A stretch of 64,000 nt of DNA, taken from Acidimicrobiia bacterium (GTDB taxonomy: Bacteria > Actinomycetota > Acidimicrobiia > Acidimicrobiales > MedAcidi-G1). Below are positions 1 through 64,000 of this stretch, piece after piece (position 1 is the stretch's first letter; each line of letters begins with the position of its first letter). Under the pieces are notes generated by a model. That model was given only the letters and a program-made list of their open reading frames with translations. It searched no databases and was not told the DNA's origin. The position numbers were made by a program, and so were the translations under genes. The DNA lies in contig DUCC01000034.1 of NCBI GenBank assembly GCA_012959995.1, positions 62,001-126,000 on the forward strand. The letters run 5' to 3'.

Positions 1-1568
<1,568 letters not shown>

Positions 1569-1585
1569 AGGCAAGAACCCGGACG

Positions 1586-2806
1586 ATGAAAATCTGCATC
1601 GTCGGCTCCGGAGGGCGAGAACACGCATTGGCCCAGGCTCTGGGGCGTCACGGCGACGTTGTGGTAACCCCGGGCAACCCCGGTATCCCCGGGTCGGTAG
1701 CGACGCCTGCGACAGAAATTGACGCCGACCTTTTTGTGGTGGGCCCCGAGGCTCCCCTCGTAAACGGTTTGGCAGACCAACTACGGGCCCAAGGAAAACG
1801 AGTTTTTGGTCCCGGCGCCGATGGGGCACAACTTGAAGGATCAAAAGCCTGGATGAAACAGGTCCTAAACAAAGCCGGCGTGCCTACCGCCCGCTACGGG
1901 TCGTTCACCGACCATGCAGCAGCGCTGGCTTTTCTTGACCAAATGCACGACCTTTTCGTAATCAAAACCGATGGTTTAGCCGCCGGCAAAGGGGTACTGG
2001 TCACCACCGACCGGGCCGAAGCAGCCGAAGCAATTGGTGACTATCTTTCCGGCGACGCTTTTGGCACAGCCGGCCAAACAGTGGTCATTGAAGAAGGGCT
2101 CACCGGGCCAGAACTTTCGGTGCTGGCAATATGTGACGGAAAAAATGCCGTTGCCTTAAGCCCCGCTCAAGACTTTAAACGCCAAAAAGACGGCGACCAG
2201 GGCCCCAACACGGGCGGCATGGGAGCGTACTCACCGGTACCTCTGGCTACCGAAGCGGTGGTTGAGCAACTCATGGACCAAGCGGTTCTCCCCACCTTGA
2301 CCACCTTGGGCAGCCAAGGCATCGATTACCGCGGGGTGCTCTACTGTGGGCTCATGTTCACCCCCGAAGGCCCCAAAGTATTGGAATACAACGTGCGCTT
2401 CGGAGACCCAGAAACCCAAGCAGTGCTGCCCCGCCTCACCTCTGACCTTGGGCAACTTTTAGCAAGCGCCGCCGACGGACAACTCGGAGCCCCTCCCACT
2501 TTTGATACCGGCGCCGCCGTAACTGTGGTCTGTGCCACCGAGGGCTACCCCGAAAACCCGCGCACCGGTGAGGTAATCTCAGGTATTGAAGAAGCAAACA
2601 ACTTGCCCGGAATAAGCGTTTACTGCGCCGGGGTAAAAGCCTCTCCCCAAGGATTAATAACCGCCGGGGGCCGAGTGCTGGCCGTCACCGGACAAGGGCC
2701 CAGCATTGAACAGGCCCGAGAAAAGGCCTACCAAGGAGCCAACACCATTCATTGGCCCGGCATCCAACGCCGCACCGATATCGCCGCCCAACCAACTGAC
2801 CTTTAA
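1586..2806 (+). CDS. purD: phosphoribosylamine-glycine ligase (GAR synthetase)
   Basis: Second step of purine synthesis: couples phosphoribosylamine and glycine with ATP. The N-terminal signature KICIVGSGGREHALA is at residues 2-16, followed by an ATP-grasp domain (about 100-290; EEGLTGPELSVLA and EYNVRFGDPETQ are visible) and a C-terminal domain. At 406 residues it is slightly shorter than the common 420-430. The ATG at 1586 sits directly before the conserved N-terminus; no strong Shine-Dalgarno sequence precedes it, so translation may depend on the purA ribosomes 17 bases upstream. Confidence 0.96.
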   Translation: MKICIVGSGGREHALAQALGRHGDVVVTPGNPGIPGSVATPATEIDADLFVVGPEAPLVNGLADQLRAQGKRVFGPGADGAQLEGSKAWMKQVLNKAGVPTARYGSFTDHAAALAFLDQMHDLFVIKTDGLAAGKGVLVTTDRAEAAEAIGDYLSGDAFGTAGQTVVIEEGLTGPELSVLAICDGKNAVALSPAQDFKRQKDGDQGPNTGGMGAYSPVPLATEAVVEQLMDQAVLPTLTTLGSQGIDYRGVLYCGLMFTPEGPKVLEYNVRFGDPETQAVLPRLTSDLGQLLASAADGQLGAPPTFDTGAAVTVVCATEGYPENPRTGEVISGIEEANNLPGISVYCAGVKASPQGLITAGGRVLAVTGQGPSIEQAREKAYQGANTIHWPGIQRRTDIAAQPTDL

Positions 2807-2858
2807 GAGACACCATGATAGAAAGAGACCACACAATGCACAGTAAAAAGGAACAAGT

Positions 2859-3326
2859 ATGAACTACAAAGTGGCCATCCTTATGGGCTCCCCCAACGAC
2901 GCCGACAAAATGGCACCAGCGGCCACCACCCTGGAGCGCTACAACATCGAAGCCGATGTGCGGGTCATGTCGGCCCACCGCAGCCCAGCGTTGGTATCTG
3001 ACTTCACCCAAACGGCACGCCAAAACGGCTACTCGGCCATAATTTGTGGCGCCGGCATGGCCGCACATTTAGCCGGAGCGGTCGCTGCCCACACCACCTT
3101 GCCGGTCATCGGCGTGCCCCTCTCGGGTGGCGCCATAAATGGGTGGGACTCCCTTTTGGCCACCGTACAAATGCCCAAAGGTATTCCGGTAGCCACCGTG
3201 GCCGTTGATGGAGCCATGAATGCCGCTTTGCTAGTGGTGCAAATCTTGGCCATAAATGACCTCAACTTGGTGACCCAACTTGAAGCCCACCGACAAGAAA
3301 TGGTGCCTCAACAAGGCGGAAAATAA
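2859..3326 (+). CDS. purE: N5-carboxyaminoimidazole ribonucleotide mutase
   Basis: Moves the carboxyl group of N5-CAIR to give CAIR. The 155 residues carry [11 protein letters not shown] near the start, SAHRSP around residues 39-44, and a long conserved C-terminal core ([34 protein letters not shown]). The SAHRSP loop is the bacterial class I form, which normally needs PurK to supply N5-CAIR; no purK lies in this window. The substitution of GSPND for the common GSxSD is a minor variant. AAGGAAC lies just before the ATG, and the purB start follows 2 bases after the stop. Confidence 0.95.
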
Positions 3327-3328
3327 TT

Positions 3329-4744
3329 ATGGAAAACGTTCTTGCTTCTCGCTACGCCAGCGCCCCCATGGTCGATCTGTGGTCAACCACCGGCAAAATC
3401 ATATTGGAACGCCAACTTTGGATTGCCGTCATGGAGGCTCAAAAAGAATTAGGTCTTGATATTTCCGACCAAACTCTTGCCGACTACCAAGCAGTAGTAG
3501 AGCAAGTGGATCTAGCCTCTATCCGTAAACGAGAAGAGGTCACCCGCCACGACGTCAAAGCACGGATCGAAGAGTTTTGTGCCCTCGCCGGGCATGAACA
3601 AATCCATAAAGGCATGACCTCGCGGGACCTCACCGAAAACGTAGAACAACTCCAGGTTCGTCGCGGGTTAGAAATAATTTTAGATCGTGTAGTGGCTGCC
3701 TTGGCTCGCCTTGGGGCCTTAGCTGCCGAGCACCGTGATCAAACCATGGTGGGACGCACCCACAACGTGCCTGCTCAAGCCACCACTCTCGGAAAACGAT
3801 TCGCCACGGTGGCTGAAGAGCTACTTTTAGCCCACCAGCACCTCGCCGACTTATTGGCCACCTACCCGCTACGCGGCTTAAAAGGCCCGGTAGGGACCCA
3901 ACAAGATCAACTGGATTTCTTTGACGGTGATATTGACAAAGTAGAGCAATTAGAAAATCGAGTAGCGCAGCACCTTGGGTTCAAGAAAGTACTTAACTCG
4001 GTGGGCCAGGTGTACCCAAGGTCATTGGATTTTGCCGTAGTGGCCGGGTTGGTGCAAACCTCTGGGGCACCAGCAAACTTGGCCCGTACGTTGCGACTAA
4101 TGGCCGGCCACGAACTCGCTACCGAGGGTTTTCAACCGGGCCAGGTCGGGTCATCGGCCATGCCCCACAAAATGAACGCCCGATCATGTGAGCGCATAAA
4201 TGGACTGGCGGTGGTGTTGCGTGGCCACTTAACCATGGTGGAAGGTTTGGTGGGTGACCAATGGAACGAAGGCGACGTGAGTTGCTCGGTAGTGCGCCGG
4301 GTGGCTTTGCCTGACGCTTTTCTGGCCGCTGACAGTTTGTTTCAGACATTTCTTACCGTGCTCGACGACTTGGGGGCCTACCCAGCGGTTATCGAGCACG
4401 AACTCACCCAATACCTGCCGTTTTTAGCCACCACCCGAGTATTGGTGGCGGCCATGCAGGCCGGTTTAGGGCGCGAAGAAGCCCATGAGATCATTAAAGA
4501 ACACGCAGTGGCGGCTGCTTTGTCCCGCCGAGAAGACCCGCAAGGGGGCACCGATTTGTTGGCTCGCTTAGCAAACGATCAACGGTTGCCGCTTGACCAA
4601 GCAGCGCTCGAAACGTTGTTAGCCGACCCAGCGGTCTTTGTTGGTAACGCTGGTGCACAGGTAGACGCAGTTATTTCACGCATCGCTGAAGTGGTCGCCG
4701 AAAGACCCGAAGCCGCCGCCTACTATCCAGAGAAAATTCTTTAA
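3329..4744 (+). CDS. purB: adenylosuccinate lyase
   Basis: Cleaves fumarate from SAICAR and from adenylosuccinate, so it acts in both the common pathway and the AMP branch. It is 471 residues, the usual size for the fumarase/aspartase superfamily. The family signature is seen as SSAMPHKMNARSCERI around residues 274-289, which carries the mobile catalytic loop serine, and an HKGMTSRDLTEN segment with the catalytic histidine region lies near residue 92. The ATG begins 2 bases after the purE stop, so translation is probably coupled. Confidence 0.97.
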   Translation: MENVLASRYASAPMVDLWSTTGKIILERQLWIAVMEAQKELGLDISDQTLADYQAVVEQVDLASIRKREEVTRHDVKARIEEFCALAGHEQIHKGMTSRDLTENVEQLQVRRGLEIILDRVVAALARLGALAAEHRDQTMVGRTHNVPAQATTLGKRFATVAEELLLAHQHLADLLATYPLRGLKGPVGTQQDQLDFFDGDIDKVEQLENRVAQHLGFKKVLNSVGQVYPRSLDFAVVAGLVQTSGAPANLARTLRLMAGHELATEGFQPGQVGSSAMPHKMNARSCERINGLAVVLRGHLTMVEGLVGDQWNEGDVSCSVVRRVALPDAFLAADSLFQTFLTVLDDLGAYPAVIEHELTQYLPFLATTRVLVAAMQAGLGREEAHEIIKEHAVAAALSRREDPQGGTDLLARLANDQRLPLDQAALETLLADPAVFVGNAGAQVDAVISRIAEVVAERPEAAAYYPEKIL

Positions 4745-4771
4745 CGTTCACTCAACCGTGCAGGAGTCACG

Positions 4772-5674
4772 ATGAAAATTGATTTGCCTTATGTCCATTC
4801 CGGAAAGGTTCGGGACATATACGACGCCGGGCAAAATCAATTACTCATGGTCACTTCGGACCGCCTCTCGGCATTCGACGTGGTGCTCAACGAGCCCATT
4901 ACCCACAAAGGCCGCGTGCTGACCGCTATGTCAGAATTTTGGTTTGACTACTTTGCCGATGTGGTGCCCAGTCACTTGCTGTCTACCGATCTTGACGAGG
5001 TAGCGCCTTTGCTGGGGGGCAACCCTTACCCTGACTTAGCGGGGCGCATCATGTTGTGTCGTCGAGCAGAAATGCTGCCCATTGAGTGCATTGTGCGGGG
5101 TTACATAACTGGGTCGGCTTGGAAGGAATACCAAGACAGCGGCACCATGCACGGAGCAGCGCTCCCCACTGGGTTAAAAGAAGCGGACCAACTGCCGGAA
5201 CCGGTGTTTACCCCTTCCACCAAGGCCGAAGAGGGCCACGACATGAATATTTCCTTTGATGAGGCAGTGGCGCTTATCGGCCCTGACTTGGCGGAACAGG
5301 CTCGAGAGGTTTCGTTGGCTCTTTACAAAAAGGGTGCTGCTTGGGCGGCGGAACGAGGCATCATCATTGCCGACACTAAGTTCGAGATGGGGGTCATTGA
5401 TGGCCAGTTGGTGCTGGCCGACGAAGTACTTACCCCCGACTCCTCTCGTTTTTGGCCCGCTGACCAATGGCAACCTGGGGCCACGCCGCCTTCATTTGAC
5501 AAACAACCGGTGCGAGATTTTTTAAGTGGCTTGGGTTGGGATAAACAACCGCCGCCTCCGCCGCTACCCGATGAGGTGGTTGCCGCCACCTCGCAGCGTT
5601 ACCAAGAGGCTTACGAAATAATCACCGGACGGTCTTTTGCCGACTGGCCGGGAACCCAAGGAGTAGCCATATGA
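4772..5674 (+). CDS. purC: SAICAR synthetase
   Basis: Ligates aspartate to CAIR with ATP. The 300 residues make it the longer form of the family (many bacterial enzymes are about 240). Recognisable parts are SGKVRDIYDAG (11-21), TSDRLSAFDVVLNEPI (about 30-45), ECIVRGYITGSAWKEY (about 107-122) and DTKFEMG near residue 205. A GGAG-containing ribosome site (caggagtcacg) precedes the ATG. Its stop overlaps the purS start by four bases (ATGA), a sign of translational coupling with the FGAM synthetase genes that follow. Confidence 0.97.
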   Translation: MKIDLPYVHSGKVRDIYDAGQNQLLMVTSDRLSAFDVVLNEPITHKGRVLTAMSEFWFDYFADVVPSHLLSTDLDEVAPLLGGNPYPDLAGRIMLCRRAEMLPIECIVRGYITGSAWKEYQDSGTMHGAALPTGLKEADQLPEPVFTPSTKAEEGHDMNISFDEAVALIGPDLAEQAREVSLALYKKGAAWAAERGIIIADTKFEMGVIDGQLVLADEVLTPDSSRFWPADQWQPGATPPSFDKQPVRDFLSGLGWDKQPPPPPLPDEVVAATSQRYQEAYEIITGRSFADWPGTQGVAI

Positions 5675-5925
5675 AATTTTCCGCCTTAGTAGATGTTCGC
5701 CTCCGGGAAGGAATCTCTGACCCGGCCGGCGCCACCATAGAACGGGCCCTGCCTGCTTTGGGCTACCAGGGCGTGGAAGGAGTTACGGTAGGGAAAACCA
5801 TTCGCTTTACTTTGGAAGCAGAAACGCTGGCCGAAGCACAAACCATGGCGGAAGAACTTTGTGCATCTTTTTTAACCAACCCAGTTATTGAAGACGCCGA
5901 GGTAACGGTAGAGGCGGCCTCGTGA
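5671..5925 (+). CDS. purS: phosphoribosylformylglycinamidine synthase subunit PurS
   Basis: Small structural subunit that bridges PurL and PurQ in three-part FGAM synthetase. The 84 residues match the family, with the typical start KFSALVDVRLREGISDPAGATIERALPALG and a C-terminal NPVIEDAEVTVE. It overlaps purC by four bases at its start and purQ by four bases at its end (GTGA), so the three FGAM synthetase subunits are made from one coupled message. The set purS-purQ-purL shows that this organism uses the small-PurL form of the enzyme. Confidence 0.96.
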   Translation: MKFSALVDVRLREGISDPAGATIERALPALGYQGVEGVTVGKTIRFTLEAETLAEAQTMAEELCASFLTNPVIEDAEVTVEAAS

Positions 5926-6581
5926 CGACAACGGTTGGGGTAGTGGTGTTTCCCGGTACCAACTGTGAAGCCGATGCTCTTGAAGCAGTAACCAGTTTGG
6001 GTGCGCAAGGTCGCCTGCTGTGGCACGGAGAAGCCGACCTCGGTGATGTGGATGCGGTCATTGTCCCTGGAGGGTTTGCCCATGGCGACTATTTGCGGCC
6101 CGGTGCCATTGCCCGGTTCTCTCCGGTTATGGATGGGGTGGCTAAGTTTGCGGCAAAGGGCGGCCCAGTTGTTGGTATCTGTAACGGGTTTCAAGTACTT
6201 ACCGAGGCCGGGTTGCTGCCCGGGGCCTTACAAAAAAACAAAGGGTTAAAATTTCTTTGTCAACCCTCAGTATTAAGAGTAGAAAGCGCCAATTCGGTGC
6301 TAACTTCCCAAGCCCAGGTGGGGGACGAATTAAGTATCCCTATTAACCATTTTGAAGGTAACTACACCTGCAGCGAGCAAACATTGAAGCAACTTCAAGA
6401 CGAAGACCGCATTGTTTTAACTTACGTTGATAACCCCAATGGGTCTCTGGGGAACATTGCTGGGGTGTGTAACGAAACCCGCAACGTGGTGGGCCTTATG
6501 CCGCACCCGGAGCGAGCATGCCATGAACTTTTAGGCAGCATGGATGGAGCCGTTTTGCTCCGATCCTTGCTGGCCAGTTAG
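5922..6581 (+). CDS. purQ: phosphoribosylformylglycinamidine synthase, glutaminase subunit PurQ
   Basis: Class I glutamine amidotransferase that releases ammonia for PurL. The 219 residues include [11 protein letters not shown] near the start, [14 protein letters not shown] around residue 50, the nucleophile motif GICNGFQVL with its cysteine near residue 87, and the final HPE of the catalytic triad in LMPHPERA. The start is GTG, overlapping the purS stop in GTGA. The purL start follows about 50 bases after the stop. Confidence 0.97.
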
Positions 6582-6633
6582 GCGCTGGACGAATGGAAAC
6601 CTTTTTTATATCTTGCCCACTGCGAGGAGCAGC

Positions 6634-8832
6634 GTGAACGAGCCTTTACATCGAGCCCTCGGGTTGACCGATGACGAAGCGGTTGATATTGACGAGATTT
6701 TAGCTCGACCCGCTAACCCCTTAGAACTCGCCATGTATTCAGTCATGTGGTCTGAGCATTGTTCTTATAAATCAAGCCGCATCCACCTCAAACGGTTGCC
6801 CACCGAAGCGCCCTGGGTGTTGGTGGGGCCGGGCGAAAATGCCGGCGTGGTTGACGTGGGCGACGGCATAGCGGCGGCCATTCGCATCGAGTCTCACAAT
6901 CACCCCTCGGCTATTGAACCGTATCAAGGGGCAGCCACCGGAGCCGGTGGTATTTTGCGAGACATTTTCACCATGGGCGCTCGGCCTATTGCTCTTATGG
7001 ATCCTCTGCGTTTTGGTCCGCTCGATGACCCCCGAAGTCGTTGGATCGCCGAAGGCGTGGTAGCTGGTATCTCGGGATACGGAAACGCCGTGGGGGTTCC
7101 CACGGTGGGCGGCGAAACAGTTTTTGATGCCACCTATAAAGGCAACCCTTTGGTCAACGTGTTGTGTCTCGGCCTGCTGCCCACCGATCGTTTGGTATTG
7201 GGCCAAGCCTCAGGGGTAGGCAACTTGGCGGTGTTGTTGGGCAACGCCACCGGGCGTGACGGCATTGGCGGGGTGAGCGTGTTGGCTTCGGCGGGGTTCT
7301 CCGAAGAAGACGACGGGGATAAACGACCCAGCGTGCAAGTAGGCGACCCCTACGAAGAAAAACGACTTATCGAGGCCTGCCTGGCGCTTCTTGACGAAAA
7401 ATTGGTAGTGGGCATTCAAGACTTGGGAGGCGCCGGCTTGGCGTGCGCCACCAGCGAAACTGCTTCACGGGGTGGCGTAGGTATGGACGTCGACGTGACA
7501 GCAATTCCCCGTCGTGAACCAGGCATGGAACCCCACGAGGTCATGACCAGCGAATCACAAGAACGCATGCTGGCCATTGTGGAGCCCGAGGTTTTGGCTC
7601 GGGTGTTAGAAATCTGTGCCCGTTGGGAAGTGCAAGCCACGGTTATTGGCCGAGTAACCGATGGAGGGGCACTCCGCGTTTTGGAAGGATTTGATGGTCC
7701 GGTGTTGGCGGATATTCCCGCCAGTTCTTTACACGATGCGGCACCACTTTATGAACGCCCCCTAAAAGCTCCGGAGCAACCTTTGGGCCCTCGTGCCGAT
7801 GATCTGGCGGCACCGGTTGACCCCGGCGCTGAGCTAATGGACTTATTGCAAGACCTGTCGTGGGTTTATAGCCAATACGACCACCAACTGTTCTTGAACA
7901 CCGTGGTCGGCCCCGGTGACGATGCCACGGTGCTTCGCCTGAAACACCCCACCACCGGGGAAGACACCGGCCGGGGTTTGGCGCTAACTACCGACGGAAA
8001 CCACCGCTGGTGTGCCGTTGACCCACGAGCCGGAACTGCTTTAGTGGTGGCCGAGTCGGTACTCAACTTGGCTTGCGTGGGGGGCCGGCCGTTGGCGGTG
8101 GTTAACTGCTTGAACTTTGGCAACCCCGAGCACCCTGAAGTTATGTGGCAACTCTCGGAGGCCATTGATGGCATGAGCGAAGCCTGCCTGGCCTTTGATG
8201 TGCCGGTAGTGGGCGGCAACGTCAGTCTCTATAACGAATCAGCAGGCAACGACATTGCCCCCACCCCAGTTATTGGTTTGCTGGGTTTGGTTGACCAGTT
8301 AACGCACCGCCCCCCGGGGGCGGTCTTAAAAGAGAGGCATCGCTTGGTGTTGTTGGGCCCTGAAGCACCGGGCCTGGGTGGGTCTTTATGGGGCGCGGCC
8401 CATGACGCTCCGGGCGGCGACTTGCCTGCCCTTGATTACGAAATGCATCGGCGAGTAGCCGCCTTGGTGCGCCAATTAGTGGCTGACCAAATGCTGGAGG
8501 GTGTCCACGACTTGTCTTCTGGCGGGTTAGGTGTGGCCTTAGCGGAAATGGCCGCCCGTTCGGGCGTAGGGATTTCTTTAGCCCGCACCCCCGATCATCG
8601 AGCACTGTTTAACGAAGGCCCCAGCCGAGTGGTGTTGGTGGTGGACCCCGAGTGCTTAACCGAAGTGTTGGCGGCGTGTGACGAAGCAGAGGTACCGGCG
8701 GCTCGTATTGGTTTGGCGACCGGGCAACGTTTCGTGGTTAAAGATTTGTTGGACCTCTCTTTAGAAGAAGTAACTGCCGCCTTTAAGCGCCCGCTTCCTG
8801 AGGCGCTGGGCGCCGGAACCACTAACCGGTAG
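6634..8832 (+). CDS. purL: phosphoribosylformylglycinamidine synthase, subunit PurL (small form)
   Basis: ATP-dependent ligase half of FGAM synthetase. I place the start at GTG 6634, giving 732 residues: GAGGAG lies at 6624-6629 and the conserved sequence ([14 protein letters not shown]) begins right there, whereas an ATG 90 bases upstream lies inside purQ and would add an unrelated tail. The conserved [36 protein letters not shown] and [14 protein letters not shown] segments are present, with a duplicated AIRS-like fold (second half around 440-730: [29 protein letters not shown]). The length is typical of the form that works with separate PurS and PurQ. Confidence 0.96.
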
Positions 8833-8836
8833 CGAC

Positions 8837-10390
8837 ATGCCACTTTCCGCCGACTTCATAAAAAAATGGGAAGAAACCAGCGCCCCCGATGACGACACCC
8901 CTAAAGAAGCCTGCGGGGTGTTCGCTGTTTATGCTCCCGACCAACCGGTGGCCCACTTGACCTACTTGGGGCTCTACGCCTTGCAGCATCGAGGTCAAGA
9001 ATCAGCGGGCATGGCGGTCAGCGACGGAGAGTCGTTGACGGTGGTTAAAGAAATGGGTTTGGTTTCTAACGCATTTGACGACCGCACTTTGGCGGCCCTG
9101 GAAGGGCATTTGGCTATCGGGCAAAACCGGTATTCCACTACCGGGTCAAGTACCTGGCGTAATGCGCAACCGGTGTACCGCGGGTTTGATCACGTGGAGT
9201 TCGCCTTAGGCCATAACGGCAACTTGGTCAATACCGAAGAGCTTTCCAACACGGCCAACATGTTGCCCGGCACCGTCACCTCAGATAGCGATCTGGTGGC
9301 GGAGTTGTTGGCCGAAGAATTAAAAAACCATACAGATGAGGGCACTGAAGTGGCCTTTGAAGCGGCTCTGCGCACGGTATTACCTACCTTGCGTGGCGCT
9401 TTTTCGTTTGTGCTGTCCGACCGGGATCGTATTATTGGGGTACGTGACCCCAACGGTTTTCGCCCCTTGTGTTTGGGCCGGCTAGACAACGGTTGGGTCT
9501 TGGCTTCGGAAACGCCTGCTTTAGACGTGGTGGGGGCGCATTTTGTGCGCGAGCTTGACCCCGGCGAAGTGGTGGTTATTGACGACGAAGGCTGCCGCTC
9601 CTTTCACCCCTTTGCCGAAGACGAAATAGACCCTCGTCTTTGCGTTTTTGAATTTGTGTATTTTGCTCGGCCTGATGCGGTGCTTTACGGCCAATCGGTG
9701 CATCACGCCCGGGTACGGATGGGCGAGTATTTATCTGAACAGGCTCCGGTTGAGGCCGATTTGGTTATGGGGGTTCCTGAGTCGGGGCTGCCGGCGGCCG
9801 AAGGGTACGCCCGAGCTTCGGGTATTTCTTACGGCCAAGGGTTGGTTAAAAACCGTTACATCGGCCGTACTTTTATTGCTCCCACCCAAGCCATGCGGGC
9901 CGCTGCGGTACGCATGAAGCTAAACCCCTTACGCGACAACATCAAAGGACAACGTTTGGTGGTGGTCGACGATTCCATTGTGCGCGGCACCACCACGCGA
10001 GCTATGGTGCAAATGCTGCGGGCCGCCGGGGCCGCCGAAGTCCACATGCGCATTTCTTCGCCGCCATACCGTTGGCCATGTTTCTACGGCATGGATACCG
10101 GGTCGCGAGGCGAGTTGCTGGCCGCCAACTTAACCGTCGAAGAAATACGTGAATACCTAGATGTCGACACGTTGGCTTATTTAACTTTGGACCATCTTCT
10201 TGAATCCACCGGTGCGGTAGGGGCCGGGTTTTGTTCAGCCTGTTTGACCGGCGAGTACCCGAGAGAAGTACCTATCAACTTGACAAAACAAGTACTGGAA
10301 GAACCCGGGGCCTCAGCAAAGGCAGAAGGCTCGTTGCCTGGTTCTTCTACAGAATCTTCTGAGCAATTGTCTGGAGGGTCCAAAAAATGA
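8837..10390 (+). CDS. purF: amidophosphoribosyltransferase
   Basis: Commits PRPP and glutamine to purine synthesis. It is 517 residues. A 25-residue propeptide precedes Cys26 in EACGVFAVYA, which would become the N-terminal nucleophile after cleavage, as in Bacillus-type enzymes. The PRPP loop RLVVVDDSIVRGTTT is near residue 375. Cysteines in LCVFEFVYFARPDA, PCFYGMDT and FCSACLTGEYP match the four ligands of the 4Fe-4S cluster of that type. The C-terminus has an extra serine/glutamate-rich tail of about 25 residues. It follows purL by 4 bases and overlaps purM by four (ATGA). Confidence 0.97.
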   Translation: MPLSADFIKKWEETSAPDDDTPKEACGVFAVYAPDQPVAHLTYLGLYALQHRGQESAGMAVSDGESLTVVKEMGLVSNAFDDRTLAALEGHLAIGQNRYSTTGSSTWRNAQPVYRGFDHVEFALGHNGNLVNTEELSNTANMLPGTVTSDSDLVAELLAEELKNHTDEGTEVAFEAALRTVLPTLRGAFSFVLSDRDRIIGVRDPNGFRPLCLGRLDNGWVLASETPALDVVGAHFVRELDPGEVVVIDDEGCRSFHPFAEDEIDPRLCVFEFVYFARPDAVLYGQSVHHARVRMGEYLSEQAPVEADLVMGVPESGLPAAEGYARASGISYGQGLVKNRYIGRTFIAPTQAMRAAAVRMKLNPLRDNIKGQRLVVVDDSIVRGTTTRAMVQMLRAAGAAEVHMRISSPPYRWPCFYGMDTGSRGELLAANLTVEEIREYLDVDTLAYLTLDHLLESTGAVGAGFCSACLTGEYPREVPINLTKQVLEEPGASAKAEGSLPGSSTESSEQLSGGSKK

Positions 10391-11421
10391 GCGATGCTTA
10401 TCGAGCCGCTGGAGTAGATATTGATGCCGGTGAAGAGGCAGTGCAACGCATTATTCCGCACGTGCGGTCTACCTACCGCCCGGGGGTTATGGGAGACATC
10501 GGGGGTTTTGGGGGCCTTTTTGATCTGGCCAAAACTGGGTACACCGACCCCTTATTAGTGTCGGCCACCGATGGCGTGGGCACCAAAGCCGAGATCGCTC
10601 GCATGACCGGACGCTTTGACACCATCGGCCAAGATTTGGTGGCTATGTGTGTGGACGACTTAATTTGTGTCGGGGCCGCTCCATTATTTTTTCTGGATTA
10701 CGTAGCGGTAGGGCAGTTGGTACCAGAAGTTATGGAACAACTGGTGGCCGGCATAGCCAACGGTTGCCGCACTGCGGGCTGTGCATTAATCGGCGGAGAA
10801 ATGGCCGAACACCCTGGGGTCATGGAGACCGCTCAGTTTGATTTGGTGGGGTTTGCTGTGGGAGCAGTAGAACGCAGCAAGGTTTTAGATGGTTCACAAG
10901 TAGCGGCCGGCGATGTGCTGGTGGCGTTGGAGTCACCCAACCTGCGCTCTAACGGCTTTTCGTTGGCTCGGCGCATAGTTTTCGAGGTAGCAGAATGCTC
11001 GCTGGGTGAACCGGCATGGGAAGGCGCCGAAACCACCTTGGCCGACGAGTTGCTGGCCCCTAGCGTTATTTATGCCCCGGCGGTAGGTGCGGTTTTGGCT
11101 GAACACGAGGTACACGCCGTGGCGCATATTACCGGCGGCGGCCTGATTGGTAATTTGCCGCGGGTCATGGGCACAGAGGTAGATGCCTTGGTAGACACCA
11201 AAGCGTGGACTCCGCCTCGGATCTTTGCCGAGCTACAAGCGATGGGCGATATTTCTGATGAAGAAATGGGCCGAGTTTTTAACATGGGAGTAGGCATGGT
11301 GTTGGTGGTTCCCCAAAGTCAGGCCGATGGGGTGCTCAATACTTTGGCCACCCAAGGGCAAAGGGCCAGCATTATTGGCCAACTGGTTCATGGTTCTGGT
11401 TGCGTGACCTTCGACCGGTAA
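10387..11421 (+). CDS. purM: phosphoribosylformylglycinamidine cyclo-ligase (AIR synthetase)
   Basis: Closes the imidazole ring to make AIR. The 344 residues match the family; visible signatures are YRAAGVDIDAGEEAVQRI at the start, GGFGGLFDL (about 40), VSATDGVGTKAEIA (about 58-71), ALIGGEMAEHPGVM (about 137-150) and HITGGGLIGNLPRV (about 248-261). ATGA overlap with purF indicates coupling. With this gene the run covers the purine steps PurF, D, S/Q/L, M, E, C, B and A; purN, purH, purK and guaA/guaB are not in the window. Confidence 0.97.
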   Translation: MSDAYRAAGVDIDAGEEAVQRIIPHVRSTYRPGVMGDIGGFGGLFDLAKTGYTDPLLVSATDGVGTKAEIARMTGRFDTIGQDLVAMCVDDLICVGAAPLFFLDYVAVGQLVPEVMEQLVAGIANGCRTAGCALIGGEMAEHPGVMETAQFDLVGFAVGAVERSKVLDGSQVAAGDVLVALESPNLRSNGFSLARRIVFEVAECSLGEPAWEGAETTLADELLAPSVIYAPAVGAVLAEHEVHAVAHITGGGLIGNLPRVMGTEVDALVDTKAWTPPRIFAELQAMGDISDEEMGRVFNMGVGMVLVVPQSQADGVLNTLATQGQRASIIGQLVHGSGCVTFDR

Positions 11422-11431
11422 GGTCACCTTT

Positions 11432-11986
11432 ATGAGTAAACCTTCTGCGGCCCTTGTTGAACATTTGTTAAAATATTCCATTCGCACCGGCGACTTCACG
11501 CTAAAAAGCGGGCGAAGCAGCAACTGGTTTTGCGATTCCAAACAGACTGCTTGTCGCCCGGAAGGTATTTTGTTAATCGCTGAAGCGGCTTTAGAAGTTA
11601 TTGGTGATGACGTAACGGCTATTGGTGGGCTTACTGCTGGTGCTGACCCGGTGGCTTTTGGTATTGCTGCGGTGGGCGCCACCCGAGGGCGTGATTTACG
11701 TTCCTTTAGTATTCGAAAAGAATCTAAAGACCACGGGGTGCAGGGCCGTTTAGCCGGGGCGCTGCAACCCGGCGACCGCGTGGTTATTTGCGAAGACACG
11801 GTGACCCGAGGGAAGTCCCCGTTAGAAGCAGCGCAAGCAGTACGTGATTTGGGTGCCGAGCCGGTGCTTATCTTGTCGGTAGTTGACCGAGGCGGTACCT
11901 GTGAGGCAGCGGCCCGAGCGGCAGGAATCCCTTTTCACCCCTTGGTGACCGCACTTGATTTGGGTTTTCCCTACGAAGGACCTTGA
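11432..11986 (+). CDS. pyrE: orotate phosphoribosyltransferase
   Basis: Attaches orotate to PRPP to form OMP in pyrimidine synthesis. The 184 residues have the N-terminal LKSGRSSNWFCDSKQTA, the GGLTAGADPVAFGIAAVGATRG region that normally forms the substrate pocket, the flexible-loop IRKESKDHG, and the PRPP motif as VVICEDTVTRGKS (about residues 114-126). A related phosphoribosyltransferase of different base preference cannot be excluded, but the loop KESKDHG is typical of PyrE. It starts 10 bases after purM, so it is probably co-transcribed with the purine genes, another PRPP-consuming pathway. Confidence 0.9.
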   Translation: MSKPSAALVEHLLKYSIRTGDFTLKSGRSSNWFCDSKQTACRPEGILLIAEAALEVIGDDVTAIGGLTAGADPVAFGIAAVGATRGRDLRSFSIRKESKDHGVQGRLAGALQPGDRVVICEDTVTRGKSPLEAAQAVRDLGAEPVLILSVVDRGGTCEAAARAAGIPFHPLVTALDLGFPYEGP

Positions 11987-12019
11987 CCAGTACCGAAGCG
12001 CAGCCTCTAGGCTTCTGGT

Positions 12020-13423
12020 ATGCCTTTTCTCCCGACCGCTGCTTTTTCAATCGTTCTCCACGTGGAGCTCGACAATGTGCCCAATACTTTGGGCCGCCTC
12101 ACCACAAGCATTGGTGAAGCGGGGGCCAACATTGTTTCCATGGGGGGCTTCGATGTGCGCGGCGACTTGCTGGTAAATGATGTTTGTGTGAACTGCCGTG
12201 ACGAAGAGCATTCGTTGACGGTAGTAAAAAAAGTCGAAGAACTCAGCGGGGTGACTTTGGTTTCTTGGTACGACCGTACCTTCGCTATACACGAAGGCGG
12301 AAAGATTGAAGTTAAAACCTTGTGCCCAGTAAACGACCGTCATGATCTGTCCATGGCTTACACCCCAGGGGTAGCTCGGGTTTGTATGGCCATTCATGAG
12401 AATCCAGAACGGTCACATGAACTAACTATTCGCAAAAATACGGTAGCTATCGTGACCGATGGGACGGCCGTGTTGGGTTTGGGCGATATTGGCCCACTGG
12501 CTGCTATGCCGGTGATGGAAGGCAAAGCGCTGCTCTTTAAAGAGTTCGCTGGGGTGGATGCTTTTCCTATTTGCCTCGACGTCACCGATCCGCAGGAAAT
12601 TATTGACACGGTGATCCGTTTGGCCCCCACCTTTGGCGGCATCAATCTGGAAGACATTGCCGCACCGGCCGCTTTTGCGGTGGAAGATGCCTTGAAAGAG
12701 GCGCTAGACATCCCAGTTTTTCATGATGACCAACACGGAACCGCCGTGGTTACTTTGGCTGCTTTGTGGAATGCTTGTCGCCTCACCGGCCGCAACATCG
12801 AAGACCTTTCGGTGGTTATTGCGGGCATGGGCGCCGCTGGAGTAGCGGTAGGCAAGATTCTTTATAACGCAGGCGTTGGTGAGATCGTGGGGGTGGATCG
12901 CACCGGTGCGGTGTACTCCGGCCGCGACAACCTCAACTCGGCCAAAGAATGGTTTGCTACCAACACTAACCCGGAACGCAAAATGGGCACTTTGCAAGAT
13001 GTCCTGGTGGGCGCTGATGTGTTCATCGGCGTAAGTGGGCCCGGACTCTTGACGGCCGCTGACCTGCGCACCATGAACCCAGAGCCGTTTGTGTTTGCTA
13101 TGGCTAACCCTGACCCAGAGATTCGCCCCGAAGAAGCCGACGGCTTGGCGGCGGTGATGGCCACGGGGCGCAGCGATTACCCCAACCAGATCAACAACGT
13201 GTTGGCGTTCCCCGGTATTTTTCGGGGCGCTTTTGATGCTCAGGCCACCGACATTACCGAAAACATGAAGTTGGCGGCCGCTCGCGCCATCGCCGAGTCT
13301 GTGTCTGATGAAGACCTCACGGCCCAGTTTGTGGTGCCCTCGGTATTTGACAAAGAGGTACCGTTTGCGGTGGCCAAAGCAGTGGCCGAGGCGGCTCGGA
13401 CTGATGGGGTTTGCCGAAGTTAA
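12020..13423 (+). CDS. NAD(P)-dependent malic enzyme with N-terminal ACT domain
   Basis: Oxidative decarboxylation of malate to pyruvate. Residues about 8-80 read as an ACT domain (SIVLHVELDNVPNTLGRLTTSI), a small-molecule sensor seen in many actinobacterial malic enzymes. The catalytic part begins near residue 95 with SMAYTPGVARVC (catalytic tyrosine), EGKALLFKEFAGVDAFP (lysine) and NLEDIAAP/FHDDQHGTA (metal and substrate binding); the Rossmann domain has IAGMGAAGVAVG. Length 467 fits. No clear Shine-Dalgarno site precedes the ATG; the gene lies 33 bases after pyrE and ends the + strand run. Confidence 0.93.
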   Translation: MPFLPTAAFSIVLHVELDNVPNTLGRLTTSIGEAGANIVSMGGFDVRGDLLVNDVCVNCRDEEHSLTVVKKVEELSGVTLVSWYDRTFAIHEGGKIEVKTLCPVNDRHDLSMAYTPGVARVCMAIHENPERSHELTIRKNTVAIVTDGTAVLGLGDIGPLAAMPVMEGKALLFKEFAGVDAFPICLDVTDPQEIIDTVIRLAPTFGGINLEDIAAPAAFAVEDALKEALDIPVFHDDQHGTAVVTLAALWNACRLTGRNIEDLSVVIAGMGAAGVAVGKILYNAGVGEIVGVDRTGAVYSGRDNLNSAKEWFATNTNPERKMGTLQDVLVGADVFIGVSGPGLLTAADLRTMNPEPFVFAMANPDPEIRPEEADGLAAVMATGRSDYPNQINNVLAFPGIFRGAFDAQATDITENMKLAAARAIAESVSDEDLTAQFVVPSVFDKEVPFAVAKAVAEAARTDGVCRS

Positions 13424-13430
13424 GTTTGCA

Positions 13431-13472
13431 CGACTCTTGTGGTTGGGCTTTTAATCCCCGACCTAGGAGTCG
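13431..13472. terminator. possible bidirectional terminator hairpin
   Basis: CGACTC (13431-13436) pairs with GAGTCG (13467-13472), and inside it GGTTGGG (13441-13447) pairs with CCCGACC (13457-13463) with one G-U pair. It lies between the convergent stops of the malic enzyme and the alcohol dehydrogenase and overlaps the end of the latter by ten bases. The loop carries the only T run, so this is a weak call. Confidence 0.35.
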
Positions 13473-14554
13473 AACATGATGACCGAACGCAGCGTTGACC
13501 CGGCCCGCATTTCGTCGTAGCCGCCGTTTACTTCATCAAGAGTGATGTGGGCGGAAACTAAACGTTCAAGGTCAAGGCGTCCACCGAGGTAGTGAGTTAC
13601 TAACTCGGGGATGGTGGTTTTAAAGTTGCTATTGCCCATGAAAAGCCCGCGGAGGCTTTTTGCTTGCAAAACCATGAAGGCACCGGGCACGGCCATGGTG
13701 CTGGTCGCCGGGGGAAGGCCCACCAGGTAAGCGGTGCGCCCGGGTTTGATCATGGCTAAGGCTTGTTCGGCGGTTGCGGTTAGCCCTATGGCTTCGAAGG
13801 CAGCATCAACCCCGCTGGTGAGTTCCAGCACGGCAGCCACCGGGTCGGTTTCGCTGGCATTGATGATGTCAGTGGCTCCGAACCCTTTAGCCGCTTCAAG
13901 TTTTTCGGCATTGAGGTCAATAGCGATGATGCGTCCCGCGCCGGCCAAGCGGCAGCCCTGCACAATGTTGAGGCCTATGCCCCCACAGCCAATGACGGCC
14001 ACGGTTTCTCCGGCGCGGATGGCGGCGCCGTTTACGGCTGAGCCCACCCCGGTAATGACCGCACAACCCAGCAGGGCGGCAAGGTCGAAAGGAATGTCGT
14101 CATTGATGACCACGGCAGCGTTTTCGTGAACCAACATTTGTTCGGCAAAAGCCCCCAAGCCGGCCATAGCGCGGATGGGTTGATCGCCCAAAGCTAAACG
14201 GGGGGTTTCGTTTTCATTTCGCCCTAAGAGTTGACGGCGTTCGCAGGTCCAAGTTTGACCATTTAAGCATTCGGTACAGGAACCGCAGAATTGGGTCAAG
14301 CAGGTCACTACATGGTCGCCTGGTTTCATGGTGGCCACGTCGGGGCCTACGGCGATGACTTCACCAGAGGCTTCGTGACCCAAGGCAGTGGGGCCGGGGC
14401 CCAAGGGCAAGAGCCCTTCGATGACGTGAAGGTCGCTGTGGCAGAGCCCCGAAGCACGGGTTTGGATAAGCACCTCGCGTCCTTGTGGTTGAGCAATGGT
14501 GAGATCTTCGATGACTAATTCACCGGGGGCTTGATGTAAAACGGCGGCGCGCAT
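13463..14554 (-). CDS. zinc-dependent alcohol dehydrogenase (MDR superfamily)
   Basis: Oxidises an alcohol to an aldehyde or ketone with NAD(P). The 363 residues contain the catalytic-zinc region GLCHSDLH and GHEASGEV, the four-cysteine structural-zinc loop CGSCTECLNGQTWTC, and the Rossmann motif VIGCGGIGLN. The start is ATG at 14554, preceded by AAAGGAG; a longer frame to 14590 would read through the operator palindrome and has no ribosome site. It is transcribed divergently from the enoyl-CoA hydratase, with the palindromic operator 14580-14601 between them. The substrate is unknown; the context suggests alcohols made by the nearby P450s. Confidence 0.92.
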   Translation of the reverse strand: MRAAVLHQAPGELVIEDLTIAQPQGREVLIQTRASGLCHSDLHVIEGLLPLGPGPTALGHEASGEVIAVGPDVATMKPGDHVVTCLTQFCGSCTECLNGQTWTCERRQLLGRNENETPRLALGDQPIRAMAGLGAFAEQMLVHENAAVVINDDIPFDLAALLGCAVITGVGSAVNGAAIRAGETVAVIGCGGIGLNIVQGCRLAGAGRIIAIDLNAEKLEAAKGFGATDIINASETDPVAAVLELTSGVDAAFEAIGLTATAEQALAMIKPGRTAYLVGLPPATSTMAVPGAFMVLQAKSLRGLFMGNSNFKTTIPELVTHYLGGRLDLERLVSAHITLDEVNGGYDEMRAGSTLRSVIMFDS

Positions 14555-14579
14555 GATTCTCCTTTTGGCTTTTCGCATT

Positions 14580-14601
14580 AGGTTAGCCAATTGGCTAACC
14601 T
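14580..14601. promoter_or_regulatory. perfect 22-bp palindrome, probable TetR operator (site 1)
   Basis: The 11-base arm AGGTTAGCCAA at 14580-14590 is followed at once by its exact reverse complement, ending at 14601. It sits in the divergent gap between the alcohol dehydrogenase and the enoyl-CoA hydratase/TetR operon. Both strands have TAACCT at the site edge, placed like a -10 box: on the + strand it ends 7 bases before ATG 14609. The core GTTAGCCA-N2-TGGCTAAC recurs at 22698-22717. Binding by one of the TetR proteins encoded at 15337-16496 is inference. Confidence 0.8.
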
Positions 14602-14608
14602 TGTTTAC

Positions 14609-15334
14609 ATGTCGGCCGATACAAATGTTTTATTGAATATTTCTGAGGGGTTAGCCACGGTAACCTTGCAGCGCCCAGAGCGCCGGAATGCTCTCATCGG
14701 CCCGCTGTTTGACGAATTGGCGGCGGCCTTTACTTCGCTTAGCCAGAACCCAGAAGTCAATGCGGTGTTGCTTCATGGCGCACAAGGAGCATTTTGTTCT
14801 GGTCTCGACCTGAAAGAATACAAAGCTGACCCGCCTCCGCCCTGGTTGACTTCATCCGCGGCGTCGGCGTCGGCTGCTCATAAGGCTATTTACGCTTGCC
14901 CGGTACCGGTGGTTGGTGCTTTAGAACGCTTCGCTATCAATGGAGGCGCTTCGCTGGCTTTGGCTTGCGACCTTTTGGTGGCTGGCCAGGGAGCGTATTT
15001 GCAAGTCGCAGAAATAAAGTTGGGAATGGCGGCACCCTTAAACTTGACGTGGCTTCATGAGCGTTTTTCAGTTGCTGCTGCACAGCAATTGGTGTTGACG
15101 GGACGCAAATTCTTTGGCCCGGATCTTCACCGTTTAGGGATAGCGCTGGAGGTTGTTAAAGATGATCAGGTATTGGCTCAGGCCACCCAGGTTGCTCGTG
15201 AAATAGCCCAATGCCCGCCCCAAGGGGTGCGGGCTTTAAAAGCGGGGCTGGCTGTGGGTTCTTCTTGGGAAAGCCACCGAAAAGCCGTGCTCGAGGTTTC
15301 CCAGCAGGCTCTTTTTTTACCGGTTCAAAACTAG
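14609..15334 (+). CDS. enoyl-CoA hydratase/isomerase family protein
   Basis: Crotonase-fold enzyme of fatty-acid or related acyl-CoA degradation. The 241 residues show the early VTLQRPERRNAL, the oxyanion-hole region GAFCSGLDLKEY and the second one FAINGGASLALACDLLVA. I choose ATG 14609; an in-frame TTG at 14591 lies inside the operator. No ribosome site precedes the ATG, and TAACCT ends 7 bases upstream, so the message may be leaderless. Its stop is 2 bases from the first TetR gene. The typical glutamate positions of hydratases (GxGxxxE) are not obvious, so isomerase or another crotonase activity is possible. Confidence 0.85.
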   Translation: MSADTNVLLNISEGLATVTLQRPERRNALIGPLFDELAAAFTSLSQNPEVNAVLLHGAQGAFCSGLDLKEYKADPPPPWLTSSAASASAAHKAIYACPVPVVGALERFAINGGASLALACDLLVAGQGAYLQVAEIKLGMAAPLNLTWLHERFSVAAAQQLVLTGRKFFGPDLHRLGIALEVVKDDQVLAQATQVAREIAQCPPQGVRALKAGLAVGSSWESHRKAVLEVSQQALFLPVQN

Positions 15335-15336
15335 GC

Positions 15337-15897
15337 ATGTCAGAAACCTCGGCCCGCCAAGACATTATTGAGGCGGCGCTGCGCTTATTAGAGGATCGCC
15401 CCCCTTCGGCTATTTCTGGTCGTGAACTGGCCGAAGAAGCAGGAGTGAGCTATGGGTTGATTCACTATTACTTCAATGGGAAACAAAATGCTTTTCTTGC
15501 TGCCCGAGATTTTCTTAACCAGTGGGTAGTTGATTCGGTGATGCAAGGAGGGAGCCAGTCGGTTTCATTAAGTGATACCAGCGACCGACGCTCGTTTTGG
15601 GCGGTGGCCGGGCATATGGCTCTTGAGACTTCGAAGGAATGGAATGAGGAGAGAGACCTTCCGGTGGTTGAGGCCTATTTGAATCTTTTTGCCCAAACCG
15701 ACCCCTCTGGTGATCGAGTGCAGCACGCAGTTGTTGTTGCTTCTCTTTACGCCCTTTTGCTGGGCCGACCCATTTTTGGCTCGCACAATGCCCACTCGGT
15801 TGGATTGACGGATGAAGATTTACCAAAAGTGGATCAGCGTATTAGATCCTTAGTGAGTGCCCTTGAAGGCTCGGTTGGTTTGGAGCAGCAAACATGA
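15337..15897 (+). CDS. TetR-family transcriptional regulator (first of a tandem pair)
   Basis: DNA-binding repressor of 186 residues. The helix-turn-helix lies at about residues 8-55: RQDIIEAALRLLEDRPPSAISGRELAEEAGVSYGL, closing in the typical IHYYFNGKQNAF. The start is ATG 15337, 2 bases after the hydratase stop; an upstream in-frame start lies within the hydratase gene. The rest is a ligand-binding domain with no recognised ligand. Its recognition region is nearly the same as that of the next gene, so both may bind the same palindrome or form a heterodimer. Confidence 0.92.
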   Translation: MSETSARQDIIEAALRLLEDRPPSAISGRELAEEAGVSYGLIHYYFNGKQNAFLAARDFLNQWVVDSVMQGGSQSVSLSDTSDRRSFWAVAGHMALETSKEWNEERDLPVVEAYLNLFAQTDPSGDRVQHAVVVASLYALLLGRPIFGSHNAHSVGLTDEDLPKVDQRIRSLVSALEGSVGLEQQT

Positions 15898-16496
15898 ACG
15901 CCAAGCCACGGGGAGCCCAACAGGTAAAAGTAGCTTTGGTGGCGGCGGCCGTGAGGTTATTGGGGCAACGCCCACCTCATCAAATTTCTGGCCGAGAACT
16001 GGCCGAAGAAGCGGGGGTGAACTATGGGTTGGTTCACCACTATTTTGGCTCAAAGGAAGTTTTACTGCAAGCAGGTTTGGCGGACTTGGCGTCTTCTTTT
16101 GCCGAGGGGCCAATTGATGAGTCTTGGTCTTCAGACGAACCATTTTCTATACGCCATCGCATGGATTATTTGCGAGCGTTAGCGTTTTCTTCAATCTCGG
16201 GGGAACTCGAAGGCCTTTCAACCGTGCACCCGGTGATTGAAGATTCATTAAAGAAGGTGAGTGTTTTACGGGGGAAAGGCCAAGACCCGGATAAACAAAC
16301 GCTTACCGATGTGGCGGTGGGAACACTCTTCCAACTGGGTTGGTCTCTTTTTGAACAACGAGTGTTGCCGGGTTTTGCCTTTGACAAAGAAGAAGAGGCT
16401 GAATTTGAAAAACGTCTACGCGCCACCTTGCGGGCCATCATGTTGGATGGGGATGTAGCCAAGGCGACACAAGCAACCCTGCACGGTAAGTCTTAG
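15894..16496 (+). CDS. TetR-family transcriptional regulator (second of a tandem pair)
   Basis: A paralogue of the preceding regulator, 200 residues, overlapping it by four bases (ATGA). The helix-turn-helix is shared (ISGRELAEEAGVNYGLVHHYFGSKE), while the ligand-binding half differs strongly. The stop overlaps the stop of the convergent acyl-CoA dehydrogenase gene by four bases. Candidate targets are the two matching palindromes at 14580 and 22698. Whether one protein represses and the other modulates is unknown. Confidence 0.92.
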   Translation: MNAKPRGAQQVKVALVAAAVRLLGQRPPHQISGRELAEEAGVNYGLVHHYFGSKEVLLQAGLADLASSFAEGPIDESWSSDEPFSIRHRMDYLRALAFSSISGELEGLSTVHPVIEDSLKKVSVLRGKGQDPDKQTLTDVAVGTLFQLGWSLFEQRVLPGFAFDKEEEAEFEKRLRATLRAIMLDGDVAKATQATLHGKS

Positions 16497-17647
16497 TTTT
16501 TGAGGGTGTCCTTGAAGGCAAGATTGCGGTCTGGAGTAGGTTCGCGAGGCAAACCAAGCACACGCTCACCTAAAGTATTTCGTTGCACTTCATCGGTGCC
16601 TCCACCTAAAGAAAGCGCTGGGGCATCACATATTCCGTAAGTCAACGTTTTTTTATCGTTGCCGAGAGGTTTCCCTTCCCAGGCGATTACTTGCATGTGG
16701 GCTAACCGGGTGGCGGTAGCAGCGGCGGCCCGTCCCTCTTTGGTGCGCCAGAGTTTAGTAAGCGAGGGGTGAATGCCCGGGCGCCGGTTTAACCACTCAA
16801 TAATTTTTCGGTTGGTAAAAAGAGTGGCCAAGTCTTGTCGAACGATGGGGTCTTGGTGGGCCTCGCTCTCTTGCGCTAAGGAAATCAGTCGTTCAACAGT
16901 GATCGGGCGGCGGCCTCCCCCGGCCCCGATAGAGGAACGCTCGTAACTCAATAAAGCGACAGCCATGCGCCAGCCTTCGCCGGGTGCACCAACAACCCAT
17001 GGAGCGGGGATTTTCGCTTCGGTAATGAACACTTCGTTGAAGCTGGATACTCCGGTCATCTGGTGCAAGGGCCGCACCTCGACGCCCGGTTGTTTCATGG
17101 GGAGAATCATCATGGAGATGCCTTGGTGTTTTGGCACGTCAGGGTTGGTTCGAGCGAGCAGTATGCCAAAGTCGGCATCGCTGGCTCCGGAGGTCCAGAC
17201 TTTTTGACCACTTACCACCCACTGGTCGCCGTCAAGTTTGGCACTGGTGGTAAGCCCGGCGAGGTCTGATCCGGCTCCGGGTTCGGAATAAAGTTGACAC
17301 CATATTTCGTCACCTCTTAATCCGGGGCGGAGGAATCGTTGCTGTAATTCAGTGCTGCCATAATCACGCAAAGTAGGCAGGGCCATATTGATACCGATGC
17401 CAAAACCAAAAACTGCGTTAGCGGATTCTCTACTGGGGGCTTCTTTGCGAAAGGTGTTGATGAATTCTTTATCTAAGCCTCGGCCACCGGTTTCGATCGG
17501 ATAGTCAAGGGCCCCAAGACCGGCATCGTAGCGAGCAGCGAGGTAGGCCCTTCCTCGCTCTAGGGGGTCATCAAGACCAGAGAGTAAATCAGGCAGGGTG
17601 GCATAAAAAGATTGAACTTCGGTGCGAAATTGAGCAAGGTCCTCCAT
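16493..17647 (-). CDS. acyl-CoA dehydrogenase family protein
   Basis: FAD enzyme introducing a trans-2 double bond in acyl-CoA or a related substrate. Family segments are EIWCQLYSEPGAGSDLAGLTTSA (about 115-137), QKVWTSGASDADFGILLARTNP, and the C-terminal GGGTDEVQRNTLGERVLGLPRE. The catalytic glutamate common in this family is not easily placed. The start is ambiguous: ATG 17647 (385 residues) or GTG 17665 (six residues longer); neither has a clear ribosome site. It lies convergent to the TetR pair and divergent from the sulfatase. Confidence 0.88.
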   Translation of the reverse strand: MEDLAQFRTEVQSFYATLPDLLSGLDDPLERGRAYLAARYDAGLGALDYPIETGGRGLDKEFINTFRKEAPSRESANAVFGFGIGINMALPTLRDYGSTELQQRFLRPGLRGDEIWCQLYSEPGAGSDLAGLTTSAKLDGDQWVVSGQKVWTSGASDADFGILLARTNPDVPKHQGISMMILPMKQPGVEVRPLHQMTGVSSFNEVFITEAKIPAPWVVGAPGEGWRMAVALLSYERSSIGAGGGRRPITVERLISLAQESEAHQDPIVRQDLATLFTNRKIIEWLNRRPGIHPSLTKLWRTKEGRAAAATATRLAHMQVIAWEGKPLGNDKKTLTYGICDAPALSLGGGTDEVQRNTLGERVLGLPREPTPDRNLAFKDTLKN

Positions 17648-17702
17648 GTGGGCTACTTTAATCACCTAGCAAACTTTGTGAAAACTCAAGAGAGTGAAAA
17701 AG

Positions 17703-20000
17703 ATGACTGAACCAGTTAAGCGACTTTTTTCTGAAGCGACCGGTACCCCGCTTTCTTTAGACCAAGCACCTGCTGGTGCCCCCAACGTGGTGGTGGTGTT
17801 GCTTGACGATGTGGGCTTCGGGTCGTTTTCTACTTTTGGTGGCCCCATAACTACTCCAGCATGTGATCGTGTCGCTGCCCAAGGTTTGCGCTACAACCAG
17901 TTCCACACCACGGCACTTTGTGCCCCCACCCGTGCTTCGCTGCTTACTGGCCGCAACCACCACACCGTGCACGTGGGATGCATTACCGAGGTGGCGAACT
18001 CTTTCCCTGGCTATGACTCAATAATCCCTGCGGAGGCAGCCACGGTGGCCGAAGTACTTCGCTCCAATGGATATGCCACCGGCATGTTTGGCAAAGGCCA
18101 TCTCACCCCCCGGTGGGAGGTAGGCCCGGCTGGCCCCTTTGACCGTTGGCCCACAGGCTTGGGTTTTGATCGCTTCTATGGTTTTCTGGGTGCAGAAACG
18201 TCGCAATTTGAACCGGCCCTTTATGACCAAACCACTCCCATTGAGCCTTATGTGGGTCGAGGGGATTACCACCTCACCGAAGATTTGGCAGAGCAGTCCA
18301 TCAATTGGATGCAGCAAGTAAAAGCGCACCGACCGGATCGGCCGTTTTTTTGTTATTTTGCTCCCGGTGCGGTGCATACGCCCTTGCAGGTTCCGGCCGA
18401 CTGGCTTGACCAATTTGCTGGTCAGTTCGATGAAGGCTGGGATGCTCTCCGGCAACAAATTTTTGAGAAACAATTGACCTTAGGGGTTATCCCGGCCGGC
18501 ACGGTGAACACGCCTCGTCCAGAAGAAATACCCAGTTGGGATGAATACCCCGATCGGTACAAACCGGTGGCTCGACGCCTTATGGAAGTATTTGCGGCCT
18601 TTTTGGCCCACACCGACGCGCAGGTAGGAAAGCTGATTGATGCGTTAGAAACCATGGATGAATGGGAAAATACTCTTTTTGTTTATGTCACGGGCGACAA
18701 CGGGGCTTCGGCCGAGGGAACCATTCATGGGGCCTGGTCGGCTCCTTCGTTTCAAAACGGGGTACACGAAGACCCGGAATGGCTCTTAGAACACATGGAC
18801 GACTTTGGTACCGCAGCATGTGAATGCCATTACAACGTGGGGTGGGCGTGGGCTCAGGACGCACCGTTTCAATGGATGAAACAAGTGGCGTCGCATTTTG
18901 GGGGAACCCGTAACGCCATGGCTTTGTCGTGGCCTCAACACATTACTGATGCCGGTGGTTTGCGCACTCAGTTCCATCATGTGGTCGACTTGGCGCCCAC
19001 TATTTATGAGGCCGCCGGGGTGAAGCCTCCCGAGGTAGTGAACGGGGTGAAGCAGATGCCTATTGAGGGAACCTCCATGGGGTACTCCTTTGACGAGGCC
19101 TCAGCGGCGAGCAAAAGAACTACCCAATATTTTGAGATTCTGGGTAATCGAGCTATTTACCACGAGGGCTACATTGCATCGTGTTTTCATGGGAGGGTGC
19201 CATGGATTCGTATGGCCAGCCAACCCTTTGATGGCCCGCAAGAAAAATGGGAACTCTACGACATCACGACTGACTTTTCTCAGAGCCACGACTTAGCCAA
19301 AGAACAACCCGAGCGTTTGGCTGAAATGAAAGAACTCTTTGATGCGGAGGCCCGCCGCAATGGCGTTTACCCGTTACGCGACCCCGGGGACCGCCTCACC
19401 GCCGACACCCGCCCGCCCTCTCCGTTGCAAGGGGCAAAGCAGGCCACCTACACGCCGGCCCATGTACGCATGCCGGAAGGCAGCGTGATTGATATTAAAA
19501 ACCGGTCGTTTGATTTGGTTGCCCGGTTAGAAGTGGATGCTTCAGATGTTGAAGGGGTCATCGTGTGTCAGGGGGGAAACCTCAATGGGTGGACGCTTTA
19601 TTTGCAAGAGGGGCGGCCGGTTTATCATTACAACTTGTTTGGACACCAGCGAACGACGGTAGAAGCATCAGAACCTTTAACTCCCGGGCCCCACGAGGTG
19701 CGGGTACTTTTTGATTACGACGGAGGTTTTGGCAAAGGGGGAACCGCTCACCTGTTTGTTGATCAAGAACTGTTGGCTTCGGAACGCATAGAAGCCACCG
19801 TGCCGGTGGTTTTTTCTATGAGTGGAGAAACCTTCGATGTGGGCGTGGATACCGGTGCCCCGGTGGGCTTGTACCCGCATCTGTTTCCTTGCACGGTCAC
19901 CATTAAAGACGTCACCATCACCTTGTTAGATGAAATTGATGCTGAAACTCAACAAGCGATCACTGAGGGTGTGTTTAAAGCTGCTTTGGCTGCGCAGTAA
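17703..20000 (+). CDS. arylsulfatase (type I, formylglycine-dependent)
   Basis: Hydrolyses a sulfate ester. The nucleophile motif CAPTR has Cys73, which must be converted to formylglycine; the metal-binding NVVVVLLDDVGFG is at residues 28-40 and LTGRNHHTVHVG follows. The body extends to about residue 560 with FVYVTGDNGASAEG as the second metal site. The last 200 residues form an extra beta-rich domain (LVARLEVDASDVEGVIVCQGG, HEVRVLFDYDGGFGKGG) of the kind found in larger sulfatases. No signal peptide is seen, so it is probably cytosolic. ATG 17703 has AGAGAG upstream; GTG 17694 is an alternative. No formylglycine-generating enzyme gene is in the window. Confidence 0.92.
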   Translation: MTEPVKRLFSEATGTPLSLDQAPAGAPNVVVVLLDDVGFGSFSTFGGPITTPACDRVAAQGLRYNQFHTTALCAPTRASLLTGRNHHTVHVGCITEVANSFPGYDSIIPAEAATVAEVLRSNGYATGMFGKGHLTPRWEVGPAGPFDRWPTGLGFDRFYGFLGAETSQFEPALYDQTTPIEPYVGRGDYHLTEDLAEQSINWMQQVKAHRPDRPFFCYFAPGAVHTPLQVPADWLDQFAGQFDEGWDALRQQIFEKQLTLGVIPAGTVNTPRPEEIPSWDEYPDRYKPVARRLMEVFAAFLAHTDAQVGKLIDALETMDEWENTLFVYVTGDNGASAEGTIHGAWSAPSFQNGVHEDPEWLLEHMDDFGTAACECHYNVGWAWAQDAPFQWMKQVASHFGGTRNAMALSWPQHITDAGGLRTQFHHVVDLAPTIYEAAGVKPPEVVNGVKQMPIEGTSMGYSFDEASAASKRTTQYFEILGNRAIYHEGYIASCFHGRVPWIRMASQPFDGPQEKWELYDITTDFSQSHDLAKEQPERLAEMKELFDAEARRNGVYPLRDPGDRLTADTRPPSPLQGAKQATYTPAHVRMPEGSVIDIKNRSFDLVARLEVDASDVEGVIVCQGGNLNGWTLYLQEGRPVYHYNLFGHQRTTVEASEPLTPGPHEVRVLFDYDGGFGKGGTAHLFVDQELLASERIEATVPVVFSMSGETFDVGVDTGAPVGLYPHLFPCTVTIKDVTITLLDEIDAETQQAITEGVFKAALAAQ

Positions 20001-20003
20001 AAC

Positions 20004-21230
20004 TCAGCCGAAGTTGAGGGCCATGATGCGGGGGCCGCGTACTTGGCCGCCGGCCCAGGTGACTTCATCGGGGTTGGCCAAGGTGAATTCGGGGATGCGA
20101 GTGAACCAGGTTTTGAGGGCTACTTCCATTTCCATGCGGGCCAGGTTGGACCCGGCGCAGCGGTGGATGCCGGCGCCGAAGGCGATGTGGCGGTTGCGTT
20201 GCCGGTCCAAGATCACTTGGTCGGGGTTTTCGAATACCTCGGGGTCGTGGTTGGCGCCGGGGAAGTTCATCAATACTTTGTCGCCGGGTTGCATGGTGAC
20301 ATTTTGGTATTCCACCACCTCGGTGACCCGGCGGGCCATGGTGACTGGCGAGTAGGCCCGTAAGAGTTCTTCAATGGCGGAGTCCCAGAGCGGGTCGTGG
20401 TGGTCGGTGGCGGCCATACGGCGGCGGTCTTCTTCGTGGGTAGCAAAGTGCCAAAGGGCGGAGCCAATAGACGACCAGGTGGTGTCAATGCCGGCTACCA
20501 ACTGCAGGTTGCACATGCCCACGATGACTTCGTCGGGGAGGGGTTGGCCGTCTATTTCGGTTTTTAAAAGTTCAGAAATTAGATCATCGCCAGGGCTTGC
20601 TTTTCGCTCGGCAACTTGTTCTTCAAAGAAGCTACGGATGACGTTTCGGTAGTGCACACGAAGTTCTGGTTGGGTCAACCCAATCTCGAGTACTCCTTGT
20701 ACCCAGATAATGAACTCGTCTACTCGCTCGCTGCCCACGCCGAGTTTGTGGGCGATAACCCGGGGTGGAATTTGTTGGGCGTAGTTGACGGCGCCGTCGC
20801 AGTTGCCGCGGTCGATGAACCCGTCAATGAGTTCGTGGCAGAGGGTTTCGGTGTAGGTGCGTTGTGGGGCAATGGCTTTGGGCGTAAAAAACGGCAACAA
20901 AGCTTTGCGGGTCCAGGTTTGTTCAGGCGGGTCGGCACTAATGGGGGCTGCGGCGTTGTAACTGGTGCTTTCGGTGTCGCGAAATTCTGGTGGTAAATCC
21001 ACCACGGTGGGCGCCTTAGAAGAAAGAGCAGGCACCATTTTGGCTAAGGCTTGTACGTCTTCATATCGGGTGGGGAGCCATGAGCCGCCCCAGCGATCGG
21101 TGTGGGCAATAGGGCATTGGCCTTCCCGTATTTCTGACCAAGCCGGTACAGGGTCGGTGATGTAGTCCGGGTCAAAAATGTCGTAATCGGTAGCCAGGTT
21201 TTCTACCGGGCAGCGGTCGGCATCGGTCAT
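20004..21230 (-). CDS. cytochrome P450 (second of a tandem pair)
   Basis: Haem-thiolate monooxygenase of 408 residues. The haem motif IAFGAGIHRCAG puts the ligand at Cys358; the I-helix oxygen-binding LVAGIDTTWSSIG and the K-helix EELLR are present. There is no membrane anchor, as usual in bacteria. It is closely related to the neighbouring P450 (gap of 2 bases), and the three genes ferredoxin, P450, P450 form an operon from the promoter near 22698. Differences between the two copies concentrate in likely substrate-contacting parts. The substrate is unknown. Electrons would come from the adjacent ferredoxin; the reductase is not in the window. Confidence 0.95.
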   Translation of the reverse strand: MTDADRCPVENLATDYDIFDPDYITDPVPAWSEIREGQCPIAHTDRWGGSWLPTRYEDVQALAKMVPALSSKAPTVVDLPPEFRDTESTSYNAAAPISADPPEQTWTRKALLPFFTPKAIAPQRTYTETLCHELIDGFIDRGNCDGAVNYAQQIPPRVIAHKLGVGSERVDEFIIWVQGVLEIGLTQPELRVHYRNVIRSFFEEQVAERKASPGDDLISELLKTEIDGQPLPDEVIVGMCNLQLVAGIDTTWSSIGSALWHFATHEEDRRRMAATDHHDPLWDSAIEELLRAYSPVTMARRVTEVVEYQNVTMQPGDKVLMNFPGANHDPEVFENPDQVILDRQRNRHIAFGAGIHRCAGSNLARMEMEVALKTWFTRIPEFTLANPDEVTWAGGQVRGPRIMALNFG

Positions 21231-21232
21231 GG

Positions 21233-22465
21233 TTAGCCGAAGTTGAGGGGCAAGATGCGGGGGCCGCGTACTTGGCCGCCGGCCCAGGTCACCTCATCGG
21301 GATTGGCCAAGGTGAATTCGGGGATGCGAGCGAACCAGGTTTTGAGGGCTACTTCCATTTCCATGCGGGCTAGGTTGGACCCGGCGCAGCGGTGGATGCC
21401 GGCGCCGAAGGCGATGTGGCGGTTGCGTTGTCGGTCCAAAATGACTTGGTCGGGGTTTTCGAATACCTCGGGGTCGTGGTTGGCACCGGGGAAGTTCATC
21501 AACACCTTGTCACCAGTTTGCAAACTGGCGCCGCTTATTTCAACAGGTTCCATAACCGTGCGGGCCATGGTGACCGCCGAGTAGGCCCGTAGTAGTTCTT
21601 CAATGGCGGAATCCCAGAGGGGGTCGTCGTGGTCGGTAGCGGCCATACGGCGGCGGTCTTCTTCGTGGGTAGCAAAGTGCCAAAGTGCTGAGCCAATAGA
21701 GGACCAGGTGGTGTCAATGCCGGCCACTAACTGCAGGTTGCACATCCCTACGATTACCTGGTCGGGCAACATTTGGCCATCGACCTCGGTGTTACAGAGG
21801 GCGGTGATGAGGTCGTCTTGGGGGTTTTGGCGGCGCTCGGCTACCTCATCGGCGAAGAAGCCGTGGATCATGTCGCCGTATTTGAGACGCAATTCGGGTT
21901 GAGTGAGGCCTATTTCTAGAACGCCGCGCACCCAGACGATGAATTCGTCAACCATGTTTTCATCTACGCCGAGCTTGTGGGCAATAACCCGAGGGGGGAT
22001 TTGTTGGGCGTAGTTGACGGCGCCGTCGCAGCCACCGTTGTCTATGAACCCGTCGATGAGTTCTTGGCAGAGGGTTTCGGTGTAGGTGCGTTGTGGGGCA
22101 ATGGCTTTGGGGGTGAAATGTGGAAGCAGCGCTTTGCGGGTCCAGGTTTGTTCAGGCGGGTCGGCACTGATGGGGGCCGCTCCGTTGAGGCCTTCGCGTT
22201 CCGGTCGGCGGAACTCTTCGGGAACGTTGACCACGATGGGGCCAGGGTTGGCGCTCGAAAGTTCAGGCACCATTTTGGCTAAGGCCTGCACGTCTTCGTA
22301 GCGGGTGGGGAGCCATGATCCGCCCCACCGTTCGGTGTGAGCAATAGGGCATTGACCTTCCCGTATTTCTGTCCAGGCGGGCACCGGGTCGTTGATGTAG
22401 TCGGGGTCAAAAATGTCGTAATCGGTGGCGACATTTTCTACTGGGCAGCGTTCGGTGTCGGTCAT
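21233..22465 (-). CDS. cytochrome P450 (first of a tandem pair)
   Basis: Haem-thiolate monooxygenase of 410 residues with haem ligand Cys360 in IAFGAGIHRCAG, I-helix LVAGIDTTWSSIG and K-helix EELLR. It follows the ferredoxin gene by 3 bases and precedes its paralogue by 2. The first 60 and last 80 residues are almost the same in both copies, also at DNA level, whereas residues about 75-105, 195-225 and 300-325 differ. This points to a tandem duplication with partial homogenisation. The start ATG 22465 gives MTDTERCPVEN, matched by the paralogue. Confidence 0.95.
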   Translation of the reverse strand: MTDTERCPVENVATDYDIFDPDYINDPVPAWTEIREGQCPIAHTERWGGSWLPTRYEDVQALAKMVPELSSANPGPIVVNVPEEFRRPEREGLNGAAPISADPPEQTWTRKALLPHFTPKAIAPQRTYTETLCQELIDGFIDNGGCDGAVNYAQQIPPRVIAHKLGVDENMVDEFIVWVRGVLEIGLTQPELRLKYGDMIHGFFADEVAERRQNPQDDLITALCNTEVDGQMLPDQVIVGMCNLQLVAGIDTTWSSIGSALWHFATHEEDRRRMAATDHDDPLWDSAIEELLRAYSAVTMARTVMEPVEISGASLQTGDKVLMNFPGANHDPEVFENPDQVILDRQRNRHIAFGAGIHRCAGSNLARMEMEVALKTWFARIPEFTLANPDEVTWAGGQVRGPRILPLNFG

Positions 22466-22468
22466 GGC

Positions 22469-22666
22469 TTAACCCTCGTGAATTTCGATAGCGAACTCTG
22501 GGCAGTTGTCCACGATGAGTTGAGCTCGTTCTTCCATGCCCTCGAGAACCTGACCTTCGTTGAGGACAAAGGCGTTGCCGTAGTCATCTACGTCTACCAA
22601 CTCAGGGGCCAGCGAGTAGCAACGGCTATGGCCTTCGCATTTTTCGGCGTCAACGGTGATCTTCAT
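22469..22666 (-). CDS. small ferredoxin for P450 (probable 3Fe-4S type)
   Basis: Electron carrier of 65 residues. Cluster ligands are Cys10, Cys16 and Cys55 in CEGHSRC and NCPEFA; His13 stands where a fourth cysteine would be in 4Fe-4S ferredoxins, a pattern known from actinobacterial 3Fe-4S or variant ferredoxins that serve P450s. GGAGG precedes the ATG. It is the first gene of the operon with the two P450s, downstream of the operator-like palindrome at 22698-22717. Confidence 0.93.
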   Translation of the reverse strand: MKITVDAEKCEGHSRCYSLAPELVDVDDYGNAFVLNEGQVLEGMEERAQLIVDNCPEFAIEIHEG

Positions 22667-22697
22667 GGTTCCTCCGCAATTAGGGACTATGTTCAGA

Positions 22698-22717
22698 AGT
22701 TAGCCAGATGGCTAACT
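22698..22717. promoter_or_regulatory. 20-bp operator-like palindrome, second copy (site 2)
   Basis: AGTTAGCCA (22698-22706), the centre GA, then TGGCTAACT (22709-22717). Sixteen core bases are the same as in the palindrome at 14580-14601 and only the two central bases and the outer pairs differ. It lies 32 bases upstream of the ferredoxin start on the minus strand. Read on that strand, TAACTT at the site edge could be the -10 box, so a bound regulator would block the ferredoxin-P450 operon. Confidence 0.78.
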
Positions 22718-22736
22718 CTTAAACCACATATTACCG

Positions 22737-22750
22737 ATAACGATCGTTAT
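22737..22750. promoter_or_regulatory. 14-bp perfect palindrome between ALDH and ferredoxin genes
   Basis: ATAACGATCGTTAT is self-complementary. It lies between the stop of the aldehyde dehydrogenase and the operator-like site, upstream of the ferredoxin promoter on the minus strand. It may bind a second dimeric regulator; as an RNA it would give only a short stem without a T run, so a terminator is less likely. Confidence 0.4.
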
Positions 22751-22762
22751 TAGCAAGTCCGG

Positions 22763-24190
22763 CTAGCCAGCGGGCAGGTTTATTTGCTTGGCCTCTAAAA
22801 ATTCTTCCATCCCGTGGCGACCCAACTCTCGACCATTGCCCGATTTTTTGTATCCACCGAAAGGCGCATCGGTGTTCAAGATAGAACCATTCATGTCTAC
22901 CTGGCCGGTGCGTAAACGCTGAGCCACCGACAAGGCACGGTCGGGGTCGGTGCCCCACACCCCACCAGAAAGGCCGTAGTCCGAATCGTTGGCAATGGCC
23001 ACTGCATCAGCATCATCGGTGTAACCAATAATGGAAAGCACCGGGCCAAAGATTTCTTGACGCGCAATGGCCATGTCGTTGGTGACGTTAGCGAACACCG
23101 TCGGTTGGGTGTGATAACCCACATCGAGGCCCTCCGGTTTACCGGTTCCTCCGGTTACCAAAGTGGCGCCTTCGTCAATACCGGTTTGGATAAGGCCTTG
23201 TACCCGATCCCACTGGGCTTGAGAAACAAGTGGTCCGAGGCGGGTACCTTCACCGTCGGCCGCTCCCGGGGTAAAGGCGGCGGCAATTTGCCCGGCCAAT
23301 TCGGCCGCTTCATCCATGCGGTCTGCTGGCACCAACAAACGAGTAAGGGCACTACAGGTTTGGCCCGAGTTTAAAAAGCAAGCGTTGACGGCACCCGGAA
23401 TAGCGGCCGAGAAATCGGCGTCATCCAAAATAATGTTGGCCGACTTGCCGCCGAGTTCTTGATGCACCCGGGTCACGTTGGGGGCAGCTACCTCGGCTAC
23501 CCGTGTGCCGGCCCGGGTAGAACCGGTAAAAGAAATCATGTCGATGTCGGGGTGGGCGGCCATAGCTTCGCCGACCTCGGGGCCCAGCCCAGAAACCAGG
23601 TTGAAGACGCCCGGGGGGAAGCCCAAGCCATCAATGATTTCGGCCAACAAAAAGGCATTCAATGGGGCAACCTCGCTGGGCTTGAGCACCACGGTGCAAC
23701 CCACGGCCATAGCGGGAGCAATCTTGGCCATGATCTGATGTAACGGATAGTTCCACGGAGTAATGCAAGCCACTACCCCAACGGCGTCGCGGGTAACCAA
23801 AGTGCGACCAAGGTCTTCTTCAAAAGCAAAGGCCCGAGCGGTACCAGGCACGCTGCCCGTAGTAGCGGTCGGCAAACCGGCTTGAATCATGTTGGCCAAC
23901 ATGGTCGGCATACCCATTTCGGAAGAAATAAGCGCACCCATTTCTTGCATACGAGCCCCTAATTGTCCGGCCAATCCTTCAATGTAGCCCAAGCGTTCTT
24001 CGAGGCTCAGGGCAGCCCAAGGTCCAAAGGCTGCTCGGGCCGCGGCTACGGCCGCGTCTACATCGGCGGCCACCCCGCGTGGCGTTGAACCAATGACTTC
24101 TTCAGTGGAGGGGTTGATTACCTCAATGCCGGTGTCGCCGCCCGAAGGCACCCAAGCACCGTTGATGTAAATGTTTTCATGGAAAGTCAT
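22763..24190 (-). CDS. aldehyde dehydrogenase family protein
   Basis: NAD(P)-dependent oxidation of an aldehyde to an acid. The 475 residues carry TPWNYP with the catalytic Asn147, QELGGKSAN with Glu245, [10 protein letters not shown] for cofactor binding, and NSGQTCSA with the nucleophile Cys279. GAGGTGA precedes the ATG. Together with the alcohol dehydrogenase at 13463 it could take a P450 product through aldehyde to acid. It has no copy of the palindromic operator in front of it, so its control may differ from the P450 operon. Confidence 0.94.
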
Positions 24191-24258
24191 GGTTCACCTC
24201 GTAGTGGTTTAGAGGTTGATCATGCCTTAAAAACTTGAGCCGCGCAAAGGTAAGCAGG

Positions 24259-25056
24259 TTAAACCAGTAAAGATTTTTGAAACCGCGAAAACTGGGCGTC
24301 GTCAATGCCTAACCCATCTCGGCGAAAAACGTCCCAGGAAGACCACTGACGCTCCACCGCAGCAAAGACTGCTTCAATAAAAGAGGCTTGGGTCAGCAAC
24401 AACACGCGTAACGGGGCCAACACGTCGTCGTCTAAACTTTCTGGCGCTACACCAGATTCCTGAGCCAAGCGATCACGAAACTCCACAAATTTTTGGTCGA
24501 TCCACACTCGGCGGACCTCGTTGCTTAAAAGAAAATCGTCAACCACCACGGACTCTTCTACCCCCAACAAACGCAACACGATGGCCGCCACAAAACCAGT
24601 GCGGTCTTTACCTGCGGTGCAATTAAACAACAATGGGTAGTGGTCAGGGTTGGTAACAAACTGAAAAACCGGGCGGTAGCGATCTAGGCGATGAGTGATA
24701 TTGCCGGCAAAATATTGGGCAATCATTTCTGGCGCTTGTTGCGACAAACCCGGTTCACCCAACCGGTTGGCGATGACCGCAAACTCGTTGTCATCTTCAG
24801 AAACTGAAAAAGCATGCACCCGGCAATCCAACAGTTTGGGATGAGGCCGTTCCTGGCTTTCGGTGAGTCGGCGTAAATCCACCATATTGCGTAGCTCCAA
24901 ACCTTGGAGAAGATTAAAGGAGTCACCCGAAAGGTCGCTGAGGTAACCGCTCCGAAATAACAAACCGGTGTTTACAAAACGGCCATCTTCGGTGGGCACG
25001 CCACCAACTTGGCGCAAATTTGCTTCAGAAATAAGTACGCGCTGGTCAACGGCCAT
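24259..25056 (-). CDS. tyrosine-phosphatase-like protein (dual-specificity type)
   Basis: The 265 residues show the phosphatase loop NCTAGKDRTG with Cys146 and Arg152, and an N-terminal EANLRQVGG and LFRSGYLSDLS typical of the bacterial Y_phosphatase3 family (related to MptpB-type lipid/protein phosphatases). No signal peptide or membrane segment is visible. Substrate unknown. It lies downstream of the tRNA terminator and upstream of the ALDH gene on the same strand, 68 bases apart; a functional link to the catabolic block is not shown. Confidence 0.87.
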   Translation of the reverse strand: MAVDQRVLISEANLRQVGGVPTEDGRFVNTGLLFRSGYLSDLSGDSFNLLQGLELRNMVDLRRLTESQERPHPKLLDCRVHAFSVSEDDNEFAVIANRLGEPGLSQQAPEMIAQYFAGNITHRLDRYRPVFQFVTNPDHYPLLFNCTAGKDRTGFVAAIVLRLLGVEESVVVDDFLLSNEVRRVWIDQKFVEFRDRLAQESGVAPESLDDDVLAPLRVLLLTQASFIEAVFAAVERQWSSWDVFRRDGLGIDDAQFSRFQKSLLV

Positions 25057-25083
25057 GAGAAAACATTAGGTCACCAAAAGCAA

Positions 25084-25109
25084 CAAAGCCCACCGGGAGG
25101 TGGGCTTTG
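25084..25109 (-). terminator. terminator of the tRNA operon
   Basis: A perfect 11-base inverted repeat, CAAAGCCCACC and its complement at 25084-25094 and 25099-25109, with loop of four bases. Read on the minus strand it follows tRNA-Phe and is followed by a T-rich stretch (TTGCTTTT). It separates the tRNA genes from the phosphatase gene. Confidence 0.8.
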
Positions 25110-25111
25110 TC

Positions 25112-25187
25112 TGGTGGTCGGGACCGGCGTCGATCCGGTGACCTTCCGCTTTTCAGGCGGACGCTCTGCCAACTGAGCTACCCGACC
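25112..25187 (-). tRNA. tRNA-Phe (GAA)
   Basis: A complete cloverleaf on the minus strand: acceptor GGTCGGG/CCCGACC, D arm beginning TAGCTCAG, anticodon loop CTGAAAA (anticodon GAA) on a TCCGC/GCGGA stem, and a T arm with the GATCGACGCC loop region. The 3' CCA is encoded. It is the last of three tRNAs in the order Glu, Asp, Phe. Confidence 0.97.
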
Positions 25188-25195
25188 CCGTAGTA

Positions 25196-25215
25196 CCCAC
25201 CCAAATTTGGGTGGG
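25196..25215. repeat. 20-bp perfect palindrome between tRNA-Asp and tRNA-Phe
   Basis: CCCACCCAAA followed directly by its reverse complement. In the tRNA precursor it would form a G-C rich hairpin in the 34-base spacer. No T run follows, so it is not a standard terminator; it may guide processing. Confidence 0.6.
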
Positions 25216-25221
25216 CCACGG

Positions 25222-25299
25222 TGGCGGTCCTGACGGGATTTGAACCCGCGACCTCCGGCTTGACAGGCCGGCGTGCACTCCAAACTGCACCACAGGACC
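25222..25299 (-). tRNA. tRNA-Asp (GTC)
   Basis: Cloverleaf on the minus strand with acceptor GGTCCTG/CAGGACC, discriminator G, encoded CCA, anticodon stem GCCGG/CCGG with loop CTGTCAA (anticodon GTC), and T arm CGGGTTCAAATCCCG. Middle gene of the tRNA operon. Confidence 0.97.
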
Positions 25300-25342
25300 A
25301 ACGAGGCTTAGAACAAAAGTTCCAAACTCGATCTATGTTTTG

Positions 25343-25415
25343 TACCCCCAACGGGATTCGAACCCGTGTTACCTGCGTGAAAGGCAGGCGTCCTAGGCCG
25401 CTGGACGATGGGGGC
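25343..25415 (-). tRNA. tRNA-Glu (TTC)
   Basis: Cloverleaf on the minus strand with acceptor GCCCCCA/TGGGGGT (ending in a G-U pair), anticodon loop CTTTCAC (anticodon TTC) on a CCTGC/GCAGG stem, and T arm CGGGTTCGAATCCCG. The bases after the discriminator are CAA, so CCA is not encoded, unlike the two tRNAs after it. First gene of the operon. Confidence 0.96.
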
Positions 25416-25531
25416 TCTTCCTCACGCGAAGGACGGGTCACGTTACCACCGTCCTAATAAAAGGGCGACCCATTTTAGAGAAAAGGGCGATTTAGAAAAA
25501 AGGTTGACCGGTTCAAGAAAGGTTTTTACCG

Positions 25532-26020
25532 TCAAGGCGTTAACGGGTCGGGCAGGTAGTCGCTGGCCGCCGTAACGGCTTCGTCTAACAGCATGGCTAG
25601 CCACCATAAAAGCGACTGCATGGGGGCATCTTCAGCCTCCGGGTCAAACTCATCTTGTTCAGAAACATCAAGTCGAGTGCCTACTACCAATCGCAAACCA
25701 CTCACCACGGTGATCCAAGCGTTTAACTGGTCAAGGCTAAGAGAAGGCTCCTGAGCAGTGGCCTCCACAACCTCTATGGCTTCGAGACGCCCCCGCAACA
25801 AATCGTCGTGAACCAACTGGCCGTACTCCACATTGTGTTCCGGGTGATCGGGGTAAGCGGTGGGATAAAGACGTTGCAAAGCAGCATCGTCTCCTTCGGA
25901 AAGCAACGAACGAAACTGCCCCGCCAAGTCAGCGATCAACAACCGGTCATGGTCATCAAGACAAATCTCAATTAAGCCTTGCCGAGGGCGGTTACGAAAA
26001 GCTTGGCGCTGCGAAAGCAT
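25532..26020 (-). CDS. DUF2017 family protein
   Basis: A 162-residue actinobacterial protein of unknown function that usually sits beside clpS, as here. I place the start at ATG 26020, which shares its A with the clpS stop (TAATG), so the two are translationally coupled. Visible family features are the N-terminal LSEGDDAALQRLYPTAYPDH region and a C-terminal WWLAMLLDEAV helix. No catalytic motif is recognised. The steady link with clpS suggests a role in N-end-rule proteolysis, but this is inference. Confidence 0.88.
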   Translation of the reverse strand: MLSQRQAFRNRPRQGLIEICLDDHDRLLIADLAGQFRSLLSEGDDAALQRLYPTAYPDHPEHNVEYGQLVHDDLLRGRLEAIEVVEATAQEPSLSLDQLNAWITVVSGLRLVVGTRLDVSEQDEFDPEAEDAPMQSLLWWLAMLLDEAVTAASDYLPDPLTP

Positions 26021-26322
26021 TAAGCGTCCTCGTGTTGCATGGTGGCCCACAACCCATGCTCATGCAAGCGAAAAACATCTAACTCGGAGCGTTCTCTCGT
26101 GCCCGAAGAAACCACGGCACGCCCTTTGTCGTGAACATCGAGCATTAAAAGGTCAGCTTTTTCTTGGGAGTAACCAAAGAGTTTTTGAAAAACAAACGAC
26201 ACGTAGGACATCAAGTTGATGGGGTCGTTCCACACCAAAACAATCCACGGTTGGTCAGCAGCCACCTGACTGTCTTGGCCAATGCTGGGTTCTTCAACCT
26301 CAAGTGGGGCAGGAGTATTCAT
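26020..26322 (-). CDS. clpS: ATP-dependent Clp protease adaptor ClpS
   Basis: Delivers N-end-rule substrates to the ClpAP/ClpCP protease. The 100 residues contain [20 protein letters not shown], matching the conserved substrate-binding core of the family (NDxxN/T and the Met-containing helix), and the later [26 protein letters not shown]. The ATG at 26322 overlaps the stop of ctaA in ATGA; a longer reading frame upstream is just the ctaA region in another frame. The operon is ctaA-clpS-DUF2017. Confidence 0.93.
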
Positions 26323-27188
26323 GAAGACCCGGCGGCGGTCAGCCAAATTTTTACCAGCGTGGCCCACAAAGCGGTCGCTCCCGCAATATGTAAACCAACC
26401 AAAATTTCTGGCACTCCCGTGAAATATTGCGTCCAACCAAGTGCGGCCTGGCCGACCACCACTAAACCCAGCAAACGAGCCCAAGGTTGCAGTGCCTTAG
26501 TTCCGGGATGAAGAAAAATCTGGGTACCGAAAAGAGTTACCAAAAGTAAAAAGATCACCACCACTGAACCATGTATGCGAGCAATCTCAGTAATGGCAAA
26601 AGGAAGACGCTCTATGGGGTCCTCACGGCTACCGGTATGAGGCCCCGAACCGGTAACTAGCGTTCCGGTAGCCAAAACAATTAGCGCCCAGCCAACTAAA
26701 ACCGAACTTAAACGGCGAATAAATAGAGGTGCAGCTTTTTCCGGGTGGTCGCCTGCTTTGTGGTGCAACACCACGGCGTTCCAAATCAGCAGCATGGAAA
26801 GTCCAAAGTGCCCCAAGACCAGCCAAGGGTTCAAGTGGCTGAGCACCACGATCCCACCTAAAACAATTTGGCCCACCATGCCAGCCACCAACCCCCACGA
26901 CCAACGCAGCAAGTCATTTCGGCGTGGTGTTCGCCGCACCGAACCCAGTACCGCCAAAATTACGGCCACCGAAACCAACCCAGTGATCAACCGGTTACCG
27001 AACTCTACCCACCCATGAATGCCAGATTCCGGAGCAAACTGGTCGTACTCGCAGGTAGGCCAATCGGGGCAACCCAGACCAGAACCGGTTAAACGAACCG
27101 CCCCACCGGTGACCACAATGGCTGCTAAAAAAAATAGCGCCCAACCAGTAATCCGGCGATACGTTGAAGGAGAAAGAGTGAGGGTCAC
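26319..27188 (-). CDS. ctaA: haem A synthase (CtaA/COX15)
   Basis: Membrane enzyme that oxidises the methyl group of haem O to make haem A for cytochrome c oxidase. The 289 residues have about eight membrane segments, with the N-terminal [21 protein letters not shown], the EFGNRL motif and histidines in [19 protein letters not shown] that bind haem. It is on the minus strand, divergent from the SDR gene, and close to ctaB and the oxidase cluster. Overlap with clpS is four bases. Confidence 0.95.
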
Positions 27189-27247
27189 CTCAATAGTCTA
27201 CGGCCCGGTCAGGCACCGACCCTAAAGACTTCGTAGGATCCTCATTT

Positions 27248-28075
27248 ATGGAACTAAAAAATAAAGTCACCGTCATTACCGGAGGGGCCAGCGGCATTGG
27301 TGCTGCTTTGGCTCAACGATTTCATGCGGAGGGGGCGCGAGCAATAGTGGTTGCAGACCGTGATGGTCAAGGCGCCGCTGAAGTAGCGGCCGCCGTAGGG
27401 GGTACCGGGGTGGCTTGTGACGTGGCCGACGAGTCAGCCATAAAAGCTTTAGTGGCCGACACGGTGGCCCACCACGGAGCTCTTGACCTTTTTGTCTCCA
27501 ACGCCGGTTATGTAACGGTGGGCGGCCTCGAAGCCGACGATGCCGAGATGTTGCGTATGTTTGATGTCCACGTCATGGCCCATGTTTATGCCGCTCGCTA
27601 CGCCATCCCCCACATGGTTGACCAGGGCGGCGGTTGGCTCTTGAATACTTCATCAGCGGCGGGGTTGCTTACTCAAATCGGGTCGCTGCACTATTCGGTG
27701 ACCAAACACGCAGCCGTTGCTTTAGCTGAGTGGATCCAAATAACTTATGGCGACCGCGGCATTGGGGTCTCCGTGCTTTGTCCTCAAGCGGTAGAGACCA
27801 ACATTATTGCCAATAGCCCAACCCCTCATTTGTTGGGCGATGACAACTCGTCAAATGCCGCAGCGGTAGACGGGGTACTCAGCGCAGAAGAATTGGCCAG
27901 CACGGTGATCGAAGCACTTGCTGACGAAAGGTTTCATGTGTTGCCCCACCATGACGTAGCCGAGTACACCCGACGTAAAGCAGATGATGTTGACCGGTGG
28001 TTAAGTGGTATGCAGCGTTTCCAAACCCGGTTGTTCCCCGAAGGCCCCACCCCGGCAGATTGGCTCTTGGGTTAA
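27248..28075 (+). CDS. short-chain dehydrogenase/reductase
   Basis: NAD(P)-dependent oxidoreductase, 275 residues. The cofactor loop TGGASGIG is at residues 11-18, the NAG motif at 85-87, and the catalytic tyrosine and lysine are Tyr149 and Lys153 in YSVTK. D-rich VADRDGQG after strand 2 suggests NAD preference. The substrate is not recognised; the family is broad. It lies alone between ctaA and ctaB. Confidence 0.92.
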   Translation: MELKNKVTVITGGASGIGAALAQRFHAEGARAIVVADRDGQGAAEVAAAVGGTGVACDVADESAIKALVADTVAHHGALDLFVSNAGYVTVGGLEADDAEMLRMFDVHVMAHVYAARYAIPHMVDQGGGWLLNTSSAAGLLTQIGSLHYSVTKHAAVALAEWIQITYGDRGIGVSVLCPQAVETNIIANSPTPHLLGDDNSSNAAAVDGVLSAEELASTVIEALADERFHVLPHHDVAEYTRRKADDVDRWLSGMQRFQTRLFPEGPTPADWLLG

Positions 28076-28128
28076 ACACCGGAGAACTCTGGTTTCCGGT
28101 CATTCCCGCGGCCTCACCTTCTAGCCTG

Positions 28129-29022
28129 ATGACGATGCCCACCACCACCCCCCTTTCTTTTCGCGCCAAAGTTGGCGGCTATGTGGCGTTGACCAAACCG
28201 CGCATTATTGAACTGCTTTTAATCACCACGGTGCCCACCATGTTTGTGGCTCAACAAGGGGTACCTCCGGTGTGGCTAATGGTGGCCACCGTTTTGGGTG
28301 GGGCCCTGGCCGCCGGTGGCGCCAACGCCATAAACATGGTGATTGATCAAGACATTGACAAATTAATGAAACGCACCAGCGGGCGTCCGTTGGTGACCGG
28401 GGTAATGACCGGCCGCAATGCCTTAATCTTTGCTTTGACTTTGGAAGCGCTGGCCTTTGTTTGGCTATGGGCTTTTGCCAACCTGTTGAGTGCGGTACTG
28501 GCTATTTCGGCCACCTTGTTTTACGTGTTTGTTTATTCTTTGTGGCTTAAACGCACCTCTACCCACAACATCGTTATTGGTGGAGCCGCTGGGTCGGTTC
28601 CGGTTTTGGTGGGTTGGGCCGCGGTGGCCAACTCGTTGAGTTGGGCCCCCATTGTTTTATTCTTGGTCATCTTCTATTGGACGCCTCCCCATTTTTGGGC
28701 CTTGGCCATTAAATATCGCGACGATTATTCGGCGGCTTCGGTGCCCATGCTTCCTTCGGTGCGTAGCTTAGAGGTCACCGCTAATCGCATAATCCGCTAC
28801 ACCATTATTCAAGTAGCGCTCACCGTGATTTTTGCTCCGGTAGCTGACATGGGATTGCTGTACCTGGTATCGGCCATCGTGTTGGGCGTTGTGTTTACCG
28901 CCTACACCTTTGTTGTGCGAAAAGAACTTACCGAGCGTTCCGCCATGCGGCTTTTTTCGTTCTCTATTACCTACATCACCTTACTTTTTGGGGCCATTAC
29001 CCTCGATGTGGTGATCCGGTGA
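28129..29022 (+). CDS. ctaB: protohaem IX farnesyltransferase (haem O synthase)
   Basis: Adds a farnesyl group to haem B in the membrane, before CtaA acts. UbiA-type prenyltransferase with nine or so membrane helices; the metal-diphosphate motif is NMVIDQDIDKLMKRTSGRPL (about residues 78-97) and YWTPPHFWALAIKYRDDY lies near residue 190. The start is ATG 28129 (or 28135, two residues shorter), since a longer frame would overlap the SDR gene. No clear ribosome site. The cytochrome oxidase genes follow 226 bases later. Confidence 0.95.
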   Translation: MTMPTTTPLSFRAKVGGYVALTKPRIIELLLITTVPTMFVAQQGVPPVWLMVATVLGGALAAGGANAINMVIDQDIDKLMKRTSGRPLVTGVMTGRNALIFALTLEALAFVWLWAFANLLSAVLAISATLFYVFVYSLWLKRTSTHNIVIGGAAGSVPVLVGWAAVANSLSWAPIVLFLVIFYWTPPHFWALAIKYRDDYSAASVPMLPSVRSLEVTANRIIRYTIIQVALTVIFAPVADMGLLYLVSAIVLGVVFTAYTFVVRKELTERSAMRLFSFSITYITLLFGAITLDVVIR

Positions 29023-29248
29023 GAGAGAAATTAAAAAGACGATGCGCCGCCCGGCCTTGCCGGGCGCCTATGGTTTCTTCCAGCGGATCTGACCCAGTTC
29101 TGCATTGTTGACTCATGGCGGCTACCTATAAGTCAGAGCAAACAAGTGCATGAAGTGGAAATATTCCATCTAGTATCTAACGGTCTGAGCATGCTCAGAC
29201 CTGAAAATGACGAGTTCTGTTTAGGCCTACCAGAGTGAAGAATTTTTA
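29023..29248. other. intergenic region before the oxidase cluster
   Basis: Contains a GC-rich hairpin GCCCGGC-CTT-GCCGGGC (29049-29065) that may end the ctaB transcript although no clean T run follows, and the 20-bp palindrome at 29182-29201. No small gene is evident. Confidence 0.45.
29182..29201. promoter_or_regulatory. 20-bp perfect palindrome upstream of the oxidase cluster
   Basis: GGTCTGAGCA followed directly by its reverse complement. It ends 47 bases before the start of the first gene of the cluster, a position suited to an operator. The identity of the binding protein is unknown; no similar site was noticed elsewhere in the window. Confidence 0.55.
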
Positions 29249-30754
29249 ATGAGCGAAAATACCACGGTTATTGAACGAGCGGTAACCACCACCGACCCGA
29301 CCTTGTTGTCGCGGTATTGGATTGGCGCTGCCGGACTTGGATTATTTCTTAGCATCGGGGTGGGCTTTTTAGCTGGACTCGAGCGCCTTGACTTGAGTAC
29401 GGCCAGCATCTTTGATGGCGCTGACGTGATCTTTCAACTCTGGTCTGCTCATCGGGTGGGCTTGGTGCTGCTGGCTATTTTGCCTACCATCCTTGGTTTG
29501 GCTACCGCGGTAGTGCCTCGCCAAGTCGGCGCATCTTCTTTGGTTTTTCCCCGCATGGCCGCTGCTGGTTTTTGGGTATGGCTCTTTGGTGCGGCGATTA
29601 CCGTGACCGGCTTTGCCGTTGATGGTGGCGTAGGTGCCCCTGGGGCCACCAGTCAAACTCAGGCAGTAGCTATCACCTTGGTAGGCCTAATGATGGTGAT
29701 TCTGGGTATCGGGGCCACCACCATTTGCGTACTGACCACCGTGGTAACGGGCCGTTCTTCCGGTATGTCGCTGGGCGATGTGCCTGCCTTTAGTTGGTCA
29801 ATGCTGGTAGCCGGCACCATGTGGATCCTTACTTTTCCCGTTTTAATGGGCAACTTATTGCTTATCTACGTTGATCTTCGTGGCCGCCCGGCGGTGCGCT
29901 TTGGTGGGGAAGAAACCATTTGGGAACAACTCTCATGGGCCTTTAGTAACCCGCAAATTTATCTTTGGGCCTTGCCGGTATTAGGCATAGTGGCCGACAT
30001 CGTGCCGGTAGCGGTGAAAGCAAAACTGAACACCAACCGGATGTTCGGCGCCATGTGCTTGTTGGGTTTCGTGGGCTTTGGTGCTTATGCCCAAACATAT
30101 TTTGACCTTGGCACCCCGGTACGCCAAGAAGCGTTTTCAGTAGTAGCTGCTTTTGTGGCCGTGTTGGCGGTGTTTATGGCTTGGGGTGCTTTGGCTGGCA
30201 CCTTGCGCAGTGGGGTAAAAGAAGCGGAAAGCGCTACGGCAACCCCCTTGGTTTTAGCCATGTTGTCTTTGTTGTTTTTGTTGGTGGGCACAATAGTTGG
30301 TGCCTTAAACGCTGTTGAATCGTTTGCTTTGGCCGGCACCTCTGCCGTGGGCGCCCAAATGACCTTTACCTTGGCTGCCGTGGTAGTTGGTATAGCCGCC
30401 GGACTTGCTTGGTGGGGCGATTTGGTCGCTGGGCAAGCTACGCCACAACGCCCGCTGCTCATTACGGGGCTTCTCATTGCTTTGGGTCTTGGCCTGGTTG
30501 GTGTGGCGGACTTAATCAACGGCTTTAACGGTTTAAATGACTTCACCGGTGCGGTGCTGAGCGAAGCTGGAAACTCGGGTTCAGACGTAGATGCCTTGAA
30601 CTTGATAGCGATAATTGGTTACGGATTGGCCTTAGCGGGTGCATTACATGGAGTGATTTCAGGTTGTCGTCATCTTCGCTCGAACGAACCTGCAGTGACC
30701 AACCCGTGGGGTGGAACAACCCTTGAGTGGTCCAACATCGAGGGGAGCGCCTGA
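29249..30754 (+). CDS. COX1-like membrane protein lacking metal ligands
   Basis: A 501-residue protein with about 12 membrane helices that aligns by eye with the true COX1 at 33323. Shared blocks are SAHRVGLVLLAILPTILG (COX1: TMHGVTMIFLAAMPLAAA), VVPRQVGASSLVFPRMAAAGFWVWLFGA (COX1: LIPLQIGARDVAFPRLNALSFWVFLAGA) and FSNPQIYLWALPVLGIVADIVP (COX1: FGHPEVYILILPSFGIISEVIP). The helix VI His-Pro-Glu-Val-Tyr is therefore Asn234-Pro-Gln-Ile-Tyr238, the helix VII His pair is Ala-Gln (about 281-282), and the helix X HxH is lost (about 369-371). Only His68 of the haem a ligands remains. It should not bind haem a3/CuB. It begins the cluster and shares one base with the next gene. Confidence 0.8.
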   Translation: MSENTTVIERAVTTTDPTLLSRYWIGAAGLGLFLSIGVGFLAGLERLDLSTASIFDGADVIFQLWSAHRVGLVLLAILPTILGLATAVVPRQVGASSLVFPRMAAAGFWVWLFGAAITVTGFAVDGGVGAPGATSQTQAVAITLVGLMMVILGIGATTICVLTTVVTGRSSGMSLGDVPAFSWSMLVAGTMWILTFPVLMGNLLLIYVDLRGRPAVRFGGEETIWEQLSWAFSNPQIYLWALPVLGIVADIVPVAVKAKLNTNRMFGAMCLLGFVGFGAYAQTYFDLGTPVRQEAFSVVAAFVAVLAVFMAWGALAGTLRSGVKEAESATATPLVLAMLSLLFLLVGTIVGALNAVESFALAGTSAVGAQMTFTLAAVVVGIAAGLAWWGDLVAGQATPQRPLLITGLLIALGLGLVGVADLINGFNGLNDFTGAVLSEAGNSGSDVDALNLIAIIGYGLALAGALHGVISGCRHLRSNEPAVTNPWGGTTLEWSNIEGSA

Positions 30755-31335
30755 TGTCTACTCTTGCGCCGGTTGCACCGGCAAACCGTCCCCGCACCTT
30801 GATGGTGGGGACCATGTTCGCCACCTCGGCGGCGCTCATGTTCTTTGGTGGACTGTTCTCTCTCTACTTCTCGGTGCGTTCCGACACGCTGGCTTGGGGG
30901 TCTGAATGGTTTCCAGAGGGTGCGATCTCGCTGGTACCAGGCGGCATGAACATGGCCACCTTGGCGTTGTCCGCCGTCACCATGGCGTGGGCGGTTTATT
31001 CGATCATAAACAACGATCGCACTCACGCTTACTTGGCGATTTTGATTACCGGTCTCTTGGGTGTGGCGTTTATCAATCAAACAGTTTTTTACTTTACAGA
31101 CATTGCCCTTCCGGTTGATTACAACCAGGCTGCGCTGCTCTTTTACGTTATTGCCGGTGCCCATATGGTGATGGTGGGCTTGGGTGTATTTTGGTTGGGG
31201 CTTTTGTTGCTCCGAACCTTAGGCGGCCAAGACACGGCGCAACATCATGATTTAGTATCTTCGGCGGCACTCTATTGGTACGCCGCGGTGGCTGTTTATT
31301 CGTTTATCTGGCTATTCATCTACATCGGTAAGTAG
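30754..31335 (+). CDS. COX3-like membrane protein
   Basis: A 193-residue protein with five or so membrane segments. It resembles the true COX3 at 35253: the start RTLMVGTMFATSAALMFFGGLFSLYF corresponds to LAMWVFLGSECLLFGALISTYL, GAHMVMVGLGVFWLGLLLL to GFHGIHVSLGIVMLMSLLI, and the end YWYAAVAVYSFIWLFIYIGK to YWHFVDVVWIFIFTVIYLV. The conserved FHG-HV and YWHFVDV residues are altered. The ATG overlaps the preceding stop by one base (TGATG) and has GAGGGGAG upstream. It probably pairs with the COX1-like protein. Confidence 0.78.
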   Translation: MSTLAPVAPANRPRTLMVGTMFATSAALMFFGGLFSLYFSVRSDTLAWGSEWFPEGAISLVPGGMNMATLALSAVTMAWAVYSIINNDRTHAYLAILITGLLGVAFINQTVFYFTDIALPVDYNQAALLFYVIAGAHMVMVGLGVFWLGLLLLRTLGGQDTAQHHDLVSSAALYWYAAVAVYSFIWLFIYIGK

Positions 31336-31344
31336 GGATTCATC

Positions 31345-32130
31345 ATGCTCACCAAAGGAACTAAATTTTGGCTCGGCCTCTGTCTGGCGGCCATGGTTGC
31401 CGCTGCTTTTGCTGGCTATACCACCGGGGGCGACGAAACCGGCCCCCTTACTCTGGGCTGGAAGGGGGCCGTCGGTAACCATATTGTTTACGGCACCTTG
31501 ATGATGATGTCAGCGGCTTCGGGGTTGCTGGCCATGTTTGCGTCGGCCTTTCGTGATGCGGATACCGACGCCGTTGCGCAACTACTTGATTCAGGCGAAG
31601 TCCCGGATGCACAAATAAACGTTGGCCCTTCACTGTGGCCGGTTTTAGGTGCCGCCGGTTTTGCCGTGATGATGCTTGGCCTAGTACTTCACCCAGCAGT
31701 ATTTGTTGCGGGCCTGTTGATTGTGTCCGCTATGGCTATTGAGTGGACGATGACCAACTGGTCTGAAAAACTCACTGGTGATCCGGTACGTAACCGTGAG
31801 ATGCGAGAAAACTTGTTGCGGCCTATTGAAATTCCTTTGCTGTCTTTAATGGGCATCGGGGTGTTGGTGCTCGCGGTTTCTCGAATTCTTCTTGCCTCTT
31901 CAGTAAATGGGGCCGTAGTGGTGGCCACGGTGATTGGCGTAGGAATTTTTGCGCTGGCTTTTTTCATCAGCGCTCGCCCGGCTATACCGCGGGGCGTTTT
32001 ACAAAGCATCTTGGCTTTGGGGTTTGTGGCAATAATCGTGGGCGGCATTGTTGCTGCTGCTAACGGAGAACGCGAGTTTCACCAAAAGGGTGGAACTTCA
32101 GATGATGCTCATGTGGAGACGGACCATTGA
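31345..32130 (+). CDS. membrane protein of unknown function in the oxidase cluster
   Basis: A 261-residue protein with six or seven predicted membrane segments (about 8-28, 45-66, 97-137, 165-190, 197-215, 222-243). I do not recognise the family. The stretch from about residue 96 (LWPVLGAAGFAVMMLGLVL, ending near EWTMTNW) resembles the two-helix subunit IV of actinobacterial oxidases. The C-terminus is hydrophilic and His/Asp-rich (TSDDAHVETDH). The gene overlaps ctaC by four bases, so it belongs to the oxidase operon. Confidence 0.7.
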   Translation: MLTKGTKFWLGLCLAAMVAAAFAGYTTGGDETGPLTLGWKGAVGNHIVYGTLMMMSAASGLLAMFASAFRDADTDAVAQLLDSGEVPDAQINVGPSLWPVLGAAGFAVMMLGLVLHPAVFVAGLLIVSAMAIEWTMTNWSEKLTGDPVRNREMRENLLRPIEIPLLSLMGIGVLVLAVSRILLASSVNGAVVVATVIGVGIFALAFFISARPAIPRGVLQSILALGFVAIIVGGIVAAANGEREFHQKGGTSDDAHVETDH

Positions 32131-33323
32131 TTTTTCAGCGATTGCGCTCATGGCGAGGCCTTTTGGGTCTGGCAACTTTATTGACGGTTACCGGGTGTGC
32201 CGCCGATGCCGAGCTCGACACTATGAACCCTCAGGGCCCGTTGGCTCAAGAGATCGACAACCTTTTACAGCCAGTGCTCATCTTGGCTTACGTAATTTTT
32301 GCTATGGTTTTAGGGGTCACGTTGGTTATCTGGTGGAAGTTCCGCGATAACCACGAAGATGAAGAGTTTCCGACACAAATTCACGGAAACACTAAACTTG
32401 AGTTGCTATGGACAGCAGTTCCAACCATTATTTTGGCGGTTCTTGCGGTCTTTACTTTGATTGTTTTGGCCAGCCTTAACGACCGTGAAGATAACGCAAT
32501 CTCCATTCAAGTTGATGGCGAAACAGTTACTTGGGAGCCTGAAGTTGTGGTAGTTGGCCAACAATGGTGGTGGGAGTTCCGCTACTACTTGCATGGCCTC
32601 GATGGGGTTGACCTCAGCGATGCCCGAAACTTGCCTCCCGCAGACATCGTTACCTCAAGCCAGATGATCATCCCCATCGGTCAAGAAATTGAACTTTCAG
32701 CTACCAGTCGAGATGTCATCCACAGTTTCTGGATTCCCGCCCTCAACGGTAAACGCGATGTGGCGCCCGGCCGAGTGCACCCATGGAAACTTGAAGCCGA
32801 CAACCCGGGGGTTTACTTTGGGCAATGCACCGAATTCTGTGGCCTTTCTCACTCCCGCATGCAGATGCAGGTGGTGGCCATGACCCCAGAAGATTTTCAA
32901 GTTTGGATCACTGAGCAACTTGCTAACCCTGCTGAACCAACAGATGAAGCTGCTTTGCGAGGGCAAGCGGTGTTTGAAAGCCAGTGCACCCGTTGTCACG
33001 TGGTCAACAGCATTAACGGGGAGACCAGCACGGGGGCCGACCTTGTTTCTAATGCGGCACCAAACTTGACGCATTTTATGAGCCGCACCACCTACGCCGG
33101 TGGCATTTTCAACCTTTACGAGCCTGACGGCAGCCTGGACCGCACCCAACTTGAAGCATGGTTACGTAATGCCCCGGCAGAAAAACCTGCGTACGCCGAG
33201 GGCCGCCGCGGTATGCCGGCCATGGGTTTAAGCGAAGACGAAATTGACGATTTGGTGGCGTATCTGACCACCCTAGGTAACTCACCTAGATTAAGCATTA
33301 TCGAAGCCACGGAGGTCGAATAA
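32127..33323 (+). CDS. ctaC: cytochrome c oxidase subunit II with fused cytochrome c domain
   Basis: Electron entry subunit of an aa3/caa3-type oxidase, 398 residues. A lipobox-like VTGCAAD (Cys24) suggests a lipoprotein anchor, two membrane helices follow (about 47-70 and 93-116), then the CuA domain with His199, Cys234, Glu236, Cys238, His242 and Met245 in the CTEFCGLSHSRMQM region. A haem c domain is fused at the C-terminus with CTRCH at 287-291 and a possible axial Met in RRGMPAMG. The start is TTG 32127 (TTGA overlap with the previous stop) with GGAG upstream. The haem c domain explains the nearby CcdA/TlpA thiol-redox genes. Confidence 0.95.
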   Translation: MIFQRLRSWRGLLGLATLLTVTGCAADAELDTMNPQGPLAQEIDNLLQPVLILAYVIFAMVLGVTLVIWWKFRDNHEDEEFPTQIHGNTKLELLWTAVPTIILAVLAVFTLIVLASLNDREDNAISIQVDGETVTWEPEVVVVGQQWWWEFRYYLHGLDGVDLSDARNLPPADIVTSSQMIIPIGQEIELSATSRDVIHSFWIPALNGKRDVAPGRVHPWKLEADNPGVYFGQCTEFCGLSHSRMQMQVVAMTPEDFQVWITEQLANPAEPTDEAALRGQAVFESQCTRCHVVNSINGETSTGADLVSNAAPNLTHFMSRTTYAGGIFNLYEPDGSLDRTQLEAWLRNAPAEKPAYAEGRRGMPAMGLSEDEIDDLVAYLTTLGNSPRLSIIEATEVE

Positions 33324-35260
33324 TGACCGACACTATTGTTGAGACAAACCGCCCCATAGGCGTCTATACCCGGCCGAAAGGTGGCGGGGGTTGGCGTGAC
33401 TGGGTTACCACGGTTGACCATAAAAAAATCGGCATCCTTTATGGGGCCACTGCTTTAGTTTTCTTTGTCATCGGGGGCTGCGAAGCGCTGCTTATCCGTT
33501 TGCAACTCGCTACCCCCAACGGCACCATTTTGGGTGCGGATACCTACAACCAGGTGTTCACCATGCACGGGGTGACCATGATCTTCTTGGCCGCTATGCC
33601 GCTGGCTGCTGCCTTTGGTAACTATTTGATTCCGTTACAAATCGGTGCTCGAGATGTGGCCTTCCCTCGGTTGAATGCCTTGAGTTTTTGGGTGTTTTTA
33701 GCGGGAGCCATTTTCCTTAACTTGTCTTGGGTATTAGGTGGCGCTCCCGATGGCGGTTGGTTTGGGTATGCCCCCAACAGCGGCATTATCTACTCACCAA
33801 GCGTGGGTATGGACTTCTACGCCATTGGCCTGCAAATCACCGGTATCGCTTCGTTGGTGTCGGCCATTAACTTGACCGTGACCATTTTGAACATGCGGGC
33901 CCCCGGGATGACCCTTTTCAAAATGCCGGTCTTTACCTGGATGATGTTGGTGGTGCAGTTGCTGCTGGTCTTCGCTATGCCGGTTATCGCCGTGGCGTTG
34001 TTCTTGCTGATCTTTAGCCGCCAATTCGGGGCGAACTTCTTTAACACCGAGATGGGTGCCGACCCACTGCTTTGGCAGCATCTCTTTTGGATCTTTGGGC
34101 ACCCTGAGGTTTACATTCTGATTCTGCCTTCTTTCGGCATTATCTCGGAGGTCATCCCGACCTTTAGCCGCAAGCCCATCTTTGGTTACGAGTTCATGGT
34201 GTTTTCAGGTATCGCTATTGGTTTCATGGGTTGGGGCGTGTGGGCGCACCACATGTTCGCTTCCGGTATCGGCCCACTCTCTGTAGCGGCCTTCTCTTTG
34301 TCCACCATGTTCATTGCGGTGCCCACCGGGGTAAAGATTTTGAACTGGTTGGCCACCATGTGGGGCGGTAAAATTAAATTCACTGCACCCATGTTGTTTG
34401 CCGTTGGCGTTATCAGCATGTTCACCATTGGTGGGCTTTCTGGAGTAACTCACGCTATGTCCCCATCGGACACCCAACAAACCGATACCTACTACATCGT
34501 GGCTCACTTCCACTACGTCATCTTCGGTGGGATTATCTTTGGTTTGTTCTCCGGCTTCTATTTCTGGTGGCCAAAAGTATTTGGCCACATGCTCAACGAA
34601 ACCATGGGCAAGGTCAACTTCTGGGTCATGCTGGTTGGTTTCAACATGACTTTCGGTCCGATGCACACTTTGGGCTTGCAAGGCATGTCTCGCCGCATCG
34701 ATACCTATAGCCCCGGCTTTGGCTTTGAACTGTGGAACAAGGTGGCTTCAATTGGCTCGTTCATTATCGCTGCCAGTGTGCTGATTTTTGTCATCAACGT
34801 GATTGTCTCAGCGGTTAAAGCAAAGGGCCAACCACATTGCGGACCTGACCCATGGGACGCCCGTAGCCTTGAGTGGTTAACCCCGAACCCCACGCCGGAA
34901 CACAACTTTGATGAAGTTCCTGTTGTGGAAAGCTTGGATGAATTCTGGCACCGCAAGTACGGTACCGACGAAGACGGTCGCATCGTGCGGGTAGCTACTG
35001 CGGAAGAAGTTTGTCAAGACGGTTCAGCTACCGGCGTGCACCTTCCTTCCCCTTCTTATTGGCCGCTGGTATTTTCCGCCGGACTGCCTTTGGTGGGGTT
35101 GGGTCTTATTTTCAGCCTTTGGCTGACCATCCCGGGTGGCATCATGATGGTGGGTTCGCTCTTCGCCTGGGTGTTCGAACCGGTTGACGATCCCGACGGT
35201 CCACATGGCCATCACGACGATTCTGAAGAAACCGCTACTGAGGAGGCCCCCGTTGTCTGA
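33323..35260 (+). CDS. ctaD: cytochrome c oxidase subunit I
   Basis: Catalytic subunit, 645 residues. All metal ligands are present: His82 and His397 for haem a, His395 for haem a3, and His260, His309, His310 for CuB, with the cross-linked Tyr264 in HPEVY. A C-terminal extension after residue 500 carries two more helices (SYWPLVFSAGLPLVGLGLIFSL and GGIMMVGSLFAWVFEP), like a fused subunit. GGAGGT precedes the ATG, which shares one base with the ctaC stop (TAATG). It is the working counterpart of the ligand-free protein at 29249. Confidence 0.97.
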   Translation: MTDTIVETNRPIGVYTRPKGGGGWRDWVTTVDHKKIGILYGATALVFFVIGGCEALLIRLQLATPNGTILGADTYNQVFTMHGVTMIFLAAMPLAAAFGNYLIPLQIGARDVAFPRLNALSFWVFLAGAIFLNLSWVLGGAPDGGWFGYAPNSGIIYSPSVGMDFYAIGLQITGIASLVSAINLTVTILNMRAPGMTLFKMPVFTWMMLVVQLLLVFAMPVIAVALFLLIFSRQFGANFFNTEMGADPLLWQHLFWIFGHPEVYILILPSFGIISEVIPTFSRKPIFGYEFMVFSGIAIGFMGWGVWAHHMFASGIGPLSVAAFSLSTMFIAVPTGVKILNWLATMWGGKIKFTAPMLFAVGVISMFTIGGLSGVTHAMSPSDTQQTDTYYIVAHFHYVIFGGIIFGLFSGFYFWWPKVFGHMLNETMGKVNFWVMLVGFNMTFGPMHTLGLQGMSRRIDTYSPGFGFELWNKVASIGSFIIAASVLIFVINVIVSAVKAKGQPHCGPDPWDARSLEWLTPNPTPEHNFDEVPVVESLDEFWHRKYGTDEDGRIVRVATAEEVCQDGSATGVHLPSPSYWPLVFSAGLPLVGLGLIFSLWLTIPGGIMMVGSLFAWVFEPVDDPDGPHGHHDDSEETATEEAPVV

Positions 35261-35852
35261 GGCAGCCACTACCGAACACCCCACCAACACGGGGATTAGC
35301 CACAACAAGTTGGCTATGTGGGTCTTCTTGGGCTCTGAATGCTTGCTCTTTGGTGCTCTTATCTCTACTTATTTGTTGTACCGCAACGAGTTTCATACTG
35401 GCCCAGCGCCCGGCGATATTTTTGACATTCCCTTCACCTCGGTGAGTTCATTCGTATTGTTAATGAGCTCGCTGACCATGGTGCTGGCTTTGTCGGCCTT
35501 AAAGCGCGGCGATATTCGCAATAACCGCTTGTGGTTGTTGACCACTGCTCTACTGGGCGCTTTGTTTGTCGGCGGCCAGGTTTACGAGTTCACCTCTTTT
35601 GTGCGTGAAGGCTTGGGTTTCACCACCAGCCCCTTCTCGTCGGCTTTCTTTACCTTGACCGGTTTCCATGGGATACACGTCAGTTTGGGCATCGTTATGT
35701 TGATGTCACTGCTGATTTCGTCGCTCCGAGGAAACTTGAAAGAAAAGAATTCCGAAACGGTAGAGATCGTTGGTCTTTACTGGCACTTTGTTGACGTGGT
35801 GTGGATCTTTATCTTCACCGTTATTTATCTGGTTCCGAACCCCACCAGTTGA
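35253..35852 (+). CDS. ctaE: cytochrome c oxidase subunit III
   Basis: Integral membrane subunit of 199 residues that stabilises subunit I. Conserved stretches are LAMWVFLGSECLLFGALISTYL, TGFHGIHVSLGIVML and YWHFVDVVWIFIFTVIYLV. I place the start at TTG 35253: AGGAGG lies at 35241-35246 with ideal spacing, and the alternative upstream ATG lies deep in ctaD. The gene thus overlaps ctaD by eight bases. N-terminal residues ahead of the first helix are short and hydrophilic. Confidence 0.94.
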   Translation: MSEAATTEHPTNTGISHNKLAMWVFLGSECLLFGALISTYLLYRNEFHTGPAPGDIFDIPFTSVSSFVLLMSSLTMVLALSALKRGDIRNNRLWLLTTALLGALFVGGQVYEFTSFVREGLGFTTSPFSSAFFTLTGFHGIHVSLGIVMLMSLLISSLRGNLKEKNSETVEIVGLYWHFVDVVWIFIFTVIYLVPNPTS

Positions 35853-35862
35853 TCGGAAAATT

Positions 35863-36189
35863 ATGAGCACTTCAGAAACAGCAGTGGCTACCGAGGTAGC
35901 CCACGACGATCACGATCACCCATCAGACGCTAAGTACATTCAGATTGCGTTGTTGCTGGGGATAATTACCGCCGCTGAGGTGGCTACGTATTTCGTGGAT
36001 ATTGGGGTAGCGCTTATCCCGGTATTGATGGTCATGATGGTGGTGAAGTTCTTCTACGTCGCCTCTTGGTTCATGCATCTGCGTTTTGATAGCCCGTTGT
36101 TTACCAAGTTTTTTGTGGCTGGCCTTATTTTGGCCACTTCGGTGTACCTGGTATTTTTGACGATCTTTGAGTTTTGGTCGAAGGGCTAA
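35863..36189 (+). CDS. cytochrome c oxidase subunit IV-like protein
   Basis: A 108-residue protein with a histidine- and aspartate-rich N-terminus (VAHDDHDHPSD) and three membrane helices; KYIQIALLLGIITAAEVATYFV and VKFFYVASWFMHLRFDSPLFTKFF match the prokaryotic COX4/CyoD family. The start ATG 35863 lies 10 bases after ctaE. Small accessory subunit; the His-rich tail could bind copper but this is speculation. Confidence 0.88.
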   Translation: MSTSETAVATEVAHDDHDHPSDAKYIQIALLLGIITAAEVATYFVDIGVALIPVLMVMMVVKFFYVASWFMHLRFDSPLFTKFFVAGLILATSVYLVFLTIFEFWSKG

Positions 36190-36234
36190 CGTGCCTTTTG
36201 CCCCGGCCTTCGGTGAAGGCAGGGAGGACTCTTT

Positions 36235-37068
36235 ATGTTGAATCTTTTGGCGGTGGCCGACGACCCTTGGCGCTGGGAGCCGCACCCTGAGGTCTGGTTT
36301 TTAGTAGGGGCCATCATTATGTTGGGGGTGTGGTCTACTCGTATTGGGCCCCGGGTGCTTCCGCTTGGTACCCCGGTGGCTACCACCAAACAAAAGTGGT
36401 CTTTTGTAACGGCGACTTTGCTGCTCTATGCGGTGGCGGATTGGCCGATTCACGACATTGCTGAGGAGCACCTTTACTTGGTGCACATGATCCAGCACAT
36501 GGTGATTACCTTGATCGCACCGCCGTTGTTTCTTTTAGCGATGCCGGTGTGGCTGGCTCGATTAATTATTTTGGATGGTGGCTGGGGTTCCCGCCTGATT
36601 CGTAAACTTAGCCACCCGGTGGCGGCGGCGGTTATTTTTAATGCGCTGGCTGCTATCACGCACTGGAGTGGCATGGTGCAGTGGTCGTTTGATAGCGGCA
36701 TGTTCCACTATTTCTTACATTTGGTGCTTTTTGTTTCGGCTTTACTGATGTGGTTGCCGGTGGTTTCGCCGCTTCAAGAGCTTCGGCTTTCTCCTCCCGG
36801 GCAGATGCTTTATCTGTTCTTGAACTCGGTGATACCTACCATTCCGGCCGCCTGGCTGACGTTTGCTGAAGGCACGGTGTACAAGCACTACGACAATGGT
36901 TATGAACTTTGGGGTATTTCGGTGGTCAGCGATCAGCAAGCTGCGGGGGTCATTATGAAAATTATTGGCGGTTTCTACCTGTGGGGAATTATTTTGGTCA
37001 AGTTTTATCGGTATACGGCCAGCATTCGCGATGATGAACAGCGACTCCGGCCGGCTGCGGGACGCTAG
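36235..37068 (+). CDS. ctaG: caa3-type oxidase assembly protein CtaG
   Basis: Membrane protein of 277 residues, about seven helices, of the Caa3_CtaG family that helps assemble the CuB centre. Characteristic are WPIHDIAEEHLYLVHMIQHMVITLIAPPLFLLAMP (about residues 64-98) with its histidine cluster. AGGGAGGA at 36221-36228 precedes the ATG. It ends the oxidase cluster; serS starts 9 bases after its stop, perhaps co-transcribed. Confidence 0.9.
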   Translation: MLNLLAVADDPWRWEPHPEVWFLVGAIIMLGVWSTRIGPRVLPLGTPVATTKQKWSFVTATLLLYAVADWPIHDIAEEHLYLVHMIQHMVITLIAPPLFLLAMPVWLARLIILDGGWGSRLIRKLSHPVAAAVIFNALAAITHWSGMVQWSFDSGMFHYFLHLVLFVSALLMWLPVVSPLQELRLSPPGQMLYLFLNSVIPTIPAAWLTFAEGTVYKHYDNGYELWGISVVSDQQAAGVIMKIIGGFYLWGIILVKFYRYTASIRDDEQRLRPAAGR

Positions 37069-37077
37069 GTTCTTACT

Positions 37078-38358
37078 GTGATTGACATAAAAGCCTTACG
37101 AGCCGACCCCGAGGGGGTCATTGCTGCCATAGGTCGTCGTGGCGGTGACCGAGATGCTCTAGACCAAGTGGTGTCTCTGGATGCTCAACAGCGGGTGTTG
37201 GCTGCGCAACGAGATGATGTGCGTAGCGAGATTAAGGTACTTTCCCAGCAAGTGGGGGCGTTGCATCGCGACGGTAAAGCTGATGAGGCGGGGGAACTTC
37301 AAGAACAAAGCCGGCAGTTGGGCGCTACAGAAGAGTCTTTGGCGACCGAGGCAGATGAGTTAGCGGTGCAGGTACGGGAGTTGCTGCTGGGTATTCCGAA
37401 TGTTCCGGCCGATGAATGCCCCGACGGTGCGGGCGAGCAAGACAACGTCATTATGCGTTACGAAAATTTTGATGCCGAGGCTTACGGTGAGCATCAGCGA
37501 GTTCCTCACTGGGAAATTGGCGAAGAGCTTGGTTTGTTAGATGTAGAGCGAGGCACCAAACTTTCTGGCTCCATGTTTGTTATGTACACCGGGTGGGGAG
37601 CCACCTTGTGTCGGGCGTTGATCCAATACGGGTTGGACCGTAACGCTGATGCTTATAAAGAAATGCGCCCACCGACTCTGGTAAAAACCGAGACCATGGT
37701 GTCCACTGGCCATTTGCCGAAGTTTGCTGACGATGCTTACCATTTAGAGCGTGATGATTTGTGGGCTATCCCTACCGCTGAGGTGCCGTTGACTTCGCTG
37801 GCTCGTGATGAGGTTTTGAACGAAGCCGATCTGCCTATGAAACTTATGGCCCATACTTCGTGTTTTCGCCGCGAGGCTGGTTCAGCGGGGCGTGATACTC
37901 GGGGCTTGTTGCGGGTTCATGAGTTCGACAAGGTTGAGTTGCTGGCTTACGCCACGCCTGAGCAGGCGCCCGCGGTGCATGCCGATATTTTGGCTCGGGT
38001 TGAATCAGCCATGACCGATTTAGGCTTGGCTTATCGGGTGTTGGATCTCTGCACCGGCGATATTGGGGCTTCGGCGGCCCGAACTTTTGATGTTGAGGTT
38101 TACGCTCCGGGGGCCGATCAGTGGCTTGAGGTTTCTTCGATCTCGTGGTTTAGTGATTATCAGGCTCGTCGGGCCAACGTGCGTTACCGGCCAGAAAACC
38201 AAAAAGGCACAGCGATAGTGAATACCTTGAATGGTTCGGGGTTAGCGGTGCCGCGGGTCTGGGCGGCCGTAGTTGAAACCTGGCGCCAACCAGATGGGAC
38301 CATTGCGGTACCGGAGCCTTTGCAGCCTTACTTGCGGGGCGCCACGGTTATTGGCTGA
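37078..38358 (+). CDS. serS: seryl-tRNA synthetase
   Basis: Charges tRNA-Ser with serine. The 426 residues have an N-terminal two-helix arm (about 25-105; QQRVLAAQRDDVRSEIKVLSQQVG), motif 2 in SCFRREAGSAGRDTRGLLRVHEFDKVE and motif 3 in GSGLAVPRVWAAVVETWRQPDGT. The start is GTG 37078, right before the conserved MIDIKALRADP. Its end overlaps the convergent FluC/CrcB gene by 11 bases. Confidence 0.97.
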   Translation: MIDIKALRADPEGVIAAIGRRGGDRDALDQVVSLDAQQRVLAAQRDDVRSEIKVLSQQVGALHRDGKADEAGELQEQSRQLGATEESLATEADELAVQVRELLLGIPNVPADECPDGAGEQDNVIMRYENFDAEAYGEHQRVPHWEIGEELGLLDVERGTKLSGSMFVMYTGWGATLCRALIQYGLDRNADAYKEMRPPTLVKTETMVSTGHLPKFADDAYHLERDDLWAIPTAEVPLTSLARDEVLNEADLPMKLMAHTSCFRREAGSAGRDTRGLLRVHEFDKVELLAYATPEQAPAVHADILARVESAMTDLGLAYRVLDLCTGDIGASAARTFDVEVYAPGADQWLEVSSISWFSDYQARRANVRYRPENQKGTAIVNTLNGSGLAVPRVWAAVVETWRQPDGTIAVPEPLQPYLRGATVIG

Positions 38359-38674
38359 GGGTTAACCCGAGGTAGGCGGCTGAAACTCCTAAAGCAAGAG
38401 TGGCGGCAAGGTACAGAAGCGCTTTACTTTTGCCGTTTTGTTCGTAAGTTTGGGTGGCTTCAGCGGCCAATGTTGAAAAAGTAGTGAAGGCCCCGAGGGC
38501 ACCTATCCCAATAATGGTGGCTCCGGCGTCTATCCAATCGCTGGTTAAGGCCAGTAAAAAAGCGCCGAGGACATTAGCGAAGACGGTGCCTTTAAGACCT
38601 TGCTGGCTGAGTAACCAACGTAAGACGGCTCCGCTGGCCGCCAGTAACAAGAACAGCAAGAAAGTAAAAATCAT
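38348..38674 (-). CDS. crcB: fluoride channel protein FluC/CrcB (second of pair)
   Basis: Small fluoride-exporting channel subunit, 108 residues with four helices. The family motif GALGAFTTFSTLAAEA is at about residues 58-73, NVLGAF supplies the conserved asparagine near residue 34. It overlaps the preceding crcB gene by four bases. In organisms with two adjacent genes the channel is usually a heterodimer; the pair here fits that arrangement. Four-base overlap and common strand imply co-expression. Confidence 0.92.
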   Translation of the reverse strand: MIFTFLLFLLLAASGAVLRWLLSQQGLKGTVFANVLGAFLLALTSDWIDAGATIIGIGALGAFTTFSTLAAEATQTYEQNGKSKALLYLAATLALGVSAAYLGLTLSQ

Positions 38675-39036
38675 GCGAGTTGCTTACCGATTTTGCGGCC
38701 CAGCAGGAAGGCCACTAGCCCGCCAATTATCGAAAAAGCCAGCAAACTCCAAGCCTCGTCAAAGAGCCTCTCCTGAAACAACCCAGCGGTGTCTACGGCA
38801 AAGGTAGAAAAAGTGGTGAGCCCGCCACAGAAGCCCACACCCAGCAAAAGCCGAGGTTGTTCTGTTATCCCGCGGCCCAGCAAAAGGCCCAACAAGGCGC
38901 AGCCAGCCATGTTGATGAAAAGAACAGTGAGGGGCAGGTTTTCCCAGAGCCCGGGCCCTTGGGTGACAATGGCCCACCGGGTGGCGGCTCCGGTGGCCCC
39001 ACCGAGGGCTACGAGAATGGCAGGAAATAAACGCAT
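38671..39036 (-). CDS. crcB: fluoride channel protein FluC/CrcB (first of pair)
   Basis: The partner subunit, 121 residues with four helices. GGATGAATRWAI near the N-terminus, INMAGCALLG with the conserved asparagine, and GFCGGLTTFSTFAVDT near residues 68-83 are family marks. TAGGAG precedes the ATG. It is divergent from pdxH with an 86-base gap. I looked for the fluoride riboswitch in this gap and saw no match to its conserved pieces. Confidence 0.92.
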   Translation of the reverse strand: MRLFPAILVALGGATGAATRWAIVTQGPGLWENLPLTVLFINMAGCALLGLLLGRGITEQPRLLLGVGFCGGLTTFSTFAVDTAGLFQERLFDEAWSLLAFSIIGGLVAFLLGRKIGKQLA

Positions 39037-39122
39037 CTCTCCTACCTTAGGGGTTCTTTATGGGTAAGCAGAGTGAGTGCGACCAGTGGGCAGCAGCGCA
39101 GACCCGTAGATAGCCTTGGGCT

Positions 39123-39776
39123 ATGGACTTGAGTGAAGTACGCGAAACCTACGAGGATCGGGGTTTAGACGTGGCCGAGGTGGCGGCCAGCCCGATTGAG
39201 CAGTTTCAGCGCTGGTATCAAGAGGTTTCTGACGCTGGTTATTGGGAGCCCAATGCCATGACCTTGTCTACGGTGACCCGGGAGGGTTGGCCAGCGGCTC
39301 GTGTGGTGTTGTTAAAAAAAGTAGATGAACAAGGGTTTGTTTTTTTCACCAACTTACGCAGCGACAAAGCCAGCCAACTTGTGGCTGTGCCGCAAGCAGC
39401 GTTGACATTTTCTTGGGTGGAGTTGCGTCGCCAAGTGCGGGTAATGGGGGCCGCTGATCCGTTGTCTTCTGATGAGGCAGATGCGTATTGGGCTACGCGT
39501 CCGCGGGGCAGCCAATTGGGGGCCTGGGCTTCGGACCAAAGCACGGTGGTTGCCGACCGAGAAGAACTTGACCAGCGTTTTGGTGCCGAGATGGTGCGGT
39601 GGCGCGATGAAGATATTGAACGGCCCGCCCACTGGGGCGGTTTTCGCGTGGAGCCTCGCCTCATTGAGTTTTGGCAGGGCCGCCCCGACCGGTTGCACGA
39701 TCGGTTGCGATATAGGCGTCAAGACCAAGAAGAAGGTCAAGGCCAAGATTGGGTTATCGAGCGTTTGGCACCCTAG
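39123..39776 (+). CDS. pdxH: pyridoxamine/pyridoxine 5'-phosphate oxidase
   Basis: FMN enzyme that makes pyridoxal phosphate, 217 residues. Recognisable are PNAMTLSTVTREGWPAARVVLLKKVDEQGFVFFTN (FMN binding), WVELRRQVRVMG, YWATRPRGSQLGAWAS and the C-terminal WGGFRVEPRLIEFWQGRPDRLHDRLRYRR. It provides PLP for enzymes such as the decarboxylase at 48297 and the aldolase-like protein at 62146, though no operon link exists. Confidence 0.96.
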   Translation: MDLSEVRETYEDRGLDVAEVAASPIEQFQRWYQEVSDAGYWEPNAMTLSTVTREGWPAARVVLLKKVDEQGFVFFTNLRSDKASQLVAVPQAALTFSWVELRRQVRVMGAADPLSSDEADAYWATRPRGSQLGAWASDQSTVVADREELDQRFGAEMVRWRDEDIERPAHWGGFRVEPRLIEFWQGRPDRLHDRLRYRRQDQEEGQGQDWVIERLAP

Positions 39777-39806
39777 CCCGGGAAGATTTTTGAGGTGTCG
39801 GTGAAA

Positions 39807-40892
39807 CTAACGCCGTTTTTTTAGGAAACTAAAAATCACCAGCAGTGTCCCAAGGCTGAGCAGAATTTCTAACGGGGTGGCGCCGCGCCACGGGTCGTTG
39901 ACCCAGTTGGCCATACGAGCAGGCCAAGAAATAATTAGGCGGGCTACCGGAAAAATGATTAACTCGCCCCGCTGGTACAGCCCTTCAGCCAGTAACCAAC
40001 TGGCCACGGTAAACCAGGTGGCGGTTTTTCGGAGTGAGGCGGTGAGTGCTGGGCGCATCCCCCAAACCAGCAAGGTAAGCACGATGAGCCAAAGGGCGAG
40101 CCCTACTTGGGTGCCACCCGTTTGGGTGGTCCACACGGTGAGGTGCACTTGCAAGGTGGTAACGGCATCCACAATGGGGTTTGATGCGGTGGTGGGGTCG
40201 TTGAGGATGCGAATTTCGTAGATGCCGTAAATAATGAGGTAAGCGCCGCCGGCCACCAGTGAGCCGGCCCCGATGCGATCCATGTAGGGCAAGAGGCGCC
40301 GTAGGTTGCGTACCAACCCGCCACGGGCCATGGCTAATGACAGGGTGAGCGCAGTTATTACGGCGGCCATACCCGCGGCGAAGGCCAGGTAGGTGATGAG
40401 CCCCTCGATTACCCCATCTCGCCCAAAACTTCCGGCTACTTGTAAAAGAAAAATAGGAGCGGCACAACCAATGGAAACAACAGCGTAAGACATGCCGAAA
40501 CCCAGAACGGAGAAAAATTCGCTACTTCCCGGGCCTCGGCTAGGCCGCAAAAAGGGGATCTTTATCTGTTTTCCAGAAAGCAAAGCCAAGCCGTAGGGGA
40601 CAAACAACACGCCCATCAGCACAGTTATCCAAGGGGTTTTTTGAGCGACTGCTTCTTCACTGGTGAGGTAAGTAACGGCGAGGCCTAATCCACCGAAAAC
40701 CAGAACAAACCCACTGGCCATGGTCAGGCTGACCATGAAGGCTCGCCATATTTGTTCAGGGCGGGCATCTTGGTCGGCCGCATCGTTGCCCATGAAGTAG
40801 CCCAACCAGGTGGGCAACATGGCAAACCCGCAGGGGTTCACGGCGGTTACTAAACCCAAAGTGAAGGGCAAGGCCAGACTTATATCAATCAT
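39807..40892 (-). CDS. CcdA/DsbD-type membrane thiol transporter
   Basis: A 361-residue membrane protein. The N-terminal six-helix core has the paired cysteines Cys21 (AVNPCGFAMLP) and Cys143 (VSIGCAAPIF) that pass electrons across the membrane to reduce periplasmic thiols, as in cytochrome c maturation. A C-terminal extension of about 120 residues with two or three more helices is not part of the minimal CcdA. It overlaps the TlpA-like gene by four bases; together they form a thiol-reducing pair, plausibly for the haem c domain of CtaC. Confidence 0.88.
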   Translation of the reverse strand: MIDISLALPFTLGLVTAVNPCGFAMLPTWLGYFMGNDAADQDARPEQIWRAFMVSLTMASGFVLVFGGLGLAVTYLTSEEAVAQKTPWITVLMGVLFVPYGLALLSGKQIKIPFLRPSRGPGSSEFFSVLGFGMSYAVVSIGCAAPIFLLQVAGSFGRDGVIEGLITYLAFAAGMAAVITALTLSLAMARGGLVRNLRRLLPYMDRIGAGSLVAGGAYLIIYGIYEIRILNDPTTASNPIVDAVTTLQVHLTVWTTQTGGTQVGLALWLIVLTLLVWGMRPALTASLRKTATWFTVASWLLAEGLYQRGELIIFPVARLIISWPARMANWVNDPWRGATPLEILLSLGTLLVIFSFLKKRR

Positions 40893-41392
40893 GAAAGAAG
40901 TTCCTCCACCTTGGTAACCAAGTCAGGTGCGGCAGTTCTTCCCATATGCACATCAATTAGTGTGCCGTCCGCTGAAATGAAGGCGGTAGCGGGCAAGCCA
41001 ACTGCGCCAAAGGTAAGAAGAAAATCGCCGTCGGGGTCGGCCCCCAAAAGATAAGTGATACCGAGCTGGTCAATCCGTTCGGCGGCTCGTGCCGGTGAGT
41101 CACTTATATTTATGCCGACAAAGCGAACCTCGTCTTTATAAGTTTGGTGAGTTTTTTCAAAATCTGGCATTTCTTCTAAACAGGGAGCACACCAAGTGGC
41201 CCAAAGGTTAATCACCAAAGGTCGCCCGTCTTCAGCCAGCAGGTCATCCAAAGTTGTGGTGGAGCCATCGAGTAAAACAAATGACTGAGTGAGGTGCTCA
41301 GAGGCGTCCGTTGGGTCGCTGCTACTACATCCGGCCAGCAAAAAACTGGCGGCCAGGAAGGCCAGTAGCCAAAAATGGGGTGGGCGACGCAT
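40889..41392 (-). CDS. TlpA/ResA-like thioredoxin lipoprotein
   Basis: Membrane-anchored thiol-disulfide oxidoreductase of 167 residues. The signal peptide ends in the lipobox LLAGC (Cys22), the redox motif WCAPC has Cys68 and Cys71, and GAVGLPATAFI carries the cis-proline. Such proteins reduce apocytochrome c or other exported thiols using electrons from CcdA, encoded right downstream with a four-base overlap. Confidence 0.93.
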   Translation of the reverse strand: MRRPPHFWLLAFLAASFLLAGCSSSDPTDASEHLTQSFVLLDGSTTTLDDLLAEDGRPLVINLWATWCAPCLEEMPDFEKTHQTYKDEVRFVGINISDSPARAAERIDQLGITYLLGADPDGDFLLTFGAVGLPATAFISADGTLIDVHMGRTAAPDLVTKVEELLS

Positions 41393-41474
41393 AAGGCAAG
41401 TTACCCGCCTTGGGGGGCAACAGGCTGCGGTTCGTTAAAACGTCACCGCAGCCCGTTGCCGCTGCTCTACTCGG

Positions 41475-41819
41475 TTAGGCCGAGCGGAGTTCTGAAAGAA
41501 GGTGCAGGGGAATAGGCACCTCCGGAAGTTGTTCTTCGGGGCGCGGCACTTTTGAGGGCCGGCCGCGCCGTCGTTTGTTGGCCAACATTTTTCCGTTACG
41601 GAACAATTGCCCACCCCAAACCCCCCACGGTTCGTTGCGGGTTAACGCTGCTTCGAGGCAGGCGACCATAGTCGGGCAGTCGGCACAGATGCGTTTGGCT
41701 TGGGCAATGTCGCCCAGGTGGTCAGAGAAGAACACGCCGGTGGGTACACCCAGACGGGCGCAAGCGGCGTCGTTGCGCCACAACTCTGGTTCGAAGGTAA
41801 TGGTGGTGAGGGTTTCCAT
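41475..41819 (-). CDS. whiB7: WhiB7-like iron-sulfur transcription factor
   Basis: Actinobacterial regulator of 114 residues. Four cluster ligands Cys20, Cys45, Cys48 and Cys54, the turn EPWGVWGG (63-70), and a basic AT-hook KRRRGRPSK (82-90). The run from CLEAAL to RGRP follows Mycobacterium WhiB7 closely (EPWGVWGG-x-x-F, KR-x-RGRP-x-K), so I call it WhiB7-like rather than another WhiB class. WhiB7 proteins switch on intrinsic antibiotic resistance and work with the housekeeping sigma factor. A proline-rich tail of about 24 residues follows the hook. The 5' leader looks like an attenuator. The symbol is a family-level assignment. Confidence 0.85.
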   Translation of the reverse strand: METLTTITFEPELWRNDAACARLGVPTGVFFSDHLGDIAQAKRICADCPTMVACLEAALTRNEPWGVWGGQLFRNGKMLANKRRRGRPSKVPRPEEQLPEVPIPLHLLSELRSA

Positions 41820-41892
41820 AATGGTGTTGTCTCTTTCTTTGGGTAGTGAGTTTTCTTTGGGGCGGGTCTAAAGGGGCTGGTAAAAATCAGAA

Positions 41893-41918
41893 AGGCCGCC
41901 GGATGAATCCGGCGGCCT
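41893..41918 (-). terminator. leader terminator upstream of whiB7-like gene
   Basis: On the minus strand AGGCCGCCGGAT is followed, after two bases, by its complement ATCCGGCGGCCT and then by TTTCTGATTTTT. This is a strong intrinsic terminator placed about 75 bases before the gene it would silence, in the gene's own leader. A terminator in that place makes sense only as an attenuator. Confidence 0.8.
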
Positions 41919-41965
41919 CGAGGAATTAAGTTGTTTTTAGCGTGCTAGCTAAAAACTCCTCGAGG
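41916..41965 (-). promoter_or_regulatory. upstream leader hairpin competing with the terminator
   Basis: Minus strand: CCTCGAGGA pairs with TCCTCGAGG (41957-41965 with 41916-41924) and, inside, GTTTTTAGC pairs with GCTAAAAAC (41948-41956 with 41933-41941), leaving a six-base loop and an eight-base one-sided bulge. Its 3' arm shares three bases with the terminator's 5' arm. Two short open frames end inside this hairpin, so translation would unfold it. Confidence 0.7.
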
Positions 41966-42011
41966 GCGCTGGTGAGCAGTCCAGAACATAAAAGTGTTCT
42001 TGGAGGCCCAT
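41949..42011 (-). CDS. candidate leader peptide (uORF) of the whiB7-like gene
   Basis: An ATG frame of 20 residues beginning MGLQEHFYVLD and ending with TAG inside the 5' half of the upstream hairpin. A longer overlapping frame (GTG 42103 to TAG 41945, 52 residues) also ends in that hairpin, in its loop. Neither has a good ribosome site, and which is used cannot be told by eye. A short peptide translated just before an attenuator is the known arrangement for whiB7. Confidence 0.35.
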   Translation of the reverse strand: MGLQEHFYVLDCSPAPSRSF

Positions 42012-42251
42012 GGCTTGGGTGAATAGGTAGTTTCGGTCAGACGCGACACGAGAACCGACCGGCCAGCCACAGGGCTGTAATGGTGGTGATGATTCGTGTT
42101 CACGGAAATTTTGCCTATTCGTTGAGTTTGGTATTGATGCTAAGTATTTGTTCCACTTAAGGATAAGCGGGAACTACTACCAGTGACTACTCAACACCAT
42201 AAAGTAGTTGTTTGTCAAATGATTAAAGGATCTAATCCTCGGTAACGAGCA

Positions 42252-43364
42252 TTAAGCCACGTTGTAAGTTTTGAGGCCCTGTTCTTCATCTTGAGTAGCG
42301 TCACCCAAAATTCTTAAGTGTTCAAGGTGGGCGTAAGTTTCGCTAGCTGCCATGTCGCCCCATGAGCGTTCTTTAAAGAGGTGCTGCATATAAACCTCAA
42401 CGGGGGCTTGCCCTAAGTCGGCTCCGGCTTCACGCAGGTGGTCTAACCGCTCGTTGTGGTGGTCGATAATGCTGTCGGCTCGGCCGGCCAAATCAAGAAA
42501 GGGGTGCCCATGGGCGGGGAGTACTTGGCTGATGTTAGGAAATTCGTGCATGCGTTCCAGAGAGCGAAAAAACACGGCCAGCGGATCATCCATAGCGGTA
42601 ATCCCGCCGATATGCGGGGTGATGGTGGGCAGTACGTGGTCGCCCGACAAAAACAGACCATCGTTGGGGTCGTAGAGGCAAAGGTGATCATGGGTGTGGC
42701 CCGGAGTATGGATAGCCAACCACGTGCGGCCGCCGATGGTGATCTCGTCGCTGTCGTTAAGAGAAACTGAAGTTTCTGGGGGCTGGAAAATTTTGGTGCC
42801 GATTCCTTCGGCTACCGCTCCCCAGGTGCGGATGTGTTCTGCCGAAGGGGGTTCTCGGTCGGTACCCCAGGGGTTGGAAAAGCGCATGGAATCACGAAAC
42901 TTTTCGATGTCTTCATCGTCGGCGAGGTCAAGTGATGCGGTGCTCAGATCATCAAAAAATTCGCTGGCTCGGCTTGGGGCGTAAGAGGAATAAAAATCGC
43001 TGTGGGTAATTACGGCGATTTCGTGGTCGGCTTGCAAACGGTGCACGCCGCCGTAATGGTCGGGGTGGCTATGGGTAACCAGTGCCGTGTGCACATTTTT
43101 TATGCTGGCATCAAGTTGGCTGAGGCGTTGTTGTAGGGCCGCCCAAGATTCTTCTCCGGGCAGGCCGGGGTCGACCAAGGTAAACCCGTTGGCGTCTTCT
43201 AAGGCATAACAATTTACATGGCCCAGGCCGGGCATAGAAATAGGTAATTGCAGGCGGTAAACGCCGGCTGCCACTTCAGTTATGTCGCTTTGGGCGGGTT
43301 CTTGTTCTTGCCGAGTCGGCTTGGTGGCGATGGGCTCACCGTGCGCATGATTCACAGAGGACAC
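42252..43364 (-). CDS. metallo-beta-lactamase-fold hydrolase
   Basis: A 370-residue hydrolase of the glyoxalase II/MBL superfamily. The metal motif THSHPDHYGG gives His98, His100, Asp102 and His103; later ligands are in TPGHTHDHLCLY and LSGDHVLP, with PAHGHPF at the end of the core. About 25 hydrophilic residues precede the fold and a helical C-terminal domain of about 70 residues follows. The substrate is unknown; hydrolysis of a thioester or lactone is possible. It lies just upstream of the whiB7 promoter on the same strand. Confidence 0.88.
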   Translation of the reverse strand: MSSVNHAHGEPIATKPTRQEQEPAQSDITEVAAGVYRLQLPISMPGLGHVNCYALEDANGFTLVDPGLPGEESWAALQQRLSQLDASIKNVHTALVTHSHPDHYGGVHRLQADHEIAVITHSDFYSSYAPSRASEFFDDLSTASLDLADDEDIEKFRDSMRFSNPWGTDREPPSAEHIRTWGAVAEGIGTKIFQPPETSVSLNDSDEITIGGRTWLAIHTPGHTHDHLCLYDPNDGLFLSGDHVLPTITPHIGGITAMDDPLAVFFRSLERMHEFPNISQVLPAHGHPFLDLAGRADSIIDHHNERLDHLREAGADLGQAPVEVYMQHLFKERSWGDMAASETYAHLEHLRILGDATQDEEQGLKTYNVA

Positions 43365-43397
43365 CTTAGAGGTATTGCGGCTTCAACAACGAAGCGG

Positions 43398-43934
43398 CTA
43401 GCGGGGATTTATCAGGTGCTTGCGGTAGTAACGCAACTCGTAAAGCGATTCTTGGATGTCGTCGAGTGCTCGGTGGCCGCCTGCTTTGGCGGGAGCGTTG
43501 GCCATTATTTCTGGGTACCAGCGCCGGGCGAGTTCTTTAATGGTGGATACATCAACCGAGCGGTAATGCAAAAAGTTTTCAATCTCCGGAAGACCAGCGA
43601 GAAGGAACCGCCGGTCGGTGCCGATGGAGTTTCCACAAAGCGGCACGGTGCCTGCATCGGGGATGTGTTCTTTAAGAAAAGCCAAGGTTTGCGCTCCGGC
43701 TTCTTCAAGGGAGAGGGTGGCATTTTCTATTTCTGGCAGCAATCCAGATTTGGTGTGCATGTTGCGTACGAAGTCATCCATGAGCGCTAAGGCTTCGGGC
43801 GGTTGATGGACTACTAAATCGGGGCCTTCGGCGATGATCTCTAAATCGTCGTCGGTAATGAGGGTGGCGATCTCCACAATGACGTCGCTGGTGGGGTCAA
43901 GCCCCGTCATCTCAAGATCCATCCATGCCAACAT
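43398..43934 (-). CDS. orn: oligoribonuclease
   Basis: 3'-5' exonuclease that degrades RNA fragments of two to a few nucleotides, including pGpG. The 178 residues have the DEDDh residues: Asp6 and Glu8 in [11 protein letters not shown], the central [12 protein letters not shown] with its aspartate, and the C-terminal [13 protein letters not shown] with the histidine and aspartate. It is divergent from dut, with a very short gap. Confidence 0.96.
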
Positions 43935-43972
43935 CCGTCTCAGCCTACGGGCCGTCTATGCTCACCGTTGTG

Positions 43973-44407
43973 ATGGACATCCCAATTAAACGACTTGACC
44001 CAGATTTAGCTCTTCCGGCTTATGCCAAAGAAGGAGACGCCGGCGCCGACTTGGTGGCCCGTGAAAACGTGACCCTGGCTCCTGGTGGTGGCCGTGCTTT
44101 GGTGGCGACTGGGGCGGCTATTGCGATTCCTGAGGGATATGCCGGTTTTGTACAGCCGCGTAGTGGCTTGGCTTTAAAGCATGGGGTGACTTGTTTGAAT
44201 ACTCCGGGCCTTATTGATTCGGGGTATCGCGGCGAGTTAAAAGTTTTGTTGGTCAACACCGACCCGTCCACCCCTTTTGAGGTAGTGCGAGGGGAACGTA
44301 TTGCTCAGTTGGTTATTCAGCGAGTGGAGGCGGCTCATTTTGTAGAGGTCGACGAATTGGATGATTCATCGCGAGGCGAGGGCGGTTTCGGCTCAACGGG
44401 TCAATAA
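43973..44407 (+). CDS. dut: dUTP diphosphatase
   Basis: Hydrolyses dUTP to dUMP. All five family motifs are present in order: [42 protein letters not shown], and [11 protein letters not shown] at the C-terminus. The start is unsure: ATG 43973 gives 144 residues beginning [11 protein letters not shown], which fits the family; ATG 43958 is five residues longer. No ribosome site is evident for either. Confidence 0.93.
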
Positions 44408-44471
44408 CCGGAGCTGATTTTCAGAAGTATTCTAGATCCAGATTTTAGATTCTAGATTTTCGAGATATGGG
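44408..44471. other. AT-rich intergenic spacer with TAGATT repeats
   Basis: Convergent gap after dut. It contains repeated TCTAGAT and TTAGATT words (44430-44460) similar to those at 51285-51345 and 52630-52670. No gene or clear terminator is seen. Confidence 0.4.
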
Positions 44472-44753
44472 TTAACTGGGCCGATCGGCGCAGAGTTTTT
44501 TTGTTTGTTTTCCCGTTTGTAAAGTTATTGCTACCTGTTGGTCGGTGATCAAAAAGTCAACGGATATATCGGCGTTTCCTTGAGCAAGATCTTCGGTGGC
44601 TTTTTGTAGATTGGCACTGAGGTCGCCGAGATCGCTGGGGCTTATGCGGTGGATGCGCAGCAGAGTAGTTAAGGCCATGCGTGGTAAGTGGGCGAAAATC
44701 AGAGAAGGCGGCACTTTTAAAGTGACGATATTTTCGGCATCCACAAGGGTCAT
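44472..44753 (-). CDS. small protein resembling part of an RsbW-like anti-sigma factor
   Basis: A 93-residue protein. The N-terminal pattern VTLKVPPSLIFAHLPRMALTTLLR and SPSDLGDLSANLQKATEDL resembles the first helix region of serine kinase anti-sigma factors, and DISVDFLITDQQVAITLQTG could be the next strands. The G-boxes that bind ATP are missing, so it is either a shortened, non-enzymatic relative or an unrelated protein. It is divergent from the DUF4031 gene with a short gap. Confidence 0.6.
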   Translation of the reverse strand: MTLVDAENIVTLKVPPSLIFAHLPRMALTTLLRIHRISPSDLGDLSANLQKATEDLAQGNADISVDFLITDQQVAITLQTGKQTKKLCADRPS

Positions 44754-44799
44754 GGCTTAAGTGTGGCATCTCTGGGGCCCCAGCGGGCAACATAGAGGG

Positions 44800-45321
44800 G
44801 TGACGATTCTTGTAGATGCAGCAATCTGGCCTTGGCGGGGACGTTATTGGGCTCATTTGGTGAGCGACGAAAGCTACGAGGAACTCCATGTCTTTACCGA
44901 GCGCCTGGGTTTACGCCGCATGGGCTTTCAAGGCGACCACTATGACGTGTCGGCAGACCACAGAGAAAAAGCTTTAGCCCTTGGAGCACAGGCTTGCCCA
45001 GGCCGTGATTTGGTGCGGCGCCTTCGGGCGGCGGGGCTACGTTTGGGCCCGGCTGAGCGACCGGGAAGATGGGAGCCGGTACTAGGTGTTGAGATGCCAA
45101 GCGCTGAGGTATCAGGTGCTGAGCAAGAGTTGGTGAGCGAGTTGTTGAACTGCTTGAGCACCGAGGGCCCGATGAAAGTAGAATCTTTTTCGCGTCGAGG
45201 AGAGTTCGCCCTGGTGGTGGAGTGTCCGCAAGGTATGGATCTCAACCGGTCTTTGCCTCAAGGAGTTCTCTACCGTTTTACCGACGCCGGCCGGCGGGTT
45301 GAGTTGTTGTCGGAAATTTAA
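44800..45321 (+). CDS. DUF4031 domain protein
   Basis: A 173-residue protein. The N-terminal half (TILVDAAIWPWRGRYWAHLVSDESYEELHVFTERLGL and GFQGDHYDV) is the DUF4031 domain, a small actinobacterial family of unknown role with conserved aspartate, histidine and tryptophan. The C-terminal half is not recognised. I choose GTG 44800 because the domain starts there; an upstream GTG at 44761 would add 13 residues. The last four bases overlap the convergent gene. Confidence 0.82.
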   Translation: MTILVDAAIWPWRGRYWAHLVSDESYEELHVFTERLGLRRMGFQGDHYDVSADHREKALALGAQACPGRDLVRRLRAAGLRLGPAERPGRWEPVLGVEMPSAEVSGAEQELVSELLNCLSTEGPMKVESFSRRGEFALVVECPQGMDLNRSLPQGVLYRFTDAGRRVELLSEI

Positions 45322-46007
45322 CCAGAAACGGCGGGGCAGCCTGCGGAGAGCACCTCGGCCCAGGGTAAGCGTCCTGACCAGAGCCGGACGATGGTGTCGC
45401 CGTCGCTGACAAACATGACGCGGAACTCTTTGTCGCTTTCGTCTTGAGGAACGTAGGCCAAAAGGTTGCCGGACCCATCAGGAAGCGGCGTGGTGACAAT
45501 GCGTTCGCCAAACATTTCGTTAATGCGTACTTCGGTGTTGCCGAGGCCGGCCCCTGATCGGGTGGTGAGGTCGGGAGTGTCAATGTCTATGCGCTCCACC
45601 GTGCCGTCGGTGATCCAAAAAGTAATGCCCTCGGGGCCATTATCGGGCGTGGCTTGGTAGCACACGTCGTTGATGGGGGTTATGGGAGTAAACCGGGTGC
45701 CGGCTGCTCGTTGGGCTTGATAGGCGGTTTGGCCAAAAAGTACTTGGTCGAGGCCGACGGTGCTCAGCGAAGAAGAATCGGTCAAGGTGGGCGAACCGAG
45801 GTCTTCAACAGGAGGCAAGGTTTCTAAGGTGGCCGGGTCAAAGGTGGTGGTGGTCGTGGTGGTACTGGTGGTGGTGCTCGTGGTTGTGGTACTGGTGGTG
45901 GTTATGGTGGCCGGGGTTTCATCGGTTTCAAAAACAACGCAGGCCCCAAAGAACACCACAATGAGGACTAAAATAAAAGCCATGATGGCTACGCCTGCGT
46001 TTTGCAT
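45318..46007 (-). CDS. membrane-anchored protein with threonine-rich linker
   Basis: A 229-residue protein of unknown function. A membrane helix near the N-terminus (VAIMAFILVLIVVFFGACVVF) is followed by a linker of mostly threonine and serine (residues about 32-55, coded by a GGT/GTG microsatellite on the + strand), then a globular outer domain with two cysteines (NDVCYQATP and SAGCPAVSG) that could form a disulfide. The layout suggests an exported domain held to the membrane. It is divergent from the glycosidase gene. Confidence 0.75.
   Translation of the reverse strand: MQNAGVAIMAFILVLIVVFFGACVVFETDETPATITTTSTTTTSTTTSTTTTTTTFDPATLETLPPVEDLGSPTLTDSSSLSTVGLDQVLFGQTAYQAQRAAGTRFTPITPINDVCYQATPDNGPEGITFWITDGTVERIDIDTPDLTTRSGAGLGNTEVRINEMFGERIVTTPLPDGSGNLLAYVPQDESDKEFRVMFVSDGDTIVRLWSGRLPWAEVLSAGCPAVSG
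45840..45905. repeat. GGT/GTG-rich low-complexity tract coding for threonines
   Basis: An imperfect GTGGTG/GTACTG repeat on the + strand that encodes the Thr/Ser linker of the minus-strand protein. Such tracts change length easily by slippage. Confidence 0.75.
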
Positions 46008-46082
46008 ATTCTCTAGCGTAGGGCATTTTGCGTTTAGCCGCAGGTCGCTGCTTTTAGTCCGCTGATGTGCTGCACTGCAGGG

Positions 46083-47336
46083 ATGCGAAAGTTAGCGGTG
46101 GTACTTATTTGGGTGCTGATGGTTTCGGGTTGCGGCAGTGAACAAGTTGAAACCTTTGCTGCACCAACAACTACCTCTCAGGCTTCGGAGCCGTCGCTGG
46201 CCTCAAATACCACCCAAGACTCAGTGCCTCCTTTGCCAACGGTTACGGCCGCCCCAACAACGGCTTCAACCACGGGCCCTCCGGCAACGACCACCGAGGG
46301 GGCTCCGCTTACTTTTGCCGAGTGCGTGGCGAAACTTCCGTTGACGATACGCACGGGCCAAGTGCTGTTGGTGCTCGTTGATCAACCTGGTTTGACAGAA
46401 ATGGCTGCCCTTGCTCGAGAGGGTTTGCTGGGCGGCGTAGTGCTCTTAGGTGACCCTGATGCCGGGCTAACGGAGGCCCTTGGTGGGTTACAGAGCCAGG
46501 CTCTGGTAGGGCCGTTGGTTATTGCCGTTGATGAAGAGGGCGGGGTGGTGCAGCGGTTAGAGAATCTGTTGGGTTTTATGGTTTCTGCGCAACAGCAGGC
46601 CACTGGTACCCCGGAAGAGGCCCGTGCTTTGGCCCAGCAGCGGGCCGAAGCCTTGGCTGCGTTGGGGTTCACCATGAACTTGGCTCCAGTTATTGATGTG
46701 GGGGGCGGCCCGGGGATTGGCTCACGGGCTTTTTCTGACGACCCAGCGGTGGTGGCTGAATACGGACTGGCGGTGGCTTCGGGAATCGCCGCCGGTGGTT
46801 TGGTGCCGGTGTTTAAACATTTTCCTGGGCACGGCAACGCCGATGCGGATAGCCACCAATCGTTGCCAGTAACACCGATCTTGGAAGAAATGCGGGTTAA
46901 GGATTTACTTCCTTGGCAGGGGATGCCTTATCAGATTTTTGGCGCTACCGGAGCAGCGGTCATGGTGGCCCATTTGGATGTTCCGGGGTTGACCTATGGC
47001 CAACCGGCCAGTTTGTCAGCGGAGGCAATCACTGGTTTGTTGCGAGGAGAGCTCGGTTTTGATGGGGTGGTTGTCGCCGATTATCTGGGCATGGGGGCGG
47101 TGACATCGTTGACTGATCAACCCACGGCGGCTGTGTGGTCGCTGATTGCCGGAACAGATTTGCTCATTGTGGGCGACGATGAGTCGGCGGCTGCTTCGGC
47201 AGGCATGGCGCGGTCGGTGACGTTGGCTATTGAAACGGCACTCGACGAGGGCAGCCTTTCGGTCACCCGCCTTAACGAGGCAGTTGCCCGGTCCTTTGCC
47301 TTACGTCAAATCGACCCCTGCAGGCTGGCTCTTTAA
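46083..47336 (+). CDS. glycoside hydrolase family 3 (NagZ-like) lipoprotein
   Basis: Likely beta-N-acetylhexosaminidase for cell-wall recycling or glycan breakdown. From ATG 46083 it has 417 residues: lipobox MVSGCGS near residue 18, a Thr/Pro/Ala-rich linker to about residue 75, then the family 3 barrel with GPLVIAVDEEGGVVQRL, GFTMNLAPVIDV, and the KHFPGHGNADADSH loop bearing the catalytic histidine and aspartate, and GVVVADYLGMGAV with the nucleophile aspartate. The start is chosen just before the signal peptide; an in-frame start at 46065 adds six residues. Confidence 0.9.
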   Translation: MRKLAVVLIWVLMVSGCGSEQVETFAAPTTTSQASEPSLASNTTQDSVPPLPTVTAAPTTASTTGPPATTTEGAPLTFAECVAKLPLTIRTGQVLLVLVDQPGLTEMAALAREGLLGGVVLLGDPDAGLTEALGGLQSQALVGPLVIAVDEEGGVVQRLENLLGFMVSAQQQATGTPEEARALAQQRAEALAALGFTMNLAPVIDVGGGPGIGSRAFSDDPAVVAEYGLAVASGIAAGGLVPVFKHFPGHGNADADSHQSLPVTPILEEMRVKDLLPWQGMPYQIFGATGAAVMVAHLDVPGLTYGQPASLSAEAITGLLRGELGFDGVVVADYLGMGAVTSLTDQPTAAVWSLIAGTDLLIVGDDESAAASAGMARSVTLAIETALDEGSLSVTRLNEAVARSFALRQIDPCRLAL

Positions 47337-47470
47337 CTGGCACGCTGGCCGCGAGAAGGTACAGGTGGCAACTATTACGCTCCTTCTTCGTTGGCCAAGG
47401 CCAGAGTTTTGGTTGATAGGTATGAGGCAAACCCATTGTGTTGTAAGCATCTTTGTGTTAGGAAACGCGC

Positions 47471-48274
47471 GTGGTTAGCCGATTTGTTAAATCGCTTTAT
47501 GAGGAGCAGGGATTCTTTTCGCCGTTGCAAGTGGTTTCTCCTCAGGAGGCACAACAGGCAAGAAAAGAACTCGAATGCGCTGAAGAGATTCTGGGGCCGC
47601 TGCATTACCAAGACAAAATCCACACGGTCCTTACCTCAGCGTGGAAACTGGCAACCCACCCCACGTTGCTCGATGCTGTTGAAGAAGTACTGGGCTCCGA
47701 TGTCCTTCTCTACAACGTGACTTACATTGTTAAAGAACCTGGCTCCCTGGCTCACGTGGCTTGGCATCAGGACCTCACCTATTGGGGGCTGAGTTCTGAT
47801 GCGCAAGTATCGGCTTGGTTGGCGCTCTCCCCGGCCACCCAAGACAGTGGGTGCATGACCATGGTGCCAGGCAGCCATCACCAAGGCAAGGTTGAGCACC
47901 AATTGGTAGATGATGAAACCAACGTGTTGTACAACGGGCAACACGTGTCTGGGGTAGGTGAAGATGCTGCGGTGCTCTGCCCGTTAGCCCTCGGCGAAGC
48001 TTCGTTGCATCACGGCTGGACGTTGCATGCTTCTCGCCCGAATATCAGCAACGACCGTCGCATCGGGTTGAACATGCAGTTTATTTCTCCCGAGGTGTAC
48101 CAAACTTTACACGGTAAGGATTCAGCCATTTTGGTTCGAGGAGTTGATCGTTTTAACCATTTTGGGAAAGACGAGCCAGCCAGTGTTGATCTTGACCCTC
48201 AAGCAATAAAAACTCAAGCCCAGAAACAAGCCGTTGTCAAAGGTGCATATTTAACAGCGCGAGAGCAAGAATAA
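47471..48274 (+). CDS. phytanoyl-CoA dioxygenase (PhyH) family protein
   Basis: Fe(II)/2-oxoglutarate oxygenase fold, 267 residues. The iron-binding pair is seen in VAWHQDLTYWGL (His and Asp) and the distal histidine in LHHGWTLHASRPN with the 2-oxoglutarate arginine shortly after. PDSGCMTMVPGSHHQG-type sequence (here QDSGCMTMVPGSH) is typical of the family. The start is GTG 47471 with TTAGGAAA seven bases upstream. Substrate unknown; the family acts on lipids and on small natural products alike. Confidence 0.88.
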   Translation: MVSRFVKSLYEEQGFFSPLQVVSPQEAQQARKELECAEEILGPLHYQDKIHTVLTSAWKLATHPTLLDAVEEVLGSDVLLYNVTYIVKEPGSLAHVAWHQDLTYWGLSSDAQVSAWLALSPATQDSGCMTMVPGSHHQGKVEHQLVDDETNVLYNGQHVSGVGEDAAVLCPLALGEASLHHGWTLHASRPNISNDRRIGLNMQFISPEVYQTLHGKDSAILVRGVDRFNHFGKDEPASVDLDPQAIKTQAQKQAVVKGAYLTAREQE

Positions 48275-48296
48275 GCCTCGCAAGATTCGTGGGGGT

Positions 48297-49784
48297 TTAA
48301 GCCTTTGCTTGTTCCCATGCTTGTTGGGCGTGGTAAGCGAGACGACCGAGCGTGGCCTCAACATCGGTGGGGGTTACTGCGGGGTTCATGATGAGCAAGC
48401 GAAAAGTGTTGAGCCCATTTACCGGCTGGTAGCCCAGTAGGGCATCGCCGGCTTGTTGCATGCGGGCTTTGATGGCCGGGGCAAGTTGATGGAGTTGCTT
48501 TTGGTTTTCTGGTTTCAGGCTGCCCAGGTCAAAGGGCCGAAGTTCGGGCGGGACCCAAACAAACACCACGTTGGTGAACCCGGTGTCGGCCACGGCGGCT
48601 AAGGCCCCCTGGGATTCTTTGATGATGGAGCGAGCGTGGTCGGCCATGGCTACGGCGTGGTCTATGCGGGCGGTAAACCCGTGGTCGCCGTGGGCTTTCC
48701 AAGCCAACCAGAGTTTCAGGGCGTCAACCCGGCGAGCGCATTGAAAGGTTCGGTCGCCAGAGTCGTAGTCGCCAAAAAGTTTGTCGGGTTGGAAGAGGTA
48801 GTCGGCGTTGGTGGAAAAACAAGCGCTGAGTTGTTCGGGGCGACGCACTAAAAGCACGGTGCATTGTTGGGTCATGCCCATCATTTTGTGCAGGTTCCAG
48901 ACCATGGAATCGGCTCGCTCCACCCCGGCCAAGCGATGCCGTTGCTGTGGTGAAAAAAGCGCTGACCCTCCGTAGCAACCATCGACATGGAGCCAAATGT
49001 TGTGTTCGTGGCAAAGGTCGGCGAGGGGCTCTAGCGGGTCAAAGGCGGCGGTCACCGTGGTGCCGGCGGTGGCGATAACGGCTAGTGGGGAACGAGGCGT
49101 ATTTTCAATGGCCGCGGCCAGCGCTTCGGGCAACATGGCTCCCTCGGTATCGGTGGCTACCTTGATGACCGCATTTGTCCCCAGGCCCAGCAACACCGCA
49201 GATTTTTCGGCGGCGTAATGCCCGGACTCAGAAACAAAGATAGCCAAGGGTTCGGTTGAGGCCCCGGCCGTGGTGAGGTCGGGTTGCTGCCGGTGTCGGG
49301 CTAGTTGCAAAGCGTAGAGGGTGGCCAGGGAGCCTCCGGGGCAGAACAACCCCGGGGGAATATCACTTTTTGTTGGGAAGCCAGCCAACCCGGCCAACTT
49401 GTTTAAGAGTGCCGCTTCCATCAGAGTAAAAACCGGGGCCGCTTCGAAGGTGGCGTTGGTGGTGTTGAGGGCTGCGCCGAGCCAATCGCCGGCTACGGCA
49501 AGGGGGTCGGGGCCAGCAAAGTTTTGGTTAAAGAATCTTGGGTGACTGGTGTGCACCGACCATTCCACCACTTGTTGAGCAGCGGCCAGCACTTGGTCAA
49601 CCGAGTGAGCGGGGGCATGGTCGGCAAAATCTAAGCCGACGGTGGTTGAGAAACTGGCAACCAGGTCTTCAGGCGAGGCCCAGTTAACTACTGGGTCGTC
49701 GTTGTGTCGGGGGTTAGCGAGCACTTCGCGAGCTAAGTCAGCAAGAGCACAAAAGAGTTGCTCATCGTTGAGTTGGTCGGACAT
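48297..49784 (-). CDS. pyridoxal-dependent decarboxylase (group II)
   Basis: A 495-residue PLP enzyme of the aromatic-amino-acid/glutamate/diaminobutyrate decarboxylase family. The cofactor lysine is in MVWNLHKMMGM near residue 299, preceded by LHVDGCYGGSALFS with the PLP-pairing aspartate; FFNQNFAGPDPLAV and the SGHYAAEKSAVLLGLG segment bind substrate. The exact amino acid used cannot be told. The gene stands alone between the dioxygenase (convergent) and tRNA-Lys. Confidence 0.9.
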   Translation of the reverse strand: MSDQLNDEQLFCALADLAREVLANPRHNDDPVVNWASPEDLVASFSTTVGLDFADHAPAHSVDQVLAAAQQVVEWSVHTSHPRFFNQNFAGPDPLAVAGDWLGAALNTTNATFEAAPVFTLMEAALLNKLAGLAGFPTKSDIPPGLFCPGGSLATLYALQLARHRQQPDLTTAGASTEPLAIFVSESGHYAAEKSAVLLGLGTNAVIKVATDTEGAMLPEALAAAIENTPRSPLAVIATAGTTVTAAFDPLEPLADLCHEHNIWLHVDGCYGGSALFSPQQRHRLAGVERADSMVWNLHKMMGMTQQCTVLLVRRPEQLSACFSTNADYLFQPDKLFGDYDSGDRTFQCARRVDALKLWLAWKAHGDHGFTARIDHAVAMADHARSIIKESQGALAAVADTGFTNVVFVWVPPELRPFDLGSLKPENQKQLHQLAPAIKARMQQAGDALLGYQPVNGLNTFRLLIMNPAVTPTDVEATLGRLAYHAQQAWEQAKA

Positions 49785-49817
49785 TCCCCCATATTGGCAG
49801 ATGTAGCCCCAAAGAAA

Positions 49818-49856
49818 AAATCTGTAACACGGGGACAGGCCCCCTGTTACAGATTT
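49818..49856 (-). terminator. terminator of tRNA-Lys; hairpin with GGGGAC core
   Basis: Outer arms AAATCTGTAACA (49818-49829) and TGTTACAGATTT (49845-49856) are perfect complements, with an inner GGGG/CCCC stem. On the minus strand it starts next to the tRNA CCA and is followed by a T run (TTTTTTCTTT), so it can end the tRNA transcript. The core GGGGACAGGCCCC recalls the hairpin at 52681-52713. Confidence 0.8.
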
Positions 49857-49932
49857 TGGTGGGTCGCCCGGGGCTCGAACCCGGCGCCTGAGGATTAAAA
49901 GTCCCCTGCTCTACCCGATGAGCTAGCGACCC
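49857..49932 (-). tRNA. tRNA-Lys (TTT)
   Basis: Cloverleaf on the minus strand with acceptor GGGTCGC/GCGACCC, D arm TAGCTCATCGGGTAGAGC, anticodon loop CTTTTAA (anticodon TTT) on a GGGGA/TCCTC stem, T arm CCGGGTTCGAGCCCCGG, discriminator A and encoded CCA. A strong terminator follows at once. Confidence 0.97.
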
Positions 49933-49979
49933 ACCGGCGAGGTTATCTGGGCAAAGGGGGCCTTGGTGGGTTTGCGAAC

Positions 49980-50318
49980 TTATTGCTTACGGGTTTTCTC
50001 GGGTGCCGGCCCCAAGGTGTTTTTCCAAAGCAGCATACCGGCGCCGATCATGGCCATGTTGATGATGAATCCAGAGAGCCAACCGGTGGCCCCGACCATC
50101 AGCACCACCGGGATAGCGCATTGGCCAACGGTGAGCGAAAAAATAACGAGAGCGGCGATCGACCAGCCTCGTCCTAAGGGTTGGTGACGCACTACGAGGT
50201 AAAGAAGAGGCAGGGTTACTGGGGCGGCCATGATGGCACCACCGCCCATAGAGAGCAGCAAAAACCCGGCCAGCGGCACAAAAAGAAAGATAAATATTTT
50301 AAGCACGAAGTTCAACAC
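49980..50318 (-). CDS. small membrane protein of unknown function
   Basis: A 112-residue protein with three or four membrane helices (about 5-25, 29-43, 53-72, 80-100) and a basic C-terminal tail. I recognise no family. It is divergent from the desaturase gene across a 65-base gap. Base composition is like its neighbours, which supports it as a real gene, but it could be lineage-specific. Confidence 0.6.
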   Translation of the reverse strand: MLNFVLKIFIFLFVPLAGFLLLSMGGGAIMAAPVTLPLLYLVVRHQPLGRGWSIAALVIFSLTVGQCAIPVVLMVGATGWLSGFIINMAMIGAGMLLWKNTLGPAPEKTRKQ

Positions 50319-50383
50319 GGAGTCATTATGCCATCGAGGACGCTTCGGTGGATGCGCCTCGGTCTTTGCCCTAGAGTTTCGGC

Positions 50384-51298
50384 ATGAAGAGTTCTGACCT
50401 GCGCCGCATTGAATGGCCGACGGTGCTGGTGGCGGCGATCATTTATGGCGGTTGGTTGGCGGTGGTCTTTAACCACGAAGCGTTAGGAACCCCCTTGGCT
50501 GTGGGGTTACTGGCTTTGCTTATTGCTTGGCAAGGCTCACTGCGGCATGAGGTGCTGCACGGGCACCCATTTAATGGGCCGGTGTTGAACGAAATTTTAG
50601 GCAGCGTTCCGATTAACTTGCGCCTGCCTTACCGGGTATACCGGCGGAGCCACCTGCGTCATCATGCTTGTGGCGACCTGACCGACCCGGCTACCGACAC
50701 TGAAAGTTTTTTTGTAAAGGCCAGCACTTGGAAACGCTTGCCGGCCTCCGGGCGCTGGTTTTTGCTGGCTCACCACACCTTGTTAGGGCGCATGTTGCTG
50801 GGGCCTTTGGTAGAAAACATCACCGTGTGGCGGCACAGTATTTCTGAGATTCGCTCCGGTGACGGGCGACTTTTTCGCTGGTGGGTCGCCCACTTGGTGC
50901 AGGTGGCGTTGTTGCTGGTGCTCTTGGTTGTGGTGGCGGGGTTCCCCTGGTTGCCTTATGTATTGGCCGTATATGTGGCCAACGGCTTAGGTTTGGTGCG
51001 CTCTTATTGTGAACACCAATGGGTAGCCGGTGAAGAAACTCGGTCGATTGTGGTGGGCTCTCGAGGGTTTTGGGCGCTGTTGTTTTTGAACAACAACTTG
51101 CACGACACTCATCACGAGGAGCCAGCAGTGGCATGGTTTAGGCTGCCGAAACTGGCTCGGTCGTTGGGTTCAGCAGAACTAGCCGCCCAAGGCGCCGGTT
51201 GTTATTCGGGCTATGGCGAGATCTTCCGGAAGCACCTCTTGCGGCCCTTCGATCACCCGGTGCATCCGCCGGAAAGAAAACTTGAATCTGGGATCTAG
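50384..51298 (+). CDS. membrane fatty-acid desaturase family protein
   Basis: Di-iron membrane oxygenase of 304 residues. Three histidine boxes: HEVLH (55-59) extended by GHP, HLRHH (90-94), and LHDTHHE around residues 236-242. Helices at about 15-50 and 168-200 flank them. The spacing fits both acyl desaturases and carotenoid hydroxylases/ketolases, so the substrate is open. It stands alone, convergent with the MFS exporter. Confidence 0.88.
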   Translation: MKSSDLRRIEWPTVLVAAIIYGGWLAVVFNHEALGTPLAVGLLALLIAWQGSLRHEVLHGHPFNGPVLNEILGSVPINLRLPYRVYRRSHLRHHACGDLTDPATDTESFFVKASTWKRLPASGRWFLLAHHTLLGRMLLGPLVENITVWRHSISEIRSGDGRLFRWWVAHLVQVALLLVLLVVVAGFPWLPYVLAVYVANGLGLVRSYCEHQWVAGEETRSIVVGSRGFWALLFLNNNLHDTHHEEPAVAWFRLPKLARSLGSAELAAQGAGCYSGYGEIFRKHLLRPFDHPVHPPERKLESGI

Positions 51299-51343
51299 GG
51301 ATCTCGGGCCTAGGAATCTAAATCTCAGCTCAAGATCTTAGAT

Positions 51344-52579
51344 TCAGGTCTTGGTCTGCACGTCGCTGAAACGGTCAACATCGCGGAGTACCGGGAACTT
51401 CCACCACCAAACCACTACGACGGCTAGGGTGCCTACCCCGCCGAAGACAATGGCTCCGGTGAGGCCCAGAAGGGCCGCGGTTACTCCAGATTCAAAAGCA
51501 CCAAGCTCGTTGGAGGCGCCAATAAACACGTTTTCCAGCGCCAACACTCGGCCACGCATGTTTTCTGGGGTAGCCAACGGCACCAAGGTGGCTCGAATGA
51601 ACATAGAGACCGCATCGGCGGCGGCCAGCACAAAAATGGCAATGAAGGCCACGGTGTAGTTGCGGCTGAGCCCCAACACGATGGTGCTTACCCCAAAGAT
51701 GGCCACTACTACTAACAAAATGCGTCCAATGTGGCGCTGAAGGGGGCGAATAGCCAAGGTGACAGCCACGACCCCTGCCCCCATCCCCACAGCAGCCCGC
51801 AGCCAACCCAGGCCAACGGCCCCTACTCCTAGGCGGTCTTCGGCAATAGCGGGCAACAAAGCCACTGCTCCACCAAACAGCACCGCAAACAAGTCCAAAC
51901 TGATGGCCCCAAAAAGCATGGGGGTGTTGCGAATAAAACGAAAGCCCTCAAAGGCATCTTTAACTGCTCGCCGGGTGCCCACGGTTTCTAGCTTTCGTAC
52001 GTTGCTGCTGGAAACCATCGAAAGAATGATCACCCCGACACCTAAGGCCACTGCCGAAGCGAGGTAAGGCAGCGGTTCGGCTGCCACAAACAAGAAGCCG
52101 AAGATAACCGGGCCCACAATCAGTCCGGCTTGCATAGAGACGCTGCCTAAGGCCACCACTCGAGGCACCACGGCCAGTGGTGCAAGGTCAATGGTGAGCG
52201 CCCGCCCGGAGGGTGCAGCAAAAGCTCGGCATATGCCAAAGGTTAAGACCAGTAAAAAGATGGGCAAGACTGAAGTGGGCTCGCTGCGGGCGTAGAGAAA
52301 TAAGAGAACGGAAACTATTGCTTCGCCGACCATGGCCCAGCGAAGCAATTTGCGGCGGTCCATGCGGTCGGCCAGCGAACCAGCAAAGGGAGCCAAAATA
52401 AAAGTAGGGGCAAACTCGGCTAAGCCAATGAGACCCAGGTCGAACTCCCGGCCGGTCAGGTCGTAGACTTGTTTACCCAAAATAGTTATTTGCCCCACTA
52501 CCGCCATGGTGGTGAGAAAGAATACAAACAACACGGCATAAATTTGGCGAGGTATATGTTCAATGCCCTGATCGTCCAT
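51344..52579 (-). CDS. MFS transporter (EntS/MFS_3-like)
   Basis: A 411-residue transporter with 12 helices. The loop GSLADRMDRRKLLRWAMVGEAIVS after helix 2 is the family A-motif, and SGRALTIDLAPLAVVPRVVALGS is typical of the branch including the enterobactin exporter and macrolide exporters. Substrate unknown. Its 3' end meets the desaturase gene in a 45-base spacer containing TAGATT-like repeats. WhiB7 often controls such exporters, but no shared site was found. Confidence 0.88.
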   Translation of the reverse strand: MDDQGIEHIPRQIYAVLFVFFLTTMAVVGQITILGKQVYDLTGREFDLGLIGLAEFAPTFILAPFAGSLADRMDRRKLLRWAMVGEAIVSVLLFLYARSEPTSVLPIFLLVLTFGICRAFAAPSGRALTIDLAPLAVVPRVVALGSVSMQAGLIVGPVIFGFLFVAAEPLPYLASAVALGVGVIILSMVSSSNVRKLETVGTRRAVKDAFEGFRFIRNTPMLFGAISLDLFAVLFGGAVALLPAIAEDRLGVGAVGLGWLRAAVGMGAGVVAVTLAIRPLQRHIGRILLVVVAIFGVSTIVLGLSRNYTVAFIAIFVLAAADAVSMFIRATLVPLATPENMRGRVLALENVFIGASNELGAFESGVTAALLGLTGAIVFGGVGTLAVVVVWWWKFPVLRDVDRFSDVQTKT

Positions 52580-52846
52580 TAGGCCACGCTAACCGAGTTG
52601 CCGAGGAAAGGTGAAAGAGTTAACGGCCGGTAAATCTCAAGGTGGTTGCATGTCTTAGATTTCAGATTATTTATGGTGGAGCCAATAGATGGGGACTGTC
52701 CCTATCTATTGGCGAGGGAGTTTCTTGGGTGGCCAGTTGGCTTGGTGGGGCAACTAACTATTTATAAAACTCTACGACGAATACAGCGTCGTCACCTGGG
52801 GTGACTCGGTGTAAGCGTTGCGGAGGGATAGGCATGGTTTGGCCCG
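52580..52846. other. gene-poor spacer with remnants
   Basis: Holds a TAAATCTCA...TCTTAGATT stretch (52630-52660), the GGGGAC-core hairpin at 52681-52713 and a short open frame (about 52756-52816, ending YDEYSVVTWGDSV) that looks like a broken piece of protein but is not recognised. The truncated histidine kinase begins right after. Confidence 0.45.
52681..52713. repeat. hairpin with GGGGAC core (REP-like)
   Basis: GCCAATAGAT (52681-52690) and ATCTATTGGC (52704-52713) pair perfectly around GGGGACTGTCCCT, which also pairs with itself. No T run follows on either strand. The core is close to that of the hairpin at 49818-49856, while the outer arms differ. Confidence 0.6.
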
Positions 52847-53494
52847 CAGCGGGCTTTTGTGGCCGATGCCTCGCATCAACTGCGTACGCCTTTGACGGCC
52901 TTGCGGTTGCGGATCGAAAACATGGAGCACTTGCTGGGCGAAGAACACGAGGGCCAACTAGAGCCAGTGTTAGAAGAAAGTGAACGGCTTTCTGCGTTGG
53001 TGGAGCAGTTGTTGGAGTTGAGCCGGGCTGAGCGTGAAGCGGTGAGCGAAGAGGCGGATTTGGTGGGTTTAGTTACCTATCGGGTAGATACCTGGAGTGC
53101 AGTGGCCGAGGAGCGTCAGGTTTCTTTGCGTTTAGTAGCCCCGGAAACTAAGTTGCGGGTTCGGGCATCGGGCTCTGCGGTGGATCAAATTTTGGACAAC
53201 TTGTTGGATAATGCGGTGAGTTTGACCTCAGCGGGGGCCACGGTAACGGTAGCTGTCGATTCTGGTTCTGGGCATCACCGACTGGTAGTCAGCGATGAGG
53301 GCCCAGGGCTTTCGGACGAAGATAAACAGCGAGCTACCGACCGTTTTTGGCGAGGAGATCAAACCCGCTCTGGTTCTGGTTTGGGATTATCTATTGTGCG
53401 CTCACTGGTGGAGGCCCATGGTGGCGACATGGAGTTATTGGATGCTTCGGGTGGGGGCTTACAAATTGTGGTTCGGTTTGTAGCGGTTGATTAA
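52847..53494 (+). pseudogene. sensor histidine kinase, 5'-truncated
   Basis: The open frame begins at the H-box: QRAFVADASHQLRTPLTALRLRIE, with the phospho-accepting histidine in SHQLRTP. It then has the full ATPase part (DNLLDNAVSLTSA N-box, VSDEGPGLSD, DRFWRGDQTRSGSGLGLSIV). A stop codon lies 15 bases before the homologous part (52829-52831), and no sensor domain, membrane helix or HAMP linker exists upstream, nor a response regulator beside it. A GTG at 52859 could still start a 211-residue soluble kinase core, so it may be expressed. I judge it a remnant. Confidence 0.75.
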
Positions 53495-53516
53495 CCTCTC
53501 TACCTAGGCTCTGTCC

Positions 53517-54284
53517 ATGTCTGAGCCCATGCCTCTTGTTGCTGGTCTGCCTATGTACGACTGGCCGGAGGTAGCGGCGGCTACCGACGAGCTATGGATG
53601 GCGATTTCTCAAAATCTAAGCTGCCAAGGAGTGAATGCTCCAGCATCTTTGTGGCGGCCTGAAAATCTCGAAGAACTATGGGGTTACTCGGGTCTTTTGG
53701 TGGGGCAAATGTGCGGGTTGCCTTTTGTAAAGAATTATCAAAGCCAAGTTTCGGTGCTGGGGTCGTTTGATTTTTCTCTGGGCGGACCGCCAGGGAGTTG
53801 CCACTCGGTGCTGGTATGCCATCGGGATAACTCAGCCAAAAGCTTGGCGGACTTTTCTGGGCAGCGGGCGGCAATAAACGAGGTGGGCTCGCAATCGGGG
53901 CATGCTGCTTTAATCCAAGCTGCTCAGGGGTGCTCGGTTCGGTTTTCTCAGATTAGCGAATCGGGCAGCCACCGGGACTCCATAAAAATGGTGGCCACCG
54001 GTCAGGTTGCGGCGGCGGCTATCGATGCGGTGTCCTGGTGTTTGGCTTTAGACCACGAACCGGCGGCTCAGGATCTTCAAGTTTTGCAGCGTACCGCTCC
54101 CACCCCGGGGGTTCCGTTAATCACGGCACCTCAGCAAGCTCATTTGCGGCCTCAAATCAATCAGGCCATAACCGAAGCGGTGCGGGGCCTTGACCTAGAG
54201 GTCAAAACAGCGCTTTACCTCACCGGGTTTTTGGCCCGCCCGGCCAGTGACTATGAGGTTTTTTGGAGCGGTGAGCCTGAGTGA
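53517..54284 (+). CDS. PhnD-like substrate-binding protein without signal peptide
   Basis: A 255-residue protein of the phosphate/phosphonate ABC binding-protein superfamily; LPMYDWPEVAAATDELW at the start and DFSGQRAAINEVGSQSGHAALI in the middle are typical. It lacks a signal peptide or lipobox and has no transporter genes beside it, so it is probably a cytosolic ligand-binding or orphan protein. Its last 65 bases overlap the end of the convergent MFS gene. Confidence 0.82.
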   Translation: MSEPMPLVAGLPMYDWPEVAAATDELWMAISQNLSCQGVNAPASLWRPENLEELWGYSGLLVGQMCGLPFVKNYQSQVSVLGSFDFSLGGPPGSCHSVLVCHRDNSAKSLADFSGQRAAINEVGSQSGHAALIQAAQGCSVRFSQISESGSHRDSIKMVATGQVAAAAIDAVSWCLALDHEPAAQDLQVLQRTAPTPGVPLITAPQQAHLRPQINQAITEAVRGLDLEVKTALYLTGFLARPASDYEVFWSGEPE

Positions 54285-55470
54285 TGATGACCAGAGAGAG
54301 CCCGGAGAGCACGACGTAACTCATAATCATGGGGGTCACCGAATGAGCGAGTTGGGCGTTGATGAATCCGGCGATCACGGTGGCTCCGCCCATGGTGACC
54401 AAGCCGATGATTCCCGAAGCGGTGCCGGCGAGTTCTTCCATGGGTTCTAAGGCTTGGGCCATGCCAACGGGAATCAACATGGCGATAAAGATGTTGGCCA
54501 GCATGACGCCCACAAACCAGATCCAAAAGTTTGGCGTGCCTTGGGCGGGCCAGGTGAAAAACAGAAGCACCAAGCTTATAGCCAAGGTGATGGTGAGCGA
54601 GATGAGCGCTACTCGATGGGTGCCATAACGGACTATGAAACGGGGGACAACAAAGAAGGCCCCCATTTCAATAACTCCGGAGGCGGCAAACAATAGAGGG
54701 AACCAATCGACTCGCCCGTAGATGACATCAAAAATGGGTTGCGCACTGGCGAGGTACACAAAAAAGGCACCGAAGGACAAGGTCATGGCCAGGGTGTAAA
54801 CCACGGTGACCCGGGTGGTGGCTACCTTTTTTATGGCCTCTACGGTGGGGCCAAGTTTTAGGGGTCGCTGGTTAGCGGGGTTGAGGGTTTCGCCAAATCG
54901 GTAGGACCAGAACAGCATGCCTATGGCCAGCACGGCAGATGCCCCGAAGGGCCAGCGCCATGACCCAAAATTGATGAGTCCTTCACCGATGAGCGGGGCC
55001 ACGATGGGCCCGAGTAAAAAGAAAGCCATGGTGATGGAGATAATCCGCGCCATTTGGTCGCCGTGATAGAGATCGCGGGTAATGGTGGTGCGCAACACGC
55101 TGGCTGCGGCGGCACCGAACCCCCAGATAAGGCGGCTTCCTAAAAGGAAGGTGAAGTCGGTGGCCACCATGGCAAAAAGAGCCCCCACCATGTAAAGCAT
55201 TAAACCGAAGCGCAGTATGGGGGCCCGGCCAAAACGGTCGGCAAGGGGACCGTAGAATATTTGGCCGAAAGACATGCCGATGAAGTAGGTGGTGATGATG
55301 AGCGTTACCCGGGTGTCGTTGCTGGCCATGCCAAAAGCGGGGCGTATTTCGTCAAAGGCGGGTAGCGAAGCATCGATGCCGAAGGCCATGAGAGCCCCCA
55401 TGGCTGCTAAAAAAGCAATGACTTGTGCTTCGGTGCGCTGTCGCTGAGTAGTTTGCTGAGGTGCCACCAT
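54220..55470 (-). CDS. Bcr/CflA-type MFS drug exporter
   Basis: A 416-residue transporter with 12 helices. SNDTRVTLIITTYFIGMSFGQIFYGPLADRFGRAPIL near residue 50 carries the Bcr/CflA signature and A-motif (GPLADRFGRAP). Proton-driven export of drugs or amino-acid derivatives is likely; substrate unknown. It shares 65 bases at its 3' end with the convergent PhnD-like gene, and its start lies beside a patch of different codon usage. Confidence 0.9.
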   Translation of the reverse strand: MVAPQQTTQRQRTEAQVIAFLAAMGALMAFGIDASLPAFDEIRPAFGMASNDTRVTLIITTYFIGMSFGQIFYGPLADRFGRAPILRFGLMLYMVGALFAMVATDFTFLLGSRLIWGFGAAAASVLRTTITRDLYHGDQMARIISITMAFFLLGPIVAPLIGEGLINFGSWRWPFGASAVLAIGMLFWSYRFGETLNPANQRPLKLGPTVEAIKKVATTRVTVVYTLAMTLSFGAFFVYLASAQPIFDVIYGRVDWFPLLFAASGVIEMGAFFVVPRFIVRYGTHRVALISLTITLAISLVLLFFTWPAQGTPNFWIWFVGVMLANIFIAMLIPVGMAQALEPMEELAGTASGIIGLVTMGGATVIAGFINAQLAHSVTPMIMSYVVLSGLSLVIITQAHRSKKPHSHWPGGPKTR

Positions 55471-55539
55471 TGGAGGAGCCTAGAGGGCAAACAAGGCTTT
55501 CTTAGAGCCAGACAGCAGCAGGCTGGTGGCACCGAAGAA

Positions 55540-55779
55540 ATGTGGGAGGCACCCGAGGGTACGTATGTCAGCGAGACGGTCGTCGCCCCGAAGCTCGGTT
55601 CAACGGGGGACGACGACGCCTACCTGCTGACGTTCTCGTCCGACGTCGTCAACGACGTGTCGCATTGCGAGATCTTTGACGCCACCGACCCGGCTCCCGG
55701 CCCCATAGTGAGAGTCAAACTTCCCGAACGAATCTCCAGCGGCACTCATGCCACCTGGGCCCCGGCTGATCAGCTGTAG
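55540..55779 (+). pseudogene. carotenoid oxygenase, C-terminal fragment
   Basis: About 80 residues ending at TAG 55779: VVAPKLGSTGDDDAYLLTFSSD, FDATDPAPGPIVRVKLPERISSGTHATW. This matches the end of carotenoid cleavage oxygenases, including the last iron-binding histidine in the GTHATW region, and lacks the other three. No start or upstream part is present; the sequence before it belongs to the MFS gene's upstream region. Codon use (GAC, GTC, CTG, TCG) is unlike the neighbours. A remnant, probably of transferred DNA. Confidence 0.8.
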
Positions 55780-55780
55780 C

Positions 55781-56413
55781 TCAATCGTCGAGGCTGACGA
55801 TGCAGTCGCGGTCGGCTGTCCAGATGGCGAGCGCGACCAATGGCTCAGCGCGAGTCTGCATTGCGTGTGACGTCCAAGGACTGTGGACCATCCAGGAGTC
55901 GGGTGGCATGAGTTCAAAGGGCCCGTCCCCCTTCTTCCACTCGGCGTTCCCGGCGACAGCACAGTAAAGCTCAGGCGCCAAATGCGAGTGCGGGGGATAC
56001 AAAATCCGGGGCGCTTGGACGGTGATAAAAATGCTTGCTTCGGTGCCCACAGTGAGCGAGGCGTCGCGTGTCGGGTCTCCGGCAAGCACCGTGGCGAAGT
56101 AGCCGGCTCGGAACTCGGCCTGGTCGGGTCGATCCGCGTACGGGTCGATCCACCGCAGCGTCGGTGCTGCGTCACGCAAGGCGAGCAGCATTGACTGGAG
56201 GTGGTGGATCTCAGGTAGTTCGACGGCATCGAGGAGCTCAGAAACCAGCGGCGGGCAAACGGGTTCACCACTCAGAAGAGGGCCGCGGTTGGCAAGTGAT
56301 GCTGTAGCGAGACCGATGTCGGGCAGGTCCAGTGTCGGGTCCATCTCGGCCGCGCCGATGAGAGCAGCAGTTGCAGCGAGAAGATGTTTCTGGGATTCCT
56401 GTGCGTTCGTCAT
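55781..56413 (-). CDS. DMSP-lyase-like cupin protein
   Basis: A 210-residue protein whose C-terminal cupin matches the dimethylsulfoniopropionate lyase family (DddQ/DddL-like). Metal ligands would be His142, His144, Glu148 and His177 in PPHSHLAPELY and WMVHSPWTSHAM, with Tyr150 as a candidate catalytic residue; PLVALAIWTADRD follows, also typical. Such enzymes cut DMSP into dimethyl sulfide and acrylate. The N-terminal helical half also fits. ATG 56413 is chosen over TTG 56422. It ends one base from the carotenoid oxygenase fragment and shares its unusual codon use. No acrylate-handling or DMSP transporter genes lie beside it, so related cupin activity remains possible. Confidence 0.8.
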   Translation of the reverse strand: MTNAQESQKHLLAATAALIGAAEMDPTLDLPDIGLATASLANRGPLLSGEPVCPPLVSELLDAVELPEIHHLQSMLLALRDAAPTLRWIDPYADRPDQAEFRAGYFATVLAGDPTRDASLTVGTEASIFITVQAPRILYPPHSHLAPELYCAVAGNAEWKKGDGPFELMPPDSWMVHSPWTSHAMQTRAEPLVALAIWTADRDCIVSLDD

Positions 56414-56947
56414 TGAGGACAACCTATCCGGCGCTTTCAGTCAGTGACCACGTCGTAGTGGCGGGACCTACCGCGAGCGGTGTGGCTCACATGAAAGCGT
56501 TCGAGAGCATCGACTTGATCGCTCAGCCCGGCAGGGCTCAGACCGCTCTCCGCCGGATCGCGCACACCGTGCAGGTAGTCCTTGGGCGCCACATGATCGA
56601 CGAACCGAGGACATAGCCAATCAACTCTTGCAGTTCGTCGGGGAGCGATCAGCGCAACTAGTGGCCGCCACTGCGCAGTACTCAACTTTGTAAAGTAGTA
56701 CCGAGGGGCTGCAATTGCTGGGCGAAGCGTAGACACCCGGTGACTTCGCTTTGGGCCAACGAACGATAGGCAAATCGTTGACGGCGGCGACCACCAAGCC
56801 CACAATTTTCTTCAATTCGGTGGTGGCTCTTTGCGAGTTCTTCATGTAGTAAATATTGCTCGGGGGGTGTGACAGTCTCGAAAGAGCCCACCCTTTACTG
56901 AAAAACCGGTGAATGGTAGAGTGTGCAAAAACTGAGGAGGAAAATCT
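56414..56947. other. 534-base region without a recognised gene
   Basis: The first 270 bases keep the GC-rich composition of the DMSP-lyase patch and contain short open frames on both strands (for example minus 56437-56640 and plus ending at TAA 56697) that I cannot assign. After about 56700 the composition returns to normal. The last 15 bases hold the lemA ribosome site GAGGAGG. It looks like leftover transferred DNA. Confidence 0.5.
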
Positions 56948-57496
56948 ATGACGCTGCTTATTATTTTGACGATGCTGGTGCTGTTGGCCCTTTTTGTGGC
57001 TGCCCAATACAACGGTTTGGTACGCATGCGCAATGGCGCTGACAATTCGTGGGCGCATATTGACGTACAACTCAACCGGCGTAACGATTTGATCCCTAAT
57101 TTGGTGGAAACGGTAAAGGGTTATGCCGCCCACGAACAAGAAACTCTTAATGCGGTGGTGCAGGCTCGCAATGCTGCGGTAGCCGCTGACGGGGTAGCAG
57201 CCCAGGCAGAAACGGATAATTTGTTGACCGGTGCGTTGCGTCAAGTGTTTGCTTTAGCCGAGGCCTACCCCGACCTAAAAGCCAACGAGAATTTTGCCAA
57301 GTTACAAGAAGATCTGACAGAAACCGAAAGCCTGATTGCTTATTCGCGTCAACACTACAACGACACCGTGTTGCGTCTGAATAACAAAGTGCAAACGGTG
57401 CCGTCAAACATTATTGCTTCACTGTTTGGTTTTACCGAACGGGAGTATTTCGAAGCGGGCGGCGAGGCCCGCGGCCCGGTCAGCGTAGAGTTCTAA
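56948..57496 (+). CDS. lemA: LemA family protein
   Basis: A 182-residue protein with one N-terminal membrane helix (LLIILTMLVLLALFVAAQYNGLV) and a helical body; the conserved NSWAHIDVQLNRRNDLIPNLVETVKGYAAHEQETL (about 33-67) and the C-terminal SLFGFTEREYFEA identify the family. GAGGAGG lies 7 bases before the ATG. Its molecular role is unknown in bacteria; it often sits with a DUF2207 or TPM-domain gene, as here. Confidence 0.95.
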   Translation: MTLLIILTMLVLLALFVAAQYNGLVRMRNGADNSWAHIDVQLNRRNDLIPNLVETVKGYAAHEQETLNAVVQARNAAVAADGVAAQAETDNLLTGALRQVFALAEAYPDLKANENFAKLQEDLTETESLIAYSRQHYNDTVLRLNNKVQTVPSNIIASLFGFTEREYFEAGGEARGPVSVEF

Positions 57497-57564
57497 TTTC
57501 CGTCAATGTTTAAACTTTGGCCATTAAGGCACGACGCAGAGGTTGGTTGCTGGCGGGGTGCGGA

Positions 57565-57693
57565 GTGAGCTTGTTTCGTCGCTTCTTAACTGAGCCGGAA
57601 ATCAAATATGTGGAAGAGGCTGCTGGTCAGCGGCGTTTACGAGAGGGCGTGGCTTGGGCAGTGACTCTCGGCGGTGGCGGCGGTGATTGGTAA
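57565..57693 (+). CDS. 42-residue glycine-tailed small protein
   Basis: A GTG frame starting MSLFRRFLTEPEIKYVEEAA and ending GGGGGDW. Its TAA stop shares one base with the ATG of the DUF2207 gene (TAATG), the same coupling seen in real gene pairs of this window, and GGTGCGGAG precedes the start. The Gly-rich end followed by Trp recalls the end of the next protein, so both may be handled alike. Too short for family recognition. Confidence 0.6.
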   Translation: MSLFRRFLTEPEIKYVEEAAGQRRLREGVAWAVTLGGGGGDW

Positions 57694-59483
57694 TGAAAAA
57701 GGCTCGCCATCGTTTTCGCGGTATTCATATTTTTCTTTTTAGTTTTGTGTTGGCCATTCTTTTCGGGGTGCTTGGTTTTATTTCTGTAGTGGTAACTAAC
57801 TCAGAACAATTAGATAATCATTGGGTGGTGGCCGAGTTTGAAAGTACTGATCGCGCCGTGGTTACCGAGGTGATCGATTACCAGTCAGGAGCAGCCGGAA
57901 GGCACGGCATTTACCGCGATATTCCGGGGTTGACACCGGAGGCATTACTTTCTGTGACTTCGCCGTCGGCTTCTTCTCACGTGGCCATGGTGCAGGTAGG
58001 TACGTTAGATAAGGACTACGAGCCAGGGGATGAACTTCGGGTGCGTATTGGTAATCCCGACGAAACTATTTCGGGGGCCCACCGGTACACCTTGGAATAC
58101 GCATTGGATTCGCTGATAATCGATCAAGAAATGGCGTGGGATGCAGTGGGTTACTACTGGGAAATGCCCATTGAGTCGGCTGAGGTTCATATGGTGGCGC
58201 CCTTTGAGTTGTTGGCCCCTACCTGCCATTTTGGGAGCGCTGGTTCTGCTACCGAATGTTCGGTTGAGGTGGTGGCACCGGGGTATTTACGGGCCGCGGT
58301 GGTGAACCTTCCTGAGCAGACAGGTCTTACTTTGCGAGCGCAAATAGGCGACGACTTGCCGGGTGAGTTGGTTTTGCCGGTGCCTCCGGCGCTACCGCCA
58401 CAGGGTCTTCAAATTAGTTTTCGGTGGTGGCTAAATATATTTTTTGGGTCCATGTTTGCTCTGTGGGTTGGGGGCATGCTGGCGCTCTTTGTTTTGCGTC
58501 GTTTGGGGAGCGAACAGGTGAGAGAAGGTGGGGCTACTACGGCAGCTTTTGGTGGAGGAGCACCCGGCGAACGGGTTCGCAAAGTAACGGTTGATGAGTT
58601 GATGGAGATGGCTGCGCTGAGTTTTGCTCCGCCGAGCGAACTCACTGCGGCCCAAGGTGGGGTGTTGTATTTTGAAAAAGTTGAGCATAAGCAAAAGGTG
58701 GCTTGGCTGTTGGAGGAGGTATTGGCGGGCAACATTGAGGCTTATGAAGACCCTGAGCGTTCTGCTTGGGTGCTTAAAAACACCTCCGACGGAAACAGTT
58801 CCCCCCTTTTAGGCGCTTTGTTTGCTGATGGTGAAGAAATAGTGTTGTCGGGTTTTGATAGAAAATTTGCCAAGTTTTGGGGTGGCCGTTCTTCGTCGGG
58901 TTTAGAGAACTACTTGCAAGAGTGGCGAACATCGAGTGGTTTATGGGTTGAAAAGTCCAGCACTCGGGTGCCGTGGGTAAGAGCAGTGGGCATCTTGTTA
59001 TTGGTTTTCGGGGTTTTCGCACCTTTGCCGTTGGCGGCAATATTTTTGTCGTCGCCGCTTCCCGGTTTTTTCGCCTCTTTTGCCTTCTTTTCTGGTTTTG
59101 GCTTTGGGTGTGCTTTAGGGGCGGGCGAACTACATACACGGAGCCCTCGAGGAACCGGCCTTTGGTTACAGGTTGAAGGGTTTCGCCGCTTTTTGGCTGA
59201 GTCAGAAGCAGAGCATGTGCAGCGGGCAGCTGAACAAGGTCGGTTGCGTGAGTACACGGCTTGGGCGGCTGCCTTGGGCGAGTATGAGCATTGGAGCGAG
59301 CAGTTGGCTGCTGCCGCGTTTAATGATGTGGTGGGGGCGGGTGATTTAGCGTTTGCGGGGGTGGCTCATAGTTTGGATTCAGCCACCAGTACGAGTTCCA
59401 CCAGCCCCAGCGGTGGAGGCGGCGGCGGTGGCGGTGGTGGTGGCGGTGGCGGCGGCGGTGGCGGAGGCGGCGGCGGATGGTAA
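57693..59483 (+). CDS. DUF2207 membrane protein with poly-glycine tail
   Basis: A 596-residue membrane protein. After an N-terminal helix (IFLFSFVLAILFGVLGFISVVV) comes an outer beta domain to about residue 240 with the family sequence GRHGIYRDIPGL, then a helix at about 245-270, a cytoplasmic part, two more helices near 430-480, and a C-terminal tail of about 25 glycines ending in Trp. The glycine tail with a terminal residue cluster is common in this family. ATG 57693 is preferred over the TTG six bases upstream since it couples to the small gene before it. Partner of LemA by context; function unknown. Confidence 0.88.
   Translation: MKKARHRFRGIHIFLFSFVLAILFGVLGFISVVVTNSEQLDNHWVVAEFESTDRAVVTEVIDYQSGAAGRHGIYRDIPGLTPEALLSVTSPSASSHVAMVQVGTLDKDYEPGDELRVRIGNPDETISGAHRYTLEYALDSLIIDQEMAWDAVGYYWEMPIESAEVHMVAPFELLAPTCHFGSAGSATECSVEVVAPGYLRAAVVNLPEQTGLTLRAQIGDDLPGELVLPVPPALPPQGLQISFRWWLNIFFGSMFALWVGGMLALFVLRRLGSEQVREGGATTAAFGGGAPGERVRKVTVDELMEMAALSFAPPSELTAAQGGVLYFEKVEHKQKVAWLLEEVLAGNIEAYEDPERSAWVLKNTSDGNSSPLLGALFADGEEIVLSGFDRKFAKFWGGRSSSGLENYLQEWRTSSGLWVEKSSTRVPWVRAVGILLLVFGVFAPLPLAAIFLSSPLPGFFASFAFFSGFGFGCALGAGELHTRSPRGTGLWLQVEGFRRFLAESEAEHVQRAAEQGRLREYTAWAAALGEYEHWSEQLAAAAFNDVVGAGDLAFAGVAHSLDSATSTSSTSPSGGGGGGGGGGGGGGGGGGGGGGW
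59414..59479 (+). repeat. GGC/GGT microsatellite coding for the glycine tail
   Basis: About 22 nearly uninterrupted GGN codons (GGC, GGT, GGA) at the 3' end of the DUF2207 gene. Such tracts vary in length between strains by slippage. Confidence 0.9.
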
Positions 59484-59530
59484 CTCGGTCTAGGCTTCAA
59501 AAGTAATCGTTCACCAAGGGAGTAATTTTT

Positions 59531-60085
59531 ATGGTTCGTCATCTCACCACCGAAGAACTTGAAGCGGGCCTCGTTGAGGCGCTGGGTTCGCCAAAAGACG
59601 CCGGCACCCTTGACCTCATTGTGCGCCGCCCTGAAATTGATGCCCGTGAGGTGTTAGAGGCCGCAGAGTTGTCTTTAGAAGAAGGCATGGTGGGCGACAA
59701 TTGGAGCCGTAAACCCTCCTCGAGCACCTCTGATAATTCACCGGACCCCGAGGCGCAGTTGACCTTAATGAATACCCGGGTGTTGCGTTTGGTGGCTGCT
59801 GGCGATGAAAGCCACATGCCTATGGCGGGCGATCAAATGGTGGTAGATATTGATTTATCAACGGCCAATTTGCCCACCGGCACCCGACTGCAAATCGGCA
59901 CAGCGGTTATTGAGGTGACGGCTAAACCGCATACCGGGTGCGCCAAATTTGTAGAGCGTTTTGGTGGGGAAGCCATGCGGTTTGTGAACTCTTCTGCGGG
60001 CCGAGAGATTTGCCTGCGGGGCATTAATGCCAAGGTTGTGCAACCCGGCACCATTACTAAGGGTGACACCATTTGCCGAGTATGA
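59531..60085 (+). CDS. MOSC domain protein
   Basis: A 184-residue protein of the MOSC family, which carries sulfur bound to a cysteine for molybdenum cofactor and related chemistry. The conserved cysteine is in KPHTGCAKF near residue 138, followed by GGEAMRFVNSSAGREICLRGINAKV. The N-terminal third (about 60 residues) is outside the domain. No molybdenum enzyme is encoded nearby. It overlaps the EamA gene by four bases. Confidence 0.88.
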   Translation: MVRHLTTEELEAGLVEALGSPKDAGTLDLIVRRPEIDAREVLEAAELSLEEGMVGDNWSRKPSSSTSDNSPDPEAQLTLMNTRVLRLVAAGDESHMPMAGDQMVVDIDLSTANLPTGTRLQIGTAVIEVTAKPHTGCAKFVERFGGEAMRFVNSSAGREICLRGINAKVVQPGTITKGDTICRV

Positions 60086-60954
60086 GAGTTTCGCCAGCGG
60101 CACAGATTGCTGCGGCGATGGTTCTTACGGGGTCTACGGGTACTGCGCAGGCTTTAGGGCCTGATGGCTCTTCTCCGCTGTCGGTGGGGTTTCTTCGCAT
60201 GGCACTGGGTGGCCCGGTGCTTTTGTTGGTGGCTATGGTGGTGACGAAAAAGAGGCCGACTTTTTTTGGTTGGCCTCTGGTGGTGGCCGGGGTGGCTACG
60301 GCCGCTTACCAACCGCTCTTTTTTGCTGGAGCAGAGCAGACGGGGGTGGCGGTAGGGACGGTAGTGACCATGGGTAGTGCCCCAATTTTTGCTGGCTTAT
60401 TGGGGTGGCTGGTTTACGCGGAAAAGCTTGGTTTTCGCTGGGTGCTTACCACCGCGGTGGCGCTTTTTGGTGGGGTGTTGTTGGTGGGTGGCAACGGGTT
60501 TTCGGCGATGGATTATGGCGGGGTGGCTGCGGCGGCCGGCGCTGGGTTGTCTTACGCAGTATTTATTGTGGCTACTCGGCGATTGTTTCAAGATCATGCA
60601 CCTTTGTTGGTGGTGGGTGCGGCACTTTCTTTATCAGCGGTTTTGTTGTTGCCGATAGGTTTGATGGCAGATTTTTCATGGGTCGCTTCGCCAACGGGGC
60701 TTAGCGTGGTGCTTTATTTGGGTTTGGTGGCCACGGCGTTGGCTTTTGCTATCTATGCCTATGGGGCGGAGCGCCTGTTGGTGGCTGACACGGCGGTCAT
60801 GAGTTTGGTGGAGCCGATGGTGGCTTTTCTACTGGGGGTACTTTTACTTCATGAGGCCCTTACCTTTCGAGGGGCAGTGGGTGCGGTGGTTTTGGCGGGG
60901 GCTCTGTTGGCTCTGGCCGCCCAAGCAGGCCAGCGCTCCGGTATTGAGGTTTAG
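60082..60954 (+). CDS. EamA/DMT-family transporter
   Basis: A 290-residue drug/metabolite transporter with ten helices arranged as two EamA repeats (about 5-130 and 140-285; the repeat ends TMGSAPIFAGLLGWLVYAEKL and SLVEPMVAFLLGVLLLHEAL match each other). Substrate unknown, often an amino acid or other small metabolite. The ATG at 60082 overlaps the MOSC stop in ATGA. Confidence 0.92.
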   Translation: MRVSPAAQIAAAMVLTGSTGTAQALGPDGSSPLSVGFLRMALGGPVLLLVAMVVTKKRPTFFGWPLVVAGVATAAYQPLFFAGAEQTGVAVGTVVTMGSAPIFAGLLGWLVYAEKLGFRWVLTTAVALFGGVLLVGGNGFSAMDYGGVAAAAGAGLSYAVFIVATRRLFQDHAPLLVVGAALSLSAVLLLPIGLMADFSWVASPTGLSVVLYLGLVATALAFAIYAYGAERLLVADTAVMSLVEPMVAFLLGVLLLHEALTFRGAVGAVVLAGALLALAAQAGQRSGIEV

Positions 60955-60968
60955 CGGAGCGGTAACAT

Positions 60969-62156
60969 ATGGTTGTTTTCATGGATTTTGATTTACCACC
61001 AACCAATGATTCACGCCGGCTCGCCGTACAGCAGTGGCTGGCCGAGCACCCGCAACCAACGGCCGCCCAGTTGGTGGACGCCGGCTATGTGGTGCCGCAT
61101 TGGCCAGAGCCTTGGGGGCTAAACGCCGACCCCTTGCATCAGATCATTATTGATGACGAGTTAGTAAAAGCAAGGGTGCATCGCCCCGCTAACCAGATAG
61201 GTATTGGCTGGGCTGGGCCGACCTTGCTTACGGCGGGTACCGAGGAGCAAAAGAATCGTTATTTGCGTCCTTTGTTGACAGGCCAAGAAATCTGGTGTCA
61301 AATGTTTTCTGAGCCGGATGCGGGGTCAGATTTGGCCAACGTGGCGACTCGAGCGGTGCGTGATGGTGACGAATATGTGGTGAATGGGTCAAAGATTTGG
61401 ACAAGCGCCGGGCATCTTTCTCAGTTTGGGATTCTGATTGCCCGCACGAACCCTGAGGTGCCCAAACATGAGGGTATTTCTTATTTTATTTGCCCCACTG
61501 ATTTGCCGGGGTTGACCATGACGCCGATTGTGGATGCCACAGGGAGTCATTTGTTTAATCAAGTATTTTTTGATGATGTGCGTTTGCCGGCGTCTCTGCG
61601 GGTGGGCGCCGAGGGCGAGGGTTGGCGTTTGGCCAAGGTGACGTTGGCTAATGAGCGGGTGCGTTTGTCGGCGGCTGGGTCGTTGTGGGGGCGGGGCCCT
61701 TCAGCGGAGGATCTTCTCAATGTGGTGCGCAGTAACGGGGGGTGCGCTGATCCGGTTATGCGTCAAGAGTTGGCGGGGTTGAAATGCGAAGCCGAGGTGT
61801 TGCGTTTGAATCGCTTGCGTACCTTGACCGCTCAGTTGGCGGGGCGCACTCCGGGCCCGGAGGCGTCGGTGCAAAAAGCAATGTCTGATGATCATGGGCA
61901 AAGGGTGATGGCCTTGGCTAAGGCTTGTGCTGGTACGGACGGCATGTTGGCGGGGTCGGGCCCGGGGGGTCAATCGTTTGATTGGCATTTTGGTTTTTTG
62001 TTTTCTCCGGCTTTGACCATTGGCGGCGGCACGTTTGCTATTCAACGCAACATTGTGGCCGAGAAAGTATTAGGGCTGCCGCGTGACCACAATGTTGAGG
62101 ATGGTTTATCGTGGCGAGAAACCCATTTAGGAAAGGCAGGCCGCAATGCATTTTAG
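60969..62156 (+). CDS. acyl-CoA dehydrogenase family protein
   Basis: A 395-residue flavoenzyme, a relative of the one at 16493. EIWCQMFSEPDAGSDLANVATRAV, GSKIWTSAGHLSQFGILIARTNP and the C-terminal GGGTFAIQRNIVAEKVLGLPRD are family marks. ATG 60969 or 60981 could be the start. It overlaps the next gene by 11 bases, so the two are likely expressed together. Substrate unknown. Confidence 0.9.
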   Translation: MVVFMDFDLPPTNDSRRLAVQQWLAEHPQPTAAQLVDAGYVVPHWPEPWGLNADPLHQIIIDDELVKARVHRPANQIGIGWAGPTLLTAGTEEQKNRYLRPLLTGQEIWCQMFSEPDAGSDLANVATRAVRDGDEYVVNGSKIWTSAGHLSQFGILIARTNPEVPKHEGISYFICPTDLPGLTMTPIVDATGSHLFNQVFFDDVRLPASLRVGAEGEGWRLAKVTLANERVRLSAAGSLWGRGPSAEDLLNVVRSNGGCADPVMRQELAGLKCEAEVLRLNRLRTLTAQLAGRTPGPEASVQKAMSDDHGQRVMALAKACAGTDGMLAGSGPGGQSFDWHFGFLFSPALTIGGGTFAIQRNIVAEKVLGLPRDHNVEDGLSWRETHLGKAGRNAF

Positions 62157-63177
62157 TGAATTGGTAACGCCGGCTTTGGTAGCCGATTTAACGGTTTTTG
62201 AAGCCAACGTGGCCACCATGGCGGCTCGGCGGCCGGGGTTGGCTTTGCGTCCCCATGTGAAGGCGTTTAAGTCCACGACGTTGGCGCAGCGTTTGGCCAA
62301 GGCGGGCCATACGGCGTTTTGTTGCGCCACGGTGGCCGAGGTGGAGGGCATGGCGGCCGCCGGTTTAGGCGGGGACTTGTTGTTGGCTAACCAGGTGTTA
62401 GACGCAAAACGTTTGGGGGCGTTGGTGGCTGCGGGGCCGGCGCGGGTCACGGTGGCCGTGGATTCCCCAGAGACCATTGCCGCGGCGGCGGCCGGCGGGG
62501 TGCGTGAGGTGTTGATTGATGTTGATGTGGGTATGCCGCGCGGCGGTTGTGCGGTGACTGATGCCGGCCGGTTGGGTGATGCGGCTCGGGCGGCGGGACT
62601 AGAGGTACGCGGCGTTATGGGTTACGAGGGGCATTTGATGCACGTGGCCGATACCGAGCGGCGGGTGTCTGGGGTGGAGCGTTCTATGGCGGTGCTTACC
62701 GAAGCCCATCAAGCGGTAGGCGGCGAGGTGGTTTCGGGCGGCGGTACGGGTTCTTGGGATTGCAACCAGGTGGTGACCGAGTTGCAGGCCGGGTCGTACG
62801 TGTTGATGGACACCGATTATGGCCGTTTAGATTTGCCGTTTACACAGGGCTTGTTTGTGTTGGCTTCGGTGATTTCGTTGGGTTCGGGTGGCCATGCGGT
62901 GCTGGACGCCGGGTTGAAGGCGTTGGCTATGGATTCCGGCCCGCCCACTTTGGTGGGTGAGGGCGAGGTGCTTTATTGCGCCGATGAGCACACCGTGTTG
63001 GTTAATGGTTCGTGGCAGGTGGGGGACCGGGTGTTGCTGCGGCCCGCCCACATTGACCCGACTATGGCTAAACATGAAAAGATGTATATAGCGACGGAGG
63101 TTCCGGTGGCCGAGGCAGCCTTGGTTGCCGATGCTGAAGTTGTTGATGAGTGGCCGATCGATTTGCGAGGGTGGTAA
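62146..63177 (+). CDS. PLP-dependent alanine-racemase-fold enzyme (D-threonine aldolase-like)
   Basis: A 343-residue protein of the fold-III PLP family. The cofactor lysine is probably Lys39 in RPHVKAFKST, GGGTGSW binds phosphate, and HIDPTMAKHEKM near the C-terminus stands where D-threonine aldolases and D-serine dehydratases have the metal-binding HxCPT motif; here the cysteine is replaced by aspartate, so metal use may differ. The substrate is likely a D-hydroxyamino acid but not certain. Confidence 0.85.
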   Translation: MHFSELVTPALVADLTVFEANVATMAARRPGLALRPHVKAFKSTTLAQRLAKAGHTAFCCATVAEVEGMAAAGLGGDLLLANQVLDAKRLGALVAAGPARVTVAVDSPETIAAAAAGGVREVLIDVDVGMPRGGCAVTDAGRLGDAARAAGLEVRGVMGYEGHLMHVADTERRVSGVERSMAVLTEAHQAVGGEVVSGGGTGSWDCNQVVTELQAGSYVLMDTDYGRLDLPFTQGLFVLASVISLGSGGHAVLDAGLKALAMDSGPPTLVGEGEVLYCADEHTVLVNGSWQVGDRVLLRPAHIDPTMAKHEKMYIATEVPVAEAALVADAEVVDEWPIDLRGW

Positions 63178-63181
63178 AAAA

Positions 63182-64000
63182 ATGAAAATGCCGGGCATGC
63201 ACACCGGGTTTCGTGATGATGGTTCGTGGCGCAATTGGGCGGGTAATCAGGTGGCGCATCCGGTGCGTATTGAGCGTCCTCGGTCAGAGGAAGAGGTGGT
63301 GGGGTTGGTGCGGTCGGCGGCCGCTGAGGGCCGCAAAGTTCGTGTGGTGGGGGCCGGCCATTCCTTTTCGGCTATTGCGGTAACCGACGAGGTGTTGGTT
63401 ACTTTGGATGACTTTGCTTCGGTGGTTTCGTTGGATCGTGATTCTGGTTTGGCTCGAGTTGAGGCGGGTATGCGTTTGTTTAATTTGAACCCGTTGTTAG
63501 ATGCGGCGGGTTTAGCCATGCCGAACCTGGGTGACATTGCGTACCAGTCGGTGGCGGGGGCTATTGCGACTTCTACGCATGGCACTGGTTTGGGTTTTCA
63601 AAGCATTGCTGCCGGGGTGGTGGGTTTGCGCATGGTGACCGCTGATGGTTCGGTGCTGGTGTGTGACGAGCAGCAAAACCCTGAAATGTTGCAGGTGGCT
63701 CGGGTGGGTTTGGGGGCTTTGGGCATTGTGACTGAGGTGACCTTGCAGTGTGTGCCGGCTTTTAATTTGCAGGCCCGTGAAGAGGTTATGAATATTGACG
63801 ATTTGTTAAGTAACTTCGATGAGTTCGCTGAGAACACTGACCACACCGAATTTTTTTGGATGCCCCACACCAAAAATGCTTTGTTGAAACGCAATACCCG
63901 CACCCAAGAGGAGCCGCCGCCGCCCCGCAATCGGCGCCATGCGGCCCGGCGTAAGTGGAAGCATTTTAAAAACAAAGAGTTGTTAGAAAACGTAGCTTTT
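63182..64000 (+). CDS. FAD-linked aldonolactone-oxidase-like protein (partial)
   Basis: The 5' 273 codons of a gene cut by the window end. The FAD-binding PCMH domain is clear: NWAGNQVAHPVRIERPRSEEEVVGLVR, VVGAGHSFSAIAVTDEVLVTLDD and the flavin-contact region SVAGAIATSTHGTG. GHS is the site that in some relatives carries a covalently linked flavin through histidine. The family includes D-arabinono-1,4-lactone and L-gulonolactone oxidases. ATG 63182 follows the previous stop by 4 bases. Confidence 0.88.
   Translation, partial: MKMPGMHTGFRDDGSWRNWAGNQVAHPVRIERPRSEEEVVGLVRSAAAEGRKVRVVGAGHSFSAIAVTDEVLVTLDDFASVVSLDRDSGLARVEAGMRLFNLNPLLDAAGLAMPNLGDIAYQSVAGAIATSTHGTGLGFQSIAAGVVGLRMVTADGSVLVCDEQQNPEMLQVARVGLGALGIVTEVTLQCVPAFNLQAREEVMNIDDLLSNFDEFAENTDHTEFFWMPHTKNALLKRNTRTQEEPPPPRNRRHAARRKWKHFKNKELLENVAF

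Follow-up and report, generated by a model that had tools for sequence, protein, structure and literature searches.

A conserved palindrome as the likely operator of a tandem TetR pair in a P450-sulfatase gene cluster of Acidimicrobiia

A shared palindrome in a catabolic cluster

The window analysed here, a stretch of 64,000 nt, carries one palindrome at two promoters of a catabolic gene cluster. This palindrome is very probably the operator of the tandem TetR pair encoded beside it, which would repress the pathway. A local regulon of the KstR/BkaR kind is characterized by one operator that several catabolic promoters share and that relatives conserve, and both features are found here. No earlier report of this operator was found in a limited open-access search; as far as that search shows, the operator of a tandem-TetR catabolic regulon is new, within a known kind of system. 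For uncultured marine Acidimicrobiia, in which little is known of catabolic regulation, the result provides a concrete candidate regulon and operator. The named relatives are metagenome-assembled genomes of Acidimicrobiales, many of them marine, judged by isolate names.

The features of the cluster are as follows; coordinates are window positions unless prefixed C34.

13463..14554, minus strand: zinc alcohol dehydrogenase (ADH; Pfam ADH_N/ADH_zinc_N), predicted target of operator 1; in other genera the ortholog is preceded by a site of its own
14580-14601, no strand: putative operator 1, a 22-bp perfect palindrome, AGGTTAGCCAATTGGCTAACCT, at the divergent ADH / hydratase-TetR1-TetR2 promoter; kept in the sister-species genome G002
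14609..15334, plus strand: enoyl-CoA hydratase family protein (Pfam ECH_1), first gene of the regulator operon
15337..15897, plus strand: TetR1 (Pfam TetR_N), recognition helix GVSYGLIHYYF; begins 2 nt after the hydratase stop
15894..16496, plus strand: TetR2 (Pfam TetR_N), recognition helix GVNYGLVHHYF; its start overlaps the stop codon of TetR1 (ATGA)
16493..17647, minus strand: acyl-CoA dehydrogenase (ACAD); no operator here, apparently operator-controlled in other genera, judging by site position
17694..20000, plus strand: type I sulfatase, formylglycine motif CAPTR; no operator here, a site at its promoter in other genera
20004..21230, minus strand: cytochrome P450 copy b (83% identity with copy a)
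21233..22465, minus strand: cytochrome P450 copy a, with FGAGIHRCAG as its heme motif
22469..22666, minus strand: small single-cluster ferredoxin (Pfam Fer4_15/Fer4_13), first gene of the P450 operon
22698-22717, no strand: putative operator 2, AGTTAGCCAGATGGCTAACT, before ferredoxin-P450-P450; kept in G002
22763..24190, minus strand: aldehyde dehydrogenase, lying upstream of operator 2 in synteny with the cluster but lacking an operator itself
24259..25056, minus strand: tyrosine-phosphatase family protein (Pfam Y_phosphatase3), a conserved cluster neighbour also in other genera

The core, GTTAGCCA-N2-TGGCTAAC, is present in two exact copies, at 14582-14599 and 22699-22716. Operator 1 lies inside the 54-bp gap between the divergent starts of ADH (14554, minus strand) and the hydratase (14609, plus strand), which agrees with the '<200 bp divergent' rule on targets of TetR regulators (PMC3511530). 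Operator 2, a palindrome of 20 bp with a GA centre, is 32 nt upstream of the ferredoxin ATG at 22666 (minus strand). The initial annotation had described one palindrome at two promoters, and this is borne out: the core is exact at both, and a scan of the entire window allowing up to 3 mismatches found no further match. The same annotation had proposed scanning the genome for the core, which proves not to be scattered. This genome, 97% complete at 2.03 Mb, has two exact matches, one with 2 mismatches and seven with 3 mismatches, fewer than with the backwards control. At 22737-22750 stands a second perfect palindrome of different sequence, ATAACGATCGTTAT, which is only partly kept in G002. The flanking genes at 6544-13423, which include purine synthesis and malic enzyme genes, are unrelated to the cluster.

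Could the two copies reflect chance, or a non-regulatory inverted repeat such as a terminator or hairpin? Palindromes are able to form hairpins, but only about 0.0004 copies of an exact 18-mer are expected in 2.03 Mb, given the base composition, and no T-run follows the palindrome. Moreover, the copies are placed ahead of start codons, and the sites persist at orthologous promoters while their N2 centre drifts. The number expected and the positions disfavour such an origin, which has next to no probability.

Conservation in genomes that keep the TetR genes

Does the palindrome travel with the TetR genes? Among the 48 genomes of the family set, a TetR2 profile search located orthologs in 16. 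The exact core, TTAGCCRNNYGGCTAA, occurs in all 16 of these genomes and in three of the 32 without TetR2 (Fisher p = 4e-10, a value that overstates independence since the genomes share ancestry). Within single genera the association gives p = 0.036, 0.067, and 0.002. The initial annotation had named absence of the core from orthologous promoters of related genomes as evidence against its reading; in the relatives that keep the TetR genes, the core is present there. Among 296 genomes sampled across the class, exact TTAGCCANNTGGCTAA is confined to the two cluster-bearing ones.

The three exceptions bear on whether an unrelated regulator encoded elsewhere binds the palindrome, leaving the TetR pair to control something else. 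In two of them, G028 and G019, the core stands at genes of this cluster though neither has a TetR2 match, as such a regulator would allow. However, the cluster of G028 lies on a contig of just 7.5 kb that ends at its second site, while the G019 locus has neither of the TetRs nor the P450s and retains one site, the pattern expected of decay. Palindrome presence also tracks the TetR genes within three genera, and control by an unrelated regulator is very improbable. The third exception, a site in G033 with no cluster gene nearby, was taken as chance.

Sites are found in three genera at four promoter types (ADH, hydratase-TetR1-TetR2, ACAD/sulfatase, and ferredoxin-P450), usually two to four per genome. 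In the other genera, the operator usually lies 10-100 nt from the start codon, and ACAD and sulfatase form a divergent pair with a site. In the window's genus, ADH and the hydratase share one site, and no operator is present in the ACAD/sulfatase gap. The proposal that the P450, alcohol, and acyl-CoA steps are repressed together therefore stands in part: sites are present at the P450, ADH, and hydratase promoters but not at ACAD in the window.

A further site lies beyond the window. The initial annotation had noticed no third full copy, which is right for the window. ACTAGCCACTTGGCTAAC, with 2 mismatches, occurs at C34:43744, 18 kb outside the window and about 150 nt upstream of an oligopeptide-type ABC transporter operon. 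The orthologous intergenic region of the sister species (G002) has a perfect site, GTTAGCCATTTGGCTAAC. The transporter operon is probably a further member of the regulon in the window's genus, as the two sites suggest.

The tandem TetR pair

Which of the two TetR proteins reads the palindrome? The Pfam TetR_N helix-turn-helix scores 42.7 bits in TetR1 and 48.9 bits in TetR2, against a cut-off of 24. Every cluster locus spanning this region encodes both TetR1 and TetR2, and their order does not vary. Their recognition helices read V[NS]YGL[VIL]HY[YH]F in TetR1 and GVNYGL[VI]HHYF in TetR2 across loci, and in the window the two proteins are 28% identical overall and 48% identical over the first 60 residues. 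In a structure model of TetR2, the recognition helix comprises residues 44-50; the helices are present, the mean pLDDT is 65.6, and confidence is low in the C-terminal part. The structural matches listed for this model are TetR-type regulators (Z 8.7-11.3). Because both TetRs are kept with nearly identical recognition helices, both probably read this palindrome, whether each forms a homodimer or the two pair up as a heterodimer.

An obligate heterodimer that binds the palindrome and senses with two different ligand pockets, a two-gene version of Mce3R, would refine the operator reading and is a tentative possibility. It would be consistent with the translational coupling of the two genes, which always lie side by side in an unchanged order, and with C-terminal halves that differ strongly between the proteins, in contrast to their similar recognition helices. 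Comparable tandem pairs are also found in other Acidimicrobiia, Rhodospirillaceae, and Gammaproteobacteria, in some cases with a degenerate first helix, and Mce3R itself acts as an M1-M2 asymmetric unit (PMC11667970). Nevertheless, a perfect palindrome could be bound equally well by two homodimers, and Mce3R's own site is non-palindromic. The tandem pair offers an opening onto possible natural TetR heterodimers.

It is rather unlikely that only one TetR, most likely TetR2, binds the palindrome, the other having a different site or serving as an accessory sensor. TetR2, the one used in the co-occurrence test, is the more conserved of the pair, and in genus g4 TetR1 no longer has the conserved Lys that follows the recognition helix (YFESS). 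The palindrome ATAACGATCGTTAT could in principle be that different site. Its incomplete conservation in G002 and the retention of the TetR1 recognition helix pattern in every cluster locus speak against binding by one TetR only.

Promoter geometry and proposed mechanism

Three -10-like hexamers are recognized by sequence at the operator edges.

14580..14585, minus strand: -10-like TAACCT, ADH
14596..14601, plus strand: -10-like TAACCT, hydratase-TetR operon; the ATG at 14609 follows after 7 nt
22697..22702, minus strand: -10-like TAACTT, ferredoxin-P450-P450; gene-facing edge of operator 2

The short distance between TAACCT and the hydratase ATG is consistent with a leaderless transcript. The edge of operator 2 that faces no promoter reads TAACTC. 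Among related sites, TAANNT is found at seven of seven distinct hydratase-facing and nine of nine distinct ADH-facing edges (16/16 combined). By contrast, other distinct edges have it less regularly (ACAD 8/16, sulfatase 3/8, ferredoxin 2/11), and both of the ferredoxin-facing cases belong to the window's genus. In other genera, the ferredoxin promoters often have a TATCCT/TACTCT-like element upstream of the operator instead. A -10-like box at the palindrome edge, as initially proposed, is therefore upheld where the site faces ADH or the hydratase, but ferredoxin promoters do not generally have one. Since TAANNT is also present at 18 of 38 edges that face no known gene, an extended operator may explain part of this signal.

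In the mechanism that we propose, binding, repression, the inducer, and a common site for both TetRs are parts that we infer. When no inducer is present, the TetR protein(s) would bind the divergent ADH / hydratase-TetR1-TetR2 promoter and the ferredoxin-P450-P450 promoter. Bound TetR would cover the -10 element or the start region and block RNA polymerase, so that the pathway and the TetRs' own operon would be repressed. The TetR(s) would then be released by an intermediate of the pathway, for which a hydroxylated compound or an acyl-CoA is plausible. The predicted operator is a handle for finding the inducer of the P450-sulfatase pathway.

Relation to known systems

The KstR and KstR2 cholesterol regulons are governed by actinobacterial TetR repressors that control P450, ACAD, and hydratase genes via short palindromes. 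Each has a single TetR and is larger than the regulon proposed for the window; the operators are TnnAACnnGTTnnA-type for KstR and AnCAAGnnCTTGnT-type for KstR2. The kinds of target genes and the short palindromes are thus alike in these systems and in the window, whereas the operator sequences are unlike.

In gene content, the Rv0761c-Rv0768 (CYP51) region of M. tuberculosis has an ADH, a ferredoxin, P450s, an aldehyde dehydrogenase, and a TetR. It is not known to have a sulfatase or a tandem TetR, and it resembles the cluster in the kinds of genes present. The best model for the aldehyde dehydrogenase of the window is Rv0768 (435 bits, below the cut-off of 775).

In mycobacteria, BkaR (Rv2506 / MSMEG_4718) is an autoregulated TetR repressor with a 16-bp operator, GTTA-N-T-N4-A-N-TAAC (PMC3920632). 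It resembles the system in the window as an actinobacterial TetR with a local set of catabolic operons and a palindrome at several promoters, with outer arms GTTA...TAAC. However, BkaR is a single TetR that binds as a dimer and controls branched-chain keto-acid genes (PMC3920632), while the cluster in the window has an 18-bp core, two TetR genes, and P450, sulfatase, and ADH genes. Identity with the BkaR operator was rejected, given the 18-bp core and a C in place of the T of GTTA-N-T. PheR belongs to the IclR family and has no bearing on this TetR system.

Mce3R of M. tuberculosis is a fused double TetR in one chain, with an asymmetric, non-palindromic site and cholesterol-linked targets (PMC11667970). 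Both systems have two TetR units in one regulatory entity, but here there are two genes, with a 4-nt overlap of the reading frames, and a perfect palindrome. The separate frames at 15337-15897 and 15894-16496 do not fit a fused double TetR of the Mce3R type. The TetR2 model aligns to the Mce3R structure 9b7y with Z 9.5, not above other TetRs.

A possible recognition code

Does the recognition helix predict the operator arm? Loci for this comparison were fetched by helix pattern and not by operator, with the exception of L188, one of the GVNHG cases, which a scan for the operator supplied. Of the exact-form sites, all 13 near GVNYG TetRs have TTAGCCA in both arms, whereas each of the 17 near GVNHG TetRs has TTAGTCA or TTAGACA in at least one arm. 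The latter sites never have TTAGCCA in both arms, and one of the 17 has C in one arm. Exact TTAGTCANNTGACTAA occurs in only one of the 296 genomes, beside a GVNHG TetR. The variable Tyr/His is residue 44, with which the recognition helix begins in the TetR2 model.

Most of these loci belong to two clades, and the Tyr/His pattern is close to a single contrast. Weak independent support comes from L158 and L169, in other phyla, which pair His with TTAGTC, and from L146 and L143, which pair Tyr with TTAGCC at imperfect or distant sites. No TTAGNCA palindrome was found within 3 kb of the L103-L117-type TetRs (GVNYGLIHHYF), and the comparison does not establish a simple helix-operator code that holds universally. 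Like the lack of a site at ACAD and the sulfatase in the window's genus, these same-helix TetRs count against the operator reading. Because many GVNYG TetRs of this other subgroup have no such site, the apparent pairing of GVNHG with TTAGTCA/TTAGACA and of GVNYG with TTAGCCA is a lead only. It is unlikely that a widespread bacterial TetR lineage consists of two-gene heterodimeric repressors in which Tyr specifies TTAGCCA and His specifies TTAGTCA/TTAGACA, one residue change per base change at a single position of the operator. The Tyr/His versus C/T(A) pattern is nonetheless an opening onto a possible TetR recognition code.

Pathway and substrate

What might the pathway degrade? The nearest relatives of the ACAD are Tcur3483 and 4x28 (weak matches), which are steroid ACADs, and those of the P450 are a CYP125 ancestor and P450cin (also weak). 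Among NCBIfam models, EchA19 is nearest to the hydratase, with a score below the model's cut-off. A sterol- or terpenoid-like substrate, possibly sulfated, is a tentative suggestion from these sequence relationships. Assignment of the ADH as an NDMA-dependent alcohol dehydrogenase (TIGR03989) was rejected at 317.8 bits against a cut-off of 440. The sulfatase has the features of type I, with CAPTR, the C-x-P-x-R active-site motif, at residue 76 and a Pfam Sulfatase score of 194 bits. A formylglycine-generating enzyme (FGE) is encoded in the same genome.

Palindromes and TetR pairs at related loci

Upstream of operator 2, the palindrome before the ferredoxin-P450-P450 genes, lies a second one, which differs by one base from its counterpart in the sister genome G002:
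22737-22750, perfect palindrome ATAACGATCGTTAT

Clusters with a P450 and two TetR genes are found in other Acidimicrobiia:
L118, L125, L127, L129, L130, L132, L134, L146, P450-TetR-TetR clusters
Most of these contain a sulfatase, and the post-helix lysine is absent from the second TetR; in genus g4, by contrast, the first TetR is the partner that lacks it. At locus L183 of genome G019, which has neither TetR and no P450s, the acyl-CoA dehydrogenase/sulfatase operator is the only one left, and the cluster has apparently decayed.

Outside the class, paired regulators were found in MAGs of Rhodospirillaceae and Gammaproteobacteria:
L133, L136, L138, L159, L161, L163, tandem TetR pairs
In these pairs the recognition helix is degenerate in the first TetR, and VNYGLIHHYF is kept in the second.

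In Nocardioides soli, an aldehyde dehydrogenase and a P450 start right after two overlapping palindromes, with a GVNYG TetR about 5 kb away:
L143 4693-4727, operator-like palindromes TTTAGCCACATGGCTAAC and ATTAGCCATCCGGCTAAT

Most of the following TetR proteins, which have the GVNHG recognition helix, come from MAGs of Ilumatobacteraceae and further actinobacteria:
L120, L124, L128, L137, L139, L140, L142, L147, L149-L152, L188, GVNHG-type TetR loci
Here a VOC/glyoxalase-superfamily gene with a TTAGTCA (or TTAGACA) palindrome precedes the TetR, and at most of the loci a conserved TATAGT element stands immediately before the palindrome.
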